From Kiritimatiellales bacterium (GTDB lineage: Bacteria; Verrucomicrobiota; Kiritimatiellia; Kiritimatiellales; Pontiellaceae), in assembly GCA_003246265.1 (NCBI GenBank), contig QKAU01000081.1, forward strand, positions 1 to 63,592: a DNA stretch of 63,592 bases, written 5' to 3'. Positions 1 to 63,592 of the stretch are shown here, piece by piece. The position numbers were made by a program, and so were the translations under genes. The number at the start of each line of letters is the position of its first letter. Within the stretch, counting starts at the first letter, position 1. The notes under the pieces were generated by a model. It did no database searches. It was not told where the DNA came from and was given only the letters and a program-made list of their open reading frames with translations.

Positions 1-2
1 CC

Positions 3-125
3 GGCCTGCCGATCCGGAGGATCGGTTTCGTGACCGAGGAAAAGAAGCTGGTCGTGGACGGGTCGATCGATATCCCCCTCGAAGCGCTCGCCAAGCCGTT
101 CAAGGAAACGCTTCTGGGGATTTAG
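3..125 (+). CDS. purL: C-terminal fragment of phosphoribosylformylglycinamidine synthase (PurL-like), 5' end outside window
   Basis: Only the last 40 codons are present; they read in the third frame from the left edge and stop at TAG 123-125. The segment runs GLPIRRIGFVTEEKKL, then a DGS turn, then IDIPLEAL with a final helix ending in KETLLGI. This is the pattern of the C-terminal end of AIR-synthase-fold proteins, and the closing 'ID/IPLEAL...F' fits PurL better than ThiL or SelD. PurL would catalyse the ATP-dependent amidation of FGAR in purine synthesis. The assignment rests on a short tail, so another member of the same fold remains possible. Confidence 0.5.
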   Translation, partial: GLPIRRIGFVTEEKKLVVDGSIDIPLEALAKPFKETLLGI

Positions 126-209
126 ACAGCGCCATTCGGCAAGCCGGGCATCCGTGCCGGTGGCGTATCGCCCATGGCAAAGAGCCCGCCCCGCAACTCC
201 TATGCAAAA

Positions 210-238
210 ACAGCCATGCTTTGTGCAGGAATGGCTGT
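210..238. repeat. Inverted repeat upstream of the sulfatase gene
   Basis: ACAGCCAT (210-217) is matched by ATGGCTGT (231-238) around a 13-nt loop. An A-run sits on the left (206-210), so the hairpin followed by U would form only in a minus-strand transcript. A second hairpin, TTGCCTAC and its complement GTAGGCAA, lies just downstream at about 270-297. The two fill much of the 265-bp gap between purL and the sulfatase. They may be a terminator-like structure or a leader element. No convincing promoter was identified. Confidence 0.35.
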
Positions 239-390
239 CGCCAGCCGCAGGCTTCAGTGCTTAATTGACTATTGCCTACTACCCGAAGAGCGTAGGCAAG
301 GCGCTTTCACTGCAAGGAAGATCCGCCAAACCAACCGATCCGTATGGTACGCGCCGGGAGGATGCCCGGCAGAACGATGGAGAGAACTTC

Positions 391-2832
391 ATGAAAAACA
401 CCCTTTGGATGCTTCTTATATCCTGCCTGGCCGCAGGAACCGCCGGTTCGCAGACCACCATTGTCGGCGGCGCCATCGGCAACGGCGATTTTGAATCCAT
501 AACGGGAACGCCAGCGGTTGATCCATACGCGGTTTCCTACATGGACAACTGGCACAACGTGGCCGGGGCCGAGACGCAGACCAGCGGGACGGCCACATGG
601 GGCGGTGCCGACATCCTCCGCGCCACGTATCTGCACAAAGCCTTCAAGCTGGGGAATGATACCGGGCATACGGTTGCGGCCGCAGGGGAAAAATTCTCGA
701 TCAGCTACAAATACTACGGATTCGGCGGAGCCGCTCCCTATGCCGGCGACGACTACATCGTTGCCTATGTCTTCAAGACCGCGTCGGGCACCGTGGACGA
801 CAGCACGGACTGGGCGGCGCACGTGACCGTGCTGGGCTCGCATTCCCTCCTGATCGAGCAGGCGGTCGGCGGCACGGCATCGAACCTGGTCTACACCGCT
901 TCCGCCGGCGATGTCGGCCAGACCCTGTTCGTCGGCTTTGGAATGACCACCGACGACACCGCCCCGTTCCCCCGCATCGACTCCGTCGCATTCATCGTGG
1001 AAAGCGGCGGAACCACCACCAACGACCCGCCGCCCGCGGCAGCAGACCCGACCGCATGGGCCGGCTTCGTCGAAGCATACCACCTGAGCGGATACTATCT
1101 GACCGATGCCGACGGCGACGGCGTATCGGACCGTCTTGAGTTTGCCCATGGCGGCAACCCGACCAACCCGGCCGATACCGGCGTTGCGCCGTCGCTGGCC
1201 TACTCCAACAACGCGGCCATGTTCACCGCGCTGGAGTCGAACAGCACCAACCCGGGCATCACCTACGCCGCGGAATGGACCGGCAACCTGACGAACGGCG
1301 CCTGGCAGACGGCATGGCTCTCGACGAATAGCAGCTCCTCGGCCATGTCGAACTACAACGAAGTCGCCTATCACCTTGACGGTACGGGCATGGATGCCGC
1401 GTTCTTCCGCAACCGGATCGCACCTTCGACCTCACGTCCGAACATCCTCCTGATCCTGGCGGACGACCTCGGGTACGAGGACGTGAGCTTCAACGCGCCT
1501 ACGGCCCTGAATGGCGGCACGCCGGAAATCAACACGCCGGAACTGGACAAGCTGGCCAACGGCGGCACGATCTTCACCTCTGCGTATGTGGTGCATCCGT
1601 TCTGCGGACCGAGCCGCATGGGCTTGCTCTCGGGCCGCTACCCGCATGACTTCGGCGGACCGTTCAACCTGCCGGACGAAAGCAGTGGATACTATACCGA
1701 CCAGGGCATCAGCACGAATGAAATTCTGCTCGGCACCATGCTCCAGGATGCGGGATACCGCACCGGGCTCATGGGCAAGTGGCACCTGGGCCAGCAACCG
1801 CAGTTCCACCCCAATGTCCGGGGCTTCGACGAATTCTACGGGTTCCTCGGCGGCGGCCTCATCTATTGGGGTCCCTACCAGTCGGGCGGATGGGATTACT
1901 ACCACTATCCGCAGCATAACGGCACAAACGATACTTCGCTCGGGAGCACGGATCACATAACCGATGTCCTTACGGCCCAGGGATCCAACTTCATCGTGCA
2001 GGCCGCATCGACGGAAGAACCCTTCTTCCTGATGATGGCCTACAACGCACCGCATTCCGTCCTCACGGACGCCCGCGGCGGGGTACATCCCTATGCGCAG
2101 GCGCATGCGGCGGACATGGCCCTGTTCCCGGCCCTTTCCGGCAATCGCCAGATCTATGCCGGCCTGGTCTACGGCATGGACCGGTGCGTGGGACAGCTGG
2201 TCCAGGCGCTGAAGGAGACCGGACAGTACGACAACACGCTGATCGTGTTCCTCAGCGACAACGGCGGGCGGACAGACGAAGTCGGATCCGGGAAGAACGG
2301 CGTACTCCGGGGCCGCAAGGGCGATGTGACCGAGGGCGGGTTCCGGGTGCCGATGTTCATGCACTGGCCGGGGGTGATTCCATCCGGAGTCACCTACGAT
2401 CATCCGGTAACGGCACTGGACTTCTATCCAACCTTTGCGCGCTTGGCCGAAACCGGGATCCCCGCCGGACAGAACGTCGTGGGCAAGGATATCTGGGATA
2501 CGCTGCTGACCGCCACCGACTCCCGGCCGGGCGAGCCGATCTATACCGTCGCCTACAGCACCAGCGCGGCCAGCGTCGGCATCCGGCAGGACAACTGGAA
2601 GGCCGTCAAACTGGGCACACAGACCTGGGCGCTCTACAATATTACGAACGATATCAGCGAAACCATCGATGTCTCCGCAACCTACCCCTCCGTGCTCAGC
2701 AGCCTGGTTTCGGAAGGCGGCTCGTGGAGCAGCTCCCATGTGCAACCGCTCTGGTGGAACGACCCAACGGCCGAATCCACGTGGAATGCCAACAGCATGC
2801 CCCACTACGGCACGGTTTTCGTGCTCCCATAA
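391..2832 (+). CDS. Secreted S1-family sulfatase with N-terminal accessory region
   Basis: A formylglycine-dependent arylsulfatase-type hydrolase of 813 residues, probably acting on sulfated glycans outside the cytoplasm. The start at 391 has a GGAGA SD seven bases upstream and gives a signal peptide (about 1-19). Residues 25-210 look like a secreted beta-sandwich; a DxDGDGVSD calcium-binding turn lies near 239-247 and a short domain ending in FFRNRI leads into the sulfatase domain from about 349. The domain shows LADDLGYED (metal Asp358/359), the CxPSR signature with Cys405 as the formylglycine precursor, GKWHLG (462-467), SDNGG (622-626) and LRGRKG (639-644). The sulfatase part is normal in length; the 340-residue N-terminal extension is unusual. 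No maturase or companion glycosidase is adjacent. The substrate cannot be told from sequence. Confidence 0.92.
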   Translation: MKNTLWMLLISCLAAGTAGSQTTIVGGAIGNGDFESITGTPAVDPYAVSYMDNWHNVAGAETQTSGTATWGGADILRATYLHKAFKLGNDTGHTVAAAGEKFSISYKYYGFGGAAPYAGDDYIVAYVFKTASGTVDDSTDWAAHVTVLGSHSLLIEQAVGGTASNLVYTASAGDVGQTLFVGFGMTTDDTAPFPRIDSVAFIVESGGTTTNDPPPAAADPTAWAGFVEAYHLSGYYLTDADGDGVSDRLEFAHGGNPTNPADTGVAPSLAYSNNAAMFTALESNSTNPGITYAAEWTGNLTNGAWQTAWLSTNSSSSAMSNYNEVAYHLDGTGMDAAFFRNRIAPSTSRPNILLILADDLGYEDVSFNAPTALNGGTPEINTPELDKLANGGTIFTSAYVVHPFCGPSRMGLLSGRYPHDFGGPFNLPDESSGYYTDQGISTNEILLGTMLQDAGYRTGLMGKWHLGQQPQFHPNVRGFDEFYGFLGGGLIYWGPYQSGGWDYYHYPQHNGTNDTSLGSTDHITDVLTAQGSNFIVQAASTEEPFFLMMAYNAPHSVLTDARGGVHPYAQAHAADMALFPALSGNRQIYAGLVYGMDRCVGQLVQALKETGQYDNTLIVFLSDNGGRTDEVGSGKNGVLRGRKGDVTEGGFRVPMFMHWPGVIPSGVTYDHPVTALDFYPTFARLAETGIPAGQNVVGKDIWDTLLTATDSRPGEPIYTVAYSTSAASVGIRQDNWKAVKLGTQTWALYNITNDISETIDVSATYPSVLSSLVSEGGSWSSSHVQPLWWNDPTAESTWNANSMPHYGTVFVLP

Positions 2833-2886
2833 CGACCGCTCCGCCTGGTTGCCAACGATCGGCAACGCCAGGCGCCAGCACCGTGA

Positions 2887-2910
2887 ACGCCCGGTCCTGC
2901 CGGGCGTTTT
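2887..2910 (+). terminator. Rho-independent terminator after the sulfatase gene
   Basis: A perfect 8-bp stem, ACGCCCGG (2887-2894) with CCGGGCGT (2900-2907), carries a 5-nt loop and runs into TTTTCTGTTTT. It sits 55 bp after the sulfatase stop and before the next gene. Confidence 0.8.
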
Positions 2911-2984
2911 CTGTTTTGCGCTTCCTCCCCCTCCTGCGCTTATCGCTTGAAGCTTCCTTCTTTTCCAGATATCGTCGCCGTACC

Positions 2985-5900
2985 ATGAGAACCATAAACC
3001 CTTTATACCGCACACTTCCCTTGCTTGCACTTCTGCTCTGCCCGGGCCTCGTCGACGCGGTCGAACGCGTTCCGCCCGCCATCTATAAGGAACAGCTGGA
3101 GTCCGAGCTCACGCCCATTGCGCCGCTGCTGGGGCAGGTCGGCTACTTTTCCCCCGAGAAAAGCGACCACGGCTGCGTCCTGCAGGAAAACATCGTCTAC
3201 ATCGACACCCGGGGGCATACCTACGAACTCTTCCACTACGCCTACAAGGCCCTCAGCAACGGCGACCTGGACGAAGTCGGCACCGCCAGCTTCTATTTCC
3301 GGCCGGACACCGAGAACATCTATCTGATCGAGGCCGAAACCCTTCTGCCGGACGGCAGCGTCCGGACCGTGCCTCCCGAAGGGATCATCCTCCAGACGCC
3401 CCAGCGGGACCAGGACAAGATGATCTTCAGCGGCCGCAAGCAGTTGCGGCTGATCTTCCCGCAGGTATCGCTCGGTTCCGTGACGCACTGCATCGTTCTG
3501 GTCGAACGGGAGTCTTCGCGCATTCCGGGGCACTACACCGACCGCTACAGCTGGGAACGGGGCTGGCAGACCCACCTCAAGCGCGCCGTCCTCAACCTCG
3601 AGCGCGCCGATCGGGAACGGCTGCGGATCGTGCCCCTGGGCGAAGGGATCCCCGAAGCGGCGGAGTCCACCACGGAGGATGGCCGCGTGCGCCTTGAATG
3701 GCGGCGCGAAAAACTGCCGGTCCGCAGCGACGAGAAGCTCGACGGCCCGATCATCCAGACCGGGCCGATGCTCTTCCTCAGTACGCTGAAGGACTGGAAC
3801 GAATTCGCGGCATGGTATGCCGCCTGCATCCGCGAATCCTCCATCGCCGGCAACGCGGTCCGGGCCGTCGCCCGCGAATGGGCGGAGGGGGCGGCGGACG
3901 AAGACGCGATCATCCACAACCTTGCCTTCCGGGTGGCCAACGACATCCGCTACGTCAGCCTCGAGTTCGGCGTCGGCGGACTGCAGCCCCAGCCGGTCGA
4001 CAGCGTGCTGGAAAACCGTTTCGGCGATTGCAAGGACAAGGCCAACTTCCTCCGCGTGCTGCTCCAGGAGCATGGCATCGAGTCGCACGTGGTCCTCGTC
4101 AACACCGACCACGCAGGCCGCGTCGAGGAACGCTGCGCCGACTACGCCTATTTCGACCATGCGATCCTCCAGATCCGCAAGGACAGCGGCGAAACGATCT
4201 ATTGCGACCCCACCCTCAAGTACGGCTCCGCCGGACTCCTCTACCCCGCCATCGCCAACCGCCCGGTCCTGGTCATCGACGAGCACGCTTCGACGGCGCG
4301 CTGGGCAACGACGCCGGCCGCCAGCGCCGGCGACCTGGACTACGGCCTCGACCTGCGCCTGGCGAACGACGGCGGCCTGTCGGGCTGGTTCACGGCCAAG
4401 GCCACCGGCTACTATGCCTGCTCGCTCTCGGGCCGCTTCGAGGCGACCGAGCACGAGTCGCTCAAGTACGAGGTGGAGAAATACCTGGGCTACTTCTACG
4501 ACGCATCGAGCGTCATCGACTTCGAGATCACCCGCGCCACGAAGGATGCCCAGGAGTTCTTCCTGAAGACCTACTTCATCCGGGAGGCGACGGGCCAGGC
4601 CAAGCGCTCCGTCTCCTGGCCTTCCATCAAGTGGCTCCTGCCGCGGCTGGGGGAGGAAAAGGACGTGAAGCGGGAGGCCTTCCTCTGGACCGACAACGTC
4701 CACGTCGGCCTGCGCATCGGGCTGCCGGACGGCACCGGGGTCGCCAGCATGCCCGACGAGTGGAGCGTGAAGAGCCGCGGCTTCTCGGCCAGCGGCACTT
4801 GGTACGCGCAGGACGGCGAAGGCGCCGTGGGCGCGGACCTCCGCGCCGGCATCGCCGAGAGCCGGTACAGCCCCGCCGAATTCCCCCGGCTCTTCAACGC
4901 GGTGGATGCCACCTGCCACTGGCTGGAGAAGATCGTGATCCTCGGACAGGGCGAAACGCGGTCAGCCGGGACCACCGGCCGGGGCACGGCGCTGGGCGAC
5001 GAGTTCGTCCTCATGGGCACGGGCAAGGGCCAGGTCGGACTGGTCGACCACCTCTACCCCGAGGACACCAAGCCGGCGGAGCGACGCCTCGCCTTGGCCA
5101 AGACGAAGGCCTGGTTCCCGAAGGATGCGCAGACGCAGTTCGATTGCGATGTCCGCGTCGGCTGGCTGGAATACAATGCCAAGCAGTTCGAGAAGAGCCT
5201 CGCGATCGCGCAGGAGGCCTGCAGGAACTACGGCGAGCAAGTCGATCCCCTGTCCCGGGGATGGGCCCGCTATCTGGAGGCCATGTCGCTCGAGGAGGTG
5301 GGGAAGGTCGAGGAGAGCCTCGCGATATTCCTCGCGCTGGAGACCGATCCCGAACTGAACGGGTTCCGCAAAGGCTTCGCCGCCTACCAGTACGCCCGGA
5401 TCATGGCCGGCCGCGACGAGGTGGAGACGGCCCGCGACTACTACTTCAAGGCGCTCGCCTACGACAGCTACAACGAGCGGTGGATGCTCGAACACAGCTA
5501 CGTATTCCTGCTGGACCACGCCACGCAGGCGGACTGGAACCGCTTCTTCGCGGACCTTCGCACCACCAAGCCCGAAAAGGAGAAGTCGATTGTCGTGTGG
5601 CTCGGGGAATTCGGCCAGGGCAACGCGGCGCGGCTCAGGGGGCTGGTCTACGCGGCGGGTATCCGGGAGAGGCTGGCGGGCATCGAGGGCGCGACCGCCA
5701 TGCTCGATCCGGAGGTCGCCGGCAAGCTCGATGAGCTGGACGCAAACTATCGCAGCTACCTCGGGATCCGCAGCGATGTGGCGGCCCACTTCGAAGGATG
5801 CGGCTACGCGTTCTGGCAGGTTGATCCCGATCGGCTGCGCAGCTTCGACGAGTACGTCGACGATATCAAGAAGGCCATCGATGCCAACGACATCGCCCTG

Positions 5901-8900
5901 TCGCTGCGCCTCGCGCTCTGGCGCATCATCCACCTCGACCCCGAAGTCGAATTCCCCGAATGGATCTGGGACGCGGCACGGATGTCCGACTACCTCTGCA
6001 AGAACGGCCAGCGCGAACTTGAACCCCTCCGCCAACTGCTGTTCGACACCCGTCCACGGCTGCCGGCGAACGAGGATGGCACCATCGACCTGAAGTTCAT
6101 CATCGCGGAATCGCTGGAGCGCGAGGGGCACGCGGACGAGGCGCTGGCCGTCTACCAGGAACTCTACGGGCAGCAGCTGGAGCAGCGCTGGCTGGTATCG
6201 CTCTTCCGGCGATGGACCGCCCTGCTGACCAATACCGGCCACGGGGACCAGGCCTTGGAGATCTACGCCCAAGCCCGGACCCTGGTCAAGGACGATGCCG
6301 ACTTCCTGCCCTTTGCGATCCAGGGCATCTACGCCCTGCTGGAGCAGGGCGACATCGAGGAGGCGAAAGGCTGGATGGTCGGCATGCACGAAACCTGCAA
6401 GACCCTGGGGATCGATAACGATCTGGTCGCGCATGTGGCCCAATGGGTCGAGCTGGAAGACCAGGGCCTGCTGGAATCCTTCTGGCAATTCCGCGACAGC
6501 TGGTGGCCCCAATGGATGGCTGCACGCAGCGCCATGGGGTTGCCCACCAACGAGGTTCCCTGCCAGGCGACCTTCCACGAGTTGGGCGACGCGGGGAAGC
6601 GGCTGGGCAGCGCCATCGTCCAGAAGGATGCGGATACGGTATCCCGCGAACTGGCCGGCATGTTCTACGGGGCGAAATGGCACCCGGCCGTCTGTGCCGA
6701 GGCGGAATCGCTCATGTCCTTCATGGTCAAGCACTACCCCGATGCCGAGGCGGAGCTCTACCGTTGCGCCGCCGCCCTGGACAGCGAGGCGTTCCAGCTC
6801 GACCCGGAGGTCAAGTACGCCTGCCGGACCCGGGCGCTCGACGCCCTGCTGGAGCTGGAAGAGTATGCGGAGCTGCTGGAACGGGCGGAGGCCTGCTACA
6901 ACGATCCCGAATCGGACCAGGGCGCCAGCATGTACGCCCGCTATGGTTCGCTGGCCGCCGTCAACCTCGACCGCGCCGGAACGGCCTGGGTGGGCCGCAT
7001 GGAAAAGCAGCTCGAGATTCCGGAGCAGCGCTCCGATCCCTATGCCGTCAACATCCTCAGCCGGCTCTATCGGCAGGAGGGCCGCATCGCCGACGAACGC
7101 GATCTGCTGCAGGAATACCTGGCCGGCGCCACCGATACGGGCGGCGAAATGCACAAGCTGCTCAAGGGGCGCTTCGAACAGGTCCAGCAGTTGACGGACG
7201 GAAACCAGCGCCTGACCGGGGCCTTCGAGGAGTGGCTGGCCACCAACCCGCCCGGCTGGCTGGCGATTTTCCCCGACCCCGCGCTGGCGGACATGGAGAT
7301 CCCGGCCATCGTGGACCGGCTCGAGGAGATCAGGAAGCAGGACGAGTCGCCCAGCTTCGAGCAGGCGACCTTCCTCATCCAGGCCGCGCGCGACGAGCGG
7401 CTCAGCTCTACGGCGCGGGAGGAGGCCTTCTTCTCCTTCCTGGTCAAGGCCCTGGGCCCCATGTGGGAAACGGAGGCCAACCTGGCCATGATCGACCAGG
7501 CCGCAAAGGATGCGCGGCTGTCGGACAGCCTACGGAGCCGGTGCGCGCACTTTTCCGCCAACCTCGCCTATATCGTCGGCATCCCCGGCTTCGTGGAGCA
7601 GACGCTGCTGCCCAACCTGGAATCGCTGGGACTGGAGGACGAAGTGGGCGACCGCAGGGAACCGCTGGTGGCCTACTCCAACCTCGACCGTTTCTCGGCC
7701 GAAGCGATTTCGGCCTGGATGGACCGCGCCGCCGAGACGATGCAGCCGTTCGACCGGCAGGGCCTCTACCTGCTGAACCAGGCCTACGAGGACCTGTGCT
7801 GGCTGGGGGCGGTCGACCGGGCCGAGCACCAGATTGCCCAGGCCAGGAAGTTCCGGTTCGACAGCAATGCCAACGGGTCCAGCTTCGCGCTGCAGCTCCA
7901 GTGGCGGCAGCAGCTCGACCGGGTGAAGGAGGCCATGCCGCTCCACGACGTGATGCAAGCCTTCTTCGATGCGGCGCTGAAGCCGGATTTCGAGCGGCCC
8001 CAATTCTCCACGGCATGGCGCTTCCCCCACGCTTCGGACCCCGTCCGCCTGCAGCCCATGATCAGGACCCTCCTGCAATACCGGCTGTTCGACCACCAGA
8101 ACGTGGCCTTCTGGTCGGACGTGAACGAGGCGGAATACCTCAACGGCAACATCTGCCTCGACGAGCATAATTTCGAGCAGCTCTTCCGCCAACTGCTCGA
8201 CGCCTGCGGCAAGGACCGCCAGTATGTCATGGCGATCGGCATCATTAACGAGCTCTACGACACCGACAACGCGGCCTGCCAGCGCCTGTTCGACGCGATG
8301 ACCCAGCCCCTGCTGTCCCGGGCGGAACTCGAGGAGACGCGCCATGTGCTGGCGTGGAACCAATATCGCAGGCTCATCCGGCAGGGCGAGGGGAAGCGGG
8401 CGTATATCGACCTCCGCTCCGAAAGGAACCTATCCAAGCAGCAGCTCCATGAACTTTCCATGATGGCCCTGCTGGCCGCGGGCGACAAGAAGCTGCTGGG
8501 CGACTATCTTGGCAGCGCCGATCCGGACCTGCTCCTGGGCGACCATGCCCTGGCCACCACGCTCAACGCATACAGGCTGTGCGGCAGGCAGACCGAGTAC
8601 GACCTGCTCAAGGACAAGGGCATCGAGGTCCTGCACGAATTCATGGCCGATGCGGTGCAGTCGGGCGGGCATCCGCCCGTCTACATCGCCATCGAACTGG
8701 CCCGCAGCATGGATGCCATGGACGCCCTGGATCCGGCGTGGGCCCGCCTGGTCGAGAACCGGGCGCGGAAGGACAGCGCCGCCTACATGCGCATGCACCT
8801 CTGCTTTGCAAGCAAGGATTGGCCAGGCACGGCGGCGGCGGCCAAGATCCTGGTGGACTGCAAGCCGCTGCACTACGAAAACTACTACTACCTCGGCAAG

Positions 8901-9035
8901 GCCCTGATCGAACAGGGGCGGCGGGAGGAAGGCGACAAGGCCTTGGCTCCGTTCCTGGCCTACTGCAAGGACTCGGAGCAGTACGGGGATGCCGTGCGCC
9001 TGCACGAGCAGATCCAGGCAAAGCCGAAGCCATAA
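2985..9035 (+). CDS. Giant DUF3857/transglutaminase-like protein with TPR-type helical tail
   Basis: 2016 residues. A signal peptide or anchor (RTLPLLALLLCPGLVDA, 9-25) precedes a DUF3857 beta-sandwich (about 40-250) and a transglutaminase-like domain whose papain-type triad is visible: Cys349 in GDCKDKA, His392 in FDHA and Asp408 in CDPT. The rest, from about residue 650, is almost entirely alpha-helical with repeated Y/W-A-L patterns typical of TPR/Sel1-like solenoids. Proteins of this class are exported and of unknown function; the fold allows cysteine-protease or amide-crosslinking chemistry. Usual DUF3857-transglutaminase proteins have 600-1300 residues, so this one is oversized. The ATG at 2985 is chosen because it gives the signal peptide, although no strong SD is seen. 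It appears monocistronic, with terminators on both sides. Confidence 0.85.
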   Translation: MRTINPLYRTLPLLALLLCPGLVDAVERVPPAIYKEQLESELTPIAPLLGQVGYFSPEKSDHGCVLQENIVYIDTRGHTYELFHYAYKALSNGDLDEVGTASFYFRPDTENIYLIEAETLLPDGSVRTVPPEGIILQTPQRDQDKMIFSGRKQLRLIFPQVSLGSVTHCIVLVERESSRIPGHYTDRYSWERGWQTHLKRAVLNLERADRERLRIVPLGEGIPEAAESTTEDGRVRLEWRREKLPVRSDEKLDGPIIQTGPMLFLSTLKDWNEFAAWYAACIRESSIAGNAVRAVAREWAEGAADEDAIIHNLAFRVANDIRYVSLEFGVGGLQPQPVDSVLENRFGDCKDKANFLRVLLQEHGIESHVVLVNTDHAGRVEERCADYAYFDHAILQIRKDSGETIYCDPTLKYGSAGLLYPAIANRPVLVIDEHASTARWATTPAASAGDLDYGLDLRLANDGGLSGWFTAKATGYYACSLSGRFEATEHESLKYEVEKYLGYFYDASSVIDFEITRATKDAQEFFLKTYFIREATGQAKRSVSWPSIKWLLPRLGEEKDVKREAFLWTDNVHVGLRIGLPDGTGVASMPDEWSVKSRGFSASGTWYAQDGEGAVGADLRAGIAESRYSPAEFPRLFNAVDATCHWLEKIVILGQGETRSAGTTGRGTALGDEFVLMGTGKGQVGLVDHLYPEDTKPAERRLALAKTKAWFPKDAQTQFDCDVRVGWLEYNAKQFEKSLAIAQEACRNYGEQVDPLSRGWARYLEAMSLEEVGKVEESLAIFLALETDPELNGFRKGFAAYQYARIMAGRDEVETARDYYFKALAYDSYNERWMLEHSYVFLLDHATQADWNRFFADLRTTKPEKEKSIVVWLGEFGQGNAARLRGLVYAAGIRERLAGIEGATAMLDPEVAGKLDELDANYRSYLGIRSDVAAHFEGCGYAFWQVDPDRLRSFDEYVDDIKKAIDANDIALSLRLALWRIIHLDPEVEFPEWIWDAARMSDYLCKNGQRELEPLRQLLFDTRPRLPANEDGTIDLKFIIAESLEREGHADEALAVYQELYGQQLEQRWLVSLFRRWTALLTNTGHGDQALEIYAQARTLVKDDADFLPFAIQGIYALLEQGDIEEAKGWMVGMHETCKTLGIDNDLVAHVAQWVELEDQGLLESFWQFRDSWWPQWMAARSAMGLPTNEVPCQATFHELGDAGKRLGSAIVQKDADTVSRELAGMFYGAKWHPAVCAEAESLMSFMVKHYPDAEAELYRCAAALDSEAFQLDPEVKYACRTRALDALLELEEYAELLERAEACYNDPESDQGASMYARYGSLAAVNLDRAGTAWVGRMEKQLEIPEQRSDPYAVNILSRLYRQEGRIADERDLLQEYLAGATDTGGEMHKLLKGRFEQVQQLTDGNQRLTGAFEEWLATNPPGWLAIFPDPALADMEIPAIVDRLEEIRKQDESPSFEQATFLIQAARDERLSSTAREEAFFSFLVKALGPMWETEANLAMIDQAAKDARLSDSLRSRCAHFSANLAYIVGIPGFVEQTLLPNLESLGLEDEVGDRREPLVAYSNLDRFSAEAISAWMDRAAETMQPFDRQGLYLLNQAYEDLCWLGAVDRAEHQIAQARKFRFDSNANGSSFALQLQWRQQLDRVKEAMPLHDVMQAFFDAALKPDFERPQFSTAWRFPHASDPVRLQPMIRTLLQYRLFDHQNVAFWSDVNEAEYLNGNICLDEHNFEQLFRQLLDACGKDRQYVMAIGIINELYDTDNAACQRLFDAMTQPLLSRAELEETRHVLAWNQYRRLIRQGEGKRAYIDLRSERNLSKQQLHELSMMALLAAGDKKLLGDYLGSADPDLLLGDHALATTLNAYRLCGRQTEYDLLKDKGIEVLHEFMADAVQSGGHPPVYIAIELARSMDAMDALDPAWARLVENRARKDSAAYMRMHLCFASKDWPGTAAAAKILVDCKPLHYENYYYLGKALIEQGRREEGDKALAPFLAYCKDSEQYGDAVRLHEQIQAKPKP

Positions 9036-9060
9036 CCTGCACGCCCCACCAGGAACGGAA

Positions 9061-9085
9061 AACCCCGCGGCGCAGCGCGGGGTTT
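9061..9085. terminator. Bidirectional terminator between the TPR protein and asd
   Basis: A 9-bp stem AACCCCGCG (9061-9069) pairs with CGCGGGGTT (9076-9084). T-rich sequence follows on the plus strand and TTTTCCGTT on the minus strand, so it can end both convergent transcripts. Confidence 0.75.
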
Positions 9086-9091
9086 CCTATT

Positions 9092-9149
9092 GGTAGGGAC
9101 GACTGTCCCCAGTCGTCCGCGGCGTCCCGAAGCTTCGGCGCGCCCTACC
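9092..9149. repeat. Core copy (copy D) of the dispersed structured repeat
   Basis: It begins GGTAGGG and ends in the complement CCCTACC. Inside are a hairpin GGACGACT-GTCCCC-AGTCGTCC and a second short hairpin around CCGAAGCTTCGG. Compared with copies at 24.7, 53.5 and 55.2 kb, the first stem has A-T where those have G-C, a compensatory change. The right end lies over the asd stop codon: the TAG of asd (minus strand, 9145-9147) is inside CCCTACC. The outer arms found in the full copies are missing here. Confidence 0.7.
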
Positions 9150-10251
9150 GCTCCAGCAGGATGCGCAGCATGCGGCGCAGCGGCTCGGCGGCACCCCAGA
9201 GGAGCTGGTCGCCGACGGTGAAGGCGGCAACGTATTCCGGACCCATCTTCATCTTGTGGATGCGGCCGACCGGGACCGTCAACGTGCCGGAAACGGCGGC
9301 CGGGGTCAGGCGCTTGAGCGTGTCGGGCTTGTTGTTTTCGACGACATCGACCCATTCGTTGTCGTTGCGCAGGATCTCCATGATGGCTTCGACGGAGATA
9401 TCCTTCCTGAGCTTGATGGTCAGGCCCTGGCTGTGGCAGCGCATGGCCCCGACGCGGACGCAGAGGCCGTCGATCGGAATGGGTGTCGCGTTCCCGAGGA
9501 TCTTGTTGGTTTCCGCGTAGCCCTTCCACTCCTCCTTGGTCTGGCCGCCGTCGACCGCCTTGTCGATCCACGGGATCAGCGAGCCGGCCAGCGGGGCGCC
9601 GAACTGCTCGATCGGCAGCTTGTCGCTGCGCAGCGCCGCGCTGACCTTGCGGTCGATGTCGAGAATGGCGGACGCGGGATTCTTGAGGTCTTCGGCGGCG
9701 GCTTCGAACAGGTGGCCCTTCTGGGCCAGCAGCTCGCGCATGTTCTGCGCGCCGGCGCCGGAGGCGGCCTGGTAGGTCATGGTGGAGATCCACTCGACGA
9801 GGCCGGCCTTGAAGAGGCCGCCGATGGCCATCAGCATCAGGCTGACGGTGCAGTTGCCGCCGATGAAATCCTTCTTGCCTTCCGCCAGCGCCTGGTCGAT
9901 GACCGGACGGTTGACGGGATCGAGGATGATGGTGGCGTCGGGCACCATGCGCAGGGCGGAGGCCGCGTCGATCCAGTAGCCGTTCCATCCCTTGGCCCGC
10001 AGCTCGGGGTGCACCTTGTTGGTATAGTCGCCTCCCTGGCAGGTGATGAGGGTCTCCATCTCCATGAGGGCGTCGAGATCGTAGGCGTCCTTCAGGAGCG
10101 ACGGTCCCTTCCCCACGTCGGGGGCCGGTTGCCCGGCCTGGGAGGTGGTGAAGAAGACGGGATCGATGTAGTTGAAGTCGTTTTCCGCCTGCATGCGCTC
10201 CATCAGCACCGAGCCGACCATGCCGCGCCATCCAATAAGTCCGGTTTTCAT
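9145..10251 (-). CDS. asd: Aspartate-semialdehyde dehydrogenase
   Basis: Reduces aspartyl phosphate to aspartate semialdehyde with NADPH, the branch point to lysine/diaminopimelate, threonine and methionine. At 368 residues it matches the E. coli-type enzyme. The Rossmann start reads [13 protein letters not shown], and the catalytic cysteine is Cys134 in GGNCTVS. The E. coli-type length (about 367), rather than the shorter Gram-positive type, fits a Gram-negative host. A GGAGG SD lies eight bases before the ATG. The gene is divergent from the EamA permease and convergent with the TPR protein. Its stop codon lies within a dispersed repeat, so the last residues may have been set by that insertion. 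Confidence 0.96.
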
Positions 10252-10379
10252 CGCGAAACCCTCCTGTCCGTTGAAAGGGCCCGGACGGTATTTGATTTGA
10301 AATGCAAACGCAAGGCGCTATTGTGCGCGGCTTCCGGGGCCGGAACACAACGGTTCCGCGAAGGGGGAAGAGGCGCGCA

Positions 10380-11285
10380 ATGTGGATTTGGCTGGGCTTG
10401 GTTTCGATGCTTTTCCTGGGGTTCTACGACCTGTGCAAGAAGCACGCCCTCCAACGCAACGCGGTGCTGCCGACCCTCTTCTTCGCCAACCTCGTGGGCG
10501 TCGGACTGACCCTGCCCATCCTGCTCCTTTCCCGGCTGGCCCCCGAGGCGATGCAGGGAACCGGCCTCTATGCCGCCCCGATGCCGGCGGTGTGGCATGG
10601 CTACATCGCGGTGAAGTCGCTGATCGTGGGCACCTCGTGGATCTGCGCCTACTTCGCCCTCAAGCACCTGCCCATCTCGATCGTCTCGCCGATCCGCGCA
10701 TCGGGGCCGGTCTGGACCCTGGCCGGGGCCATCCTGCTCTTCCAGGAACAGCCGACGCCCCTGCAGTGGGGCGGCATGGGCCTGATCTTCATCTGCTACT
10801 TCCTCTTCTCGCTCATCGGCCGCGAAGAGGGCATCCACTTCCACCGCAGCCCCTGGGTCGGCCTCATCTTCCTCGCCACGCTGATCGGCACCTGCAGCAC
10901 GCTCTTCGACAAGTGGCTGATCCAGCGGCAGGGCATGGCTCCGGTCCAGGTGCTGGCCTGGTACTTCCTCTACCTCGCCATCTTCTTCACGGCCGTCACC
11001 GGCCTGCTCTGGTGGCCCCGCCGCAGGCAGACCACCCCCTTCCAATGGCGCTGGACGGTCCCCCTGATCGGCCTGCTGCTCACCCTCTCCGACTTCGTCT
11101 ACTTCCTCGCCGTCGACGACCCGGACGCCCTGATCGTCATCCTCTCCGTCCTGCGGCGCTGCAGCGTGCTGGTCTCCTTCTTCGCCGGCGCCGTCCTCTT
11201 CAAGGAGGTCAACAAGCGGAAGAAATCCCTTGTTTTGCTGGGAATCATGATCGGAGTGCTTTTAATCCTGCTGTCCGATCGCTAG
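10380..11285 (+). CDS. EamA/DMT-superfamily permease
   Basis: A 301-residue inner-membrane protein with about ten hydrophobic helices in two repeated halves, the layout of the drug/metabolite transporter family. Visible features include the first helix (WIWLGLVSMLFLGFYDL) and the conserved end-of-helix-4 pattern 'SPIRASGPVWTLAGAILLF', typical of EamA proteins. The start at 10380 is preceded by a GAAGAGG SD at about seven bases and opens directly into the first membrane helix; an in-frame upstream ATG at 10302 would add 26 charged residues of no known homology. The stop is 10 bp before pabBC, so the two may be cotranscribed. The substrate is unknown. Confidence 0.85.
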   Translation: MWIWLGLVSMLFLGFYDLCKKHALQRNAVLPTLFFANLVGVGLTLPILLLSRLAPEAMQGTGLYAAPMPAVWHGYIAVKSLIVGTSWICAYFALKHLPISIVSPIRASGPVWTLAGAILLFQEQPTPLQWGGMGLIFICYFLFSLIGREEGIHFHRSPWVGLIFLATLIGTCSTLFDKWLIQRQGMAPVQVLAWYFLYLAIFFTAVTGLLWWPRRRQTTPFQWRWTVPLIGLLLTLSDFVYFLAVDDPDALIVILSVLRRCSVLVSFFAGAVLFKEVNKRKKSLVLLGIMIGVLLILLSDR

Positions 11286-11295
11286 AACCTCTCCT

Positions 11296-13020
11296 ATGAA
11301 GGTTGTACTCCAGCACGAGGGCCGGTGGCTCCATTTCCAGAATCCGGAGCGCGTCCTGCGGACGGACCGGATCGGGGAGGTCGTCCCCCTGCTGCGCCAG
11401 GCCGACGCGTCCGGCCTGTTCTGCGCCGGATTCGTCGCCTACGAGGCGGCCCCCGCCTTCGACCCCGCCCTGCAAACCCATCCGCCGGACGGCTTCCCGC
11501 TTCTCTGCCTCGGGCTGTTCCACGCGCCGGAGGTGCTCGATGCCATCGAGGAGGTGCCGGACGGCGCCTTCTCCATCGGCGAACTCGAACCTTCCGTGAC
11601 GGAGCAGGCCTTCTGCGGCGCGATCGCCGCCATCAAGGAGCGCATCGCGGAGGGAGCCACCTACCAGGTCAACTACACCTACCGTCTCGCCGCGCCCTTC
11701 TCGGGCAATCCATGGTCGTTCTTCTGCAAGCTGGTGCGGGGCCAGAAGGCCAGCCACGCCGCCTTCGTCGACACGGGGGACTACACCATCTGTTCGGCGT
11801 CGCCGGAGCTCTTCTTCCACCGGCGGAACGGGATGCTGGTCTCCCGCCCGATGAAGGGGACGGCGCGGCGCGGCCGTACGCTGGAAGAGGACGGCATCCA
11901 GGCCGAAGCCCTGCGCCGCTCCGCGAAGGACCGCGCCGAAAACATCATGATCGTCGACATGATCCGCAACGACATCGGCCGCCTCGCCGTGCCCGGCACC
12001 GTCCAGGCCACGAGCTGCTACGACATCGAAAAATATCCCACGGTATGGCAGATGACCTCCACCGTCCGGGGCCGGGTGGACGCCCCCCTTGCCGACCTCT
12101 TCCAGGCGCTGTTCCCCTGCGCATCCATCACCGGGGCCCCGAAGGCCAAGACGATGGAGATCATCCGCGGCCTGGAATGCTCCCCCCGCAAGATCTACAC
12201 CGGCGCCATCGGCTTCGCCGCCCCCGGCGGGGAGGCGTGCTTCAACGTGGCCATCCGCACGGCCCTGGTCGACCGCGCCGGCAGCCGGCTCGAATTCGGC
12301 GTGGGTGGCGGCATCGTCTGGGATTCGGACGCCGTGGCCGAATACGAGGAGACCCTGACCAAGGCGCGCGTGCTGACCCAGCCGCGGCCGGACTTCCGCC
12401 TGCTCGAAACCCTGCGTTGGGAAGCGGGTTCCGGCATCTTCCTGCTCAACCGCCACCTGCGGCGGCTGGCGGATACGGCCGCCTATTTCGACATCCCGGC
12501 CAACCCGGCCGCCATCCGGGCGGTCCTTGAAGACTATCACACTTCAAGAAGTGTGGTCATGCGTCTGCGGCTGCTGGTTTCGCGCGACGGCTCCTTTGTG
12601 CTGGAGGAGCATCCTTTGCCTGATGATGCCGCTTCGGGTTCGTCCGCCTTCCCCTTGCGGGTGGCGCTGGCCACCGGACCGGTCGATTCCGCCGACCACT
12701 TCCTCTACCACAAAACCACCCACCGCGCCGCATACGAGCAGGCGAAGGCCGACTTTCCCGACTGCGACGATGTGATCCTCTGGAATGAACGCGGCGAGGT
12801 GACGGAGAGCACCATCGCCAACGTCGTGGTCCGCCTCGGCAACCGCCTGGTGACGCCGCCCGTCGAGTGCGGCCTGCTGGCCGGCACCTTCCGCGACCAG
12901 CTCCTGGAGAACGGGGAGATCGAGGAAGGCGTGCTAACCTGCGGGCAATTGAGGCAGGCGGAGGAGATCCACCTGGTCAATTCCGTCCGCAAATGGCGGC
13001 GCGCCCGGCTGGTGGAGTAA
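11296..13020 (+). CDS. pabBC: Fused aminodeoxychorismate synthase component I and aminodeoxychorismate lyase
   Basis: The 574-residue protein joins two folate-pathway enzymes. The chorismate-binding half (about 1-360) shows GATYQVNYTYRL, SASPELFF, RPMKGTARRG, MIVDMIRNDIGRL and SITGAPKAKTMEII. Lys187 in the PMKGT motif is the residue that marks aminodeoxychorismate synthase, as opposed to Ala in anthranilate synthase. The C-terminal half (about 368-574) is a class IV aminotransferase-fold lyase with PLP lysine Lys473 in YHKTTH, plus NERGEVTESTIANV. Together they would turn chorismate and ammonia into 4-aminobenzoate and pyruvate. The glutaminase subunit PabA is not encoded nearby. A CACACTTC-AA-GAAGTGTG palindrome lies inside the second half. 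Confidence 0.93.
   Translation: MKVVLQHEGRWLHFQNPERVLRTDRIGEVVPLLRQADASGLFCAGFVAYEAAPAFDPALQTHPPDGFPLLCLGLFHAPEVLDAIEEVPDGAFSIGELEPSVTEQAFCGAIAAIKERIAEGATYQVNYTYRLAAPFSGNPWSFFCKLVRGQKASHAAFVDTGDYTICSASPELFFHRRNGMLVSRPMKGTARRGRTLEEDGIQAEALRRSAKDRAENIMIVDMIRNDIGRLAVPGTVQATSCYDIEKYPTVWQMTSTVRGRVDAPLADLFQALFPCASITGAPKAKTMEIIRGLECSPRKIYTGAIGFAAPGGEACFNVAIRTALVDRAGSRLEFGVGGGIVWDSDAVAEYEETLTKARVLTQPRPDFRLLETLRWEAGSGIFLLNRHLRRLADTAAYFDIPANPAAIRAVLEDYHTSRSVVMRLRLLVSRDGSFVLEEHPLPDDAASGSSAFPLRVALATGPVDSADHFLYHKTTHRAAYEQAKADFPDCDDVILWNERGEVTESTIANVVVRLGNRLVTPPVECGLLAGTFRDQLLENGEIEEGVLTCGQLRQAEEIHLVNSVRKWRRARLVE
12538..12555. repeat. Palindrome inside pabBC sharing a core with the 47.1-kb palindrome
   Basis: CACACTTC (12538-12545) and GAAGTGTG (12548-12555) flank AA. 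The same two arms form the centre of the perfect 32-bp palindrome at 47136-47167. Here it is translated in frame as YHTSRSV in a variable stretch of the lyase domain. Confidence 0.5.
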
Positions 13021-13094
13021 CCACCGCGCACGCTCCTCCGCTGGACAGGTCGGCCGAAGGGGCGTAGATTCCTGGTTGGAAACAGGAGAGGAAG

Positions 13095-13391
13095 ATGAAG
13101 GTGATTGTCGATCTGACGGTGGTACCGATCGGCGTGGGCGTGTCGCTCTCGAAATACGTCGCCGCCTGCGAAGAGGTGCTCGACCGTCCCGGCCTCAAGA
13201 CCGCCCTCCACGCCAACGGCACCAACATCGAGGGCGAGTGGGACGAGGTTTTCGCGGCCATCAAGGCCTGCCACGAGAAGGTGCATGCCATGGGAGCCCC
13301 GCGCATCCACACGAACATCAAGCTGGGCACCCGCACCGACCGCGCCCAATCGATGGAAGAGAAGGTGGATAGCGTAATCGCCAAACGGTAG
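13095..13391 (+). CDS. MTH1187/YkoF-family thiamine-binding protein
   Basis: A 98-residue ferredoxin-like-fold protein of the DUF77/MTH1187 family. Visible pattern: VIVDLTVVPIG at the first strand, then SLSKYVAACEEVL, HANGTNIEGEWDEVFAAIKACHEKV in the second half of the fold, and RIHTNIKLGTRTD. Members bind thiamine or hydroxymethylpyrimidine and probably act as carriers or sensors. A strong AGGAGAGG SD precedes the ATG. The gene lies 75 bp after pabBC and 6 bp before pcm, so it is probably in one transcript with pcm. No other thiamine genes or TPP riboswitch were seen. Confidence 0.85.
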   Translation: MKVIVDLTVVPIGVGVSLSKYVAACEEVLDRPGLKTALHANGTNIEGEWDEVFAAIKACHEKVHAMGAPRIHTNIKLGTRTDRAQSMEEKVDSVIAKR

Positions 13392-13397
13392 AAGACA

Positions 13398-14030
13398 ATG
13401 GAATCGGACATGGCCACCATGGTCTCCGTGATCAGGGCGTACGGCGTGAAGGAGGAGCGCATCCTCGCGGCGATGTCCAGGGTGCGGCGCCACCGCTTCA
13501 TTCCGGAATCCTGCGGCGAGCATGACGCCTACGGCAACCATCCCTGCCCCATCGGGCACGGCCAGACCATTTCGCAACCCTACATCGTGGCCTACATGAC
13601 CGAACGGATCGGATGCAAGCCCGGCGACCGCATCCTGGAAATCGGCACCGGATCCGGCTACCAGGCCGCCATCCTGGCCGAGCTGGGCGCCGAGGTCTAC
13701 ACCCTGGAGCGCATTCCGGAACTGGCCGGGCATGCCCGCGCGGTCCTCGCGGCGGAAGGCTACGGCCAGGTCCATGTGCGGTGCGCCGACGGCTACCACG
13801 GATGGCCCGAACACGCCCCCTACGACGCCATCATCGCCACCTGCGCGCCCGACGCGGTTCCGCGGAACCTGGCGGCGCAGCTCAAGGACGGTGGAAGGAT
13901 GGTGCTGCCCGTCGGGACCGGCTTCCAGCAGCTGGTCCTGCTGGAGCGGAGCGGCGACGCCTTCCACGAGACGCCCGACCTGCCCGTGCGCTTCGTCCCC
14001 ATGGTCCCCGGCCGGTGCGGGGAGGCCTGA
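13398..14030 (+). CDS. pcm: Protein-L-isoaspartate O-methyltransferase
   Basis: A 210-residue SAM-dependent repair enzyme that methylates L-isoaspartyl residues in aged proteins. The PCMT signature is clear: PIGHGQTISQPYIVAYMTE (51-69), motif I EIGTGSGYQA (81-90), and the later YDAIIATCAP and GGRMVLPVG blocks. The length equals that of the bacterial family. The ATG at 13398 follows the thiamine-binding gene by 6 bp; ATG 13410 would also be possible. Expressed together with its upstream neighbour by spacing. Confidence 0.95.
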   Translation: MESDMATMVSVIRAYGVKEERILAAMSRVRRHRFIPESCGEHDAYGNHPCPIGHGQTISQPYIVAYMTERIGCKPGDRILEIGTGSGYQAAILAELGAEVYTLERIPELAGHARAVLAAEGYGQVHVRCADGYHGWPEHAPYDAIIATCAPDAVPRNLAAQLKDGGRMVLPVGTGFQQLVLLERSGDAFHETPDLPVRFVPMVPGRCGEA

Positions 14031-14131
14031 TCCGCCTTCGGCAGGCTGGATGAAATTGCTCTGGCCAACGGGGCCCTTGTGCCGGATAGTGTCGGAAGGT
14101 CCGGCAGTTGGAACACAACGGGAGGATGGCC

Positions 14132-17095
14132 ATGGCGAGGAAGTTCGGCAGATGGGTCGCGGCAGGCGTCGCCGTTGTTTGCCTCGCGGTTCAGGTTGCA
14201 GCCATGGACAACCCGATCGCGGCGACCGTCGAGGGTTCCGTGGTCCGCTATGGCGGGCAGTACCATACCCTGGGCGCCGGAACCAATCACATGGTGCTCA
14301 CCTCGGTGGATCTGGTCGCGTGGAACACGAACGGTCCCGCCCTGCCCGCCCCGGCGCGCGGCCCCTTCGACCTGCTCTACCGCAACGGACTCTTCTACCT
14401 CTACGCCCAGGACCAGGGACTGGCCTTCTCGCCGGACCCGCTGGCCCCCTTCTCGAAGTTCGCGAAGACCGGCGTCGCCGGCGAGCAGCTGCGGCTCTAC
14501 CCCGACCTCGACGGCACCCTGCTCTCCATCTACCGCAAGCTCGGCAGCAAGGAGGAGGGTGAAATCTGGATGCAGCCCTACGCCGCCCCGTGGCAGGTCG
14601 CCGGACGGCCCAAACAACTGCTCGACGGACGCCGCGGCATGTGGGATTCCCTCGACAGCGCCGATCTCGGCGAACCCGACCTCCTCCACTACCGCGGCAA
14701 CTACTACCTCCTCTATTGCGCCAACCACCCGGGACCGCGCACCGGCCTGCGCGAGGTCGGGGTCGCCGTCCAAGAACGGATAGACCGGCTGGAAAACGCC
14801 GACAAGGCCGCCAATCCGGTGCTTGCACGCAACACCGAGCGGCTGGCGCGGACCTACGGGGCGCTGCTGCCCAATGCCGAGTTCGGCAAATGGGAGGCGC
14901 GCTACACCTTCGACGAGCCCGAAGGCGACTGGCTGGCGCCCGACTACAAGTATTCGGGATGGCGCACCGGCGACGGCGGGTTCGGCTTCCCCTTCGAGGT
15001 GGAGGACAGTACGCAGCTGCACGCCTGCCGCACCCGGTGGAGCGAGGGTTCGATCTGGGTCCGGCGCGAATTTTCGCTCGACGGGAACCGGATGCCCAAG
15101 ACGCCCGTGCTCAACCTCCGCCACGAAGGACCCGTGCGGGTCTACCTCAACGGGCGCTTCATCCATGAATCCAAATCCCCTTCGACGGCCTACTGCAACA
15201 TCGACATCTCCGACGCGGCCTACGGCGCCTTCCGGCAGGGCGCCAACGTGCTGGCCGTCCAATCCTCGGCGTTGCCAGGTTTTCCGTACCGGTTCCTCGA
15301 CTTCGGCCTGTCCGATGCCGGCGACCAACCGGTCGAACCGGCGGTCTACGGCCTTGATGAACCCTGCCTCGTCGAGGGCCCCAATGGCTTCGAGCACTGG
15401 CTGCTCTACCAGGCATGGTGGAACGGCCGGCCCGGCACCGGTCTCGACCGCGTCTTCTTCTACGACGCCCAGATGGTGGTCGACGGCCCCACCACCGCCG
15501 CCACGCCCGGCTACCATCCCCCGCCCGCCAGGCCGACCTTTTCCGACCGGTTTGCCGATGGCATCTCCGCATGGACCGGCCGATGGAAGCCGTCGGCCGG
15601 GGAATGGATGGCCACCAACGGCGTGCTCCGCCAGGCGGCACCGCAAGGGGCGGCGAAGGCCTACCTCGGACAATCCCCCGCCACCCACTACCTCTTCGAA
15701 ACCTCGTTCCGCATGCCTCCGGAAGGGAAAGGCTCCGTGGGCGTCGTGGCCTGGAGCGACGGCAAGCGGGACCTGGTCATCGCCATCCAGCCGGCCGCCC
15801 GGTCGTGGTCGTTCCATGTCGAGCCCGGAAGCCTGCTGCCCAAGCGCTACCGGCTCCCCGCCGGCTTCAAGCTGGCCGAAGCACCGCCCCGCGCGGAAGC
15901 CCCGTCCGCCCCCCTCCACCGCCTGCGCATCATGAAGAACGGCGGCAACTTCGAGGTCCTGCTCGACGGCGCGCTCCTTACCGCCGAACGGCCGCTGGTC
16001 ACGGAGCTGGCGGGTCCGGGGGTGCCGGGGCTCTACTGCGCCGATTCCGTTGCGGAATTCGACGGCGTCACCTTCACCGCCGGATGGGACGAATTCAACG
16101 AAACCATCAACGCCTGGGGCGCGGCCGCCGATGGCACCCCGGTGGGCGGCGAATGGAAGCACGATCCGGCGGCGGGGCTGGAGCAGCGCAGGCATTCCGA
16201 AACCGGCCGCGCCTTCAAGGGCGACCTGCTCGACCAGTACGAGTTCTGCGTCAGCGCGCGGCTGGAGGAACTTGAAGAGGGCAAGGAGCGGCTCTACGGC
16301 ATCTTCCCCGTCTTCGCCAACCGCGACAACTACCTCCAGGCAATGATCGATACGCGGGAGCGCAAGCTGCTCGTCACCGGCAGGCTTGGGGGACGCGCAA
16401 TCGCCCCGCTGGAACGGCCGCTCGCCCGCAGCATCCCGGTCCGCCACCTCTACGACACCGAAACCTCCTACCGCAACATCGCCGCATGGGTCTTCCCCCT
16501 CCGGTCGGAGTCGCTGGTCAGCGGCCTCTCGATCCGCTGGCTGGAGGGCAAATTCGAGCACCTCCGCCAGGAGTTCTTCGTGCCCGGCGATGACCTCGTC
16601 GTCCGCTACGCCAACCTCGAACCCGAGCGCGATCCGATCCTGTGGAGCGATTCGCGCTTCTACAAGGCCGACGAGCCCAAGCCGCAGATTCAACAGCCCG
16701 GCATCCTCAACCCCATCGCCATCCGGCCCCAGAAGGCCAACTACATGGGCTTCGGCCTCTTCCGCTCGACCATCTTCGTGGCCGATGCCGATACCGGCCG
16801 CTTCCTCCGGCCCTACACGCCCGGCGAAACGCTCGGCCCCAACGAGGCCATCGGCGGCAGCACCTACGAGTCCGACACCCCCTCGCGCCCGCAGGAGACG
16901 CTCATCCACGTCGAGGTGGAATCGAGCTATTTCTTCCGCTGCGTCAAGCTCGCGGACCGCGTGCTAATCGAGCTCAACGGGGTGCCGATGGCCGTGGTGC
17001 CCGGCGCCTGGCCGCCGTCGCAGGTCGGGCTCGTCACCGAGGGCCAACCCTGCATCTACAACGGCATGACGCTGATGCACCTTCCGGCGGAATAG
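14132..17095 (+). CDS. Secreted GH43-like beta-propeller protein with an inserted sugar-binding-type domain
   Basis: 987 residues with a signal peptide (1-24). A propeller-like region opens with NPIAATVEGSVVRYGGQYH and DLVAWNTNGPAL (28-70), the phrase seen in family GH43/GH32 enzymes, and includes GEPDLLHYRGNYYLLYC (180-196). From about 255 to 400 a beta-sandwich interrupts it (WVRREFSLDG, VRVYLNGRFIHES, NVLAVQSSAL), resembling the galactose-binding domains of beta-galactosidases. Propeller-like sequence resumes at 400-460 (EPCLVEGPNGFEHWLLYQAWWNG, split here for length). Two further concanavalin-like domains (470-650 and about 655-987) follow. Catalytic residues cannot be assigned with certainty, and it could be a binding protein. 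The start was set by GGAGG six bases before ATG 14132. The next gene encodes a uronate-type oxidoreductase, which fits sugar catabolism. Confidence 0.65.
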   Translation: MARKFGRWVAAGVAVVCLAVQVAAMDNPIAATVEGSVVRYGGQYHTLGAGTNHMVLTSVDLVAWNTNGPALPAPARGPFDLLYRNGLFYLYAQDQGLAFSPDPLAPFSKFAKTGVAGEQLRLYPDLDGTLLSIYRKLGSKEEGEIWMQPYAAPWQVAGRPKQLLDGRRGMWDSLDSADLGEPDLLHYRGNYYLLYCANHPGPRTGLREVGVAVQERIDRLENADKAANPVLARNTERLARTYGALLPNAEFGKWEARYTFDEPEGDWLAPDYKYSGWRTGDGGFGFPFEVEDSTQLHACRTRWSEGSIWVRREFSLDGNRMPKTPVLNLRHEGPVRVYLNGRFIHESKSPSTAYCNIDISDAAYGAFRQGANVLAVQSSALPGFPYRFLDFGLSDAGDQPVEPAVYGLDEPCLVEGPNGFEHWLLYQAWWNGRPGTGLDRVFFYDAQMVVDGPTTAATPGYHPPPARPTFSDRFADGISAWTGRWKPSAGEWMATNGVLRQAAPQGAAKAYLGQSPATHYLFETSFRMPPEGKGSVGVVAWSDGKRDLVIAIQPAARSWSFHVEPGSLLPKRYRLPAGFKLAEAPPRAEAPSAPLHRLRIMKNGGNFEVLLDGALLTAERPLVTELAGPGVPGLYCADSVAEFDGVTFTAGWDEFNETINAWGAAADGTPVGGEWKHDPAAGLEQRRHSETGRAFKGDLLDQYEFCVSARLEELEEGKERLYGIFPVFANRDNYLQAMIDTRERKLLVTGRLGGRAIAPLERPLARSIPVRHLYDTETSYRNIAAWVFPLRSESLVSGLSIRWLEGKFEHLRQEFFVPGDDLVVRYANLEPERDPILWSDSRFYKADEPKPQIQQPGILNPIAIRPQKANYMGFGLFRSTIFVADADTGRFLRPYTPGETLGPNEAIGGSTYESDTPSRPQETLIHVEVESSYFFRCVKLADRVLIELNGVPMAVVPGAWPPSQVGLVTEGQPCIYNGMTLMHLPAE

Positions 17096-17165
17096 GAAGA
17101 ATCCGCTTGCCAGGGCAAGGTATTTTCATCTTATCTCAAACCTTTGAGCAACCATGGAGGAACGC

Positions 17166-17981
17166 ATGCGGAACCTTTTCGACATCGAAGGCAGGATCAT
17201 CGCCGTCACCGGGGCGGCAGGGATATTGGCGGGCGGAACGGCCCGCTATCTCCAGGCGCAGGGGGCCTTCGTGGTCTACCTCGACCTCTTCCAGGACAAG
17301 GTCGACGCCACCGTCGAGGAGGCGCGGACCATTTCCGACCGCTGCTGCGGCTTCGCCTGCAACGTCCTCGACCAGGCCGCCCTCGACGACGTCCGCGACC
17401 GTATCCTCGACCGCTGCGGCCGCATCGACGTGCTGGTGAACGGCGCCGGCGGCAACATGCCCGGCGCCACCATCGGCCCCGCCCAGGATGTCTTCGACCT
17501 CAAGATCGAGGACTACTCCAAGGTGCTCGACCTCAACCTCAAGGGCAGCGTCCTGCCGACCCTCTCCTTCGCCCGCGCCTTCAAGGCGCAGCAGTCCGGC
17601 TGCGTGGTCAACTTCTCCTCCATGTCCTCGACCCAGGCGCTCACCCGCGTGCTGGGCTACTCCAACGCCAAGGCCGCCATCGACAACTTCACCCGCTGGA
17701 TGGCCACCGAGATGGCGCTGAAGTACGGCGACCGCATCCGCGTCAACGCCATCGCCCCGGGCTTCTTCATCAGCCACCAGAACCGCGCCCTGCTCACCAA
17801 CGAGGACGGCTCCTTCACCGAGCGCGGGCAGCAGGTGATCAGCAAGACCCCCTTCCGCCGCTTCGGCCGGCAGGAGGAGGTCTACGGCACCATCCACTAC
17901 CTCGTCTCCGATGCCGCCGCGTTCGTTACCGGCATCGTTGTTCCGGTCGATGGGGGCTTCTCCGCCTTTACCGGCGTATAG
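17166..17981 (+). CDS. SDR oxidoreductase, D-mannonate oxidoreductase (fructuronate reductase) type
   Basis: A 271-residue classical short-chain dehydrogenase. The cofactor loop TGAAGIL (15-21), NGAGG (92-96), the active-site serine in SSMSS (151-155) and Tyr165-Lys169 in YSNAK are visible. The C-terminal phrase APGFFISHQNRALLT, with a long loop before the last helix, is characteristic of the SDR-type UxuB/YjmF subgroup that interconverts fructuronate and mannonate. That would place it in hexuronate breakdown, consistent with the polysaccharide-active neighbour upstream. The start at 17166 is preferred because GGAGG lies five bases before it; the ATG at 17154 is too close to any SD. It ends in a strong terminator. 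Confidence 0.82.
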   Translation: MRNLFDIEGRIIAVTGAAGILAGGTARYLQAQGAFVVYLDLFQDKVDATVEEARTISDRCCGFACNVLDQAALDDVRDRILDRCGRIDVLVNGAGGNMPGATIGPAQDVFDLKIEDYSKVLDLNLKGSVLPTLSFARAFKAQQSGCVVNFSSMSSTQALTRVLGYSNAKAAIDNFTRWMATEMALKYGDRIRVNAIAPGFFISHQNRALLTNEDGSFTERGQQVISKTPFRRFGRQEEVYGTIHYLVSDAAAFVTGIVVPVDGGFSAFTGV

Positions 17982-18034
17982 GAGCCCTGTCATCTATCCC
18001 GCCCCGGCACCGCGACCGCACGGCGCGGCGACTT

Positions 18035-18065
18035 GCCGGCCTTCCTTTCCTGGAGGCCGGCTTTT
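18035..18065 (+). terminator. Rho-independent terminator after the SDR gene
   Basis: Stem GCCGGCCT (18035-18042) with AGGCCGGC (18054-18061), an 11-nt loop, then TTTTGCTTT. It separates the SDR gene from rlmH. Confidence 0.8.
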
Positions 18066-18103
18066 GCTTTCTCAACGGGCGGCAATGGTGCATAAAGGAG
18101 CGC

Positions 18104-18586
18104 ATGAAGGTGTGCGTCCTACTGCCCGGCAGGATCAAGCCGGCGTCCCTGGCCCAGGGCCAGGAGGAGTATGCCCGGCGGCTGAAGCCGTTCGGCGTCG
18201 ACGTGGTCGAGTACAAGGACGAGAAGGTGTCGTCGCGCTCCCCGTTGCAGGTCAAGGAGGCCGAGGCCGGGCGCATCGCGAAGTGCCTGAAGGAGGGCGA
18301 CTTCGTCGTTGCCTGCGACGAACGCGGCAAGCCGCTCCGCACCCCGGAGCTGGTAGACCTGCTGCACGCCGCCCGCAACGGGGCGCATCCCTTCGCGGGG
18401 CGGCGGCGCATGGTCATCGTCGTTGGCGGGGCGCTGGGCCTCGCCGACTCGTTCCGGGAGCAGGCGGACGCGGCCTGGGCGCTCTCCCCGCTCGTCATGG
18501 CGGGCGGCGTTGCGCGCATCGTGCTGCTCGAAGGCCTCTATCGTGCCTTCACCGTGCTGGACGGCCACCCATACCACAACGAATAG
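18104..18586 (+). CDS. rlmH: 23S rRNA (pseudouridine-1915-N3)-methyltransferase RlmH
   Basis: A 160-residue SPOUT-class methyltransferase, essentially the family length (about 155). It shows the VCVLLPGRIKPASLAQGQEEYARRL opening (split here), DERGKPLRTPEL, the SAM-binding knot IVVGGALGL, and the invariant ending GHPYHNE. It methylates Psi1915 in helix 69 of 23S rRNA. AAGGAG stands just ahead of the ATG. It is the first gene after a terminator and lies only 7 bp before the next gene, suggesting cotranscription. Confidence 0.95.
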   Translation: MKVCVLLPGRIKPASLAQGQEEYARRLKPFGVDVVEYKDEKVSSRSPLQVKEAEAGRIAKCLKEGDFVVACDERGKPLRTPELVDLLHAARNGAHPFAGRRRMVIVVGGALGLADSFREQADAAWALSPLVMAGGVARIVLLEGLYRAFTVLDGHPYHNE

Positions 18587-18593
18587 GATGCCC

Positions 18594-19883
18594 ATGGAAA
18601 AGGGAAATTGGTTGCAGGTTGCCCTCGCCTGCCTGGCCGCCGGGACGCTGGCGCGGGCCGAGGAACAGGTCGTGGTGCTCGGTTCGCCCCAGGCGACCAA
18701 CGATCCCGCAGTGGCCGAGGCGGTGGTCGCGATGTCCGTCTCGACCAACCTGGTCCAGGAGCAGGCGGAGGCCGCTGAAGCGCAGGAGGTGGCCGAGATC
18801 GTCCGGAAGTCGGAGGAGAAGGCCCGCAAGGAGGCCGCCCCCCCGCCAGGCGACCCGTGGGACGCCTTTGCACCGCCGATCGACACCGAGTACGACTGGC
18901 TGCAGCTGACCTCGGGCGAGTGGCTCAAGGGCGACTTCAAGGTGATGTACGACTACGAGCTGGAGTTCGACAGCGACGAGCTCGACCTGCAGAAGTTCGA
19001 CTTCGACGATGTCCGCCAGTTGCGCACCCGCGCCATGAAGACCGTCTTTGCCGAAGGCGAAGGCGGCCGGCGCGACACCTATGTCCTGCGCGGCCTGCTG
19101 ACCATCAAGGACGACCAGGTCCTGCTGACCCGCAGCGAGCACCAGGTGGAGCTGCCCCGCTCCCGCGTGATCTCCATCGCGGGCGGCAGGGAGCGCGAGC
19201 GCGACTACTGGTCGGGCATGGCCTCGATCGGCATCAACATGCGCGGCGGCAACACGGAGACGCTCGACACCACGGTCCAGGGCCGCCTTGAGCGCCGGAC
19301 CGCGCGAACCCGCCTCTATGCCGGATACCTGGCCAACTACAGTGCATCGAAGGAAGAGGAGACCTCCAACAACCATCGCGTCAACAGCCATCTCGACCGG
19401 TTCCTCACAAGCCGCTTCTACGCGCAGATCTATGCGGCCGAATACTACCGCGACCCCTTCGCCAACATCCGCAACCAATACTCGGCCGGCACCGGATGCG
19501 GCTACGACTTCATCCACAATGTGCGCACCGACTGGACGGTCGGCACGGGCATCGGCTACCAGATGATCGAATACGATTCGGTCGAGGCCGGGCGCGACAA
19601 CGACAATTCCTCCCCGTTCCTCGCGGCCGGAACCCGGCTGGACCACGAGGTGAACAACGGCCTCGACCTCCTCTACGAGTACAGCCTCCGATGGCTCAAC
19701 CGCGACAATGGCCTCTATACGCACCACATGATCGGCACCTTGTCGTTCGACCTCCTCTCCGATCTCGACCTCGACATCTCGCTGATCTGGGACCGCATCG
19801 AAGAGCCGCAGCCGCGTTCCGACGGCACGGTGCCGAAAAAGGACGACTACCAGCTGGTCTTCGGCCTGACCTACGACTTCTAA
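18594..19883 (+). CDS. DUF481 family outer-membrane protein
   Basis: A 429-residue exported protein with a signal peptide ending near ARAEE. After an acidic linker (about 30-95) comes a small-domain stretch, WLQLTSGEWLKGDFKVMYD, of the kind that precedes DUF481 in planctomycete and verrucomicrobial proteins. A YdiY-like beta-barrel domain (about 210-429) follows with alternating hydrophobic strands (SGMASIGINMRGGNTET, LYAGYLANYS, YQLVFGLTYDF) and a terminal Phe, typical of outer-membrane insertion. Function is unknown; some homologues respond to salt. ATG 18594 has AGGA at suitable distance; ATG 18588 two codons upstream is the alternative. It follows rlmH directly. Confidence 0.75.
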   Translation: MEKGNWLQVALACLAAGTLARAEEQVVVLGSPQATNDPAVAEAVVAMSVSTNLVQEQAEAAEAQEVAEIVRKSEEKARKEAAPPPGDPWDAFAPPIDTEYDWLQLTSGEWLKGDFKVMYDYELEFDSDELDLQKFDFDDVRQLRTRAMKTVFAEGEGGRRDTYVLRGLLTIKDDQVLLTRSEHQVELPRSRVISIAGGRERERDYWSGMASIGINMRGGNTETLDTTVQGRLERRTARTRLYAGYLANYSASKEEETSNNHRVNSHLDRFLTSRFYAQIYAAEYYRDPFANIRNQYSAGTGCGYDFIHNVRTDWTVGTGIGYQMIEYDSVEAGRDNDNSSPFLAAGTRLDHEVNNGLDLLYEYSLRWLNRDNGLYTHHMIGTLSFDLLSDLDLDISLIWDRIEEPQPRSDGTVPKKDDYQLVFGLTYDF

Positions 19884-19896
19884 TCCCTACGAACCC

Positions 19897-21369
19897 ATGG
19901 AGCAGACGATCCACAGATTCCGATCCGTTGCCACCGCCCTTGCGGTCGCGGCCCTCGGCGCCGCCCTGGCCTGGCTGCTCCTGGGTCGTCCCGCGACCGG
20001 CATCGACGACGCGGACATCTTCTTCGCCTATGCCCGCAACCTGGCGGAGGGCCACGGGATGGTCTACAACGTCGGCGGGGAACGGGTCGAAGGCTTCACC
20101 TCCCTGCTGTGGACCCTGGTCTGCGCGGGCTTCTTCCGCCTCTTCGATGCGGTCGAGAAGCCGCTTTTCCTGCTCAACGTCCTGCTCGGCACGGCCACGC
20201 TCACCGCCTGCCTGCGCCGCACCGACCGGCCGGGCAGGTTCCTGCTCCTGCTCGCAGCCGTGCCGGGCTGGTTCGCCTGGTGCCAGGCCACCCTCATGGA
20301 AACGGGGCTCTGGTGCCTCCTCGCGACCCTCTCGGTCCTCGCCGCGGCGGAACAGCGGGGCCGACGACTGGCCCTGCTGCTGCCCCTGCTGGCCCTGGCG
20401 CGCCCGGAGTCAATGCTGTGGGGGGGCTGGCTGCTCCTGCTCCTCGCCTGGCGCAGCGGCCTCCGGACGGCGCTGCTGCCGGCGGCGACCTTCGGCGCGG
20501 CGCTGCTCGCGCTGCTGCTCTTCCGCCTCGGCTACTTCGGCTATCCGCTGCCCAACACCTACTACGCCAAGGTCTCCCCCGACCTGCCCACCAACCTGTG
20601 GAACGGCGGCGCCTACCTGGCCGGATACCTCTTCCTGAACCCCGCCGTCCTCTTTGCGGCCATCGCCCATGCCGGGCTCCTGGTCCAATGGCGCAGGCGC
20701 GACGCCCTCTCCGTCAGCATCGCCCTCGGGCTGCTGCCGGGCCTCTTCATCCCGGTGCTGGTAGGGGGCGACCACTTCGGCGCCTTTCGCTTCTACCAGC
20801 CGGTCTGGCCGCTCCTCGCCCTGCTGGCGATCCGCGCATGGCGGCCCGCACGGCCGCTCCCCCCCCCCATCCAGTGGGCCGCCCTGGCCACCCTCTGCCT
20901 GGCCGGATGGCTTCCCTTCCCCTCGACCGCCCGCATGGCCCACGAGTTCCGCATCGCCCGCGAAGGGCGCTCAACGGGCGAGGCGTTTGCAACGATGTTC
21001 CAGGACCTGGAACAGTGGCCGACGGTCTCGACCATCACCGCCGGGGGGATCAAGTATGCCTATCCGGGAACGGTGCTCGACCTCATGGGCCTCAACTCGA
21101 CCGAGATGGCCCATGCCCCCGGCCCCCGCACCGGTTACAAGAACCATACCGCCTTCAACAACGCCCTCTTCTACGCCTGGAAACCCGACATCCTGCTGTG
21201 CGGCGATTCCGCCGAATTCGACGCCCTGGTGCTCAAGGGGCTCCACGAGGAACCGCGCTTCCGGCTGGCCTATTCCAAATGCACGCTCCACCGCAACGGC
21301 CGCGCCGTGACCGCGTGGTATGCCAACGACTTCCTCATGCGGCTGCCGGACGAGGTCGCGGTGCGATGA
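19897..21369 (+). CDS. GT-C-type integral membrane protein, probable glycosyltransferase
   Basis: 490 residues with about ten membrane helices. The first periplasmic loop reads IDDADIFFAYARNLAEGHGMVYN, then GERVEGFTSLLW; the acidic pair soon after helix 1 and the GEPVEG-like phrase are features of GT-C-fold polyprenyl-phosphate-dependent glycosyltransferases related to arabinofuranosyltransferases. A further conserved phrase is GYPLPNTYYAKV in the middle. A C-terminal soluble part (about 370-490) lies outside the membrane. The sugar donor and acceptor are unknown. It starts 13 bp after the DUF481 stop without a clear SD, suggesting translational coupling or leader dependence. Confidence 0.65.
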   Translation: MEQTIHRFRSVATALAVAALGAALAWLLLGRPATGIDDADIFFAYARNLAEGHGMVYNVGGERVEGFTSLLWTLVCAGFFRLFDAVEKPLFLLNVLLGTATLTACLRRTDRPGRFLLLLAAVPGWFAWCQATLMETGLWCLLATLSVLAAAEQRGRRLALLLPLLALARPESMLWGGWLLLLLAWRSGLRTALLPAATFGAALLALLLFRLGYFGYPLPNTYYAKVSPDLPTNLWNGGAYLAGYLFLNPAVLFAAIAHAGLLVQWRRRDALSVSIALGLLPGLFIPVLVGGDHFGAFRFYQPVWPLLALLAIRAWRPARPLPPPIQWAALATLCLAGWLPFPSTARMAHEFRIAREGRSTGEAFATMFQDLEQWPTVSTITAGGIKYAYPGTVLDLMGLNSTEMAHAPGPRTGYKNHTAFNNALFYAWKPDILLCGDSAEFDALVLKGLHEEPRFRLAYSKCTLHRNGRAVTAWYANDFLMRLPDEVAVR

Positions 21370-21428
21370 ACGCTTGAAAGCCGCTCCCGCACGCGGTATG
21401 GGTATGCTTTTTCGACCGGGGGAAACGG

Positions 21429-22721
21429 ATGGACATAGGCAGATGGCTCGAGCAACGGATGGTGTCGGCAAGCGCCTACCGCACCGATGAACTGCTGGAT
21501 GGATTCCTACGCGAAATGGAGCGGGGCCTTGAAGGCGAAGCCAGCTCGCTGGCCATGATCCCCGCCTATGTCGGCATCGGCGCCAGGGTGCCGGCGGGCC
21601 GGTCCGTGGCGGTGATCGACGCCGGCGGCACCAACCTGCGCATCGGACTCGCACTATCCGGGCAGCACGGCGGCATCGAACTCTCGCGATTCACCAAGCA
21701 ACCGATGCCGGGGCGCGACCGCGAGATCCCGGCCGGGGCGTTCTACGACCTGCTCGCCGACGGCCTCGAACCCCTGAAGGACGAATTCGAGTCCATCGGT
21801 TTCTGCTTCTCCTATCCCGCCGCCATCACACCCCACTACGACGGGCGGCTCCTGCACTGGACCAAGGAGATCAAGATTCCGGAGATGGTCGGAACGCACG
21901 TCGGAGAAGGGCTGCTCGACACCCTCGCGGCGCGCGGCATGGCGGGCCGGAAGGTCGCCATCCTGAACGACACCGTCGCGGCCCTGCTGGCCGGGCGGGT
22001 GCAGGGCGAAGGCTTCGGCGCCTCCTCCTACGTCGGCTTCATCCTCGGCACGGGCACCAACACCGCCTATGTCGAACGCAACGACCGGATCGCCAAGCTC
22101 GACGGCTACCTCCCGGCCGGCGCCCAGGCCATCAACGTCGAATCCGGCGGCTTTGCCGCCTTCCGGCGCGGCCCCTACGACCTGCTGCTCGACGAGCGCA
22201 GCGAAAACCCCGGCGGGCATGTCTTCGAGAAGGCGATCTCCGGCGTCTACATGGGGCCGCTCTGCCTCGCCCTCTTCCAGGCCTTGGCGGACGAGGGGGC
22301 CTTCTCCCAAAGGGGCCACGCGGCGCTGGCCGTCATGCAGACGCTCTCCACCATCCACATCGACAACCTGGCCACCGGCAACGGGCTGGACCCGGGCGTA
22401 CTGGGCACCGAAGCCTTCAGCGACGCCGACCGGGAAGCCATGAAGACGGTTTTCCAGGCGGTCGTGGAACGCGCGGCCCTGCTGGCGGCGGTGAACATCG
22501 CGGCGGCCGTGGTCAAGTGCGGCGAAGGAGCCGACCCGGCCCGCCCCGTCTGCATCAACATCGACGGCTCCACCTACTACAAGACCCACCGCCTCGCCGA
22601 TCAGGTCCAGCGGCACCTCCGCGCCATCCTCGAACCGCGCGGCCTGCACATCCGCTGCATCCACGTCGACGACGCCCCGGTCGTCGGTGCCGCCATCGCC
22701 GGGTTGACCACCTTCGCCTAA
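21429..22721 (+). CDS. Eukaryotic-type hexokinase
   Basis: A 430-residue sugar kinase of the eukaryotic hexokinase family rather than the bacterial Glk or ROK families. Motifs: phosphate loop IDAGGTNLRIGL (63-74), GFCFSYPAAI (124-133), ILNDTVAALLAGR (178-190) with the catalytic base Asp181, GFILGTGTNTAYVE (203-216) and INVESGGFA. Length is close to one yeast or mammalian hexokinase unit (about 450). It would phosphorylate glucose or other hexoses at C6 in the cytoplasm. A GGGGGAA SD precedes the ATG, about 60 bp after the GT-C gene. Confidence 0.9.
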   Translation: MDIGRWLEQRMVSASAYRTDELLDGFLREMERGLEGEASSLAMIPAYVGIGARVPAGRSVAVIDAGGTNLRIGLALSGQHGGIELSRFTKQPMPGRDREIPAGAFYDLLADGLEPLKDEFESIGFCFSYPAAITPHYDGRLLHWTKEIKIPEMVGTHVGEGLLDTLAARGMAGRKVAILNDTVAALLAGRVQGEGFGASSYVGFILGTGTNTAYVERNDRIAKLDGYLPAGAQAINVESGGFAAFRRGPYDLLLDERSENPGGHVFEKAISGVYMGPLCLALFQALADEGAFSQRGHAALAVMQTLSTIHIDNLATGNGLDPGVLGTEAFSDADREAMKTVFQAVVERAALLAAVNIAAAVVKCGEGADPARPVCINIDGSTYYKTHRLADQVQRHLRAILEPRGLHIRCIHVDDAPVVGAAIAGLTTFA

Positions 22722-22733
22722 GGCGTTACAGGC

Positions 22734-22775
22734 AAGGCGCGCGGGCCTCACTCGTAGTCGCGCGCCTTCTCGCCC
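22734..22775 (+). terminator. Possible terminator hairpin after the hexokinase gene
   Basis: AAGGCGCGCG (22734-22743) is matched exactly by CGCGCGCCTT (22759-22768), with a 15-nt loop and a pyrimidine-rich but not pure-T tail. It begins 13 bp after the hexokinase stop. The right arm overlaps the 3' end of the small minus-strand reading frame at 22748-22828. Confidence 0.4.
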
Positions 22776-22828
22776 TGGTACCACGGACTATCCATGCGGA
22801 GGATTTCCCTTTCCAGGTCGACCTCCAC
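22748..22828 (-). pseudogene. Short protein-like remnant or 26-residue small ORF
   Basis: Reading from GTG 22828 gives VEVDLEREILRMDSPWYQGE, then KARDYE and a stop. The composition (acidic/amphipathic helix then PWYQGEKA) looks protein-like rather than like an antisense shadow. A possible GGAG lies just ahead of the GTG, and ATG 22795 is internal. It may be the surviving C-terminus of a lost gene or a true small gene. Function is unknown. Confidence 0.3.
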
Positions 22829-22844
22829 CCGCTCCGTCGCGGCC

Positions 22845-23354
22845 CTATAGCCTCATCCCTCCAAACGTTCCCGAACCTTCTTCGACCACGTGGTCGAGAT
22901 ACGGCGTCTTGACGGAATCCCCAGACAGGGGGGAGGCCCCTTCCCCCCGTTTCCATCCGCAGTTCCAACAGGCATCGAAGGTAAACGGCGACGCTTCCCC
23001 GCACTGGTCGCATTGCCAGTGGGTATTGGCCGCCGCGAACTGTTCGAGAAAAGCAAAACCCGCATTCCCGAGGGCATCCAGGAACTCCCGTTCCTCCATC
23101 TGGCCCTGCCTGAATCGTCCGGCGACGGGCAGGAATTCCATCGCCCGCTCGGCATCGTCTTCGGAAAGGTCCATCGTGTAGCCGCAGGCTTCGCAATGCA
23201 GGGAGCAGGCGCTACTCCTGGCAAGCGCTAAACCCAGCAGCCGGACGCTTGCCGAATGCCGCATCAGCCGAAACCACCGGGCCGTCTCGCAGCGGGAGCA
23301 GGGGATGCGAAGCAAGGCTCCCAGCTCCTCCGTCCGTCCGCCGATCGGTATCAT
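22845..23354 (-). CDS. Hypothetical protein with two zinc-ribbon-like Cys clusters
   Basis: A 169-residue cytoplasmic protein. The N-terminal part contains CSRC, then about 30 residues later CEAC; the C-terminal part has CDQC followed by CWNC. The two CxxC pairs in each half suggest two treble-clef or ribbon zinc sites. Between them is an acidic helix (MDLSEDDAERAMEF). The start at 23354 has GGAGG six bases upstream; the ATG two codons earlier is too close to the SD. Its stop is next to a short protein-like remnant. No family name can be given. Confidence 0.55.
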   Translation of the reverse strand: MIPIGGRTEELGALLRIPCSRCETARWFRLMRHSASVRLLGLALARSSACSLHCEACGYTMDLSEDDAERAMEFLPVAGRFRQGQMEEREFLDALGNAGFAFLEQFAAANTHWQCDQCGEASPFTFDACWNCGWKRGEGASPLSGDSVKTPYLDHVVEEGSGTFGGMRL

Positions 23355-23462
23355 GGTCATCCTCCGCAAGGTTTTCGGGCCGATGCTATCCGGAACCGGC
23401 CACCCGTTTCGACTCCATTCCTCCACAAGGTGCCGTTGCGTTGGAGGCCGTGCGGCCGACCT

Positions 23463-24248
23463 TCACGCCCCGTTGCTGATGGCCAGGATGGATACGGCGT
23501 TGAAGAGCATATGCATGCCGATGCTCGGCCAGAGCGAACCGGTGCGCCAGTAGGCCAGGCAGAGCGCCGCCGACAGCAGGCCGAGTGGCACCATCGAGGG
23601 CAGGTGGAGGTGGACCAGGGCGAAAACCAGCGAAGTGGCCACCACGCCCCCAGCCAGCCCGGCGCGTTTTGCCAGGTAGGGAAAGAGGATGCCGCGAAAA
23701 ATCAGTTCCTCGTAGACCGGCGCCCCGAAGACGGCCACGAGGATGTAGGCCAGCCGCAGCCAGGACCACTCGCCGCCGACCGTCTGCGCCACCTCTTGCA
23801 GTTCGACCGGCCGGTTCGTGGCCTGTTCCAGCAGCGTCTGCCAAACCTTCGATGCAACCATGACGAAGGGCATCAGCGCCAGATAGAAGGGCATGGCCAG
23901 CCCAAGGGTACGCCAGCGACGCAGTCCCATTCCGCCGACACCCCGCCCCGCGGCCCGGACCACCGCTACCATGATCGCATAGATCGCGACCGTCACGACC
24001 ATGCGCGCAAACGGAAGCTGCTCCTCGTAGAAGAACCGGCCGGTGAAGGCGGCGGCGAAGTGGAGCAGGAAGAGCACGCCGAGCACCACGGCCAACTGCG
24101 CGCTGTTCCACGCCCTTGCGGCCAGCGCGTCGTCGAGCGCCGCGCGCCGAACCGGATGCCGCCGTGCATGCCTCAGCAACAGGAAGGCCGCGCCCGCTCC
24201 GCCAAGGAAGAGCGCGACCGAAAGGATTTCGACGAAGGAGGATGCCAT
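23463..24248 (-). CDS. CPBP-family intramembrane glutamic endopeptidase
   Basis: About 261 residues with roughly eight membrane helices. The Abi/CAAX-protease signature is intact: EELIFRG, in which the two glutamates and the arginine are active-site residues, then FALVHLHL and HMLFNAV with the motif histidines and asparagine. Bacterial members (CPBP, Rce1-like) cleave within membranes and are often linked to bacteriocin self-immunity, though no bacteriocin gene is nearby. The ATG at 24248 is preferred; ATG 24257 adds three residues. It is divergent from the GGQ protein with a 70-bp intergenic region. Confidence 0.83.
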   Translation of the reverse strand: MASSFVEILSVALFLGGAGAAFLLLRHARRHPVRRAALDDALAARAWNSAQLAVVLGVLFLLHFAAAFTGRFFYEEQLPFARMVVTVAIYAIMVAVVRAAGRGVGGMGLRRWRTLGLAMPFYLALMPFVMVASKVWQTLLEQATNRPVELQEVAQTVGGEWSWLRLAYILVAVFGAPVYEELIFRGILFPYLAKRAGLAGGVVATSLVFALVHLHLPSMVPLGLLSAALCLAYWRTGSLWPSIGMHMLFNAVSILAISNGA

Positions 24249-24318
24249 CGCGCCCATCTTATGCGACCGAAGCCCCAAATCAATTGCGAATGTGCCGGGC
24301 GCGGCGTACCATGCGCGC

Positions 24319-24723
24319 ATGGTCACCCCTGAAAAAACCGAAAAACTGCAGACCTGGATGGCGCAGCTCGGCCTCCGCGAAGAGGATCTGGAAGAGCATT
24401 TCATCCGCGGCTCCGGCAAGGGGGGGCAGAAGATCAACAAGACCTCGTCGTGCGTCCAGCTGGTCCATGCACCCACCGGCATCGAAATCCGCTGCCAGAA
24501 GACCCGCTCGCAGGCCGACAACCGCTACTGGGCGCGTCGCGAACTCTGCGAGCGCGTCGAGGGACTCCGGCTCGGCGAACAGAGCGCCCGCCGGCAGGCC
24601 ATCGAAAAGATCCGCCGCCAGAAGCGCCGCCGCTCCCGGCGCGCCAAGGCGCGCATGCTCGAGGACAAGACGAAGCAGGGCGCCAAGAAGCGCGCGCGCG
24701 GCCCCGTCCGCTCCGACGAATAG
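24319..24723 (+). CDS. RF-1-domain (GGQ) peptidyl-tRNA hydrolase-like protein
   Basis: A 134-residue protein carrying only the catalytic domain of class I release factors. GSGKGGQKINKTSSCVQL contains the GGQ tripeptide that hydrolyses peptidyl-tRNA, followed by TRSQADNR and a long Lys/Arg-rich helix (about 90-134) resembling the ArfB/YaeJ tail that enters the empty mRNA channel of stalled ribosomes. It lacks a codon-recognition domain, so ribosome rescue is the most likely role. An alternative is the less characterised 'peptide chain release factor-like' subgroup. Its TAG stop is also the outer end of dispersed repeat copy A. Confidence 0.83.
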   Translation: MVTPEKTEKLQTWMAQLGLREEDLEEHFIRGSGKGGQKINKTSSCVQLVHAPTGIEIRCQKTRSQADNRYWARRELCERVEGLRLGEQSARRQAIEKIRRQKRRRSRRAKARMLEDKTKQGAKKRARGPVRSDE

Positions 24724-24850
24724 CGCATGGAGCAGACACCGGTTGAGTTGCCGTTATTGGGCGATGTGTCCCGCACCGCCGTGGACGGCTGGGGACAGCC
24801 GTCCCTACCAGTGGAATCGGCAGCGGCATCCCATCCGTGAACTGCCCTAG
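24721..24850. repeat. Full copy A of the dispersed structured repeat
   Basis: About 130 bp that exactly fill the space between two convergent stop codons: the TAG of the GGQ protein (24721-24723) and the stop of the DEAD helicase (CTA at 24847-24849). It contains GTTGAGTTGCCG on the left, the hairpin GGACGGCT-GGGGAC-AGCCGTCC in the centre, then CCCTACC and CGTGAACTGCCCTAG at the right. The second hairpin is partly degraded here (GGGCGATGTGTCCCGCACCGCC, broken pairs). Confidence 0.85.
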
Positions 24851-26478
24851 GCGGAGCGGATCACGACCTTGCGGCCGTCGAGCCGCAGGTTTTTGGTCCC
24901 CTCGCGCACGGCGTGGGAGGCCTCCTTGGAAACCTCGAAGAACGACATGTCGCGCCCGAGATCGATGGCCCCGACCTGGTTGGAGGGAATGCGGCAGCTT
25001 TCGCAGACCAGGCGGACAATCGCACCGGCGTTGATGCCATGGACGCGCCCGACACTGATCGAGAAGCGCTTGGTGTCGTAGGCCTGCATGCGGCGGTTGC
25101 GCTGCTGGTTCTGCGTACGCTGCTGGCCTGGTTGCCGCTCCCGCTGCGGCTTCGCCTGGGCGTTCAGGTCCGCCGCGTCGCGGTAGTAGTCGAGGAAGTG
25201 GTTGAACTCGGCGGCAACGAACCGCTTGATGATCTCCTTCTTGTCGAGGTGGCAGAGCGCCTCGTAGGCGGGCGGCAGGTAGTCGCGGATCTCCTCCTCG
25301 TTGATCTCGGTCTCCACCACGCGATGGATCAGCGCAAGCAGCTGGTTCTCGCAGACGGCCCGCGCGTCGGGCACCTTCTCCATGCGGATGCGGATGTTGT
25401 TGCGGCGCTCCAGCTCGGCGATGCGCCGGCGCTCGTGCATGTTGATCAGGGCAATGGAGACGCCCGACTTCCCGGCGCGCGCCGTCCGGCCGGAACGATG
25501 GGTGTAGGCGGCCACTTCGTCGGAGAGCTTGTAGTGGATCACATGCGTGATGTCGTCGACGTCCAGGCCGCGGGCCGCGACGTCGGTGGCGACCAGCACG
25601 CGCAGCGAGCGCTGGCGGAACTTGCGCATGACCGTATCGCGCTGCGCCTGCGAGAGGTCGCCATGGAGCGCTTCGGCGGAATAGCCGTCGGCGAGCAGCT
25701 TTTCGGCGACCTCCTGCGTTTCGGTCCGGGTGCGGCAGAAGACGAGCCCGTAGATTTCGGGCAGGTAGTCGAGGATGCGCTTGAGCGCGGCATAGCGGTC
25801 GCGCTCATGGACCATGAACCCATAGTGCTCGATGTTGGCCGCCGACTCGTTGCGGCCGCCGACGGAGATTTCGGCGGGGTTGTCCAGGTAGGTCCGGGCG
25901 ATCCGCTCGACCCCCTTGGCCATGGTGGCGGAGAAGAGCCAGGTCGAGCGCTCGGCGGGCGCGCGCCCGAGAATCGCATCGAGTTCCTCCTTGAAGCCCA
26001 TGTTGAGCATCTCGTCGGCTTCGTCGAGTATGACGACCGACACCTGCTCGAGCCGGGCGGCCTTGCGTTCGATCAGGTCGAGCAGCCGGCCGGGCGTGGC
26101 CACGATGATCTGCGCGCCATTCCGGAGCTCGCGGATCTGGGTGGAGATGTTGGCGCCCCCGTAGACCGCCGCAATCCCCAGTCCCGGGCGGAAGCGGGAG
26201 AAGTTTTTCAGGTCCCCCGCAATCTGCAGGCACAGTTCGCGGGTCGGACAGAGCACGACGCCCTGCACGGCTTCCCGCTGCGCGTCCACCCGTTCGATGA
26301 GCGGGAGGCCGAAGGCGGCGGTCTTGCCGGTGCCGGTCGAAGCGAGCCCGACGAAGTCGCGCCCGCCCTGGAGCAGCAGTGGAATGGCCTCGGCCTGGAT
26401 CGGCGTCGGGGTTTCGAAGCCGAGGGCCTGGATGGCCTTGAGCGTTTCGGGGCCAAGCCCCAGTTCGGTGAATTTCAT
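24847..26478 (-). CDS. DEAD-box RNA helicase with DbpA-type RNA-binding domain
   Basis: 543 residues. RecA-like core: Q-motif PTPIQAEAIP (25-34), Walker A ASTGTGKT (46-53), ILDEADEM (motif II), SATMA (motif III), and in the second domain RGLDVDDI and HRSGRTARAG (motif VI). A linker rich in Arg/Gln (about 435-465) leads to a C-terminal RRM-like DbpA domain (RFSISVGRVHGINAGAIVRL). This architecture is that of DeaD/CsdA or DbpA, acting in ribosome assembly or cold adaptation. The start at 26478 is the second of two adjacent ATGs and has AAGGA in better position. Its stop is within a dispersed repeat. Confidence 0.93.
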   Translation of the reverse strand: MKFTELGLGPETLKAIQALGFETPTPIQAEAIPLLLQGGRDFVGLASTGTGKTAAFGLPLIERVDAQREAVQGVVLCPTRELCLQIAGDLKNFSRFRPGLGIAAVYGGANISTQIRELRNGAQIIVATPGRLLDLIERKAARLEQVSVVILDEADEMLNMGFKEELDAILGRAPAERSTWLFSATMAKGVERIARTYLDNPAEISVGGRNESAANIEHYGFMVHERDRYAALKRILDYLPEIYGLVFCRTRTETQEVAEKLLADGYSAEALHGDLSQAQRDTVMRKFRQRSLRVLVATDVAARGLDVDDITHVIHYKLSDEVAAYTHRSGRTARAGKSGVSIALINMHERRRIAELERRNNIRIRMEKVPDARAVCENQLLALIHRVVETEINEEEIRDYLPPAYEALCHLDKKEIIKRFVAAEFNHFLDYYRDAADLNAQAKPQRERQPGQQRTQNQQRNRRMQAYDTKRFSISVGRVHGINAGAIVRLVCESCRIPSNQVGAIDLGRDMSFFEVSKEASHAVREGTKNLRLDGRKVVIRSA

Positions 26479-26652
26479 CATGTCCTTGCCCAGCACGGAG
26501 GCTGTCTCGCCGAAGCCCCCTCCCCGCGCCCATCGCAAGGAACCGGCCCCGAATGAACGGAACGGCCAGAGGCGGTTCCGCAAAATGAGCGGCCATGTAT
26601 ACGCCTATCCGGCACGGACGCAACCCATTAAATGGACAAATCGCTCCGGCGC

Positions 26653-27264
26653 CTAGAAGTCGATGCCGCGCCGCGCCTTGATCCCGGCGGCGAAGGCGTG
26701 CTTGGCGTTGTTGATCTCGGCGACGGTGTCGGCCAGCTCGCGGATGGCGGTTCCGCCGCCCCGCCCGGTGACGACCACGGTCTGTTCGGGCGGGCGGTTG
26801 CGGATGGTGTCGAGCACCGTCTGCTCGTCGAGGTACTTGAAGCCGAGCATGTAGGTCAGCTCGTCGAGGACCACCAGGTGCAGGCGCTCGTCGCGCAGGA
26901 GGTTCGCGGCGAAGGTCCAGGTCTTTTCGGCGGCGGCGATGTCGCCGGCGCGGTCCTGGGTGTTCCAGGTGAATCCGGTGCCCATCTGGCAGAAGGGCAT
27001 CTGCGGATAGTGCTCGCGGATGAAGATCTCCTCGCCGCTTTGCTGCTCGCCCTTGATGAACTGCACCAGTCCGACGCCGTAGCCGTAGCCGAGGCAGCGC
27101 ATGATCATTCCGAAGGCCGAGGTGGTCTTGCCCTTTCCGTTCCCGGTCAGCAGGATCACGATGCCGCGCTCCTCCACCGCCTGCTCGATCTGGCGGTCGA
27201 CCCGCTCCTTCTGCCGCGCCATCTCGAACTTGTGCTTCAACTGCGCCCGTTTCTGCTCGTCCAT
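26653..27264 (-). CDS. cobO: Cob(I)yrinic acid a,c-diamide adenosyltransferase
   Basis: A 203-residue CobA/CobO/BtuR-type enzyme that transfers the adenosyl group of ATP to cob(I)alamin precursors. The nucleotide loop is GNGKGKTTSA (41-50), and the family phrases GLVQFIKG, FTWNTQDR and VVLDELTYML are present. GGAGG lies eight bases before ATG 27264. It is the only corrinoid gene in the window, so it may serve salvage rather than de novo synthesis. No cobalamin riboswitch is visible in the 68-bp upstream region shared with larE. Confidence 0.93.
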   Translation of the reverse strand: MDEQKRAQLKHKFEMARQKERVDRQIEQAVEERGIVILLTGNGKGKTTSAFGMIMRCLGYGYGVGLVQFIKGEQQSGEEIFIREHYPQMPFCQMGTGFTWNTQDRAGDIAAAEKTWTFAANLLRDERLHLVVLDELTYMLGFKYLDEQTVLDTIRNRPPEQTVVVTGRGGGTAIRELADTVAEINNAKHAFAAGIKARRGIDF

Positions 27265-27341
27265 CCGTCCATCCTCCGAATTGTGCCGACCATGGCACAA
27301 ACCGGATTGCCGCGACAATCCAATCCGCTATCATGCCGCGC

Positions 27342-28133
27342 ATGACTTCGATCGAAGAGAAGGAACAGGCCCTGCTGGAGGAACTCCGCTCCTACGGCGC
27401 CATCGCCGTCGCCTACTCCGGAGGCGTCGATTCGACCTACCTGGCCGACTGCGCCCACGAGGCCCTCGGCCGCAACGCCATGATGGTCATCGCCGACTCG
27501 CCCTCGATCCCGCGCGAGGAACTGAAGCAGGCCGTCGACATGGCGACGGCGCGCGGCTGGAACCTGCGCGTCATCAAGACCGGCGAACACCTCAGCGAGG
27601 AATACCTCGCCAACCAGGGCGACCGCTGCTTCCACTGCAAGAACGAGCTTTTCACCCGCATGGAGGACATCCTCTCCGAATTCGGCGACATCGTGCTGGC
27701 GCACGGCGCCATCGAGGACGACAAGGGCGATGTCCGCCCCGGGGCGCAGGCGGCCGCCAACCACTGCGTCGTGGCCCCGCTCCAAAACGCGGGGCTCTAC
27801 AAGCGGGAGATCCGCATCCTCAGCGAACGGCGCGGCCTGCCGACCGCCGAAAAGGCGTCGTTCGCCTGCCTCGGCTCGCGCTTCCCCACCGGGACGCGCA
27901 TCGAGCTGGCGGCGATGACCCAGGTCGAGAAGGCCGAGGCGGTCCTGCGGGCGCGCGGCTACCGGCAATACCGGGTCCGCCACCACGGCGACCTCTGCCG
28001 CATCGAGATCGACCCGCTCGATTTCGACAAGCTGATGGACGAACGTACCGCCATCGTCGACGCCATCAGGAGGACGGGCTACCGTTTCGTTGCGCTCGAC
28101 CTCTCCGGCTACTCCACCGGCTCAAGCGCCTGA
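27342..28133 (+). CDS. larE: ATP-dependent sacrificial sulfur transferase LarE
   Basis: A 263-residue PP-loop protein that thiolates pyridinium biscarboxylate during synthesis of the nickel-pincer cofactor of lactate racemase and related enzymes. The ATP loop SGGVDS (26-31), DRCFHCKNELF (about 95-105) and FACLGSRFPTG are visible. With this start the last cysteine falls at 176, the position of the sulfur-donor cysteine in Lactobacillus plantarum LarE. ATG 27333, three codons upstream, is the alternative. LarB and LarC are not in the window, so cofactor synthesis genes must lie elsewhere if the pathway is complete. Confidence 0.93.
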   Translation: MTSIEEKEQALLEELRSYGAIAVAYSGGVDSTYLADCAHEALGRNAMMVIADSPSIPREELKQAVDMATARGWNLRVIKTGEHLSEEYLANQGDRCFHCKNELFTRMEDILSEFGDIVLAHGAIEDDKGDVRPGAQAAANHCVVAPLQNAGLYKREIRILSERRGLPTAEKASFACLGSRFPTGTRIELAAMTQVEKAEAVLRARGYRQYRVRHHGDLCRIEIDPLDFDKLMDERTAIVDAIRRTGYRFVALDLSGYSTGSSA

Positions 28134-28496
28134 CTGCTGCGCCTTCTGCCGACGGGCGCGGCGGACATCGACGAAACTCTTCACGAAGAAGAAAAGCGCC
28201 AGGAGGCTGGTCGCCATCATTGCCGCCACGCGGAAAACGGCCAGGCCGTCGCCGCGTCCCGCCGCCCCGGAAAGCGGCTTGAAGAGCGCGACGAAGATCA
28301 CCAGCGTAAGGAGCACCGCCACGTGGGCGATGATCTTGTCCTCCTTCTTGACGCCGGGATGCAGGAATACCAGCACGACCCCGAAACCGACCGGAATCAG
28401 CGCCGTCTTCGAGGGCTCGGCCGAACCGAACCACGCCCACAGGCCGAACCCCACCAGAACCAGGGCATTGATCAAATTCGCGGTATGCGCCTTCAT
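28122..28496 (-). CDS. Small four-helix membrane protein
   Basis: 124 residues with four hydrophobic segments (about 7-25, 32-47, 55-73 and 84-105) and a short basic C-terminal tail. Its ATG overlaps the last codons of the dienelactone hydrolase gene by 4 bp (ATGA-type), so the two are translationally coupled. The region between helices contains a HPGVKKEDK turn. The family is of unknown function; homologues are often annotated as hypothetical membrane proteins. It ends convergently, overlapping larE by 12 bp. Confidence 0.65.
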   Translation of the reverse strand: MKAHTANLINALVLVGFGLWAWFGSAEPSKTALIPVGFGVVLVFLHPGVKKEDKIIAHVAVLLTLVIFVALFKPLSGAAGRGDGLAVFRVAAMMATSLLALFFFVKSFVDVRRARRQKAQQSGA

Positions 28497-29236
28497 GGTT
28501 TTTCCTTTCCGATCGTCTCTGCCAGAAACTGCGCGAAGCGCGCCCACGACTTGCGGTCGGCCTCCTCGCGGTAGCGGTCCGATCCGAAGACCGTCCACGC
28601 GTGCGGAGCGCCGCCATAGGTGGTCATTTCGTGCGGCACCCCCGCCGCTTCCAGATCGTTGGCCAGCTTGGCGAACTGCTCCATGGTGACGCCGGTGTCG
28701 GCCGAACCGTGCAGGATGAGGCACGGGGCCCGGGTCTTCGAATAGTCCTGCCCCTCGGGAAGCGCGAGTCCGCCATGGAAGGTGGCGAAGCCCTTCAGAT
28801 CCGCGCCCGAGCGGGCGAACTCCAGCACCGCCGTCCCGCCGAAGCAGTAGCCCATCGCCACGCAGCGGCCGATATCCAGTCCCTGCCGGCGCGCCTCGTC
28901 GAGCGCCCCCTGCATCAGCCTGCGCATCTGCGGGCGGTCGGCGTCGAGCTCGCCGGTGCACTTGCGCTTGTCGGCCAGTTCCGTGGGGCGCACGCCCGCA
29001 CCGAAGAGATCGGCGCAAAAGACGGAATACCCCATTCCAGCCAGCATGCCCGCCCGTTGGATTTCATATTCGGTCAGCCCATCCCAGTCGTGCACCAGCA
29101 GGACGAGCGGGGCCCCCGGCGCGCCCCGTTCGAGATAGCCTTCGAACGCCTCGCCATCGATGGCGTATCGGACGGGCCCGCCACCCAGCGCCACCCCGGC
29201 CGCCAGCAGCAGCCATCCCGCAATGATCCGTTCCAT
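28493..29236 (-). CDS. Dienelactone hydrolase family protein, exported
   Basis: 247 residues with an N-terminal hydrophobic signal (IIAGWLLLAAGVALGGG). Alpha/beta-hydrolase core with nucleophile Cys131 in GYCFGG, Asp180 in HGSADTG and His212 in APHAW, the Cys-Asp-His triad of the dienelactone hydrolase family. Apparent periplasmic placement is unusual for aromatic-catabolism enzymes and favours a general esterase role. Coupled to the downstream membrane protein by a 4-bp overlap. ATG 29236 is chosen because it starts the signal segment and follows GGAGG. Confidence 0.83.
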   Translation of the reverse strand: MERIIAGWLLLAAGVALGGGPVRYAIDGEAFEGYLERGAPGAPLVLLVHDWDGLTEYEIQRAGMLAGMGYSVFCADLFGAGVRPTELADKRKCTGELDADRPQMRRLMQGALDEARRQGLDIGRCVAMGYCFGGTAVLEFARSGADLKGFATFHGGLALPEGQDYSKTRAPCLILHGSADTGVTMEQFAKLANDLEAAGVPHEMTTYGGAPHAWTVFGSDRYREEADRKSWARFAQFLAETIGKEKP

Positions 29237-29356
29237 GTCGCCTCCTTGATTGCCGGGCATCATACCCGGCGCAGGAAGGTTGGCCACACAAAACAAGACC
29301 GTAATTGTACTGTTTGATGGAAGGGCCGCGTCCCTGGCGGCCTTTCCGGTCGGTTC

Positions 29357-31066
29357 CTACTGCGCGGCCTTCTGTCCCTGGCGAAGCTGCTGCGCTCCGC
29401 CGAGCTCGGCGAAACCGGTCTTTTCCAGATCGGTCCAGAGGGTGCCTTCGCCGGCATGGATGATGTTGAGCTTCATCTGCGGGTTGAGCGTATCGGCGAA
29501 GCGCCAGCGGGCATAGGCCAGCGGATCGCCGAAGGCGATGGCCTTGAGTTGCAGGCCGTTGGCCAGCTCGCCGTCGACCTTGCGGAGGGCCTCGGCCTGG
29601 GCCTCGCCCAGCACGCGGACCTTGTCGGCATTGATGCCGGCAGTCTGCTTCTGGATCTCGGCCACCTTCTTCAGGGTCTGGGCGCCGATTTCGGCCACCT
29701 GCTTCTCCAGGTCGGCGGCGATCTCGGCCTTGAGCTTCTCGGTCTCCTGCTGGACCTTTTCGCCGTACTGCTGGATGAGCGAGAGCTGGGTATTGAGTTC
29801 GGCCTCCTTGCGGGCGGTGTTCTGCCGCTCCTTGTTGGTCAGGTCCTGCTCGACGGCGATGCTCGCCTGCTGGATCGGCGCGCGGATCTCGTCGGGGACC
29901 TCGACATGCCGGATGAGCGCGTTGTAGACCTTGATGTCCTTGCCGCCCAGCGTCTGGACGAGCGACTCGGTCAGGTCGTTCTGGAACTGCTCGCGCCCCT
30001 CGCCGACGATGAAGTCCTTGGCCCGGTACTCGGAACCCTTGTTGCGGGAGATGGAGGTGATCTGCGGCATGATGATCTTGTCGATCACCGCCGGAAGATC
30101 GCCGTAGCGCCGGTAGATGCCGGCGATGGCGGAGGGATCGAACTCGAACTCCACCGTCAGGTCGAGGCTGATGTTGAAGCCGTCGCGCGACGGGAAGCTG
30201 ACCAGCTCCATCAGGTTGACGGCTTCGTCGCGCATGGCGGCCGGCGCGGCCTGGCGCACCGGCTTGCCGGGCGCGAACTCCACCTCCTGGCCCCGCTTGA
30301 AGAGCGATTGGGCCACCGACTTGCTGCGGCTGTAGTAGTCGGCCCGCTTGGCCTCCTGCTGCTCAAGCACATTGGCCTGCAGCGCGTTGAGCGCACGGTT
30401 CTGGCCCAGCTGGCGCGCCTTGGTGACCACCTCGCCCCCGCCCTGGCCGAGCAGCGACACCTGGTTGATGCCGATCTCGAGCACATCGACCTTGTACTCC
30501 TTCGGGTTGACGTAGTAGAGCCCCGGCTGGAGCACGTCGCGGCGCACCCCCTTCTGCTTTTCGCCGGCAAACTCGCCGCTGGGCGCCTGCTCGCCCGACA
30601 GCGAGGTCACGACCCCGGCATAGCCGATCGGGATGCTGATGGCGTCGACAATCTCGAGATTGTAGCCCTGCGGATTCAGTCGGTATTTGCCCGGACCGAG
30701 CACGCTGCGCCAGATCCCTTTCTGGCCGCGCTCCGCGATGAACTCGCCGGAGGGCAGCTCGGCGCCCACCTTGGAGGTGACGATCCCGACCTTGCCCGGT
30801 TCGATGACGACCTGCTTCTCGATCCGGTGCTCGTAGAAGATCGGGTTGAGGAAGTGGCGCCCCTCGCCGAGCGGCTCCTCCCAGATCCCCTTCTGGCCCC
30901 GCTTCGCCAGGATCTGCCCGGGAGCGAGGGGTTCGCCCGTCTTGGCGGTCACGATCGCCATTTCGTTCGGGCCGACGTAGAAGCGGCAGAAGCCCCACAG
31001 CCAGAGCAGCTGCAGCAGCGCGAGGAATACGACGATTCCGACAATGGCCTTGATGGCGGTTTTCAT
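29357..31066 (-). CDS. Membrane-anchored SPFH-domain protein with three N-terminal 55-residue repeats
   Basis: 569 residues. One membrane helix (about 6-27) is followed by three consecutive repeats (31-87, 88-144, 145-199), each with a core like GIVTSKVGAELPSGEF, a GQKGIW element, and a PGKYRLNP turn. The SPFH/band-7 core (about 275-400, DLTVEFEFDPSAIAGI, split) follows, then a long coiled coil rich in Glu/Lys/Gln (about 410-525) and a C-terminal tail. SPFH proteins (HflK/C, flotillins, prohibitins) form large membrane cages. The repeats recall those preceding the SPFH shoulder in major vault proteins, a resemblance by eye only. It overlaps the upstream SPFH gene by 4 bp. Confidence 0.8.
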   Translation of the reverse strand: MKTAIKAIVGIVVFLALLQLLWLWGFCRFYVGPNEMAIVTAKTGEPLAPGQILAKRGQKGIWEEPLGEGRHFLNPIFYEHRIEKQVVIEPGKVGIVTSKVGAELPSGEFIAERGQKGIWRSVLGPGKYRLNPQGYNLEIVDAISIPIGYAGVVTSLSGEQAPSGEFAGEKQKGVRRDVLQPGLYYVNPKEYKVDVLEIGINQVSLLGQGGGEVVTKARQLGQNRALNALQANVLEQQEAKRADYYSRSKSVAQSLFKRGQEVEFAPGKPVRQAAPAAMRDEAVNLMELVSFPSRDGFNISLDLTVEFEFDPSAIAGIYRRYGDLPAVIDKIIMPQITSISRNKGSEYRAKDFIVGEGREQFQNDLTESLVQTLGGKDIKVYNALIRHVEVPDEIRAPIQQASIAVEQDLTNKERQNTARKEAELNTQLSLIQQYGEKVQQETEKLKAEIAADLEKQVAEIGAQTLKKVAEIQKQTAGINADKVRVLGEAQAEALRKVDGELANGLQLKAIAFGDPLAYARWRFADTLNPQMKLNIIHAGEGTLWTDLEKTGFAELGGAQQLRQGQKAAQ

Positions 31067-32577
31067 TGCGCACCTCCCTTCGCCGGGGCGAACGTGCCGA
31101 AGATGCCGCCGACCCCGTCCGGCGCATCGGATCCCAGCACCGAGCGAACCTGCGGCCCGAGTTTTTCATACAGTACGTAGCGCGCAAAGCCGTCGCCACC
31201 GCCGAGGGCCGCCACACGGGCCGCCAGTACGGCGGCCTCCGCCTCGTTGCGCGCCTTGATGGCGTCCTTCTCGCCGTCCGCCGTCAGCAGGATCGCCTCG
31301 GCCTGGAAGAGCGCCGCCTCGTATTCCACCTTCGCCACGTCGAGCTCCTTCTGCGCGGCGATCAACCGTACCGACTGGTTCTGCTCCGCATCGATGACGG
31401 CACGGATGCGGCGGGTGTCGGCCTCCACCTTTTCGCGGTTCTGGACCGCAAGCATTTCCTGCCGGGTCAGCTCGGCCTTCGACTTCGCCTGGACGATCTG
31501 CTGCTCGTACTTGGCCGCCTCCTGCACCGCCAGTTCGCGGTCGCGGTTGATGCTGGCGATCTCGTCGGGCACGATGATCTTGCGGATGTTCACGACCTTG
31601 ATGTCGACGCCCCACCCCTTGGATTTCCGGCGCAGGTGGTCCTCCAGCTCGCTCTGGAACTTCTGGCGCGTTTCGCCGACGATGAAGTTCACCGCCGGCT
31701 GCTTGCTGCCCTCGATGCGGCTGAAGCCGCGGGCGCGCGGCAGGATCAGCTTCTTGACGATGTCGTCCATGTCGCCCACGCGGTGGGTCAGGAAGGCCGC
31801 GTTCTCGCGTTCGATGGCGAACTCGATGTAGGCCTCGACCGTCACGGTGAACCCGTCGAGGGTGAGGAAGTTGATGACGTCCTTGCCCGACATTTCGAAG
31901 GGCTGGCTCTGCAGGTTGACCTCGACGGTATTGAAGATGTAGGGGTTGAGGTAGTGCGTGCCCGGATCGAGCAGCCGGCCCGTCACGCCCTTCAGCCCCG
32001 GCTCCACGAGGAAGGTGTTGCGCTTGCCGGCGGGAACCTCGCCGTTCAGCACGTCCTGGCCGGTCAGCGCCGTCACCACGCCCACATGGCCGGGGCGGAT
32101 GTTGATGGCGTCGAACAGGGCGACGTGGTAGGCGAAGGGATTGACGCGGTACTTGCCGGGCCGCAGGATCTCCTCGACGATCCCCTGCTGGCCGTCGCCG
32201 GCGATGATCTCGCCGGGCGGCAGCTCCTGGCCATAGAGGCGCGTCAGCACCGCGAGCTTGCCGGCGGGCACGTCGAGGATGCGCTGGATGCGCCAGCCCC
32301 AGGTGTAGGGGTTGCGGAAGTAGCGGCCTTCCGGGAGGACATCGAGCTGGATGCCCTTCTGCCCCGCCTGCAGCGCCAGCACCTGCCCGGGCGGCAGGTT
32401 CTCCCCGGTCTTGCGGACCAGCACCGCGAGCTCGCCCGGCCCGGGTTCGATGCGGCAGAAAAACCAGAAGAAGACGAACGCCCCCACCAGCGCCCCCACG
32501 ACCAGCACCGGCGCGGAGGCCAGCAGCGGCAGGTTCAACCGCACCTTGGGCGGCTTGAATTCGATCGGATCGCTCAT
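31063..32577 (-). CDS. Second membrane-anchored SPFH-domain protein of a coupled pair
   Basis: 504 residues. A cytoplasmic N-terminus of about 17 residues precedes one membrane helix (18-40). Three repeats follow (about 43-103, 104-159, 160-222) with the same plan as in the partner protein: PGELAVLVRKTG, PGQVLALQAGQKGI, EGRYFRNP; then GKLAVLTRLYGQ and PGKYRVNP; then GHVGVVTALTG and PGTHYLNP. An SPFH core (about 235-350) and a coiled coil (about 355-460) complete it. Its stop codon overlaps the start of the partner, so the two are made together and probably form a hetero-oligomer like HflK-HflC, although no FtsH gene is nearby. Confidence 0.8.
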   Translation of the reverse strand: MSDPIEFKPPKVRLNLPLLASAPVLVVGALVGAFVFFWFFCRIEPGPGELAVLVRKTGENLPPGQVLALQAGQKGIQLDVLPEGRYFRNPYTWGWRIQRILDVPAGKLAVLTRLYGQELPPGEIIAGDGQQGIVEEILRPGKYRVNPFAYHVALFDAINIRPGHVGVVTALTGQDVLNGEVPAGKRNTFLVEPGLKGVTGRLLDPGTHYLNPYIFNTVEVNLQSQPFEMSGKDVINFLTLDGFTVTVEAYIEFAIERENAAFLTHRVGDMDDIVKKLILPRARGFSRIEGSKQPAVNFIVGETRQKFQSELEDHLRRKSKGWGVDIKVVNIRKIIVPDEIASINRDRELAVQEAAKYEQQIVQAKSKAELTRQEMLAVQNREKVEADTRRIRAVIDAEQNQSVRLIAAQKELDVAKVEYEAALFQAEAILLTADGEKDAIKARNEAEAAVLAARVAALGGGDGFARYVLYEKLGPQVRSVLGSDAPDGVGGIFGTFAPAKGGAQ

Positions 32578-32619
32578 CTTTTTCCTCCTTGTTTCCAGAA
32601 CCCCGCCCTGGCGGGCGGC

Positions 32620-33063
32620 TCAAATCTTGCTCCCACACTCCTGGCAGAACCTGGAATCCTCCTCGTTCAGCCTGCCGCAGGCCGGGCACTTGACCATGAC
32701 CACCCGCTCCGGCTTGCCACCGAGGTCCAGCCGCGCCTCGCCGAGCGCATCCTTCATCATCCCGCCCGCCATGCGGCTGTAGGGTTCCAGGTCGCGCCGC
32801 GCCTGCTCCGGATCGAGCACCATGCCGGAACCGGCCAGGCCGCGAGCCCCCACTCCGCGCACGATCGCGCCCACGATCAGGAGCGCCATGCCGCCAAAGC
32901 CCCGGAGCATGCTGGAACGCGCGTTCGCTTCGAAATTGCCGAAGTCGCCAAAGTGCAGGGCACCCGTGATGAACACGGAGATGAAGAGCAGGCCCCCGGC
33001 CATCATCAAGGCAAGGCCGAGATAGAATGCCGCCTTCCGCCCTTCCGATATCGTCCTTCCCAT
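32620..33063 (-). CDS. Two-helix membrane protein with C-terminal zinc ribbon
   Basis: 147 residues: two membrane helices (about 13-34 and 51-70), a linker rich in charged residues, then CPACGRLNEEDSRFCQECGSKI, split here, a double CxxC zinc ribbon at 126-146. It is the first gene of the SPFH group, 42 bp upstream of the second SPFH gene, and has GGGAGG before its ATG. A function together with the SPFH pair, for example as an adapter, is inference from order. Confidence 0.65.
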   Translation of the reverse strand: MGRTISEGRKAAFYLGLALMMAGGLLFISVFITGALHFGDFGNFEANARSSMLRGFGGMALLIVGAIVRGVGARGLAGSGMVLDPEQARRDLEPYSRMAGGMMKDALGEARLDLGGKPERVVMVKCPACGRLNEEDSRFCQECGSKI

Positions 33064-33163
33064 GCCACCCTCCCCTGCAAACCCGCCTGTTGAATGCCGC
33101 GAGGCTAGCATCCCGCGGCGAGGCGACCCACTACAATTCCGTTCGAATCTTGCAACAAAGGGG

Positions 33164-34522
<1,359 letters not shown>

Positions 34523-34606
34523 TTACCTCGGATGGGTTCGCAAAGCGCCGAATATAGGGGCCGGGCGCCGCAATGGAAACCCCGAAAGGCAGGAATCATG
34601 GGAGAC

Positions 34607-35365
34607 CTAGCGCTTGCGGCCGGGAAACAGCTGGAAGCGGGGACGCGACTCCTTGGCGGCCGGGGCTTGGCGGTCGACCGGCAGGAATCCGCTGTCGAAG
34701 AGGGTTCCGCGCTTCGCGGCGAGAATGGTCTCGGCATGCTCCCGGAAAAGGGCCTTGCTGCATTTCATCTCCAGGATATCCCCCTTGCGGTCGCGCACGA
34801 TGCAGAGGTAGCCGTCGTACTCGATCCCGACCTGCCGGCCGGCCTCCAGCCGGCGCAGGCTGACCGGCTGGGTGGCGTAGCTGGCCTCGCTCCGCCCGGC
34901 GACCTCGAACGTGAAATTGGTGGCGAGCCGCTCGAGGATCACATGCTGCTCCGTTTTTCCGGTCAGGCCGAGCAGCACGATCTCCGAGGCCAGCGGGGCA
35001 TCGTAGGGCGCCGGACTGGCCTTCTTGATCGTCACCGTGGCGGCGATGCTCTCGGTCTGGGCCTGGGCGAGGTCGCGCCGGCCCAGGCCTACCGCCTCGT
35101 TCGCGCGGTCGACCTTGGCGGAAACGATGATCTCCACGCGCGGCGGGCGCAGGAGGATCGCTTCGCGCCGGTCCGCCTCGCAGAGCGAATCGAGCAGGAT
35201 GCGCAGCTCCGTCCCGTCCTGCATGCGCAGGACGACCTTGGTGTCGAGGGTGATCACGTGCTCCGCCTCGATGGTCTTGCCCGCCTTGTCGGTCCAGAGG
35301 CGGTATTCGGCCCGGACCCAGGGGGCCAGCATGAGCAGGAAAAACAGGGTTGCGGTTGCCTTCAT
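34607..35365 (-). CDS. Secreted SHD1-domain-like protein, paralogue A
   Basis: 252 residues with a signal peptide (1-19). The mature N-terminus, EYRLWTDKAGKTIEAEHV (20-37), with the following strand TKVVLRMQDGTELRILLDSL, resembles the SLA1-homology-1-like domain that many PVC bacteria attach to exported proteins ('RxWTD..G..xEA'). A middle beta-rich domain (80-200) is of unknown type. AGGAGAG precedes ATG 35365. It lies 71 bp downstream of rdgB and 90 bp upstream of purB on the same strand. A related protein is encoded directly upstream of rdgB. Confidence 0.6.
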   Translation of the reverse strand: MKATATLFFLLMLAPWVRAEYRLWTDKAGKTIEAEHVITLDTKVVLRMQDGTELRILLDSLCEADRREAILLRPPRVEIIVSAKVDRANEAVGLGRRDLAQAQTESIAATVTIKKASPAPYDAPLASEIVLLGLTGKTEQHVILERLATNFTFEVAGRSEASYATQPVSLRRLEAGRQVGIEYDGYLCIVRDRKGDILEMKCSKALFREHAETILAAKRGTLFDSGFLPVDRQAPAAKESRPRFQLFPGRKR

Positions 35366-35436
35366 GGTTCTCTCCTATCCGTGCGCCGGATTATGCCGCG
35401 TTCAACGGAAGGGACGAACAAAAATTGCGTTGGGCT

Positions 35437-36027
35437 TCAGGGGCGCAGGAGTGGAGCCCACGCCGCATGCGCCGCGTGCAGGGCCCGCGCGCGATGCGAG
35501 ATGCGGTTCTTCTCTTCCGCCGGCAGCTCGGCGAAGGTCAGGGCATGGCCCTCGGGAACGAAGAGCGGATCGTAGCCGAAACCGTTGGTGCCGCGCGGCG
35601 CCTCGATGATCTGTCCGGCGCAGCAACCCTGGACGGTCCGGGCATTTCCCGCCGGATCGGAGAGCGCGATGACCGTGCGGAAGCGTGCCGTGCGGTCGCT
35701 CCTGCCGGCCAGCTCGCGCAGCAGCTTGGCGTTGTTGTCGGCGTAGGAGCAGGGTTCCCCCGCATAGCGGGCGGAGTAGACGCCCGGCGCACCCCCCAGG
35801 GCGGCCACCTCCAGCCCGGAATCGTCGGCCATCGACCAGCAGCCGGTGGCGCGGGCGATCTCGACCGCCTTCTTGACCGCGTTGGCCTCGAGCGTCTCGC
35901 CATCCTCCACCACGTCGGGGATGTGCGGGAAGTCGAAGGCCGAGCAGACCTCCAGCCCCCGGAAATCGAAGATGGCGTGGATCTCCTCCAGCTTGTGGGC
36001 GTTGCGCGTGGCGATCACGAGGTTCAT
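35437..36027 (-). CDS. rdgB: Non-canonical purine NTP pyrophosphatase, RdgB/HAM1 family
   Basis: A 196-residue house-cleaning enzyme that hydrolyses dITP, XTP and ITP to monophosphates. Family motifs: VIATRNAHKLEEI at the start, ADDSGLEVAALGG with the metal aspartates, GVYSARYAG, and GTNGFGYDPLF. Length matches E. coli RdgB (197). The start overlaps the stop of the upstream SHD1 protein by 4 bp, indicating coupled translation. With purB downstream, this forms a small purine-related cluster. Confidence 0.95.
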   Translation of the reverse strand: MNLVIATRNAHKLEEIHAIFDFRGLEVCSAFDFPHIPDVVEDGETLEANAVKKAVEIARATGCWSMADDSGLEVAALGGAPGVYSARYAGEPCSYADNNAKLLRELAGRSDRTARFRTVIALSDPAGNARTVQGCCAGQIIEAPRGTNGFGYDPLFVPEGHALTFAELPAEEKNRISHRARALHAAHAAWAPLLRP

Positions 36028-36710
36028 GGCTCCGCCTTGTCGATCTTCTCCAGCCGTTCGTTGAACCGGTCGCCAACCTCGAAAGTCAGCGCCCTTGCGT
36101 GGTTTTCAAGAAATCCATGGGTTTGCTGCTGCTCCAGCACCGATCCATCGGGCGCATAGAGCACGACCAGATGACCGGCATATCTGACGCCCTGGATGAT
36201 TCCTCCCGGCTTCTCGCCGTCCATCCGATGTGTTATCTCCTGCACGCACAGCTCGCCCTTGTACCGCTCAACCATCTCCAGCGGCCCTTCGGCCTTGTCC
36301 AGGACGACATAGTTCCCCTTCCCATCCGCTCCTATGGCGAGAAACGCCCCCTTGAGGCCCTGATCCAAGGCGTCGTAGGTCAGGAACTCTACCACGAGCG
36401 CGAACCGTTGCGTTAGCTGCGCTTTCCCATCGGAGACCGGCGTTTGCGAAGACGTGCGTGCAAAACCAATCTTGTACCGCTTCGTTTCGGGCGTGGGCGG
36501 ATCGAGATAGAGCCGGTCCTCTTCGGACAGCTTGGCGACATCGACCTTGAGGATGCTGCCCTTCTTGTCGCGCAGCACGACCTGGGTGCCGAACTTCTTG
36601 ACCAGCTCGGCCTCGATGAGGTTTCCGCTCCGATCCGTCCAGGTCCGGTATTCCGCAACGGCTTCGCAGGCCAGCAGCCCGCACAACATGGCCCACACCC
36701 AGCTTTTCAT
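36024..36710 (-). CDS. Secreted SHD1-domain-like protein, paralogue B
   Basis: 228 residues with a signal peptide (1-19). The mature start EYRTWTDRSGNLIEAELV and KFGTQVVLRDKKGSILKVDV parallel the paralogue downstream of rdgB; the next phrase KLSEEDRLYL is the usual end of the SHD1-like domain. The remaining 150 residues have mixed strands and one CVQE segment and are not recognised. ATG 36710 is chosen for the signal peptide. It overlaps rdgB by 4 bp. The role of an exported protein coupled to a nucleotide-cleaning enzyme is unclear. Confidence 0.6.
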   Translation of the reverse strand: MKSWVWAMLCGLLACEAVAEYRTWTDRSGNLIEAELVKKFGTQVVLRDKKGSILKVDVAKLSEEDRLYLDPPTPETKRYKIGFARTSSQTPVSDGKAQLTQRFALVVEFLTYDALDQGLKGAFLAIGADGKGNYVVLDKAEGPLEMVERYKGELCVQEITHRMDGEKPGGIIQGVRYAGHLVVLYAPDGSVLEQQQTHGFLENHARALTFEVGDRFNERLEKIDKAEP

Positions 36711-37067
36711 CCCACTCCCATGGTTGCACCGGGCACCAGCGGCGCCGACGCCCGAATCCGGAGGCCAATCTACAGGGAACGGAGCGGTCGAAAAATTAAA
36801 TACTCCACGAAAGTTCCTCGCCCAAACCAACGGCAGCTCTTCGCCGCATGAGGCCACCTCAAACCCACCCATCCTGAACGGTCTTGGAACAATTGGGCGG
36901 AAAAATCCTGGGATAAGGGTCAGCCCGCACATGGTAGCGCTTTATCTCGCCTCCCCTACCCGGGTGCTTTTCAGAATAGGCGATGTTGGTGGCGCGGTCG
37001 AGCAGGTCGTACCGGTAGGTGCAGGAACGATCGAGGATCTGGTTTGCGGCACAGGGCGCCAGGCCAC
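36711..37067. other. Intergenic stretch of 357 bp
   Basis: No intact gene is seen on either strand. The 36.96-37.04 kb part holds an RHS-type relic (listed separately). The part next to paralogue B should contain its promoter; no clear -35/-10 pair stands out. Confidence 0.5.
36958..37038 (-). pseudogene. RHS/YD-repeat relic
   Basis: Reading down the minus strand from 37038 gives ILDRSCTYRYDLLDRATNIA and then YSEKHPG. The YxYDxLDRxTNI pattern is the hallmark of RHS (YD) repeats. No start codon, signal or further repeats are attached, and the phrase lies directly downstream of the ychF stop. It is best read as the surviving fragment of a larger RHS-type protein. Confidence 0.6.
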
Positions 37068-38168
37068 CTACACGTTGAAGAGGAATTCGATGACGTCGCC
37101 GTCCTGGACGACGTACTCCTTGCCCTCGGTGCGCAGCAGGCCGGCCTCGCGGCAGGCGGCCTCGCCGCCCTTGGCGATGAAGTCGTCGTAGGCGATGACC
37201 TGGGCGCGGATGAAGCCGCGCTCGAAGTCGGTGTGGATGACGCCGGCGGCGCGCGGCGCGGTGTCGCCGCGCCGGATGGTCCAGGCGCGCGACTCCTTGG
37301 GCCCCTGGGTGAGGTAGCTGATCAGGCCCAGCGTGCGGTAGCCGGTATGGACGATCTGGTCGAGCCCGCTCTCCTGCACGCCGTACTCCTTGAGGAATTC
37401 GGCGCGCTCCTCGTCGGACATGCCGTTGAGGTCCTCCTCCATCTTCGCGCAGATCTTCACCACGTCGGCCCCGCCTTTCGCGGCATAGTCGCGCACGGCC
37501 TGCACGAGGGCGTTGTCCCCGGCAAGGCCGGCCTCGTCGACGTTGCAGCAGTAGATCACCGGCTTGTCGGTCAGCAGTTGAAGCTCCTTGAACGCCCGGC
37601 GGCCCGCCTCGGTCTGGCGGTCGGGGAAGGCGTGGGCCATCCTGCCGGAACCCAGGTGCGCCAGCAACGCCTCGTAGAGCGGGAGCTGCGCGGCGACGGC
37701 CTTGTCGGCCCGCGCCTGCTTCTGGATGCGGCCCAGGCGGTTCTCCAGCATCTGGAAATCGGCCAGGACCAGCTCGGTCTCGATCACCTCGATGTCGCGC
37801 ACCGGATCGATCGAGCCGTCGACATGCACCACGTTGTCGTCCTCGAAGCAGCGCACCACCTCGAGGATGGCGTCGGTCTCGCGGATGTTGGCGAGGAACT
37901 TGTTGCCGAGCCCCTCGCCCTGGCTCGCACCGCGAACGAGACCGGCGATGTCGACGAAATCGACCGTGGCGTGGATGGTCTTCTGCGACTTGGCCATCGC
38001 GGCCAGCTTGTCGAGCCGCGGGTCCGGCACCGGCACGACCGCCTTGTTGGGCTCGATGGTGCAGAACGGGTAGTTGGCGCTCTCCGCGTTCTGCGCGCGG
38101 GTGAGGGCGTTGAAGATGGTGGATTTGCCCACATTGGGCAATCCGACGATTCCGACACTGAGTCCCAT
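37068..38168 (-). CDS. ychF: Redox-regulated ATPase YchF (Obg family)
   Basis: 366 residues, as in E. coli (363). G1 loop GLPNVGKST near the N-terminus, NYPFCTIEPN (switch I), DIAGLVRGAS (G3), and NVDE at the G4 position in place of NKxD, the change that makes YchF prefer ATP over GTP. A TGS-type C-terminal domain ends in VQDGDVIEFLFNV. It binds ribosomes and is linked to stress responses. It starts 17 bp after the T-tract of the fabI terminator, leaving little room for its own promoter. Confidence 0.96.
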   Translation of the reverse strand: MGLSVGIVGLPNVGKSTIFNALTRAQNAESANYPFCTIEPNKAVVPVPDPRLDKLAAMAKSQKTIHATVDFVDIAGLVRGASQGEGLGNKFLANIRETDAILEVVRCFEDDNVVHVDGSIDPVRDIEVIETELVLADFQMLENRLGRIQKQARADKAVAAQLPLYEALLAHLGSGRMAHAFPDRQTEAGRRAFKELQLLTDKPVIYCCNVDEAGLAGDNALVQAVRDYAAKGGADVVKICAKMEEDLNGMSDEERAEFLKEYGVQESGLDQIVHTGYRTLGLISYLTQGPKESRAWTIRRGDTAPRAAGVIHTDFERGFIRAQVIAYDDFIAKGGEAACREAGLLRTEGKEYVVQDGDVIEFLFNV

Positions 38169-38184
38169 GGCGTCCCCTGATACG

Positions 38185-38219
38185 TAAAAAAGCGGGGCGC
38201 GAACCCATTCGCGCCCCGC
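38185..38219 (-). terminator. Strong rho-independent terminator between fabI and ychF
   Basis: A 12-bp perfect stem, GCGGGGCGCGAA (38192-38203) with TTCGCGCCCCGC (38208-38219), and a 4-nt loop. On the minus strand it is followed by TTTTTT (38191-38186). It lies 16 bp after the fabI stop. Confidence 0.9.
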
Positions 38220-38235
38220 GAAACACTCGTCACTT

Positions 38236-39117
38236 CTACTGCTGGTGCGACTTCTGCAGCGCACGCATGCGCTCGAGCCGCTCCTGCGCCAGCTTCTTCT
38301 TCCTGGCCGGCATGCTCTTGAACGGCTTTTCCGTCCGGAGCAGCACCCCGCCGACGTGGTTGGCGCCGCCATCCACGTAGATGGTCTGGCCCGTGATCTT
38401 CTTGGAATACTTGCCCAGCATGAAGACCACGGCGTTCGCGACCTCCTGCTTGTCGTTCACCACGTCCCAGGGGAGCGGGCTCATCTGGCGCCACGTCTTG
38501 GCCAGGTGCGCAAAGTGCGGGATCGACTTGGCGGCCTTGGTCGCCAGGGGGCCGGCGGAGATGGCGTTCACGCGGACGTGCTCCCGGCCGTATTCGCGCG
38601 CCAATGCGCGCACCAGCGCCTCCAGTGCGGCCTTGTTGACGCCCATCCAGTTGTAGTACGGGAAGGCCACCTGCGACTCGAAGGAGAGCGTCACGATCGA
38701 CCCGCCCTTTTCCATCCGCTCCAGCGCAAAGTGCGAAACCGTCGCCAGCGAGGCGCAGCTGATGTGGAACGCCTGCTTGATGTCCTCGACGGCATCCGTG
38801 TACATCTGCTCGCCGAGGCAGGTCTTGGGGTTGGCGAAGCCGATCGAATGCAATACGCCGTTGATTGGACCCGTGTTTTCAAACAGTTCGCGTACTTCGC
38901 TCTCGACGGTGACATCGCAGTAGCGGATATCCATCGCGGCCTTCTCCTCGTCGGTCAGGTCGGGGCTGCGGTCGAAGAAGATGCGCTTCATCCGCTCGCT
39001 CTGGACGGTGTAGATCACCTTGCCGCCCATCTCCTCGACCATTTTGCCGGCGGCATAGGCGATCGAATCGGTGTTCAGCAAGCCCATCACGACAAAGGTA
39101 CTGCCTGGTTCAACCAT
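38236..39117 (-). CDS. fabI: Enoyl-[acyl-carrier-protein] reductase, FabI type
   Basis: A 293-residue NADH-dependent reductase of the last step of fatty-acid elongation. It has the FabI-type substituted nucleotide loop (VVMGLLNTDSIAYAAG), HSIGFA (90-95), and the catalytic Tyr155 and Lys162 in YYNWMGVNK, spaced by six residues as in FabI rather than by three as in ordinary SDRs. The C-terminal 30 residues form a basic tail absent from E. coli FabI (262). GGAG lies seven bases before ATG 39117. It ends in its own strong terminator. Confidence 0.9.
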   Translation of the reverse strand: MVEPGSTFVVMGLLNTDSIAYAAGKMVEEMGGKVIYTVQSERMKRIFFDRSPDLTDEEKAAMDIRYCDVTVESEVRELFENTGPINGVLHSIGFANPKTCLGEQMYTDAVEDIKQAFHISCASLATVSHFALERMEKGGSIVTLSFESQVAFPYYNWMGVNKAALEALVRALAREYGREHVRVNAISAGPLATKAAKSIPHFAHLAKTWRQMSPLPWDVVNDKQEVANAVVFMLGKYSKKITGQTIYVDGGANHVGGVLLRTEKPFKSMPARKKKLAQERLERMRALQKSHQQ

Positions 39118-39280
39118 GGGAAACTCCTTGTGTTTGAAACGGGCGCAAAACTATCACGTTGCCCGAGTATTGCAACCGGCGAGTCCCGGCATTTTCGCGG
39201 CCGGAACCTCCGGAAAGATAGTCTCGACATGCCCGGGCCGGCGCACATAATCCGCGCGTTTCCAATCCAGGGAGGCCCGC

Positions 39281-39874
39281 TTGATCCATCCGCACACGGT
39301 ACTGCGCTTCGTCGACGACACCATCGGCTTCGGCGTTTTCGCCACCCGCCCGATCCCCAAGGGCACCATCGTCTGGGTCCGCGACGCCCTCGACCGCGAG
39401 ATCACCCCGGAGCATGTTGCCGCCCTCGACCCGGAGCTGGCCGAACGCGCCTCCCGCTACTGCTACCGCAACCGCGACGGCCACTATGTGCTCTGCTGGG
39501 ACCACACCCGCTACGTCAACCACAGCTTCACCCCCAACTGCGTCACCACCCCCTACCACCTGGAAATCGCGGTGCGCGACATCGCCGAGGGCGAGGAGCT
39601 TACCAACGACTACGGCACCCTCAACATCGTGGAATCCTTCGAGCCGGTCGACGAGGGCCATGCGCGCAAGACCGTCGAGCCCGACGACCTCGTCCGCCTC
39701 CATGCGCAGTACGACCTCCAGCTCGCCGCCGCCTTCCCGTGCATCGCCGCGGTGGAACAGCCCCTGCTCCCGCTCGTGCCGGCGGCGACCTGGAACACCT
39801 GCCTGCGCATCGCCGAAGGCATCGAACCGATGCGCTCGATCCGCGAATGCCTCCACCTTCCGGCGGGCCGATAG
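39281..39874 (+). CDS. SET-domain protein (lysine methyltransferase type)
   Basis: A 197-residue protein whose first 120 residues form a compact SET domain: GFGVFATRPIPKGTIVW, then YVNHSFTPNC (the NHS SAM/substrate knot) and GEELTNDYG (the catalytic Tyr of the DYG turn). The translation start is TTG 39281, because a GGAGG lies five bases before it and no better ATG exists. Bacterial SET proteins may methylate host or ribosomal proteins; the target is unknown. It is divergent from fabI (163-bp gap) and convergent with gltS, 10 bp apart. Confidence 0.82.
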   Translation: MIHPHTVLRFVDDTIGFGVFATRPIPKGTIVWVRDALDREITPEHVAALDPELAERASRYCYRNRDGHYVLCWDHTRYVNHSFTPNCVTTPYHLEIAVRDIAEGEELTNDYGTLNIVESFEPVDEGHARKTVEPDDLVRLHAQYDLQLAAAFPCIAAVEQPLLPLVPAATWNTCLRIAEGIEPMRSIRECLHLPAGR

Positions 39875-39884
39875 GCTGGCCAGT

Positions 39885-41213
39885 TCAACCGCGCCGGTTC
39901 ATGGCCACCAGCGCGGCCGTCCAGACGGCCATCGCGCCGAGGGCGATGCCGAGCACCGGCCAGCCGCCCCACAGGGCGAGCAGCGGGATCGCGGTACCGG
40001 TCCACAACCCGCCGCCCATGAACGGTTCGTGCAGCAGCTGCTTGGCGGCAAAGGCTTCGGCCGCCGCGGTTTCGTAGTCGGGATCCACCGTCCGCAGCAG
40101 CAGGAGCCCGGTGGCGGTCACCCCCATCGACTGCCCCATCTCCGCGATGCCGCGCTCGAACCAGGCATCCCTGAAGGCCCGGCGGGCGAATGCCGCCAGG
40201 CAGAGGACGTTCCAGCCGATGCCGGCCGCGATCAGGATGAGCAGCGGCAGCCAACCCCGGGCCACGACATCGAGCCGGATGGTGGCGATGGCGGAAACGA
40301 CCAGGAAGTCGAGCGCGCCATTCTGGATCCGCAGCACGAGCCCTTCGTCCATATGCTCGTGCGGATCGAAGCGGTCGGCCAGCCACTGGACCGCCACCCC
40401 GCCGAGCATGCAGAGGGGGAAGAGCGGAAAGCTCTGGAAGATCTCCGCCCCCTTTTCCGGCAGATGCCCGGCCAGGAGAAGCAACCCTTCCTTCATGGCC
40501 CAGCCCAGCAGGATGGCCAGGCCGACGAAGACCAGGTGGAGGGAGAGCGTGCCGATGACATCGCCCGACACCGTCACCTTCCCGGCGGACGGGCGCAGGT
40601 CGCGCGGGATGATGCCCGCCAGCTGCTCGATCTCGAGATTCGGTTGCACCTTGAGTTCGACATGCCCCCTGCGCACCGCCCAGTTGACCATGCCCATGCC
40701 GACGATGATCGCACCCAGGATGCCGCCGGTGGCGGAAGCGAGGGCGAAGTCCTTCATCTCCGGGAAGCCGAGCCGGTCGAAGACCGGCCCGAGGCCGGCG
40801 GCGGTTCCGTGCCCCCCTTCGAAACCGACGGGCATGATCCCGGCGAAGAGGTCGGGCATGTCGAACACGGGACCCAGGAAGAGCAGCACCAAGAGGCATC
40901 CGACCGCATACTGGCCCCAGGCGACGATCTGGCCGTAGGCCAGCTGGCGGCTGCAGCTTTTCCAGACCCGTGCCACCGGTGGCAGGCGGCGGCCCAGGAA
41001 GAGGGAGGCGAAGACGATGTTGATCAGCAGGCCCGGCAGGCTGTTCCATCCGGCAACGGCTTCGGCAGGCAGGTCGAAGAGCTGGAGAAGGCAGAGCCCC
41101 AGGAGGCCGGCGACGACGCTGGCGGGCAGGTAGAGGCGCCGGAGGAGCGCGATCTTCCGGCGCAGCCAGTAGCCCGCCCCCAGCAGCAGGCAGAGCAGTC
41201 CGAACGAAAGCAT
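39885..41213 (-). CDS. gltS: Sodium/glutamate symporter GltS family
   Basis: 442 residues with about 11 membrane helices and two re-entrant segments. The hallmark GFEGGHGTAAGL (about 129-140) and the corresponding second-half motif around GMAVTATGLLLL-like sequence place it in the ESS family of Na+-coupled glutamate transporters. An AGGAGGGGA SD immediately precedes the ATG. It begins 39 bp downstream of the autotransporter stop, so both could be on one transcript. Substrate specificity beyond acidic amino acids is not provable from the motif. Confidence 0.82.
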   Translation of the reverse strand: MLSFGLLCLLLGAGYWLRRKIALLRRLYLPASVVAGLLGLCLLQLFDLPAEAVAGWNSLPGLLINIVFASLFLGRRLPPVARVWKSCSRQLAYGQIVAWGQYAVGCLLVLLFLGPVFDMPDLFAGIMPVGFEGGHGTAAGLGPVFDRLGFPEMKDFALASATGGILGAIIVGMGMVNWAVRRGHVELKVQPNLEIEQLAGIIPRDLRPSAGKVTVSGDVIGTLSLHLVFVGLAILLGWAMKEGLLLLAGHLPEKGAEIFQSFPLFPLCMLGGVAVQWLADRFDPHEHMDEGLVLRIQNGALDFLVVSAIATIRLDVVARGWLPLLILIAAGIGWNVLCLAAFARRAFRDAWFERGIAEMGQSMGVTATGLLLLRTVDPDYETAAAEAFAAKQLLHEPFMGGGLWTGTAIPLLALWGGWPVLGIALGAMAVWTAALVAMNRRG

Positions 41214-41252
41214 TCCCCTCCTCCGTGGGGGCCGCCCGGCCGGCGGCCGCCA

Positions 41253-44200
41253 TCAAAACATGAGGTCGAGCATGAGCGAGCCGGTGTGCTCCTCGTAGCC
41301 GTCCGCGAAGCGGCCGTTGTAGCCGACGCCGATCTCCATGTAGTCGGTGCAGGTCCAGCCCAGCCCGGCGCCGATCCCGAAGGTGTCCTCGGCCGGCGCG
41401 ATGCGCGCCAGGTCGACGGCCGGAATCCGGTTGTCCGACAGGGTCGAATAGATCTCGTCCTGCAGGAATTCGTGGGCCCATTCGGCGTAGCCGGTGGCCT
41501 GGATGCGGCCGATAGGCGTGTCGACGCGCTGGCGGACCTTCAGGCCGAGGGCCGATTCCAGCCAGGTGTGCGAGTCGGCTTCGACCTGCAGCCGGCTGCC
41601 CTGCGACTCGGTTTCCGTGTGCCCGTCGGTCCGCGCATAGAGCGCGTGGAGGCCGGCATAGGGCGCGAGCGCGAACGCCTTGTAGCGGTAGTACTGGCCG
41701 ACATCGAGATAGGCCCCCGCCGCGCCGCCGCGGTAGGAGGCCGATCCCCGGTAGTTCTCCTCGAGCCGCAGCGTCTCGTAGTTGGAACGCCCCGCCGCCA
41801 GCAGCGCATCGACATACAGCCCCTCCTTGCCGACCCACTCGCCATAGGCGCCAAGCCAGTAGGTTTCGCTGTCCATCTGCTCGTCGGCGCTGGTCCGCGC
41901 GGCGGAGCGCGCGTAGGTATAGTTGAGGCCCAGCGTCAGCGCCTCGCCCACCAGGCGGTCGGCCCCGATGGTTGTTCCGTTGTTGTTGAGGGTAAACGCC
42001 CGCGAAGCCCCCTGGGCATCGTAGTCGCCCTGCCCCCCGTATTGCTGGATCCAGAGATGCATGTCGAAGATCGCGTTCTGCTCGCCGGGCCCGTAGGCGC
42101 CGGTCGGCGCATTGGTGCTGGCCATGAGATAGGCTTCCTGCGGAATGGCATGGGCGGTCGCCACCAGGTTCCGCCGCAGCTGCCGGGTGCGCGAGAAGAC
42201 CGTGTCCTTCATCCCGCGGAAACCGGCGCGCACCCCCTCGAAACCGGCATAGGCCAGCGAGGAACTGAACTTGCCGTCGTTGGCGGCCAGCCGCACGGTG
42301 ACGGTGCTTGCGCCGATATCCAGGAAGGCGTCGTAGAGCAGCAGGCGGTCCACGAGACTCGTCGTGGCGAATCCGTTCACCAGCCCGGCGTCGGCGGAAA
42401 GGATCGTAGCCTGCAGGTTGGTAGGCGCGTTCCATACTTCGATGTCGGCCGCCAAGCCCAAGAGGTCGACCGGGTTCGCGCCGCCGAATGCCAGCTCGTC
42501 GTGCGCGTCGCCGTCGACCCGCGCCCGGTAGACCGTGCCCGACGAGGTGAAGTTCCCGGCGATCTCCAGCCGGCCCAGGTCCGAATCGGCGGACATCGGG
42601 TCGATGATGCCACCCTGCATGTCGACCGTGCCGAAGGCGTCGAGCGCGCCATAGCCCGCCAAGGTGCTGTTGGTCGTGGCCAGCTGCTGGAAATTGACAT
42701 ACTGCCACGCATTCGACCCCTCGACCAGCATGAGCCCATCCCGCACGGCCACCGTATTGTTGAAACCGGAGTCGGCTTTGAAGATGATCCCTTGGTCGAT
42801 GCCGATGTCCTGGCCGGTGAATGACAACAGGCTGTTGCCCGGACCAAAGGCGATGGTGCCCGTGCCGAGGATGGAGGTGTTGCTCGCCACGTTCATGGCA
42901 TGGCCCACCTCGACCCGCCCGTCCGAAACCAGGGCAAGGGTGTTGCCGGATGCCAGCGAGAGGTCGTTGTCCACACGCCACAGCGTGTTGGAGTTTTCAA
43001 CGCGCACCTGGTTCCCTGCCGCGGTGGCGGTGCCGATGTAGGCATTGCCTTCCACCACATTGGTCGCGCCATCGGCCAGCAACAGGAAATTGCCGGTGCC
43101 GTCGTGCCCGATCCACAGGTCGCCGGTGTTGGTCCAGACCGAGCCGCTGCGCAGGGCGATCGAGTTGGTTCCGGAACCGGCATCCCAGCCGATGTAGGTG
43201 GTGCCGCTCTTCATCCGCGCGCCGTTCTTCAACACCAGCTCGCTGTTCGCGGAATCCAGCCCCACGATCCACCCCGAGCCGCTGCTCCATGTTCCCCCGT
43301 CGAGGGTCAGGTCGCGCTCGCCGTCCAGATAGGTGTAGTCGCTTCCGCCGATGTTCGTGGTGGCCATGCCCGCAAGGTTTCCGCCCACCGAAAGATGTCC
43401 GCCTTCGGCCCAGTTGAAGCCGTTGGCGGAAAAGGCCGCCACGTTGAAGTTGGTGCCGATGGCGAAGAAGCCGCCGCGTTGCAGGTCCAGGTAGCTGCCG
43501 TCCGCAATTGCAAGATCGCCTACGGAAACCGAGCCGCCGCTGCGAATGATGTTCGTCCCCGTCGTGGCGGCACCGGTCCCGAGATGGAGCATGCCTTCCA
43601 CATCCACCGATCCATTGCCCACGACCAGCAGGGCGCCGTTGGCCGAAGCCACCAGCAGGCCGCTGCCCGGAAGATTGGTCTGCACCTCGCCGACCACCAC
43701 CCAGCCGCCGTCTTCGACCGCCAGCCGGTTGCCGCCGCCGGCGTTGACCAGGTTGGTGCCGGACCAGTAGGCCCCGACATGCAGGGCTCCGCCCGTGTTC
43801 ACCCAGGCCGATCCGGCGCCGGAAACCGTCGCGGAGTTGTTGGCCGAGGTCCCTCCCCAGCCGATGTAGCCGTCGACGTTCCGGACCGTTCCCCCGTTCG
43901 TGATGGCCAGGTCGCTGCCGGATCCGTTGTAGCCCACGACCAGGTTGGTCCCGGAGAGGTTCCATACGGCGCCCGGACCGTCGAGCGTCAGGTCGCGGCC
44001 TCCGTCGAGGATCGCCGCGACGCCGGCTTCGTTCGAGGTGGTCCCCATGCCGGCCAAGGTGCCGCCCACGGAAAGGTTTCCGCCCGACGTCCAGGCGAGG
44101 TTGCCGTGGGACGCCACGTTGAAATCGCCCGACATGGCGAGGGTGCCGCCGGAGGCGAGGTTGAAGGTGCCGCCCGTGGCGATGTCGAGCAGGTCCGCCT

Positions 44201-45443
44201 CGACGCGACCGCCCGACTGGACGGTGACGCTGTTGCCGTTGGTGGCGACGTATAGCGATCCGTTGTTGACCCATGTCGATCCGCTGCCCGAGACCAGTAC
44301 CGCGTTGTTGGTGCCCGCCACCCGGCCGTTGTTGTTGGTGAGCGCTCCTCCGCCGAGGAGGGTGAGCCGATTGCCCGTTCCTTCCAACATGAAGTCGCCG
44401 CCCGGTGTCCAATCGCCGCCGTCAAGCACGAGCGTGCGCTCCGTTCCGTCGAGGCCGTTGCTCTTGGTGAGCTTGCCGCCTACCGACAGCGTGCCCCCGC
44501 TGTTCCAGGCGACGTTGGACTGCGCATCGGCATCGTAGTCGCCGGTAATCGACAAGGTGCCGCCGCGGGCGATGGAAAGGCTGCTCCCGGCCGCCACGAT
44601 CAGGTCCGCGGCTTCGATGGTGCCGTTGTTCGTGACGATCGCCGACCCCGCCAGCCCGTTGGTGCTGCCCAGGAAGAATCCGCCGGAGGTCGACAACGTG
44701 GAGCCGTTGTCCACCACAACGGACACCCCGCCGCCCGAACCGGCCGCAATGCCGCCGTCGGCCGAAGCCAGCCCATTGGTGGCGATGCCGCCCACGAGCA
44801 CCCACCCCTTGTTGGTGGTCGAGAGGTTGCCGGCGGAACCGAGCCCCACCGTCAACCCGTTCGGACCGGTGTCCCAGGTCCCCCCATCCAGTACCAGGTT
44901 GCGGTTGCCGTTGAGAAAGGCGGCGCCGTTCGAGACGGTCATGCCGGTCAGGTTTCCGCCCACCGAAAGCGTGCCCCCGCTGCTCCATGCGACATTGGAC
45001 TGCGCATGGGCATCATAGTCGCCAGTGATCGCCAGGGTGCCGCCGGAGGAGAGGTTGAAGGCATTGCCTTCGGCCACCGCGAGATCGTCGGCAACGATGC
45101 GGCCACCCTCGTAGACCCAGACCGCGTTGTCCGCGTTTCCGGCCGCACCGACCCGCAGGATGCCGGCATTGGTCCATGCGGCCCCGTCGCCATGGACATA
45201 GACGATGTTGCTGTAGGCGCTGGCCAGGGCCCCGACGTAGCCGTCGGCATTGAGGACCGATCCTCCCTCGACCACCTGCATCCAGTTGCCGGTGGTGGCG
45301 TTGCCGACCACCAGGTCCAGGCCCGAAATGTCCCAGGCCGTCCTGATGGTCTGGTTGGTGCCGTTTTCAAGGAGGTTCGTATATTGCGCATGCGCCCCGA
45401 TGGCGAACCAAAGGAGGATGCAGGCCGTCAAGAATCGTTTCAT
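41253..45443 (-). CDS. Very large autotransporter with repeat passenger and C-terminal barrel
   Basis: 1396 residues: signal peptide (1-19), a passenger of about 1100 residues rich in Gly, Asn, Ser and Thr with a beta-helix pattern, and a C-terminal autotransporter barrel from about 1130, ending in LMLDLMF with the terminal Phe required for outer-membrane insertion. At least four degenerate passenger units share GGTLxITGDYDAxxQSNVAW and SGGxLSVGGNL phrases. Such proteins are exported by type V secretion and serve as adhesins or surface enzymes; no catalytic motif was seen. ATG 45443 begins the signal peptide with GGAG upstream. Confidence 0.82.
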   Translation of the reverse strand: MKRFLTACILLWFAIGAHAQYTNLLENGTNQTIRTAWDISGLDLVVGNATTGNWMQVVEGGSVLNADGYVGALASAYSNIVYVHGDGAAWTNAGILRVGAAGNADNAVWVYEGGRIVADDLAVAEGNAFNLSSGGTLAITGDYDAHAQSNVAWSSGGTLSVGGNLTGMTVSNGAAFLNGNRNLVLDGGTWDTGPNGLTVGLGSAGNLSTTNKGWVLVGGIATNGLASADGGIAAGSGGGVSVVVDNGSTLSTSGGFFLGSTNGLAGSAIVTNNGTIEAADLIVAAGSSLSIARGGTLSITGDYDADAQSNVAWNSGGTLSVGGKLTKSNGLDGTERTLVLDGGDWTPGGDFMLEGTGNRLTLLGGGALTNNNGRVAGTNNAVLVSGSGSTWVNNGSLYVATNGNSVTVQSGGRVEADLLDIATGGTFNLASGGTLAMSGDFNVASHGNLAWTSGGNLSVGGTLAGMGTTSNEAGVAAILDGGRDLTLDGPGAVWNLSGTNLVVGYNGSGSDLAITNGGTVRNVDGYIGWGGTSANNSATVSGAGSAWVNTGGALHVGAYWSGTNLVNAGGGNRLAVEDGGWVVVGEVQTNLPGSGLLVASANGALLVVGNGSVDVEGMLHLGTGAATTGTNIIRSGGSVSVGDLAIADGSYLDLQRGGFFAIGTNFNVAAFSANGFNWAEGGHLSVGGNLAGMATTNIGGSDYTYLDGERDLTLDGGTWSSGSGWIVGLDSANSELVLKNGARMKSGTTYIGWDAGSGTNSIALRSGSVWTNTGDLWIGHDGTGNFLLLADGATNVVEGNAYIGTATAAGNQVRVENSNTLWRVDNDLSLASGNTLALVSDGRVEVGHAMNVASNTSILGTGTIAFGPGNSLLSFTGQDIGIDQGIIFKADSGFNNTVAVRDGLMLVEGSNAWQYVNFQQLATTNSTLAGYGALDAFGTVDMQGGIIDPMSADSDLGRLEIAGNFTSSGTVYRARVDGDAHDELAFGGANPVDLLGLAADIEVWNAPTNLQATILSADAGLVNGFATTSLVDRLLLYDAFLDIGASTVTVRLAANDGKFSSSLAYAGFEGVRAGFRGMKDTVFSRTRQLRRNLVATAHAIPQEAYLMASTNAPTGAYGPGEQNAIFDMHLWIQQYGGQGDYDAQGASRAFTLNNNGTTIGADRLVGEALTLGLNYTYARSAARTSADEQMDSETYWLGAYGEWVGKEGLYVDALLAAGRSNYETLRLEENYRGSASYRGGAAGAYLDVGQYYRYKAFALAPYAGLHALYARTDGHTETESQGSRLQVEADSHTWLESALGLKVRQRVDTPIGRIQATGYAEWAHEFLQDEIYSTLSDNRIPAVDLARIAPAEDTFGIGAGLGWTCTDYMEIGVGYNGRFADGYEEHTGSLMLDLMF
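43370..45060. repeat. Internal degenerate repeats of the autotransporter passenger
   Basis: The phrase encoding GGTLSVGGNL preceded by GDYDA-QSNVAW recurs four times, around 44.95, 44.50, 44.10 and 43.40 kb. The first two copies are nearly identical over about 70 bp at the DNA level, the others only at the protein level. Such repeats invite recombination and length variation of the surface domain. Confidence 0.6.
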
Positions 45444-45490
45444 GCCATAGGCTCCGGGATTCCAAATGGTGGAAAAAACAGGGGCGGAGC

Positions 45491-45512
45491 ATATAGGAAC
45501 GCCCGAAGGGCG
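45491..45512 (-). terminator. Weak terminator-like hairpin between the secreted protein and autotransporter genes
   Basis: CGCCC-TTC-GGGCG stem on the minus strand, with TTCCTATAT after it; a modest 5-bp stem and a poor T-tract. It lies about 35 bp after the stop of the upstream gene at 45546. Confidence 0.3.
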
Positions 45513-45545
45513 AACAAGGATTATCACGGCCGGATGGACGGCCCC

Positions 45546-46532
45546 CTACTCGCCCGGGGGCAGGGCATATTCGAACTCGACGAGCAGCTGCTGGTACAGC
45601 GCCTGGCGGTCGGGGGCCGCGCTCCATTCCTCCAGCTTCGCGATCGGCTGGATGTCGTTGCGGTCGCGCATGTTCCGGTAGGCCGTCAGCATGGCGTCGA
45701 ACGCCTCGTACTCCCCGCCGCTCGGCAGGCCGGCCGGCACGACCACCTTGAGCATTCCGGCGAAATAGGCCGCCATGAGCAGATCGACATTCCTGGGCTT
45801 CGCATAGCCCTCCTCCCAGGGGAAGAGGTCGGTGTAGACGTTCAATTCCCCCAGCGTCCGGGTCTTGGCCAGGACCTGCCGCGCCGCCAACCGCCCCCCG
45901 TAGCTGGAGGGGTCGTTGACCGCGGCATCGCACTGGGCCAGGAGCAACGCCAGGTCGCTCGACTCGCCACCCATCAAATCGATGAGCTGGACGACCATCT
46001 GGTCGGAGAGCAGCCGCGCCGTCTCGCTGTCCTTCAGGTCGTAGCGGAATTCGAGCTGGATGAACCGGTTGCGGCAGCCGGTTGCATAGAGGGCCGCGCA
46101 TCGCGGCAGGGGCCGGGGCGCCCCCTCGTAGTATTGGAAGAGCGTCATGGCGAAACGCACCGTTCCCTGCATGGGCACCACCGCGCTGCCGCGCTTCTGC
46201 AACTTGCTGATCTGCCCGTTCTCCTCGCGTTCGCCCAGCTCCTCCCGGAAGCGCTGGACCAGGGCATCGATGCCCTCGCCCCCGGGGCCGTCCAGAACCT
46301 GTTCCCGGCCCAGGGTCAGGACCGAGAGCACCGCCTTGAACGAATCCCGGCCGTAGAAGATGCTGTAGCCCAGGGCGTCGCTCGTGTACTTCTCCATCCG
46401 CTCATAGGCCATGCCGCCCAACTCCGACGGGAAGACCCATCGGAGGCCCTCGTCGACCAGCACCGGAGAGGCCTGGGGCGGCGCGAAGGGGCAAAACAGG
46501 ACGAGGGCGGCGATTCCCGCGGATAGCCTCAT
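45546..46532 (-). CDS. Secreted protein of unknown function
   Basis: 328 residues with a signal peptide (1-21, SAGIAALVLFCPFAPPQA). The mature part is mixed alpha/beta, with no recognised domain; features are YTSDALGYSIFYGRD, an acidic helix with LDGPGGEGIDALV, and CRNRFIQLEFRYDL in a central strand. Two cysteines (CAALYATGC, about 150) could pair in the periplasm. The ATG at 46532 is chosen because GGGAGG lies seven bases upstream; the ATG six bases earlier is too close. It precedes the autotransporter by 102 bp on the same strand. Function is unknown. Confidence 0.55.
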   Translation of the reverse strand: MRLSAGIAALVLFCPFAPPQASPVLVDEGLRWVFPSELGGMAYERMEKYTSDALGYSIFYGRDSFKAVLSVLTLGREQVLDGPGGEGIDALVQRFREELGEREENGQISKLQKRGSAVVPMQGTVRFAMTLFQYYEGAPRPLPRCAALYATGCRNRFIQLEFRYDLKDSETARLLSDQMVVQLIDLMGGESSDLALLLAQCDAAVNDPSSYGGRLAARQVLAKTRTLGELNVYTDLFPWEEGYAKPRNVDLLMAAYFAGMLKVVVPAGLPSGGEYEAFDAMLTAYRNMRDRNDIQPIAKLEEWSAAPDRQALYQQLLVEFEYALPPGE

Positions 46533-46686
46533 GGACATACCTCCCAGTTCATGGCGCGGAGCATAGCGGCCGGACTGCGGCTTGTATATGCAAACCCGCA
46601 CCTTCGTGGCATCCCGCCGGCGACGGTATTCCGCGCTTCCCTTTGCATCCTGTTGGTGGCATCGTCGGACGACGCTGGAGACCGGC

Positions 46687-47085
46687 ATGCCCTACACGAT
46701 TGAATACCGAAAGGAGATCGACTGCATCTTCGCCACCTTCGAAGGCGCGGTCACCATGTCGGTCGTGCGCGAGTACATCGCCGAGCTGCTTCCCCTGCTC
46801 GAGCAGACGGGCTGCCGCCGCCTGCTCAGCGATTCGCGCAATGCCGATATCCAGCTCTCGTCGCGCGACATCATGCAGTTTCCCAAGCTGGCGGCGGAGT
46901 CCCCCCTGACCGAAAACCTCAAGCGGGCGGCGCTCGCGCGGGCCGGTACCAGCGGCTATGAGCTCTACGAAACCCTCTCCAAGCTGCAGCGGCAGCGGCT
47001 GAAGATCTTCACCGACCGCGACGAGGCGCTGGCGTGGCTCCTGGCCGAGGGCGGACCCGACGAGACGCGCATCGATCCGCCGTAG
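46687..47085 (+). CDS. STAS/SpoIIAA-like small protein
   Basis: A 132-residue soluble protein: MPYTIEYRKEIDCIFATFEG and EYIAELLPLLEQTGCRRLLSD, split here, form a beta-alpha-beta pattern. DxRNADIQLSSRDIMQFP and the late segment RLKIFTDRDEALAWLL match the 'SpoIIAA-like/STAS' small proteins that bind lipid or act as signalling partners. No serine for phosphorylation can be pinned down with confidence. It is divergent from the secreted-protein gene by 154 bp, and its own transcript probably ends before the 47.14-kb palindrome. Confidence 0.55.
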   Translation: MPYTIEYRKEIDCIFATFEGAVTMSVVREYIAELLPLLEQTGCRRLLSDSRNADIQLSSRDIMQFPKLAAESPLTENLKRAALARAGTSGYELYETLSKLQRQRLKIFTDRDEALAWLLAEGGPDETRIDPP

Positions 47086-47135
47086 CCCCCGCAGGTTACG
47101 CTATCTGGGCACCATTCCTTCCACCCTCCGCACCC

Positions 47136-47167
47136 CCCTTCTCACACTTCATGAAGTGTGAGAAGGG
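47136..47167. repeat. Perfect 32-bp palindrome upstream of the agmatine deiminase gene
   Basis: Every base of 47136-47151 pairs with 47152-47167, with no spacer: CCCTTCTCACACTTCA and its exact complement. It lies 51 bp after the STAS-like gene and 76 bp before the agmatine deiminase start. The core CACACTTC-GAAGTGTG recurs in pabBC. It may be an operator, a bidirectional terminator-like hairpin, or a mobile palindromic element. Confidence 0.75.
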
Positions 47168-47243
47168 CACGTTGCCCAACGACCTGCCGGGAACCGGGAC
47201 TTTTATCTCGTCTTTTGGGCGGCGGTTGGAAATCCTCCACCCC

Positions 47244-48206
47244 ATGCAGCACCCGACCAAACGCCTCCCCGCCGAATGGGAACCGCAGGACGCCGTCCTG
47301 CTGGCATGGCCCCACTCCGGAACCGACTGGAACCCGGTGCTGCACGACGCCATCCAAACCTTCGACGCCATCGCCGCCGCCATCGAACGTTTCCAGCCGG
47401 TCATGAAGGTCCGCCCCGACGCCTTCGACATCCCGACCAACGACACCTGGTCGCGCGACTTCGGCCCCATCACCATCGAGGAAAACGGCAAGCCCGTCCT
47501 GCTCGACTTCACCTTCAACGGTTGGGGCGGCAAGTTCGAGGCGGGGCTCGACAACGCCGCCACCCGCCACCTCCACGCGCGCGGCGCATTCGGCCAGACC
47601 GAACTGCGCTCCGTCGACCTGGTCCTCGAAGGCGGCAGCATCGAATCCGACGGACAAGGCACGCTGCTTACCACCACGGAATGCCTGCTCAATCCCAACC
47701 GCAACCCGCTCCTCTCCAAGGCGCAGATCGAAATCGTCCTGCAAGAGGAATTCGGCGTGGACAGGATCCTCTGGCTGGAAAACGGCTACCTCGCCGGCGA
47801 CGACACCGATGCCCATATCGACACCCTCGCCCGCCTCTGCCCGGACAACACCATCGTCTATGTCGCCTGCGACGACCCTTCCGACGAACATTTCGAGGCA
47901 CTCAAGGCGATGGAGCTGGAACTGTTGCAGTTTGCCGGATACCGCCTCCTGTCCCTCCCCTGGCCCAAGGCCAAGTTCGACGACGAAGGCCACCGCCTGC
48001 CGGCCACCTATGCCAACTTCCTGGCCATCAACGGCGCCGTCCTCGTCCCCACCTACAACGATCCCGCCGACGCCGACGCTCTCGCCGTGGTTGGGAAAGC
48101 CTTCCCCGGCCGCGAGATCATCGGCATAGATTGCAGTACATTGATTTTGCAGCATGGGTCGCTCCACTGCGTCACCATGCAGCTTCCCAAGGGGGTGCTA
48201 CCATGA
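47244..48206 (+). CDS. aguA: Agmatine deiminase family protein
   Basis: About 320 residues of the guanidino-group-modifying enzyme fold (agmatine deiminase, or the related peptidylarginine deiminase type). Visible are AVLLAWPHSGTDW, the active-site strand NDTWSRDFGPI, EGGSIESDGQGTLLTT, and the nucleophilic cysteine in HGSLHC near residue 310. It converts agmatine to N-carbamoylputrescine. ATG 47244 is selected because the protein begins here in the family; the frame is open upstream through the palindrome. The stop overlaps aguB by 4 bp, so the two steps of the putrescine pathway are coupled. Confidence 0.93.
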   Translation: MQHPTKRLPAEWEPQDAVLLAWPHSGTDWNPVLHDAIQTFDAIAAAIERFQPVMKVRPDAFDIPTNDTWSRDFGPITIEENGKPVLLDFTFNGWGGKFEAGLDNAATRHLHARGAFGQTELRSVDLVLEGGSIESDGQGTLLTTTECLLNPNRNPLLSKAQIEIVLQEEFGVDRILWLENGYLAGDDTDAHIDTLARLCPDNTIVYVACDDPSDEHFEALKAMELELLQFAGYRLLSLPWPKAKFDDEGHRLPATYANFLAINGAVLVPTYNDPADADALAVVGKAFPGREIIGIDCSTLILQHGSLHCVTMQLPKGVLP

Positions 48207-49069
48207 CCATCCTGAAGGCAGGCCTCGTCCAGCAGTCGTGCAGCGCCGACCGTGCGGCGAACCTCGAAAAAAGCATCGCCGCCATCCGCCGCTGCGCGGA
48301 ATGCGGCGCGCAGCTCGTCGTGCTCCAGGAGTTGCACGCCAGCCTCTACTTCTGCGACCAGGAAGACCCGGCGCGCTTCGACCTCGCCGAAACCATTCCC
48401 GGCCCATCGACCGAAACTTTCGGCGCGGTGGCCAAGGAACTGGGCGTCGTGATCGTGGCCTCGCTTTTCGAAAAGCGCGCACCGGGCCTCTACCACAACA
48501 CGGCGGTGGTGCTGGAATCCGACGGAACGATCGCGGGCAAGTATCGCAAGATGCACATCCCCGACGATCCGGGCTACTACGAGAAGTTCTACTTCACACC
48601 CGGCGACCTCGGCTTCACGCCCATCCAGACCTCGGTCGGCAAGCTCGGCGTGCTCGTCTGCTGGGACCAGTGGTATCCCGAAGCCGCGCGCCTCATGGCG
48701 CTGGCCGGCGCGGAGCTCCTGATCTACCCGACCGCCATCGGCTGGGATCCGAACGACACGGCCGAAGAGCAGGCCCGGCAGCGCGAGGCGTGGATCACAA
48801 TCCAGCGCGCACACGCCGTGGCCAACGGCCTTCCGGTTTTGGCCGTCAACCGCGTCGGCCCGGAACCCGACGGCGCGCAGTTCTGGGGATCGAGCTTCGC
48901 CGCAGGCTGCCAGGGCGAGATCCTGATGCAGGCCGATACGGCGGAGGAGACCGAACTGGTGGTCGAGCTCGACCGCGCCCGTTCGGAGACCGTCCGGCGC
49001 ATGTGGCCCTACCTGCGCGACCGCCGCATCGACGCCTACGGCGGTCTGGCCCGCCGCTTCATCGATTGA
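48203..49069 (+). CDS. aguB: N-carbamoylputrescine amidohydrolase
   Basis: A 288-residue nitrilase-superfamily amidase that turns N-carbamoylputrescine into putrescine, carbon dioxide and ammonia. The catalytic triad is visible: Glu43 in LQELH, Lys116 in KYRKMHI and Cys153 in VCWDQW. The additional phrase FWGSSF fits the AguB group. Its ATG lies within the aguA stop (ATGA), so aguA-aguB are translated together and form a complete route from agmatine to putrescine. Confidence 0.94.
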   Translation: MTILKAGLVQQSCSADRAANLEKSIAAIRRCAECGAQLVVLQELHASLYFCDQEDPARFDLAETIPGPSTETFGAVAKELGVVIVASLFEKRAPGLYHNTAVVLESDGTIAGKYRKMHIPDDPGYYEKFYFTPGDLGFTPIQTSVGKLGVLVCWDQWYPEAARLMALAGAELLIYPTAIGWDPNDTAEEQARQREAWITIQRAHAVANGLPVLAVNRVGPEPDGAQFWGSSFAAGCQGEILMQADTAEETELVVELDRARSETVRRMWPYLRDRRIDAYGGLARRFID

Positions 49070-49084
49070 TACGGAGCCAATTTG

Positions 49085-49135
49085 GGCAGGATTGTTTCGC
49101 GCAAAGGCGCAGAGACGCAAAGTGGAAAAGCAGCT
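49085..49135. repeat. Fragment of a 'GACGCAAAG' intergenic repeat
   Basis: GCGCAAAGGCGCAGAGACGCAAAG and the nearby GGCGGCTTTGCGACTT (within 49085-49165) resemble intergenic repeats that carry tandem GACGCAAAG phrases and end in CTTGGCGGCTTTGCG. A shorter match (CACTAAGACGCAAAG) lies near 63019-63032. The family is not defined within this window. Confidence 0.4.
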
Positions 49136-49204
49136 GGAACCTTGGCGGCTTTGCGACTTGAGCGAAGCGGGCGCGACGAATACATCACGTTTTGGATACG
49201 ATTT

Positions 49205-49561
49205 ATGAATCCCTACTGGACGACGATCGGGTTGCTCTGCCTGAGCAACGTTTTCATGACCTTCGCGTGGTACGCCCACCTGAAGAACCTGCCCCACCGT
49301 TTCTGGCTGGTCGCCGTGGCGGCGAGCTGGGGGCTGGCGTTCTTCGAATACCTGCTGCAGGTGCCGGCCAACCGGATCGGCCATCAGGTGATGAACGTCG
49401 GCCAGCTGAAGATCCTGCAGGAGGCGATTACGCTGACGGTCTTCATCCCCTTCTCCTTCCTCTATCTCAAGGAGAAGCTGACCCTCGACTACCTATGGGC
49501 CGGCCTATGCCTGCTCGGCGCGGTATTCTTCCTCTTTCGCGCCAAGCTCGCCGGGCCGTGA
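49205..49561 (+). CDS. DUF486 family small membrane protein
   Basis: 118 residues, four membrane helices, with the family phrase FMTFAWYAHLK and ending FLFRAKLAGP. The fold belongs with small multidrug-type DMT proteins, but function is not established. The ATG is placed at 49205; the upstream 120 bp contains repeat-like sequence. It is convergent with cstA and overlaps it by 57 bp. Confidence 0.8.
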   Translation: MNPYWTTIGLLCLSNVFMTFAWYAHLKNLPHRFWLVAVAASWGLAFFEYLLQVPANRIGHQVMNVGQLKILQEAITLTVFIPFSFLYLKEKLTLDYLWAGLCLLGAVFFLFRAKLAGP

Positions 49562-50980
49562 CCTCGGCCGCCGCCGGATCAAGAAGAACCAGGCCCCCGC
49601 CGCCACGGCGATCGCGATCCCGGTCCCGGTCGAGACGCCATACGGCAGGCCGAACCCCTCGGGGGCGAAGAGCAGGTAGCTGGAGATGACGGCGGTCATG
49701 AACAGCGCCGGCAGCAGCGTGATCCAGAAAAACTTGCCCTCGCGCGCCAGATAGGCGGTGACCGCCCACAGCACGACCATCGCCAGCGTCTGGTTCGCCC
49801 AGGCGAAGTAGCGCCAGATCACGGCGAAATCGACCAGCGTAAGCCCGTAGCCAATGGCGAAGAGCGGGATGCAGACCACCAGGCGGTTGCGGACCGGACC
49901 CTGCTTGAAGTTGAGGGCGTCGGCCATGATCAGCCGCGCGCTGCGGAAGGCGGTGTCGCCGGAGGTGATCGGCGCGGCCACGACGCCCAGCAGCGCCAGC
50001 GCGCCGCCCACGACGCCCAGCAGCGAGTTGGAGATGTCGTTGACGACGAAGGCCGCGTTGCCCTTGTTGGCCACCATCGTTTCGTTCAGCGCGCCGACGC
50101 CGCCGTAGAAGGCCATGCCGATGGCCGCCCAGATCAGGGCCACCACTCCTTCGGTGATCATCGCGCCGTAGAAGACCTTGCGCCCCTGCGTCTCGCTGGT
50201 CAGGCAGCGGGCCATCATCGGCGCCTGCGTCGAGTGGAATCCCGAAATGGCGCCGCAGGCGATGCTGATGAACATCATCGGGAAGATCGGGAAGCGCGCC
50301 GCCTCGCTGTGCAGGTTCTTCAGGTTGCCGGCGGCGAGTTCGGGAATGTGGTAGCCCTTGGCGAAGAGCGCGACGGTGAGGCCGACGCCCATGAAGAGCA
50401 GGGCGAAACCGAAGACCGGATAGATGCGGCCGATGATCTTGTCGATGGGCAGCATGGTGGCGAGGATGTAGTAGACGAAGACCGTCCAGACCCAGAACTG
50501 CATCGTGAAGAAGGCGGGCGTCAGGCTGGCAAGGATCTTGGCGGGCCCCATGATGAAGACCGCCCCGACGATCACCATCAGCACCACGGTAAAGGCGCGC
50601 ATGAAGTGCTGCGCGCCGCGGCCGAGGTAGATGCCGACGATCTCCGAGATGCTCAGCCCCTTGTGCTTGACCGAGAGCATTCCGGCGAAGAAGTCGTGGA
50701 CCGCCCCGGCGAAGATCGAGCCGAGCACGATCCAGAGGAACGCCACCGGCCCCCACATCGCCCCGGCCACCGCCCCGAAGATGGGACCCAGGCCCGCGAT
50801 GTTGAGGAACTGGATCAGGAAGGTTTTCCAGATCGGCAAGGGGACATAGTCCATGCCGTCGGCCATCGACATCGCCGGCGTCGGGCGTGCCGGATCGATG
50901 CCGTAGATCCGCTCGGCCAGCCGGCCGTAGAGCGCATAGCCCAAAACCAGCAGCAAGATCGATCCAAGGAACGTAATCAT
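49505..50980 (-). CDS. cstA: Carbon-starvation CstA-type peptide/pyruvate transporter
   Basis: 491 residues, about 13-14 membrane helices. CstA-family signals include GPIFGAVAGAMWGP near the N-terminus, GSIFAGAVHDFFAGM, and SGFHSTQAPMMARCL in the middle. CstA proteins import peptides or, in relatives such as BtsT, pyruvate. At 491 residues it is the shorter form; E. coli CstA has 701. A GGGAG SD lies about seven bases before ATG 50980. The start is followed upstream by the RluA-type gene on the same strand, 35 bp away. Confidence 0.88.
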   Translation of the reverse strand: MITFLGSILLLVLGYALYGRLAERIYGIDPARPTPAMSMADGMDYVPLPIWKTFLIQFLNIAGLGPIFGAVAGAMWGPVAFLWIVLGSIFAGAVHDFFAGMLSVKHKGLSISEIVGIYLGRGAQHFMRAFTVVLMVIVGAVFIMGPAKILASLTPAFFTMQFWVWTVFVYYILATMLPIDKIIGRIYPVFGFALLFMGVGLTVALFAKGYHIPELAAGNLKNLHSEAARFPIFPMMFISIACGAISGFHSTQAPMMARCLTSETQGRKVFYGAMITEGVVALIWAAIGMAFYGGVGALNETMVANKGNAAFVVNDISNSLLGVVGGALALLGVVAAPITSGDTAFRSARLIMADALNFKQGPVRNRLVVCIPLFAIGYGLTLVDFAVIWRYFAWANQTLAMVVLWAVTAYLAREGKFFWITLLPALFMTAVISSYLLFAPEGFGLPYGVSTGTGIAIAVAAGAWFFLIRRRPRSRPGELGAKEEEYRAEQA

Positions 50981-51015
50981 TCGGGGACTCCCAAGCTATT
51001 GCGACCAAGCCCCTT

Positions 51016-51708
51016 TTAGCAGGAACCACCAACGAGCCGCAAGATTTCGTTCGGCACGGGCGAATCGAACACCATGCGCCGGCCGCTGAAGGGGTGGTCG
51101 AACTCCAGGTGCATGGCATGCAGCGCCATCCGGCCGGGACCGCGCCCTTTCCGGCCGTATTTGGGATCACCAACCACCGCATGGCCAATGGAGGCGAAGT
51201 GCACGCGGATCTGGTTTTTGCGTCCGGTCTCCAGCTGCACCTCCACGCCGCTGAAACGTGGCGACTCCCCGGCCACGCGGTAGCGGGTTTCCGCCCATTT
51301 CCCCCCAACCTCCGGCCCGACCACCCGCACGAACTGGTCCTCGTCTTCGGCCAGATAGCCGGAAATCGCCCCGCTCTTCGTCTCCAGCGTTCCATGGACA
51401 ACGGCGAAATAGACCTTGTCGGCATCGCGCCAGCCCGCCTTGATCCGCTCCTGGACCGGTTCGCTCTTGGCGAAGACCAGCAACCCCGAGGTTTCGCGGT
51501 CGAGGCGGTGGACGGTAAAGGCCCGCAGGCGCGAACGGGAATTCCCCTTGCGGAGGTAGTCCGTGAGGATCCGTTCGACGGTACGCGTTTCATCGCGCCG
51601 GAAACTCATGGTCAGCAGGCCCACCGGCTTGTCGACCACCAGGATGTCGCGATCCTCGAACAGGAGGCGCAGGCCGGCCGGCAGCCGGAAGGGTTTGCGG
51701 TTCGTCAT
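51016..51708 (-). CDS. RluA-family RNA pseudouridine synthase
   Basis: 230 residues covering the catalytic domain. The signature HRLDRETSGLLVFAKS holds the catalytic Asp in RLDRETSG, and ETGRKNQIRVHFASIGHAVVGD is the family's second block. No S4 domain is present. The RNA target (16S, 23S or tRNA) is not identifiable. ATG 51708 begins a short leader before LLFEDRDILVVDKP. It is divergent from the RlmM-like gene and precedes cstA. Confidence 0.9.
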   Translation of the reverse strand: MTNRKPFRLPAGLRLLFEDRDILVVDKPVGLLTMSFRRDETRTVERILTDYLRKGNSRSRLRAFTVHRLDRETSGLLVFAKSEPVQERIKAGWRDADKVYFAVVHGTLETKSGAISGYLAEDEDQFVRVVGPEVGGKWAETRYRVAGESPRFSGVEVQLETGRKNQIRVHFASIGHAVVGDPKYGRKGRGPGRMALHAMHLEFDHPFSGRRMVFDSPVPNEILRLVGGSC

Positions 51709-51806
51709 GCGCGGGAAGATCCGCCGAACCCCCGGACAAGGCAAGCCGCAACATCGGGCTCCGGGCGGTTTGCGGCGGTCGGCGGTCTGTGCTACCGTCC
51801 ATCCCC

Positions 51807-52817
51807 ATGTCCATCCACGACGATCTGCGCCTCCTCACCTGCCAGCCGGGCTACGAAACGCTCCTCGGCGGGGAGCTGCGGGCGCACGGCCTCGAACCGG
51901 ACGCCACCGGTCCCGGCTGGGTGCTCGCACGGGGAACGGCGCCGGAAACCCTCTGCTTCGCCCACCTGCGACTGGATGGGGCGACCGCGATCGAGGCGGA
52001 ATCGGTGAATGCCATGGCGGAACAGCTGCTCGCCCTCTTCATGGAGAAGATCCGGGACAGGATCCTTCCGGCGGGCTGGCCGCTCGTCTTTCGTTTCGCC
52101 GATGGCGAAAAGGGGCTGGGCCAGCGGACCCGGAGCGTGGAGAAGGAGTTCCGCGCACGCCTGAAGAAACGGATGGCCCGGCTGGAGCGGACGGCCGCGG
52201 ACGAGCTCCCCCGGGGCAGCGCAACCCTCCAGGGGCTCTTCGTCTTTGCCGCCGGCTTCGGCCGGCTTTACGCCGCCACCGAGGCATGGCAGGGCGGGCA
52301 GCGGCGCATGGCCGACGATCCGGCCGCCCCGTCGCGCTCCTACCTCAAGACCGAGGAGGCGTTCGCGGTCTGCGGCCGCGAGCCCGCCCCCGGCGAAACG
52401 GTGGTCGACCTCGGCGCGGCCCCCGGCGGGTGGAGCTACAGCGCCGCCAAGCGCGGGGCAGCGGTCGTCGCCATCGACAACGGCCCGATGAAGGGCGGCG
52501 CGAAGGATCATCCGCTCATCCGACACCGGCGCGAAGACGCCTTCAAGTTCCAGCCGACCGTAGGCGAAACCTATGACTGGCTCTTCTGCGACCTCGTCGA
52601 GGACCCCCACCACGTCATGCGGCTGCTCGAACAGTGGCTTCGGGGCCGCCATTGCCGCAACTTCGTCGTCAACCTCAAGTTTGGCCGGGCCGATGCGCTG
52701 GGTCTGCTGGAAAAGGTCGAGGCCCGCATACGGCCCCTCTGCGCCACGCTATCCGTCCGCCATCTCTTCCACGACCGCGACGAATTCACGCTGGTGGGCG
52801 AAACGGCCAAGGCTTGA
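51807..52817 (+). CDS. RlmM-like 2'-O-ribose rRNA methyltransferase (FtsJ type)
   Basis: A 336-residue protein with a THUMP-type N-terminal part (1-160) and an RrmJ/FtsJ-fold methyltransferase (170-336). SAM motif DLGAAPGGWS (201-210) and the catalytic lysines and aspartate of the K-D-K-E tetrad are visible as Lys181 in YLKTEEA, Asp in the WLFCDLV strand and Lys in NLKFG. This matches E. coli RlmM (23S C2498 methylation) in architecture; with an exact ortholog unproved, the symbol is left open. It precedes the carbonic anhydrase by 53 bp. Confidence 0.78.
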   Translation: MSIHDDLRLLTCQPGYETLLGGELRAHGLEPDATGPGWVLARGTAPETLCFAHLRLDGATAIEAESVNAMAEQLLALFMEKIRDRILPAGWPLVFRFADGEKGLGQRTRSVEKEFRARLKKRMARLERTAADELPRGSATLQGLFVFAAGFGRLYAATEAWQGGQRRMADDPAAPSRSYLKTEEAFAVCGREPAPGETVVDLGAAPGGWSYSAAKRGAAVVAIDNGPMKGGAKDHPLIRHRREDAFKFQPTVGETYDWLFCDLVEDPHHVMRLLEQWLRGRHCRNFVVNLKFGRADALGLLEKVEARIRPLCATLSVRHLFHDRDEFTLVGETAKA

Positions 52818-52870
52818 CCGTCCCCGCGCGGAACCGTACCTTCGGACCAACCAAACGCGCGAGGTCGGAA

Positions 52871-53467
52871 ATGAAGACGCTGCAGCACCTGTTTGAGAAC
52901 AACCGGACGTGGGCCGAGCGCATCGTGCGCGAGCAGCCCGACTTCTTCGAACAGCTCTCGCGCCAGCAGAACCCCGAATACCTCTGGATCGGATGCGCCG
53001 ACAGCCGCGTGCCCGCCAACGAAATCATCAACCTTCCGCCCGGCGAGGTCTTCGTCCACCGCAACATCGCCAACGTGGTGGTGCATACCGACCTCAACTG
53101 CCTTTCGGTCATCCAGTATGCGGTCGAGGTGCTCCAGGTGAAGCACATCATCGTCTGCGGCCACTACGGCTGCGGCGGCGTCGCCGCCGCGCTCGACACC
53201 GCCGACCACGGGCTGATCGACAACTGGCTGCGGCACATCCGCGACGTCTACCGCTACTATGCCGCCGAGCTCGACGCCATAGGAGAACCCGCCGCGCGCA
53301 AGGACCGCCTGTGCGAACTCAACGTCGTCGAGCAGGTCGCCAACGTCTGCAATACCACCATGGTGCGCAACGCGTGGAAGAACGGCCAGCCGCTCAACGT
53401 CCACGGCTGGATCTACCGCCTCGAAGACGGCCTGCTCCACGACCTCGGCGTCACCGCCAGCGGCTAG
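52871..53467 (+). CDS. can: Beta-class carbonic anhydrase
   Basis: 198 residues. The zinc site is complete: Cys42 and Asp44 in GCADSRVP (41-48), and His98 and Cys101 in VCGHYGCGG. These residues and the length identify the plant-type beta carbonic anhydrase (E. coli Can, 220). It interconverts CO2 and bicarbonate in the cytoplasm. It is convergent with the MarC gene across repeat copy B, and a SulP transporter lies 2 kb away, so bicarbonate supply is conceivable. Confidence 0.95.
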   Translation: MKTLQHLFENNRTWAERIVREQPDFFEQLSRQQNPEYLWIGCADSRVPANEIINLPPGEVFVHRNIANVVVHTDLNCLSVIQYAVEVLQVKHIIVCGHYGCGGVAAALDTADHGLIDNWLRHIRDVYRYYAAELDAIGEPAARKDRLCELNVVEQVANVCNTTMVRNAWKNGQPLNVHGWIYRLEDGLLHDLGVTASG

Positions 53468-53482
53468 CCGGATGAGGCCCGC

Positions 53483-53611
53483 CTAGGGCAGTTCACGAAG
53501 GGGAAGCCGCTGCCGGTTTCACTGGTAGGGACGGCTGTCCCCAGCCGTCCACGGCGGTGTGGGACACACCGCCCTACCCATCAACGGCAACTCAACCGTT
53601 GTCTGCACTAG
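53483..53611. repeat. Full copy B of the dispersed structured repeat
   Basis: 129 bp from CTAG 53483-53486 to CTAG 53608-53611. Oriented opposite to copies A and C. It contains the GGTAGGG-to-CCCTACC core with both hairpins (GGACGGCT-GTCCCC-AGCCGTCC and GGCGGTGT-GGGA-CACACCGCC) nearly perfect. The right CTAG overlaps the stop of the MarC gene (CTA 53608-53610). Confidence 0.9.
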
Positions 53612-54189
53612 CGGCCGGCCAGCCCCTCGACGCCGCGGCGGACCAGCATGACGGCGATGGAAGCCAGCAGCAGGCTGGCGATCTTGGAAAGGATCTTCGA
53701 GCCCGTCCGCCCCAGGACCCGCTCAATGGGCCCCGAGAAGCGGAAGAGCGCTCCCGCCAGGGCCATGTTGGCCAGCAGCGCCGCCGCGGTCGCCGCCTTC
53801 CCGTGGAGCCCGGCCAGCAGGACGCAGGAGGTGAGCACGGCGGGTCCGGTAATCAGCGGCACCCCGATCGGCACCGCGCCGAGGCTCTCCGGATCCGCCT
53901 GGCGCTGGCGCTTCTCCCCCGACAACAGGTCGGTCAGCGCAATGGCGAAGAGGAGCAGGCCGCCCGCGATCATGAAGTCGAACACCTCGAGTCCGAGATA
54001 GGCCAGCAGGCTGGGACCGATCCAGAGGAACACCAGGGCCACGGTGGCGGCGGTCCCGACCGACTGCAGGATCACCCGCCTTCTCCGCGCCGCATCCATC
54101 CCCTCGGTGAGGGCCACGTAGAGCGGCAACACGCCGATGGCGTCGACCGCCACGAAGAGCGGGACGAAGCAGAGCCAGAACGTTTCCAT
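53608..54189 (-). CDS. MarC-family integral membrane protein
   Basis: 193 residues with six membrane helices. Family features: FVAVDAIGVLPLYVALTEG at the start, GPAVLTSCVLLA in the middle, and the final RRGVEGL. Members were once tied to antibiotic resistance but have no proven transport function. It follows the Na/Ca exchanger by 10 bp, so it belongs to the ion-transport cluster. ATG 54189 is used since the protein begins there in homologues. Confidence 0.87.
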   Translation of the reverse strand: METFWLCFVPLFVAVDAIGVLPLYVALTEGMDAARRRRVILQSVGTAATVALVFLWIGPSLLAYLGLEVFDFMIAGGLLLFAIALTDLLSGEKRQRQADPESLGAVPIGVPLITGPAVLTSCVLLAGLHGKAATAAALLANMALAGALFRFSGPIERVLGRTGSKILSKIASLLLASIAVMLVRRGVEGLAGR

Positions 54190-54199
54190 GCATACCTCC

Positions 54200-55144
54200 T
54201 CAAGGCCAGCGCAAGGCAACATAGGCGATGTAGAGGACCAGCAGGAAGGCCCCTTCCAACCGGTCGATCCGCCGCCCTGTCCAGGCCAGCGGGAGCAGGA
54301 TGAGCGCGCTCAGCGCCATGGCCCCGACATCGAGGCGTCCGATGCCCGGTGCCTCCAGCGGCCTGAGCGCGGCCGAAACGCCGAGGATGCCGAGCAGGTT
54401 GAAGAGGTTCGAGCCGACGATGTTGCCGACCGACATGTCGGGTTGCTTCCGCAGTGCGGCCACGACCGAGGTCGCCAGCTCCGGCAGGCTGGTCCCCGCG
54501 GCCACGATGGTCAGGCCGATGATGGCCTCGCCGACGCCCCACGCGCGGGCGATGCCGATGGAGCAGTCGATGAGCAGTTTCGAGCCGCCCCCGAGCATGG
54601 CCAGTCCGCCGGCGACGAACAGCAGGTCGAGCCACAGCCGCGCGGGGGCGTGGGGCACGGCCTGTTCGAATTCGCGCTCGACCGCGGCATTGTGCTGGCG
54701 CCGGGCCATGCGGACGATATGCGCGGTGTAGGCGGCCAGCAGCAGGACCATCAGCCCCCCGGCCCATTGCGGAACGGAACAGAAGAGCAGCAGGGCGGAC
54801 AAACCCAGCGTCGTCGCGATCATGACCGGGATGTCGAGGCGCAGCAGCGCCGACTCGATGCGGAGCGGACAGACGATGGCGGCCAGCCCGAGAATGGCCG
54901 CGATGTTGAAGATGTTCGAGCCGACGACGTTGCCGACGGCGATGTCGCCATGCCCGTTGAAGACGCTCTGCACGCTCACGAGCAGCTCCGGCGCGCTGGT
55001 CCCGAAGGCGACGACCGTCAGGCCGACCACCAGCGGCGAGAGCCCCAGCCGGATGGCCAGCGCGGCGCCGCCGCGCACCAGCAGATCGGCCCCGCCCGTC
55101 AACACCAGCAGCCCCGCCAGCAACCCCATCCATTGGACGACCAT
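54200..55144 (-). CDS. Sodium/calcium (CaCA) exchanger
   Basis: 314 residues, ten membrane helices in two inverted repeats. Both alpha-repeats are seen: GTSAPELLVSVQS with VGNVVGSNIFNI in the first half, and GTSLPELATSVVA with VGNIVGSNLFNL in the second. These phrases bind Na+ and Ca2+ in YrbG/NCX-type exchangers. ATG 55144 is preferred over a longer frame that would run through repeat copy C. It lies 193 bp after the SulP stop, the repeat filling most of the gap. Confidence 0.93.
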   Translation of the reverse strand: MVVQWMGLLAGLLVLTGGADLLVRGGAALAIRLGLSPLVVGLTVVAFGTSAPELLVSVQSVFNGHGDIAVGNVVGSNIFNIAAILGLAAIVCPLRIESALLRLDIPVMIATTLGLSALLLFCSVPQWAGGLMVLLLAAYTAHIVRMARRQHNAAVEREFEQAVPHAPARLWLDLLFVAGGLAMLGGGSKLLIDCSIGIARAWGVGEAIIGLTIVAAGTSLPELATSVVAALRKQPDMSVGNIVGSNLFNLLGILGVSAALRPLEAPGIGRLDVGAMALSALILLPLAWTGRRIDRLEGAFLLVLYIAYVALRWP

Positions 55145-55214
55145 GCAGCCCCCCTCGAGTTGCGCGTATTGTCGGGCATCGCCCGTGCCGATCAAGCCGA
55201 ATCGTCCTGTGCGC

Positions 55215-55341
55215 CTAGCGGTTCGCGTTTGAGTTGCCGTGGATGGGAAGGGCGGTGTGTCCCGCACCGCCGTGGACGGCTGGGGACAGCCGTCCCTACC
55301 CGTGGAATCGGCAGCGGCATCCCATTCGTGAACTGCCCTAG
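55215..55341. repeat. Full copy C of the dispersed structured repeat
   Basis: 127 bp from CTAG 55215-55218 to CTAG 55338-55341. Same orientation as copy A. Its right end again coincides with a stop codon (SulP, CTA 55338-55340). The left arm differs from A and B in the first 12 bases, then shares GAGTTGCCG, the two hairpins, GGAATCGGCAGCGGCATCCC and the CGTGAACTGCCCTAG end. Confidence 0.88.
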
Positions 55342-57014
55342 CAGGTTCCGTCCACCCCGGCGACGAGGCCCCGCGCCCGTTCGAGCGCGTCGTCGATCGT
55401 GGGGTGGAAATTCCTGCGGCCGACCTCCTTCATGAAGCCGGAGCGGATGAACACGGCGCGCGGCTGCGGCAGGACGCCGGAAAAGATGAGCTCGGTCCCG
55501 TCGCGGCGGCATTTGCGGTGGAGCTCCCGCAGGACATGGAGCCCGGTGGCGTCGATGGCCGGCACGTTGCGGATGCGCAGGACCAGCGCGGCGGGCGGCC
55601 TTTCGAGGCCGCGCATGGCATTGCGGAACGTATCGGCCATGCCGAAGAAGAAGGGTCCGCTGACTTCGAACACTTCGACCCCGGGGGGCACCTCGCGCGT
55701 GGCCAGCGACATCGGATCGTCATCGGAATCGCCGTCGCCGCGCAGATTGCGGGTGATGGCGGAGACATCGGCGATTTCGGCCATGCGCCGGATGAAGAGC
55801 AGCGCGGAAAGGACGACGCCGACCTGCACCGCGACGGTCAGGTCGACGAGCACCGTCAGCACGAAGGTGAGCAGCAGGACGAAGCGGTCGCTGCGCGGGC
55901 CCTTGAGGAGGGAGATGAAGTGGTGCCGCTCGCTCATGTTGTAGCTCACCACGACGAGGATGCCGGCGAGCGTCGCCAGCGGGATCGCCTTGGCGAGCGG
56001 CGCGCAGGCCAGCAGGAGCAGGAGCAGGACGAGGGCATGGACCATGCCGGCCACCGGGGTGCGGGCCCCGCTCTTGATGTTGGTGGCGGTGCGCGCGATG
56101 GCCCCCGTTGCCGGTATGCCGCCGAAGACGATGCCCGCGATGTTGGCGATCCCCTGCGCGACCAGCTCGGTGTCCGGCCGGTGCTGGCCGCCGGTCATGC
56201 CGTCGGCCACCGTGGCGGAGAGGAGCGATTCGATGGCGGCCAGCAGCGCAATGGTGAAGGCCGGGGCAACGAGGTGGTCGAGGTTCACCCCGTGCAGGGA
56301 GGGCAGCGCGGGCGACGGCAGCAGGCGCGGCAGGTCGCCGAAGCGGCTGCCGATGGTTTCGATGTCGAGGTGCAGCAGCGCGGCGGCCACGGTGGCCAAA
56401 AGCATGGCGACCAGCATGCCGGGAACGCGCGGCGCGTAGCGGCGCAGCAGCACGATGAGCGCGACCGTGCCGATCCCGAGGGCGGCCGCGGCGGGATTGA
56501 CCGTATCCAGGGCCCCGAGCATCGCGCCCCACTTGGGCAGGAAGTGCGAGGGCACCTCGGCCATGCGCAGGCCGAGCAGATCCTTGACCTGGGTGGAGAA
56601 GATCACCAGCGCAATGCCGGAGGTGAAGCCGGTGACCACCGGGAACGGGATGAAGCGGATCAGCCCGCCGAGGCGGAAGAGCCCGAAGAGGATGAGCAGC
56701 GCACCGGCCATCAGCGTGGCCCAGCAGAGCCCCGCATAGCCGAACTCGGCGAGGATGCCGGAGACGATCACGACGAACGCGCCGGTCGGCCCACCGATCT
56801 GCACCCGGCTGCCGCCGAGCAGGGAGATGAGGAAGCCCGCGACGATGGCGGTGAAGAGCCCGCGTTCGGGCGGAAGTCCGCTGGCGATGGCGAAGGCCAT
56901 CGCCAGCGGGAGCGCCACCACCCCGACGGTGGCCCCCGCCGCGAGGTCCGCGGCGAGGGTGGTGCGATTGTAGTCCTTGAGCAACGAGAAGAACTTGGGG
57001 TGGAACACGGCCAT
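55338..57014 (-). CDS. SulP-family anion transporter with STAS domain
   Basis: 558 residues. The membrane domain opens with LAAGATVGVVALPLAMAFAI and GGSRVQIGGPTGAFVVIVSG (split), the family pattern, and a C-terminal STAS domain (about 440-550) begins at VFEVSGPFFFG. Substrates in the family include sulfate, bicarbonate and C4-dicarboxylates; sequence alone cannot choose. It follows the ArsB/NhaD-type permease by 13 bp and is probably cotranscribed. The STAS domain could be an input for regulatory partners. Its stop is within repeat C. Confidence 0.9.
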   Translation of the reverse strand: MAVFHPKFFSLLKDYNRTTLAADLAAGATVGVVALPLAMAFAIASGLPPERGLFTAIVAGFLISLLGGSRVQIGGPTGAFVVIVSGILAEFGYAGLCWATLMAGALLILFGLFRLGGLIRFIPFPVVTGFTSGIALVIFSTQVKDLLGLRMAEVPSHFLPKWGAMLGALDTVNPAAAALGIGTVALIVLLRRYAPRVPGMLVAMLLATVAAALLHLDIETIGSRFGDLPRLLPSPALPSLHGVNLDHLVAPAFTIALLAAIESLLSATVADGMTGGQHRPDTELVAQGIANIAGIVFGGIPATGAIARTATNIKSGARTPVAGMVHALVLLLLLLACAPLAKAIPLATLAGILVVVSYNMSERHHFISLLKGPRSDRFVLLLTFVLTVLVDLTVAVQVGVVLSALLFIRRMAEIADVSAITRNLRGDGDSDDDPMSLATREVPPGVEVFEVSGPFFFGMADTFRNAMRGLERPPAALVLRIRNVPAIDATGLHVLRELHRKCRRDGTELIFSGVLPQPRAVFIRSGFMKEVGRRNFHPTIDDALERARGLVAGVDGTC

Positions 57015-57027
57015 CGGGGCTCCGGGA

Positions 57028-58335
57028 TTAGTGGACCATGAAGTAGCGGAGGTAGAGGTAGAGGTGGGCGATCAGCAGCGACGCGATCATGAAGGGGAAG
57101 CCCCACTTCGTGAAGGACCAGAAGGTGATCCGGCAGTTGTTGCGGTTGGCGATCTGCGAGATCACCACGTTGGCCGAGGCCCCGACCAGCGTACCGTTGC
57201 CGCCCAGGCAGGCGCCCAGCGCCAGGGCCCAGAGCAGCGGCTCGGCGATATGCACCTTGACCAGCTCCGCATCCTCGATCCCCATCTGCTGGGCGAAGAT
57301 CGGGATGATCCCCTTCACCAGCGGGATCATCGCCATGACCAGCGGGATGTTGTCGACGATGGCCGACGCGATGGCGCTGAACCAGAGGATGGTGAAGACG
57401 GTGGCCATGAGGTTGCCGCCGCAGGCGTGCAGGATCAGTTCGCCCATCTTCTCGAAGACGTGGTGGTGCTCCAGCGCGGCGATCATCATGAAGAGACCCG
57501 AGAAGAAGAGGATGGTGTTCCACTCGACGTGCGCCAGGGCGTGGTGGACATCCTTCCGGCAGACCAGCACCATGAGCATCGCGCCGGCCAGGGCAATGAT
57601 GCCCGGCTCGATGTTGAGCAGGCGGCCACCGAAGAAGCCGGCGAGGATCAGGGCGAAGACGGCCAGGGCCTTCTTGAGCACGGCAGGCTGGAGGATCGCC
57701 TTTTCCGGGCGCGACTGCTCGACCCGCTTGCGGGTATGCTCGTGGGTCCGCACCGACCTGCGCATCACCAGCGCCATGAAGGTGAGCAGCACCACCATCA
57801 TGATGAGCACCGGCGGGCCGAGGCAGAGCAGGAAGTCGTTGAAGGAGAGGTGGGTCTGGGATCCGATCAGGATGTTGGGCGGGTCGCCGACCAGGGTCGA
57901 GGTGCCGCCGATGTTGGAGAAGACCGCCTCCATGATGAGGATCGGCGTGGCCGGCAGCTCGAGCAGCTGGCAGAGCAGGATGGTGATCGGCGCCATCAGG
58001 ATCACGGTCGTGACGTTGTCGAGCCAGGCCGACAGGAAAGCGGTCAGGACCATGAAGAGGACGGCGATGACGAGGCCGTTGCCGCGGGCAAGCCGGGCCA
58101 GCTTGATGGCGAGCCACTCGAACACGCCGGTATCGGTCAGCGTGTTGACCACGACCATCATGCCGATCAGCAGGAAGAGCACGTTGAGGTCGATCGCGTG
58201 GAGCGCCTCCTCGTAGCCGATGAGGTGCAGGCCGATCACCAGCCCCGCGCCGATGAGCGCGGCGATGGTCTTGTCGACGAGTTCGGTCGCAATGAAGAAG
58301 TAGACGACCAGGAAGAGAACAATGGGAAGCCACAT
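57028..58335 (-). CDS. ArsB/NhaD-superfamily (ion transporter) permease
   Basis: 435 residues, about 11-12 membrane helices. Family features are LDNVTTVILMAPITI, GGTSTLVGDPPNILIG, and in the second half DNIPLVMAMIPLV and CLGGNGTLVGASANVV. This is the IT-superfamily pattern shared by NhaD Na+/H+ antiporters, ArsB and the P-protein/citrate group; GDPPNI and DN are typical of the NhaD/P-protein side. Substrate is inferred as Na+ or an organic anion. GGAG lies before ATG 58335. It directly follows the EIIA-CBS gene (16 bp). Confidence 0.85.
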   Translation of the reverse strand: MWLPIVLFLVVYFFIATELVDKTIAALIGAGLVIGLHLIGYEEALHAIDLNVLFLLIGMMVVVNTLTDTGVFEWLAIKLARLARGNGLVIAVLFMVLTAFLSAWLDNVTTVILMAPITILLCQLLELPATPILIMEAVFSNIGGTSTLVGDPPNILIGSQTHLSFNDFLLCLGPPVLIMMVVLLTFMALVMRRSVRTHEHTRKRVEQSRPEKAILQPAVLKKALAVFALILAGFFGGRLLNIEPGIIALAGAMLMVLVCRKDVHHALAHVEWNTILFFSGLFMMIAALEHHHVFEKMGELILHACGGNLMATVFTILWFSAIASAIVDNIPLVMAMIPLVKGIIPIFAQQMGIEDAELVKVHIAEPLLWALALGACLGGNGTLVGASANVVISQIANRNNCRITFWSFTKWGFPFMIASLLIAHLYLYLRYFMVH

Positions 58336-58351
58336 GGCGGGAATCTCCAGG

Positions 58352-59269
58352 TTAGTAGTTGACCACGTTGTCGAGCACGGTGCCCTTGTCGATCGTGCCG
58401 ATCCACCGGTTCTGCGCATCCACCACGTAGAGCTTCGGGTAGTTGCGGATCGTGAGGTCGAAGACGACCTCCATGATGGTGTAGTCGGGCGGCACGGTGC
58501 GCGCGTTGTCCTCCATGATTTCGCCGGCGGTCATGTTGCGCTCGTCGGCGAAATACTTCTCGAAGGGGTCGAACTCGGCGATGAACGAGACGCTCTTGAG
58601 CTTGGCGAAGAAGTCGGGCAGCCCGTAGCGGAAGAGGCGGCCGACGGTGATTTCGCCGAGGATCCCGTGGTTTTCGTCGACCACCGGCACCGAGTAGAGG
58701 TTGTTGACGCCCATCAGGTGCGTGCACCGGGAGACGGGCTCGGAGGCCTCCACGCTCCAGCGCGGCGGGCGCATGATGTCGCGGGCGACCAGCGGCTTGT
58801 CGATGCGCGGGTTCTGGCCCTTGAAGATGTCGCGCAGCGCCTCGGGCGTCGCCGCGGCGAGGACCTCGGCCCGCACGGCATCGTCGAACAGCAGGCGCGA
58901 GAGCTGGGCCATGAGCTTGAGCGAGATGGAGGGGTCGGAGGTCGGCACGAGGAAGAGGCAGACGACCTGGACGGGGAACTCCTCGAACATCACCGGTTCG
59001 GGCAGGGTCGCCACGGCGAAGATCGCCTGGCTGAGATGCTCGAGCCGCGCGTGCGGGAAGGCGATCGACTTGCCGACGGCCGTGGTGCGCTGCGCCTCGC
59101 GGCGGATGAGCGCCTGGAGGATCGCCTCGTGGGAAAGCTCGGGGTTGACCTCGTAGAAGGCCCCGGTGCAGAGCTGCTTCAGGATGGCGTCGAACGCGGC
59201 ATCGCGGTTGGCGGCCGCCAGACCGGGCAGCCAGGATTCCATTTTGCGGGTATAGTTCAGTATGTTCAT
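58352..59269 (-). CDS. Stand-alone EIIA domain fused to a CBS pair
   Basis: 305 residues. The first 150 resemble PTS fructose/nitrogen-type EIIA: IAFPHARLEHL contains the phosphorylatable His73, with a downstream QVVCLFLVPT strand. A CBS pair follows (about 155-305, DIMRPPRW, GILGEITVG, GEIMEDNART and the final KGTVLDNV). No EIIB or EIIC partner exists nearby, so it is probably regulatory: the EIIA domain would read phosphorylation state and the CBS pair nucleotides. AGGAG lies before ATG 59269. Placed 11 bp after the CBS-only gene and immediately before a cation permease. Confidence 0.87.
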   Translation of the reverse strand: MNILNYTRKMESWLPGLAAANRDAAFDAILKQLCTGAFYEVNPELSHEAILQALIRREAQRTTAVGKSIAFPHARLEHLSQAIFAVATLPEPVMFEEFPVQVVCLFLVPTSDPSISLKLMAQLSRLLFDDAVRAEVLAAATPEALRDIFKGQNPRIDKPLVARDIMRPPRWSVEASEPVSRCTHLMGVNNLYSVPVVDENHGILGEITVGRLFRYGLPDFFAKLKSVSFIAEFDPFEKYFADERNMTAGEIMEDNARTVPPDYTIMEVVFDLTIRNYPKLYVVDAQNRWIGTIDKGTVLDNVVNY

Positions 59270-59280
59270 GGCCTCTCCTC

Positions 59281-59748
59281 CTACAGGCTGGCTTCGGCCT
59301 TGGCGCGCAGGTAGTGCCCAAGGATATGCTTGGCTTCGAGAATGCCGACGACACGGCCCTCGTCGTCGACCACGGCGATTTCCCGGACATGGTTGCGGTC
59401 CATGAGCTCGAGCACCTGCCCGAGGGGGGCGTTCGCCTGGATGGTCACGGGTTCTTCGGCCATCTCCTGCGCGGCGCGGGAATTGAGCACGAAGACGATG
59501 GCCGGGAGCATCTCGTGCGCATCGCCCTGCTGGCGGGAGAGCTTGAGGATCTCCATGGCGATCTGCTTGGCCTGGACGACGCCGCAGAGGCGCCCCTGGG
59601 CATCTTCGAGATAGACCTTGTAGCGGGTCGACGAGCAGAGCAGGTCGGCGAGCTTTTCGAGCGGGGCGGAAGCCTCCGCCCGCAGGAAGGCGGCATCGAG
59701 CAGGTAGCCGATGTCCTTGACGGTGGTATTTGCCAGATTGGCTTTCAT
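59281..59748 (-). CDS. CBS-domain protein
   Basis: 155 residues with a CBS pair. The core holds KVYLEDAQGRLCGVV in the first unit and VREIAVVDDEGRVVGILEAKHIL in the second, the typical 'V-D-G-V-G' turns that bind adenosine ligands. No catalytic domain is attached. AGGAG precedes ATG 59748. It sits between the small anchored protein and the EIIA-CBS gene, suggesting a soluble sensor for the antiporter cluster. Confidence 0.85.
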   Translation of the reverse strand: MKANLANTTVKDIGYLLDAAFLRAEASAPLEKLADLLCSSTRYKVYLEDAQGRLCGVVQAKQIAMEILKLSRQQGDAHEMLPAIVFVLNSRAAQEMAEEPVTIQANAPLGQVLELMDRNHVREIAVVDDEGRVVGILEAKHILGHYLRAKAEASL

Positions 59749-59855
59749 GGGTGTTCTCCTGGGGATGGGTCGTTGGGAAACCGCGCCCGCGCGGGCGCAA
59801 GCGAAGGCGGACGGCCGCCCTGTGCGGCCCCCGCGCCAAGCAATCGCTTCCCCGG

Positions 59856-60182
59856 CTAGATCCGCAGGGGAACGCTCCAGCCAAAGGATTTGCCCCCCGA
59901 GAAGATGTCGGGCGGATTGCTGGCGATCTGGTCGAAGCGCGTGTTTTCGGCAAGGACGGCGAGGTCCTGGCCAAGCAGCACCAGCGTCTCGCGCAGGCGC
60001 AGGTCGCGGCCATCCTCCTCCAGCGCCCCCTCGCAGAGCCCCTCCGCCTCCCCTTCGGCCAGGCGGACCACCGACGCATTGCGCGTACCGCCGCAGGAGG
60101 CGACCTCGAGCATCCAGGCGCCGGCGAAGCCCAGCACCATCAGGAGCAGGATCCACCGCTGGGCTGGAGGGTTCGCTTGCAT
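59856..60182 (-). CDS. Small membrane-anchored protein of unknown function
   Basis: 108 residues with one N-terminal hydrophobic helix (RWILLLMVLGFAGAWMLEV, about 9-27), then a soluble acidic part with two cysteines. No domain is recognised. It begins 5 bp after the CPA2 antiporter stop in the same transcript, so an accessory role to the transporter is inferred from position only. Confidence 0.55.
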   Translation of the reverse strand: MQANPPAQRWILLLMVLGFAGAWMLEVASCGGTRNASVVRLAEGEAEGLCEGALEEDGRDLRLRETLVLLGQDLAVLAENTRFDQIASNPPDIFSGGKSFGWSVPLRI

Positions 60183-60187
60183 GGGTC

Positions 60188-61864
60188 CTAGGCGGCCACG
60201 GCCTGGCGGTTGACGAGTTCGGCGTTCACGCGGCGCTGGGCGGCGCGCAGGTCGAGCACGCCGAGCAGCCGGCCGCTCTCCTCGTCGGCGATCACCGGCA
60301 GCGCCTCGGCCTGCATGTTCTTCATCTCGCGGAGCGCCTCGCCGAGGTTCGTCCCGGCCAGGAGGCGGTCGCGCAGCGGCTGCATGACGTCGCCGACCAC
60401 CAGCCATTGCCAGGTGTCGCGGTCGACGACCAGCTCCTTGAGCATGTCGAAGGTAAGCACGCCGATGGTCCGGCCGTCGCCGTCGACGACGGGATAGACG
60501 AAGGTATCCTGTTCGGCGAAGTGCTGGACCACCTGGGCCAGCGGCGTCCCCTCGGGCAGCGGGACGATCTCCTCGTTGACGACATCGGCCACCTTCAGTT
60601 CGGCCATGATGTCCTCTTCGGTGATGTTGCGGCCGATCTCGCCGGCCTTCTTGATGGCCAGCTTGGCGAAGGCGGGCCCGATGAGCTGGACGCAGAGGGT
60701 GGTGGCGGTGACGGTGAAGATGATCATGTCGCCCAGGCTCATCCCTTCGGTGACGCGGATATCCTGGAGGTTCTGGCTGGCGACGATGGAGAGGCCGACG
60801 GCGACGCCGCCCTGGGCGAAGAGCGCCATGCCCATGTAGTTCTGGACCGGCTTGTCGGCCTTGGACCAGCGGGCGCCCCAGTAGGAGCCGACCCACTTGC
60901 CGATGCTGCGCATCAGCACATAGGCCGCCACCAGCGCCCAGATCCACGGCGGCATGCTGCCCAGCGCCAGCCGCGCGCCGACCAGCACGAAGAAGATGAT
61001 GTAGATCGGCGTCGCGAAGGAGCGCACCGTCTCGAACAGCTGCTTCGAGCGCCGCGGCGCGAGATTGATCAGCACGATCCCCACCGCCATCGTCGCGAGG
61101 ATGACGTCGAGGTGGAAGGCGACCGAGAGGCCGATGCAGACGAGCAGGATGCCCACCGAAATCCCCAGCCGCTTCTCCGTCTGCGGCAGGTAGTGCATCA
61201 TGGCGTTGAGGATGAAGCCGCAGGCCACGCCCAGCACGATGGCGCCCGCCAGCTCGAGGCCGGTGCGCCCGAGCGTCGCGGCGATCGACTCGCCGCCGCT
61301 CTGCGTCAGGATCGAGGCGGCGCTCGTGCCGAGGCCGTAGAGGGTCATCGCCAGCGCGTCGTCGAGCGCGACGATGGCGACGATCGCGGTGGTGAGCACG
61401 CCGGCCGAGCGGTATTCCCAGAGCACGTCGATCGTCGAGGCCGGGTCGGTGGCCGAGGCGATCGCCCCGAAGACGACGCCGGCGGCGATGGCCGTGACCC
61501 CGTCGTGGCAGACCAGCCAGACGATCAGCGAGGAGAAGAGGCCGACGAGCAGGAAGGCCGCCAACCCCTCGCCCAGCAGGATGAGGGTGAACTGCTTGCC
61601 GTATTTCTTGAAGATCGAGCCGCTCAGCTCGCCGCCCACCAGGAAGCCGATCACGCCCAGCGCGAAGTTGTTGAAGGGCCGCAGCGCCGCCACGTCCGAG
61701 GCATGCAGCAGCCCGAGGCCGGTATCGCCGATCAGCACGCCGACGACGATGTAGCCCACCACCTGGGGGATCCCCAGCTTCTGGAAGATCCACGCCCCGA
61801 CCACGCCGCCCGCGATGCAGATGCCCAGGACCCCGAGAACGCCCAGCTGGAAGTCAGGCGGCAT
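60188..61864 (-). CDS. CPA2-type cation:proton antiporter with C-terminal CBS pair
   Basis: 558 residues. Thirteen-helix Na+/H+-exchanger fold with the conserved unwound helix 5 acidic site seen as SATDPASTIDVL. The opening 'GIPQVVGYIVVGVLIG' is typical of KefB/NhaS3-like proteins. From about 425 a CBS pair (VADVVNEEIVPLPEG, TIGVLTFDML, DVMQPLRDRLL, GRLLGVLDLR) replaces the usual TrkA domain. It likely exchanges K+ or Na+ for protons under CBS control. It starts 4 bp before the upstream stop (SD GGGAG inside it), so it is coupled to the HTH-EIIA gene. Confidence 0.88.
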   Translation of the reverse strand: MPPDFQLGVLGVLGICIAGGVVGAWIFQKLGIPQVVGYIVVGVLIGDTGLGLLHASDVAALRPFNNFALGVIGFLVGGELSGSIFKKYGKQFTLILLGEGLAAFLLVGLFSSLIVWLVCHDGVTAIAAGVVFGAIASATDPASTIDVLWEYRSAGVLTTAIVAIVALDDALAMTLYGLGTSAASILTQSGGESIAATLGRTGLELAGAIVLGVACGFILNAMMHYLPQTEKRLGISVGILLVCIGLSVAFHLDVILATMAVGIVLINLAPRRSKQLFETVRSFATPIYIIFFVLVGARLALGSMPPWIWALVAAYVLMRSIGKWVGSYWGARWSKADKPVQNYMGMALFAQGGVAVGLSIVASQNLQDIRVTEGMSLGDMIIFTVTATTLCVQLIGPAFAKLAIKKAGEIGRNITEEDIMAELKVADVVNEEIVPLPEGTPLAQVVQHFAEQDTFVYPVVDGDGRTIGVLTFDMLKELVVDRDTWQWLVVGDVMQPLRDRLLAGTNLGEALREMKNMQAEALPVIADEESGRLLGVLDLRAAQRRVNAELVNRQAVAA

Positions 61865-61868
61865 CGCG

Positions 61869-62519
61869 CTACTCCCCCGTCACCAGTTGTTCGTAGATGA
61901 AGGCCGGATCGTTCGACTCGATGATCCGCTGGCGGGTTTCGGCATCCTTCAGGCGGCTGCTGATGTTCGAGAGCGCGCGGATGTACTTCGCGTGCTGGTC
62001 GGAGCGCGCCGCCAGCATGCAGACGATCTGGACCGGCTTGTTGTCGAGCGAGGAGTAGTCGCCGATCGGATGCCGGCAGACCGCCACCGCCATCACCAGG
62101 TCCGTCACCGAGTCGATGCGCACATGCGGCACGCCGACGCCGAAGCCGATGCCGGTGCTCATCAGCTCCTCGCGGGCGAAGATCCCTTCGAGCAGCTCGT
62201 CGCGGTTCTTGACCGAGGGCGAGGCGGCCAGCAGGTCGACCAGCCGGGTCAGCACCGTCTTCTTGTCGGCCTCGTCGATCACCAGCACCCGTTCGGGGGC
62301 GAGGAGGGCGCCGTTGACGGCCACGCCGGGCTTGGCGGCCTGCTGGGCCTTGCTGGAGAGGCGGGAGTTGACCCAGTTTTCGACGTCTTCGCGCTTGAAG
62401 CGCCAGGTGGTACCGAGCTTGCCGCCGGGCAGGTCGCCCTTCTGCGCCCAGTCGTAGACCGTGCGCTCGGAGACGCGCAGGTAGGCCGCCACCTCTTCAA
62501 TCGTCATGATTTCGTGCAT
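61869..62519 (-). CDS. Helix-turn-helix protein fused to an EIIA (PTS-Ntr) domain
   Basis: 216 residues: excisionase-type winged HTH (1-52, MTIEEVAAYLRVSERTVYDW and the KLGTTWRF wing) followed by an EIIA(Ntr)-like domain (70-216) with the phosphorylatable His132 in GVGVPHVRID. This is the first gene of the minus-strand ion cluster and could be its autoregulator, binding DNA depending on EIIA phosphorylation. AAGGA lies about eight bases before ATG 62519. The fusion is seen in other bacteria as 'PTS IIA plus HTH', but the signal it receives is unknown. Confidence 0.85.
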   Translation of the reverse strand: MHEIMTIEEVAAYLRVSERTVYDWAQKGDLPGGKLGTTWRFKREDVENWVNSRLSSKAQQAAKPGVAVNGALLAPERVLVIDEADKKTVLTRLVDLLAASPSVKNRDELLEGIFAREELMSTGIGFGVGVPHVRIDSVTDLVMAVAVCRHPIGDYSSLDNKPVQIVCMLAARSDQHAKYIRALSNISSRLKDAETRQRIIESNDPAFIYEQLVTGE

Positions 62520-62547
62520 AAACGCATCCTTCCGTTGAATTCGCGGA

Positions 62548-62575
62548 AAACTACACCCAACCGCACGGTTTGCAA
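62548..62575 (-). promoter_or_regulatory. Possible promoter of the ion-transport cluster
   Basis: On the minus strand TTGCAA (62575-62570), 16 bases, then TAGTTT (62553-62548). It is positioned 29 bp upstream of the HTH-EIIA start. The match is only moderate, and nearby TTGAAA could also serve. Confidence 0.3.
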
Positions 62576-62793
62576 TAGAAAGTTTCAAAAATCCATCGGG
62601 TGCCACGCGTTTCAATTTCCAGGCATACCGCGCGGCCAATAATGGAGGTTCATACCCGTTTCCGGGGAGAAGACAGGGCTCGCCCGCCGGGCGGGCCGCG
62701 CAAGAAGAAGTGCTCCCACGGCAGTTGCGGAATACCCCGAAATGAGATCCCTGGTCTGTAGACGCCCCGACCGGATTGCGGTCCGATGGAAGA

Positions 62794-63024
62794 ATGAAAA
62801 GAACCGTTGCGATCGAACTCGAGGTGAACGACTGGGGCCAGATTATCGATGGACTGACCAGCCGGGCGGAGCAGTATGAGCAGACGGTAAACTACTACGA
62901 GGGTGGGTATGCCGAAGGGGAAATCCTGCTGGTGCGCGATGCCGATGAAGCGCGGGTGTTGGCGGAATGGTATCGGCGTTTAGTCGGACAGATCAGGATC
63001 CAGCTGCGGTGTGATCGCCACTAA
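62794..63024 (+). CDS. Small hypothetical protein
   Basis: 76 residues. A beta-strand opening (RTVAIELEVNDWGQI), an amphipathic helix with SRAEQYEQTV, then YYEGGYAEG and a helix rich in Arg and Glu (ADEARVLAEWYRRLV). The pattern looks like a real small cytoplasmic protein. Stop is at TAA 63022-63024, inside the repeat-like CACTAAGACGCAAAG. No family recognised. GGAAGA lies just ahead of ATG 62794. Confidence 0.5.
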   Translation: MKRTVAIELEVNDWGQIIDGLTSRAEQYEQTVNYYEGGYAEGEILLVRDADEARVLAEWYRRLVGQIRIQLRCDRH

Positions 63025-63088
63025 GACGCAAAGCCATGTGCGGAGGCTGTTTCCGGGAAGGGCGCCGAAGCGGCAACGCAAGGTAGAC

Positions 63089-63107
63089 GAAGCATCTTGC
63101 TTCATTT
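63089..63107 (+). terminator. Weak terminator-like hairpin
   Basis: GAAGCA-TCT-TGCTTC (6-bp stem) followed by ATTTT. It lies 65 bp after the small hypothetical gene and 43 bp before the AbrB-like gene. Confidence 0.35.
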
Positions 63108-63149
63108 TCCAGTCTTGGGCTGCTACCGTATCGTCAACTGGAGGTCGAC

Positions 63150-63335
63150 ATGCAAACGGCAACCGTTACTACACAGGGGCGATTCGCGATTCCGGCGGAG
63201 ATTCACCTCAAACATGGCATCAAGCCGAGATCATGGGTCGGGATCGAGAAGCGGGGGCGCGTACTCACGATGCGATCTCGGTTGATTGTAACAAAGAAGA
63301 ACCATTCCGAACAAATAGCACCACATACCGACTGA
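63150..63335 (+). CDS. AbrB/MazE/SpoVT-type DNA-binding protein (short)
   Basis: 61 residues; the first 45 (MQTATVTTQGRFAIPAEIHL, then KHGIKPRSWVGIE) are the swapped-hairpin AbrB fold with the usual 'QGR-x-IPA-x-IR' strand-turn. The last 15 residues (IVTKKNHSEQIAPHTD) do not look like a normal family tail, so the gene may be truncated. GGAGG precedes the ATG. Such proteins act as antitoxins or regulators; no toxin gene follows directly, the next gene being a DUF2075-type protein. Confidence 0.7.
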   Translation: MQTATVTTQGRFAIPAEIHLKHGIKPRSWVGIEKRGRVLTMRSRLIVTKKNHSEQIAPHTD

Positions 63336-63341
63336 GACCAT

Positions 63342-63592
63342 ATGGGCAGAGCATACTACTCCGATTCGATCACTAAGTTTCTAGGAAGCGACGCAGAGAC
63401 CATTCTTGGAAAGTTAGTCGAGGGCAGTGATGATACGTCGATAAGACAAACCCAGCTGGATGCATGGAAACATCAAATCGGAATTTTAAAACCCATCCTG
63501 TCGAAGTACTCTGGTTCCATTTATTTTGAGTACTCGATCCCCCGTATGGGTGAGCGCATTGATGTGGTTCTTTTGATTGGTGCGGCTATTTT
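63342..63592 (+). CDS. Start of a DUF2075-type protein (Schlafen/ATPase-like), 3' end outside window
   Basis: The first 83 codons are present: MGRAYYSDSITKFLGSDAET, then a helix with QTQLDAWKHQIGILK, and YFEYSIPRMGERIDVVLLIG. The phrase EYSIPRMGxRxDVVLL is distinctive for DUF2075 proteins, where the N-terminal part is nuclease-like (PD-(D/E)xK-type strand) and a P-loop ATPase/helicase follows. Codon use is more AT-rich than in the rest of the window. Such proteins often occur in defence islands. It begins 6 bp after the AbrB-like stop. Confidence 0.7.
   Translation, partial: MGRAYYSDSITKFLGSDAETILGKLVEGSDDTSIRQTQLDAWKHQIGILKPILSKYSGSIYFEYSIPRMGERIDVVLLIGAAI

What the first reader, a model, noticed from the sequence alone, without database searches (positions are those of the whole stretch)
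53608..62519. EIIA/CBS-controlled ion-transport cluster
In one minus-strand run lie: HTH-EIIA fusion, CPA2 antiporter with CBS pair, a small anchored protein, CBS protein, EIIA-CBS fusion, ArsB/NhaD-type permease, SulP transporter with STAS domain, Na/Ca exchanger and MarC. Two proteins keep the phosphorylatable EIIA histidine (His132, His73), and three carry CBS pairs. No EIIB/EIIC sugar permease is present. This suggests that phospho-state (PTS-Ntr type) and adenine-nucleotide sensing are wired directly into cation and anion exchange. The individual families are known; the combination as a regulated unit is the candidate new system.
Basis: partly seen in the sequence, partly recalled or inferred. 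Interest (0 to 1): 0.65.

Follow-up and report, generated by a model that had tools for sequence, protein, structure and literature searches.

The report
Phosphate-relay control of ion transporters
A Kiritimatiellota bacterium keeps a run of genes in which sugar-PTS-like phosphate-relay proteins sit beside ion exchangers, and comparison across many genomes suggests that one of them is a detachable regulator that plugs into the exchanger next to it, tying ion traffic to the cell's energy state.

Summary
The genes are there. The conserved unit is an operon of seven genes (55338-62519), not nine. HTH-EIIA > CPA-CBS > small membrane protein > CBS > EIIA-CBS > CitMHS-type exchanger is kept in order in 12 other Kiritimatiellales genomes (the small protein in most), and SulP often follows. 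NCX and MarC are not kept; they lie between two copies of a dispersed repeat. Both EIIA histidines are invariant. The genome encodes EI, GAF-EI, HPr and HPr kinase, but no PF02378 EIIC. All six of its EIIA domains lie beside or inside ion-exchanger genes.

The loop between the CBS domains is highly conserved, predicted disordered, different when the partner is ClC, and tracks transporter divergence best. I read EIIA-CBS as a trans-acting, partner-specific regulatory subunit, like PtsN on YcgO in E. coli. HTH-EIIA probably controls the operon through a near-unique site. Adenine-nucleotide sensing is unproven. New variant of a known kind.

The parts
62543..62575 (-). Conserved promoter/operator-like site TTGC-N6-TGCGGTTNGNTGTAGTTTNNCGC upstream of HTH-EIIA (dyad TGCG...CGCA)
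   Evidence: Upstream regions of 12 orthologs compared; found upstream of HTH-EIIA in 9 of 9 genus genomes, no reversed-pattern control hits, one extra 3-mismatch hit in G002
61869..62519 (-). HTH-EIIA: excisionase/MerR-like HTH_17 + PtsN-type EIIA, 216 aa, phospho-acceptor His132; probable phospho-state-dependent regulator of the operon
   Evidence: Pfam PF12728, PF00359; His132 invariant in 14; PtsN structures are the closest solved relatives
60188..61864 (-). CPA-type cation/proton antiporter with C-terminal CBS pair, 558 aa
   Evidence: PF00999 + 2 CBS; 63-81% identical orthologs directly after HTH-EIIA
59856..60182 (-). Small membrane-anchored protein, 108 aa, hydrophobic N-terminus and C-terminal GWxMPLRI motif
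   Evidence: No Pfam hit; same place, length 99-108 aa and C-terminal motif in 13 sequences although only 15-31% identical to the window's
59281..59748 (-). Stand-alone CBS protein, 155 aa
   Evidence: PF00571; 55-66% identical orthologs in the same place
58352..59269 (-). EIIA-CBS: PtsN-type EIIA (His73) + CBS pair with a conserved inter-CBS loop (residues 217-240), 305 aa; proposed trans regulatory subunit of the downstream exchanger
   Evidence: PF00359 + 2 CBS; invariant His73; model and fold matches; transporter next door in 104 of 105
57028..58335 (-). CitMHS-type exchanger (relative of ArsB, MamN, NhaD), 435 aa
   Evidence: PF03600 E=1e-87; NCBIfam MamN, DASS, ArsB, NhaD all below cut-off
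55338..57014 (-). SulP anion transporter with STAS domain, 558 aa; last gene of the conserved operon
   Evidence: PF00916 + PF01740; follows CitMHS in nine relatives
55226..55341 (-). Copy of a 116-nt dispersed intergenic repeat that marks the downstream boundary
   Evidence: 92% complementary partner at 53483-53598, further copies at 24740-24850 and on another contig
54200..55144 (-). Na/Ca exchanger; not part of the conserved unit
   Evidence: PF01699; no match at this place in relatives
53608..54222 (-). MarC-family membrane protein; not part of the conserved unit
   Evidence: PF01914; no match at this place in relatives
52868..53467 (+). Beta-carbonic anhydrase, a conserved neighbour of the SulP end of the operon
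   Evidence: PF00484; 70-82% identical genes near the SulP end in seven relatives

Best explanation
A regulatory, non-sugar PTS (EI or GAF-EI > HPr > EIIA) sets the phosphorylation of EIIA domains according to PEP, energy and nitrogen state, and these EIIA domains control ion exchange. In this operon EIIA-CBS is a soluble regulatory subunit of the CitMHS-type exchanger encoded just downstream. Its EIIA half reports the phosphate relay through His73, its CBS pair may report a nucleotide, and the conserved loop between the CBS domains docks on the transporter. HTH-EIIA (His132) binds the conserved site upstream of itself and sets expression of the whole operon, which also supplies a CBS-gated cation/proton antiporter and a SulP anion (perhaps bicarbonate) transporter. 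Shown by sequence: gene content, conserved order, invariant histidines, presence of EI/HPr/HPr kinase, near-obligate transporter adjacency, partner-linked loop, near-unique upstream site. Inferred: phosphotransfer to these histidines, physical docking, direction of control (probably the unphosphorylated form inhibits, as for PtsN and YcgO), DNA binding by HTH-EIIA, and any CBS ligand.
For: Gene order kept in 12 relatives at 54-84% protein identity. His73 in 103 of 103 scored EIIA-CBS proteins, His132 invariant in 14. Relay genes present; PF02378 EIIC absent in the genome and in 38 of 43 order genomes, although the six genus genomes examined carry 10-13 EIIA domains each. All six EIIA domains in the genome are next to or fused to PF00999 or CitMHS genes. 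EIIA-CBS is followed by CitMHS or ClC in 104 of 105 genes. Residues 217-240 are the most conserved stretch in a set not selected on the loop, largely low confidence in the model, different in the ClC-partnered clade, and segment 214-244 has the highest partial correlation with transporter identity (0.74; windows within the EIIA half at or below 0). Upstream site found once per genome in eight of nine genomes. Precedent: unphospho-PtsN binds and inhibits the CPA1 antiporter YcgO (PMC11808508).
Against: No biochemistry. The ClC-partnered clade is one bacterial family, so the partner-linked loop switch is probably one evolutionary event. Loop-transporter correlations share a phylogeny and were not tested with a tree-based null. 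The second active-site histidine of E. coli PtsN is not conserved in either family. HTH-EIIA also occurs without a transporter beside it in seven of 20 sampled loci. Substrates of CPA and CitMHS cannot be read from sequence.
Confidence: 0.66

Rival explanations
1. Only transcriptional coupling: HTH-EIIA is a phospho-responsive regulator and the transporters are simply its regulon; EIIA-CBS does not touch the exchanger but acts on another target or is a phosphate sink.
For: HTH-EIIA leads the operon and a conserved site lies upstream of it; HTH-EIIA exists alone elsewhere.
Against: EIIA-CBS keeps the transporter next door in 104 of 105 genes, mostly without HTH-EIIA nearby outside the order, and its loop tracks the transporter. 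EIIA is fused to antiporters, ClC, CNNM and amino-acid permeases elsewhere.
Confidence: 0.17
2. The CBS domains are the working sensors (ATP/AMP or c-di-AMP) and the EIIA domains are scaffolds without phosphotransfer.
For: CBS folds resemble AMP- and c-di-AMP-bound pairs; the genome has a diadenylate cyclase domain protein and a relative fuses EIIA to DAC.
Against: The phospho-acceptor His and its Arg-Glu...PH surroundings are the invariant part of the EIIA half, while the CBS nucleotide motif is incomplete.
Confidence: 0.12
3. Chance or housekeeping clustering of ion-homeostasis genes, with no regulatory link.
For: NCX and MarC beside the operon are indeed unrelated additions.
Against: Order kept in 12 relatives; both modules recur apart, and in G150 in a different order, with the same partners.
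Confidence: 0.03
4. The EIIA domains belong to a sugar PTS whose EIIB/EIIC parts lie elsewhere or in a family not searched.
For: Five of 43 order genomes have PF02378; other EIIC superfamilies were not searched.
Against: No PF02378 in the genome; 10-13 EIIA domains without PF02378 in the genus genomes examined; ion transporters, not sugar permeases, beside all six EIIA genes.
Confidence: 0.02

Closest known systems
PtsN (EIIA-Ntr) inhibiting the K+/H+ antiporter YcgO in Escherichia coli (PMC11808508)
   Same: PtsN-type EIIA, PTS relay without its own permease, target an antiporter with a C-terminal regulatory region; model in which the phospho-state gates the antiporter
   Different: PtsN is a free single-domain protein with several targets, and by general knowledge ptsN lies near rpoN, away from ycgO; here the EIIA is fused to a CBS pair and encoded directly before its presumed target, usually a CitMHS-type exchanger
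PTS-Ntr control of potassium uptake through KdpDE (e.g. Sinorhizobium fredii, PMC9239096)
   Same: PTS-Ntr output onto ion homeostasis; this genome has a GAF-EI beside glnB-amtB
   Different: No evidence here for TrkA or KdpD as targets; exchangers instead, with dedicated EIIA paralogs
LacS, sugar transporter with a fused EIIA-Glc-like domain phosphorylated by HPr
   Same: EIIA-type domain phosphorylated to modulate a secondary transporter; [quoted passage not shown]
   Different: Different EIIA superfamily, sugar substrate, cis fusion
CBS-regulated transporters (MpfA/CorB type, OpuC, MgtE)
   Same: CBS pair as nucleotide-gated regulator of ion or osmolyte transport (PMC10710835)
   Different: Here the CBS pair is on a separate protein that also carries a phosphorylatable EIIA, and the canonical nucleotide motif is incomplete

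Membership tests
PtsN-type EIIA (PF00359) | EIIA_2 fold and family score | tested here: met
   E 4e-29 and 5e-22, over cut-off; closest solved relatives by sequence are PtsN entries; Foldseek 1a6j TMt 0.86 for EIIA-CBS
PtsN-type EIIA (PF00359) | phospho-acceptor histidine in xPHx | tested here: met
   His132 in 14 of 14; His73 in 16 of 16, 29 of 29 and 103 of 103 sequences
PtsN-type EIIA (PF00359) | second active-site histidine (by alignment to E. coli 1a6j) | tested here: not met
   Ser in the EIIA-CBS orthologs (varied in distant ones), Tyr in HTH-EIIA at the aligned position
PTS-Ntr (regulatory PTS) | EI with GAF domain, HPr/NPr, EIIA, no permease | tested here: met
   GAF-EI (L068), EI, three HPr domains, no PF02378
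PTS-Ntr (regulatory PTS) | phosphotransfer from EI/HPr to these EIIA domains | not testable with these tools
   needs purified proteins
Sugar PTS | EIIC permease | tested here: not met
   PF02378 absent in the genome and in 38 of 43 order genomes; other EIIC superfamilies not searched
Adenosine-ligand CBS pair | G-h-h-T/S-x-x-D nucleotide motif | tested here: inconclusive
   T kept in CBS1 of CPA and of EIIA-CBS, D missing; neither in the other four CBS domains
Cation/proton antiporter (PF00999) | Na_H_Exchanger domain | tested here: met
   E 5e-35; assignment to CPA1 or CPA2 not settled
CitMHS family | PF03600 over cut-off | tested here: met
   295 bits; substrate unknown

The most novel reading that the evidence does not exclude
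EIIA-CBS proteins form an undescribed family of swappable adaptors across Kiritimatiellota, Lentisphaerae, Hydrogenedentota and Coatesbacteria. A PTS phosphate switch and a CBS ligand site are carried on one soluble subunit that docks through its inter-CBS loop onto whichever ion exchanger (CitMHS-type or ClC) it is paired with, making ion exchange the main output of the PTS in bacteria that lack sugar permeases.
Probability: 0.45. Interest if true: 0.78.

Novelty: new variant of a known kind. Interest (0 to 1): 0.62.

Why it matters
It would extend the well-studied case of PTS control over a cation antiporter (PtsN-YcgO) to a whole bacterial group in which the PTS seems to have no sugar permease and its EIIA proteins attach to ion exchangers. 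It names a specific docking segment (residues 214-244) and a specific DNA site (62543-62575), so the open question of what permease-free PTS chains are for becomes directly testable. A cultured carrier exists (Pontiella sulfatireligans, L166).

Tried and rejected
NCX and MarC as members: rejected, not conserved and flanked by a dispersed repeat. Sugar PTS: no PF02378. Strong sigma-70 promoter or terminator by consensus scan: nothing above shuffles. A diverse alignment (A4) could not be used for the named-genome scan, so A1 was used; because one of its search patterns lies in the loop, loop conservation was judged on A4, not on A5. Literature: searches for EIIA with CBS domain, with antiporter and fusion, in Kiritimatiellota, with chloride channel, and PtsN with CBS domain gave no description of EIIA-CBS or of EIIA-antiporter fusions in titles, abstracts or passages seen; subscription journals are mostly not held, so this is weak evidence of novelty.
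Full report
What is in the window. Seven of them are tightly packed: gaps of 4, 5, 107, 11, 16 and 13 bp from HTH-EIIA to SulP (coordinates). NCX starts 193 bp after SulP, and a 116-nt repeat lies between. That repeat has a 92% complementary copy on the far side of MarC and more copies in the window and on another contig. The genome (G000, 3.0 Mb, 96% complete) belongs with the order Kiritimatiellales, probably family Pontiellaceae: close orthologs lie in Pontiella sulfatireligans F21 and other Pontiellaceae.

Conservation. A search of 43 genomes of the order with EIIA-CBS found 35 with a relative. Around the close orthologs, HTH-EIIA > CPA-CBS > CBS > EIIA-CBS > CitMHS are in the same order and strand in 12 other genomes, two more loci agree as far as their contig reaches, and SulP follows in nine relatives. 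NCX and MarC occur at none of these places. Between CPA and CBS all but two of the relatives with that interval encode a 99-107-aa protein with a hydrophobic N-terminus and the C-terminal motif GWxMPLRI, though the rest diverges to 15-31% identity with the window's. In many relatives SulP is followed by a zinc-ribbon-EIIA gene, and a beta-carbonic anhydrase lies close by; the window has the carbonic anhydrase at 52868-53467 (+).

Two modules. HTH-EIIA + CPA-CBS also stand as a pair away from EIIA-CBS in other genomes (L146, L153, L157; CPA follows in 12 of 20 sampled HTH-EIIA loci). HTH-EIIA stands beside EIIA + ClC in one locus (L244) and alone in seven. EIIA-CBS + CitMHS is by far the commoner pair. 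In G150, from another class, the same parts are joined in another order: HTH-EIIA > EIIA-CBS > CitMHS > CPA-CBS (L109).

The relay. The genome encodes EI, HPr and HPr kinase together (with what look, from the translations, like ribosome-hibernation-factor and LptB genes), a second EI with a GAF domain beside a PII gene and amtB, and two further HPr domains. It has no PF02378 permease, and 38 of 43 order genomes lack it, while the six genus genomes examined have 10-13 EIIA domains. All six EIIA domains of the genome are at ion-exchanger genes: EIIA then PF00999 (C56), a PF00999-EIIA fusion (C5), EIIA-CBS then CitMHS (C41), zinc-ribbon-EIIA about 1 kb before PF00999 (C55), and two in the window. 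In other bacteria the same EIIA domain is fused to CNNM-CBS, ClC-CBS, PF00999, KdpD, amino-acid permease and diadenylate cyclase domains. The fusions show that EIIA with ion transport is a repeated theme; they do not by themselves show the mechanism.

EIIA-CBS as a transporter partner. Profile search of 387 genomes of the phylum found relatives in 170. After removing known duplicates, 105 EIIA-CBS genes with sequence downstream were examined: 103 have a CitMHS or ClC gene directly downstream by script, one more has a ClC gene whose reading frame was over-extended (L266), and one has neither (L139). ClC is the partner in nine loci, the best-placed ones all from one family, f6. Loci from Hydrogenedentota, Coatesbacteria and Lentisphaerae follow the same rule. 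His73 is kept in all 103 scored.

The loop. The AlphaFold2 model (mean pLDDT 85) has a PtsN-like EIIA half (1a6j, TM-score 0.86 by target length) and a CBS-pair half. Residues 218-232 have pLDDT under 50, yet residues 217-240 are the most conserved 24-residue window of the protein in alignment A4, whose members were not picked through the loop. Proteins next to CitMHS carry a loop with an x-P-[F/L] core (FDPFEKYF, FEPFAELL and the like); proteins next to ClC carry GCFIPxG-type sequence instead. Over 95 CitMHS-linked loci, pairwise identity in 31-residue windows was compared with pairwise identity of the transporters, controlling for the rest of EIIA-CBS: window 214-244 gives a partial correlation of 0.74, windows within the EIIA half are at or below zero, and the loop remains top (0.63-0.66) with 21 representatives at under 60% transporter identity. 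This fits a docking segment. It is not a phylogenetically corrected test, and the ClC switch is probably one event.

DNA site. Upstream of HTH-EIIA the stretch TTGC-N6-TGCGGTTNGNTGTAGTTTNNCGC is nearly invariant while its surroundings are not. It occurs upstream of HTH-EIIA in nine of nine genus genomes and nowhere else in them but for one 3-mismatch hit; the reversed pattern gives none, and the one genome from another family (G029) has none. It contains a dyad TGCG...CGCA and could be promoter, operator or both. Autoregulation by HTH-EIIA is an inference.

Nucleotide sensing. The G-h-h-T/S-x-x-D motif is incomplete: Thr in the first CBS of CPA and of EIIA-CBS, no Asp, and neither in the other four CBS domains. 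Fold matches include AMP- and c-di-AMP-bound pairs, and the genome has one diadenylate cyclase domain. The ligand is open.

Known background. Unphosphorylated PtsN binds the C-terminal region of the CPA1 antiporter YcgO and inhibits it (PMC11808508); PTS-Ntr acts on potassium uptake in rhizobia (PMC9239096); LacS is described as the sole bacterial transporter controlled by direct phosphorylation (PMC10710835). I found no paper in the library that describes EIIA-CBS proteins. I therefore place the finding as a new variant of PTS-Ntr control of ion transport, with a new regulatory subunit family as its most interesting part.

Noticed in passing
window 53483-53598, 55226-55341, 24740-24850; L066:13699-13814: 116-nt dispersed intergenic repeat beginning CTAGGGCAGTTCACG with stable internal stem-loops; two inverted copies flank NCX-MarC, as if that block had been inserted or captured.
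   Followed up: partly
L144:4137-5477 (-), genome G011: EIIA fused to DacZ_P and a diadenylate cyclase (DAC) domain: a possible PTS-controlled c-di-AMP synthase in the same genus; in the window's own genome the DAC domain (C72) is not fused to EIIA.
   Followed up: partly
L191, L203, L205, L209, L149, L142: EIIA fusions to CNNM-CBS (Elusimicrobia), ClC-CBS (Spirochaetaceae), PF00999 (Brocadiaceae), KdpD (Deltaproteobacteria) and amino-acid permeases (Kiritimatiellales).
   Followed up: partly
L161:7845-8687 (+) and orthologs; L066:7016-7861 (+) in the own genome: Zinc-ribbon (Zn_ribbon_9)-EIIA protein of about 280 aa, often the next gene after SulP in relatives; no function known to me.
   Followed up: partly
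window 59856-60182 (-): Fast-evolving small membrane protein with a nearly fixed C-terminus GWxMPLRI between CPA-CBS and CBS; possible new family of transporter accessory peptide.
   Followed up: partly
L068 (C31) 5256-9548: GAF-domain EI (PtsP-like) directly beside amtB and a PII gene, linking the relay to nitrogen sensing.
   Followed up: partly
L130 (genome G163): One locus with HTH-EIIA, CBS, EIIA-CBS, CitMHS, EIIA, CPA, EIIA, CPA in a row: a chain of EIIA-exchanger pairs.
   Followed up: no
window 47034-49069 (+): Agmatine deiminase-like and N-carbamoylputrescine amidase-like genes in a row (putrescine route), judged from the translation only.
   Followed up: no
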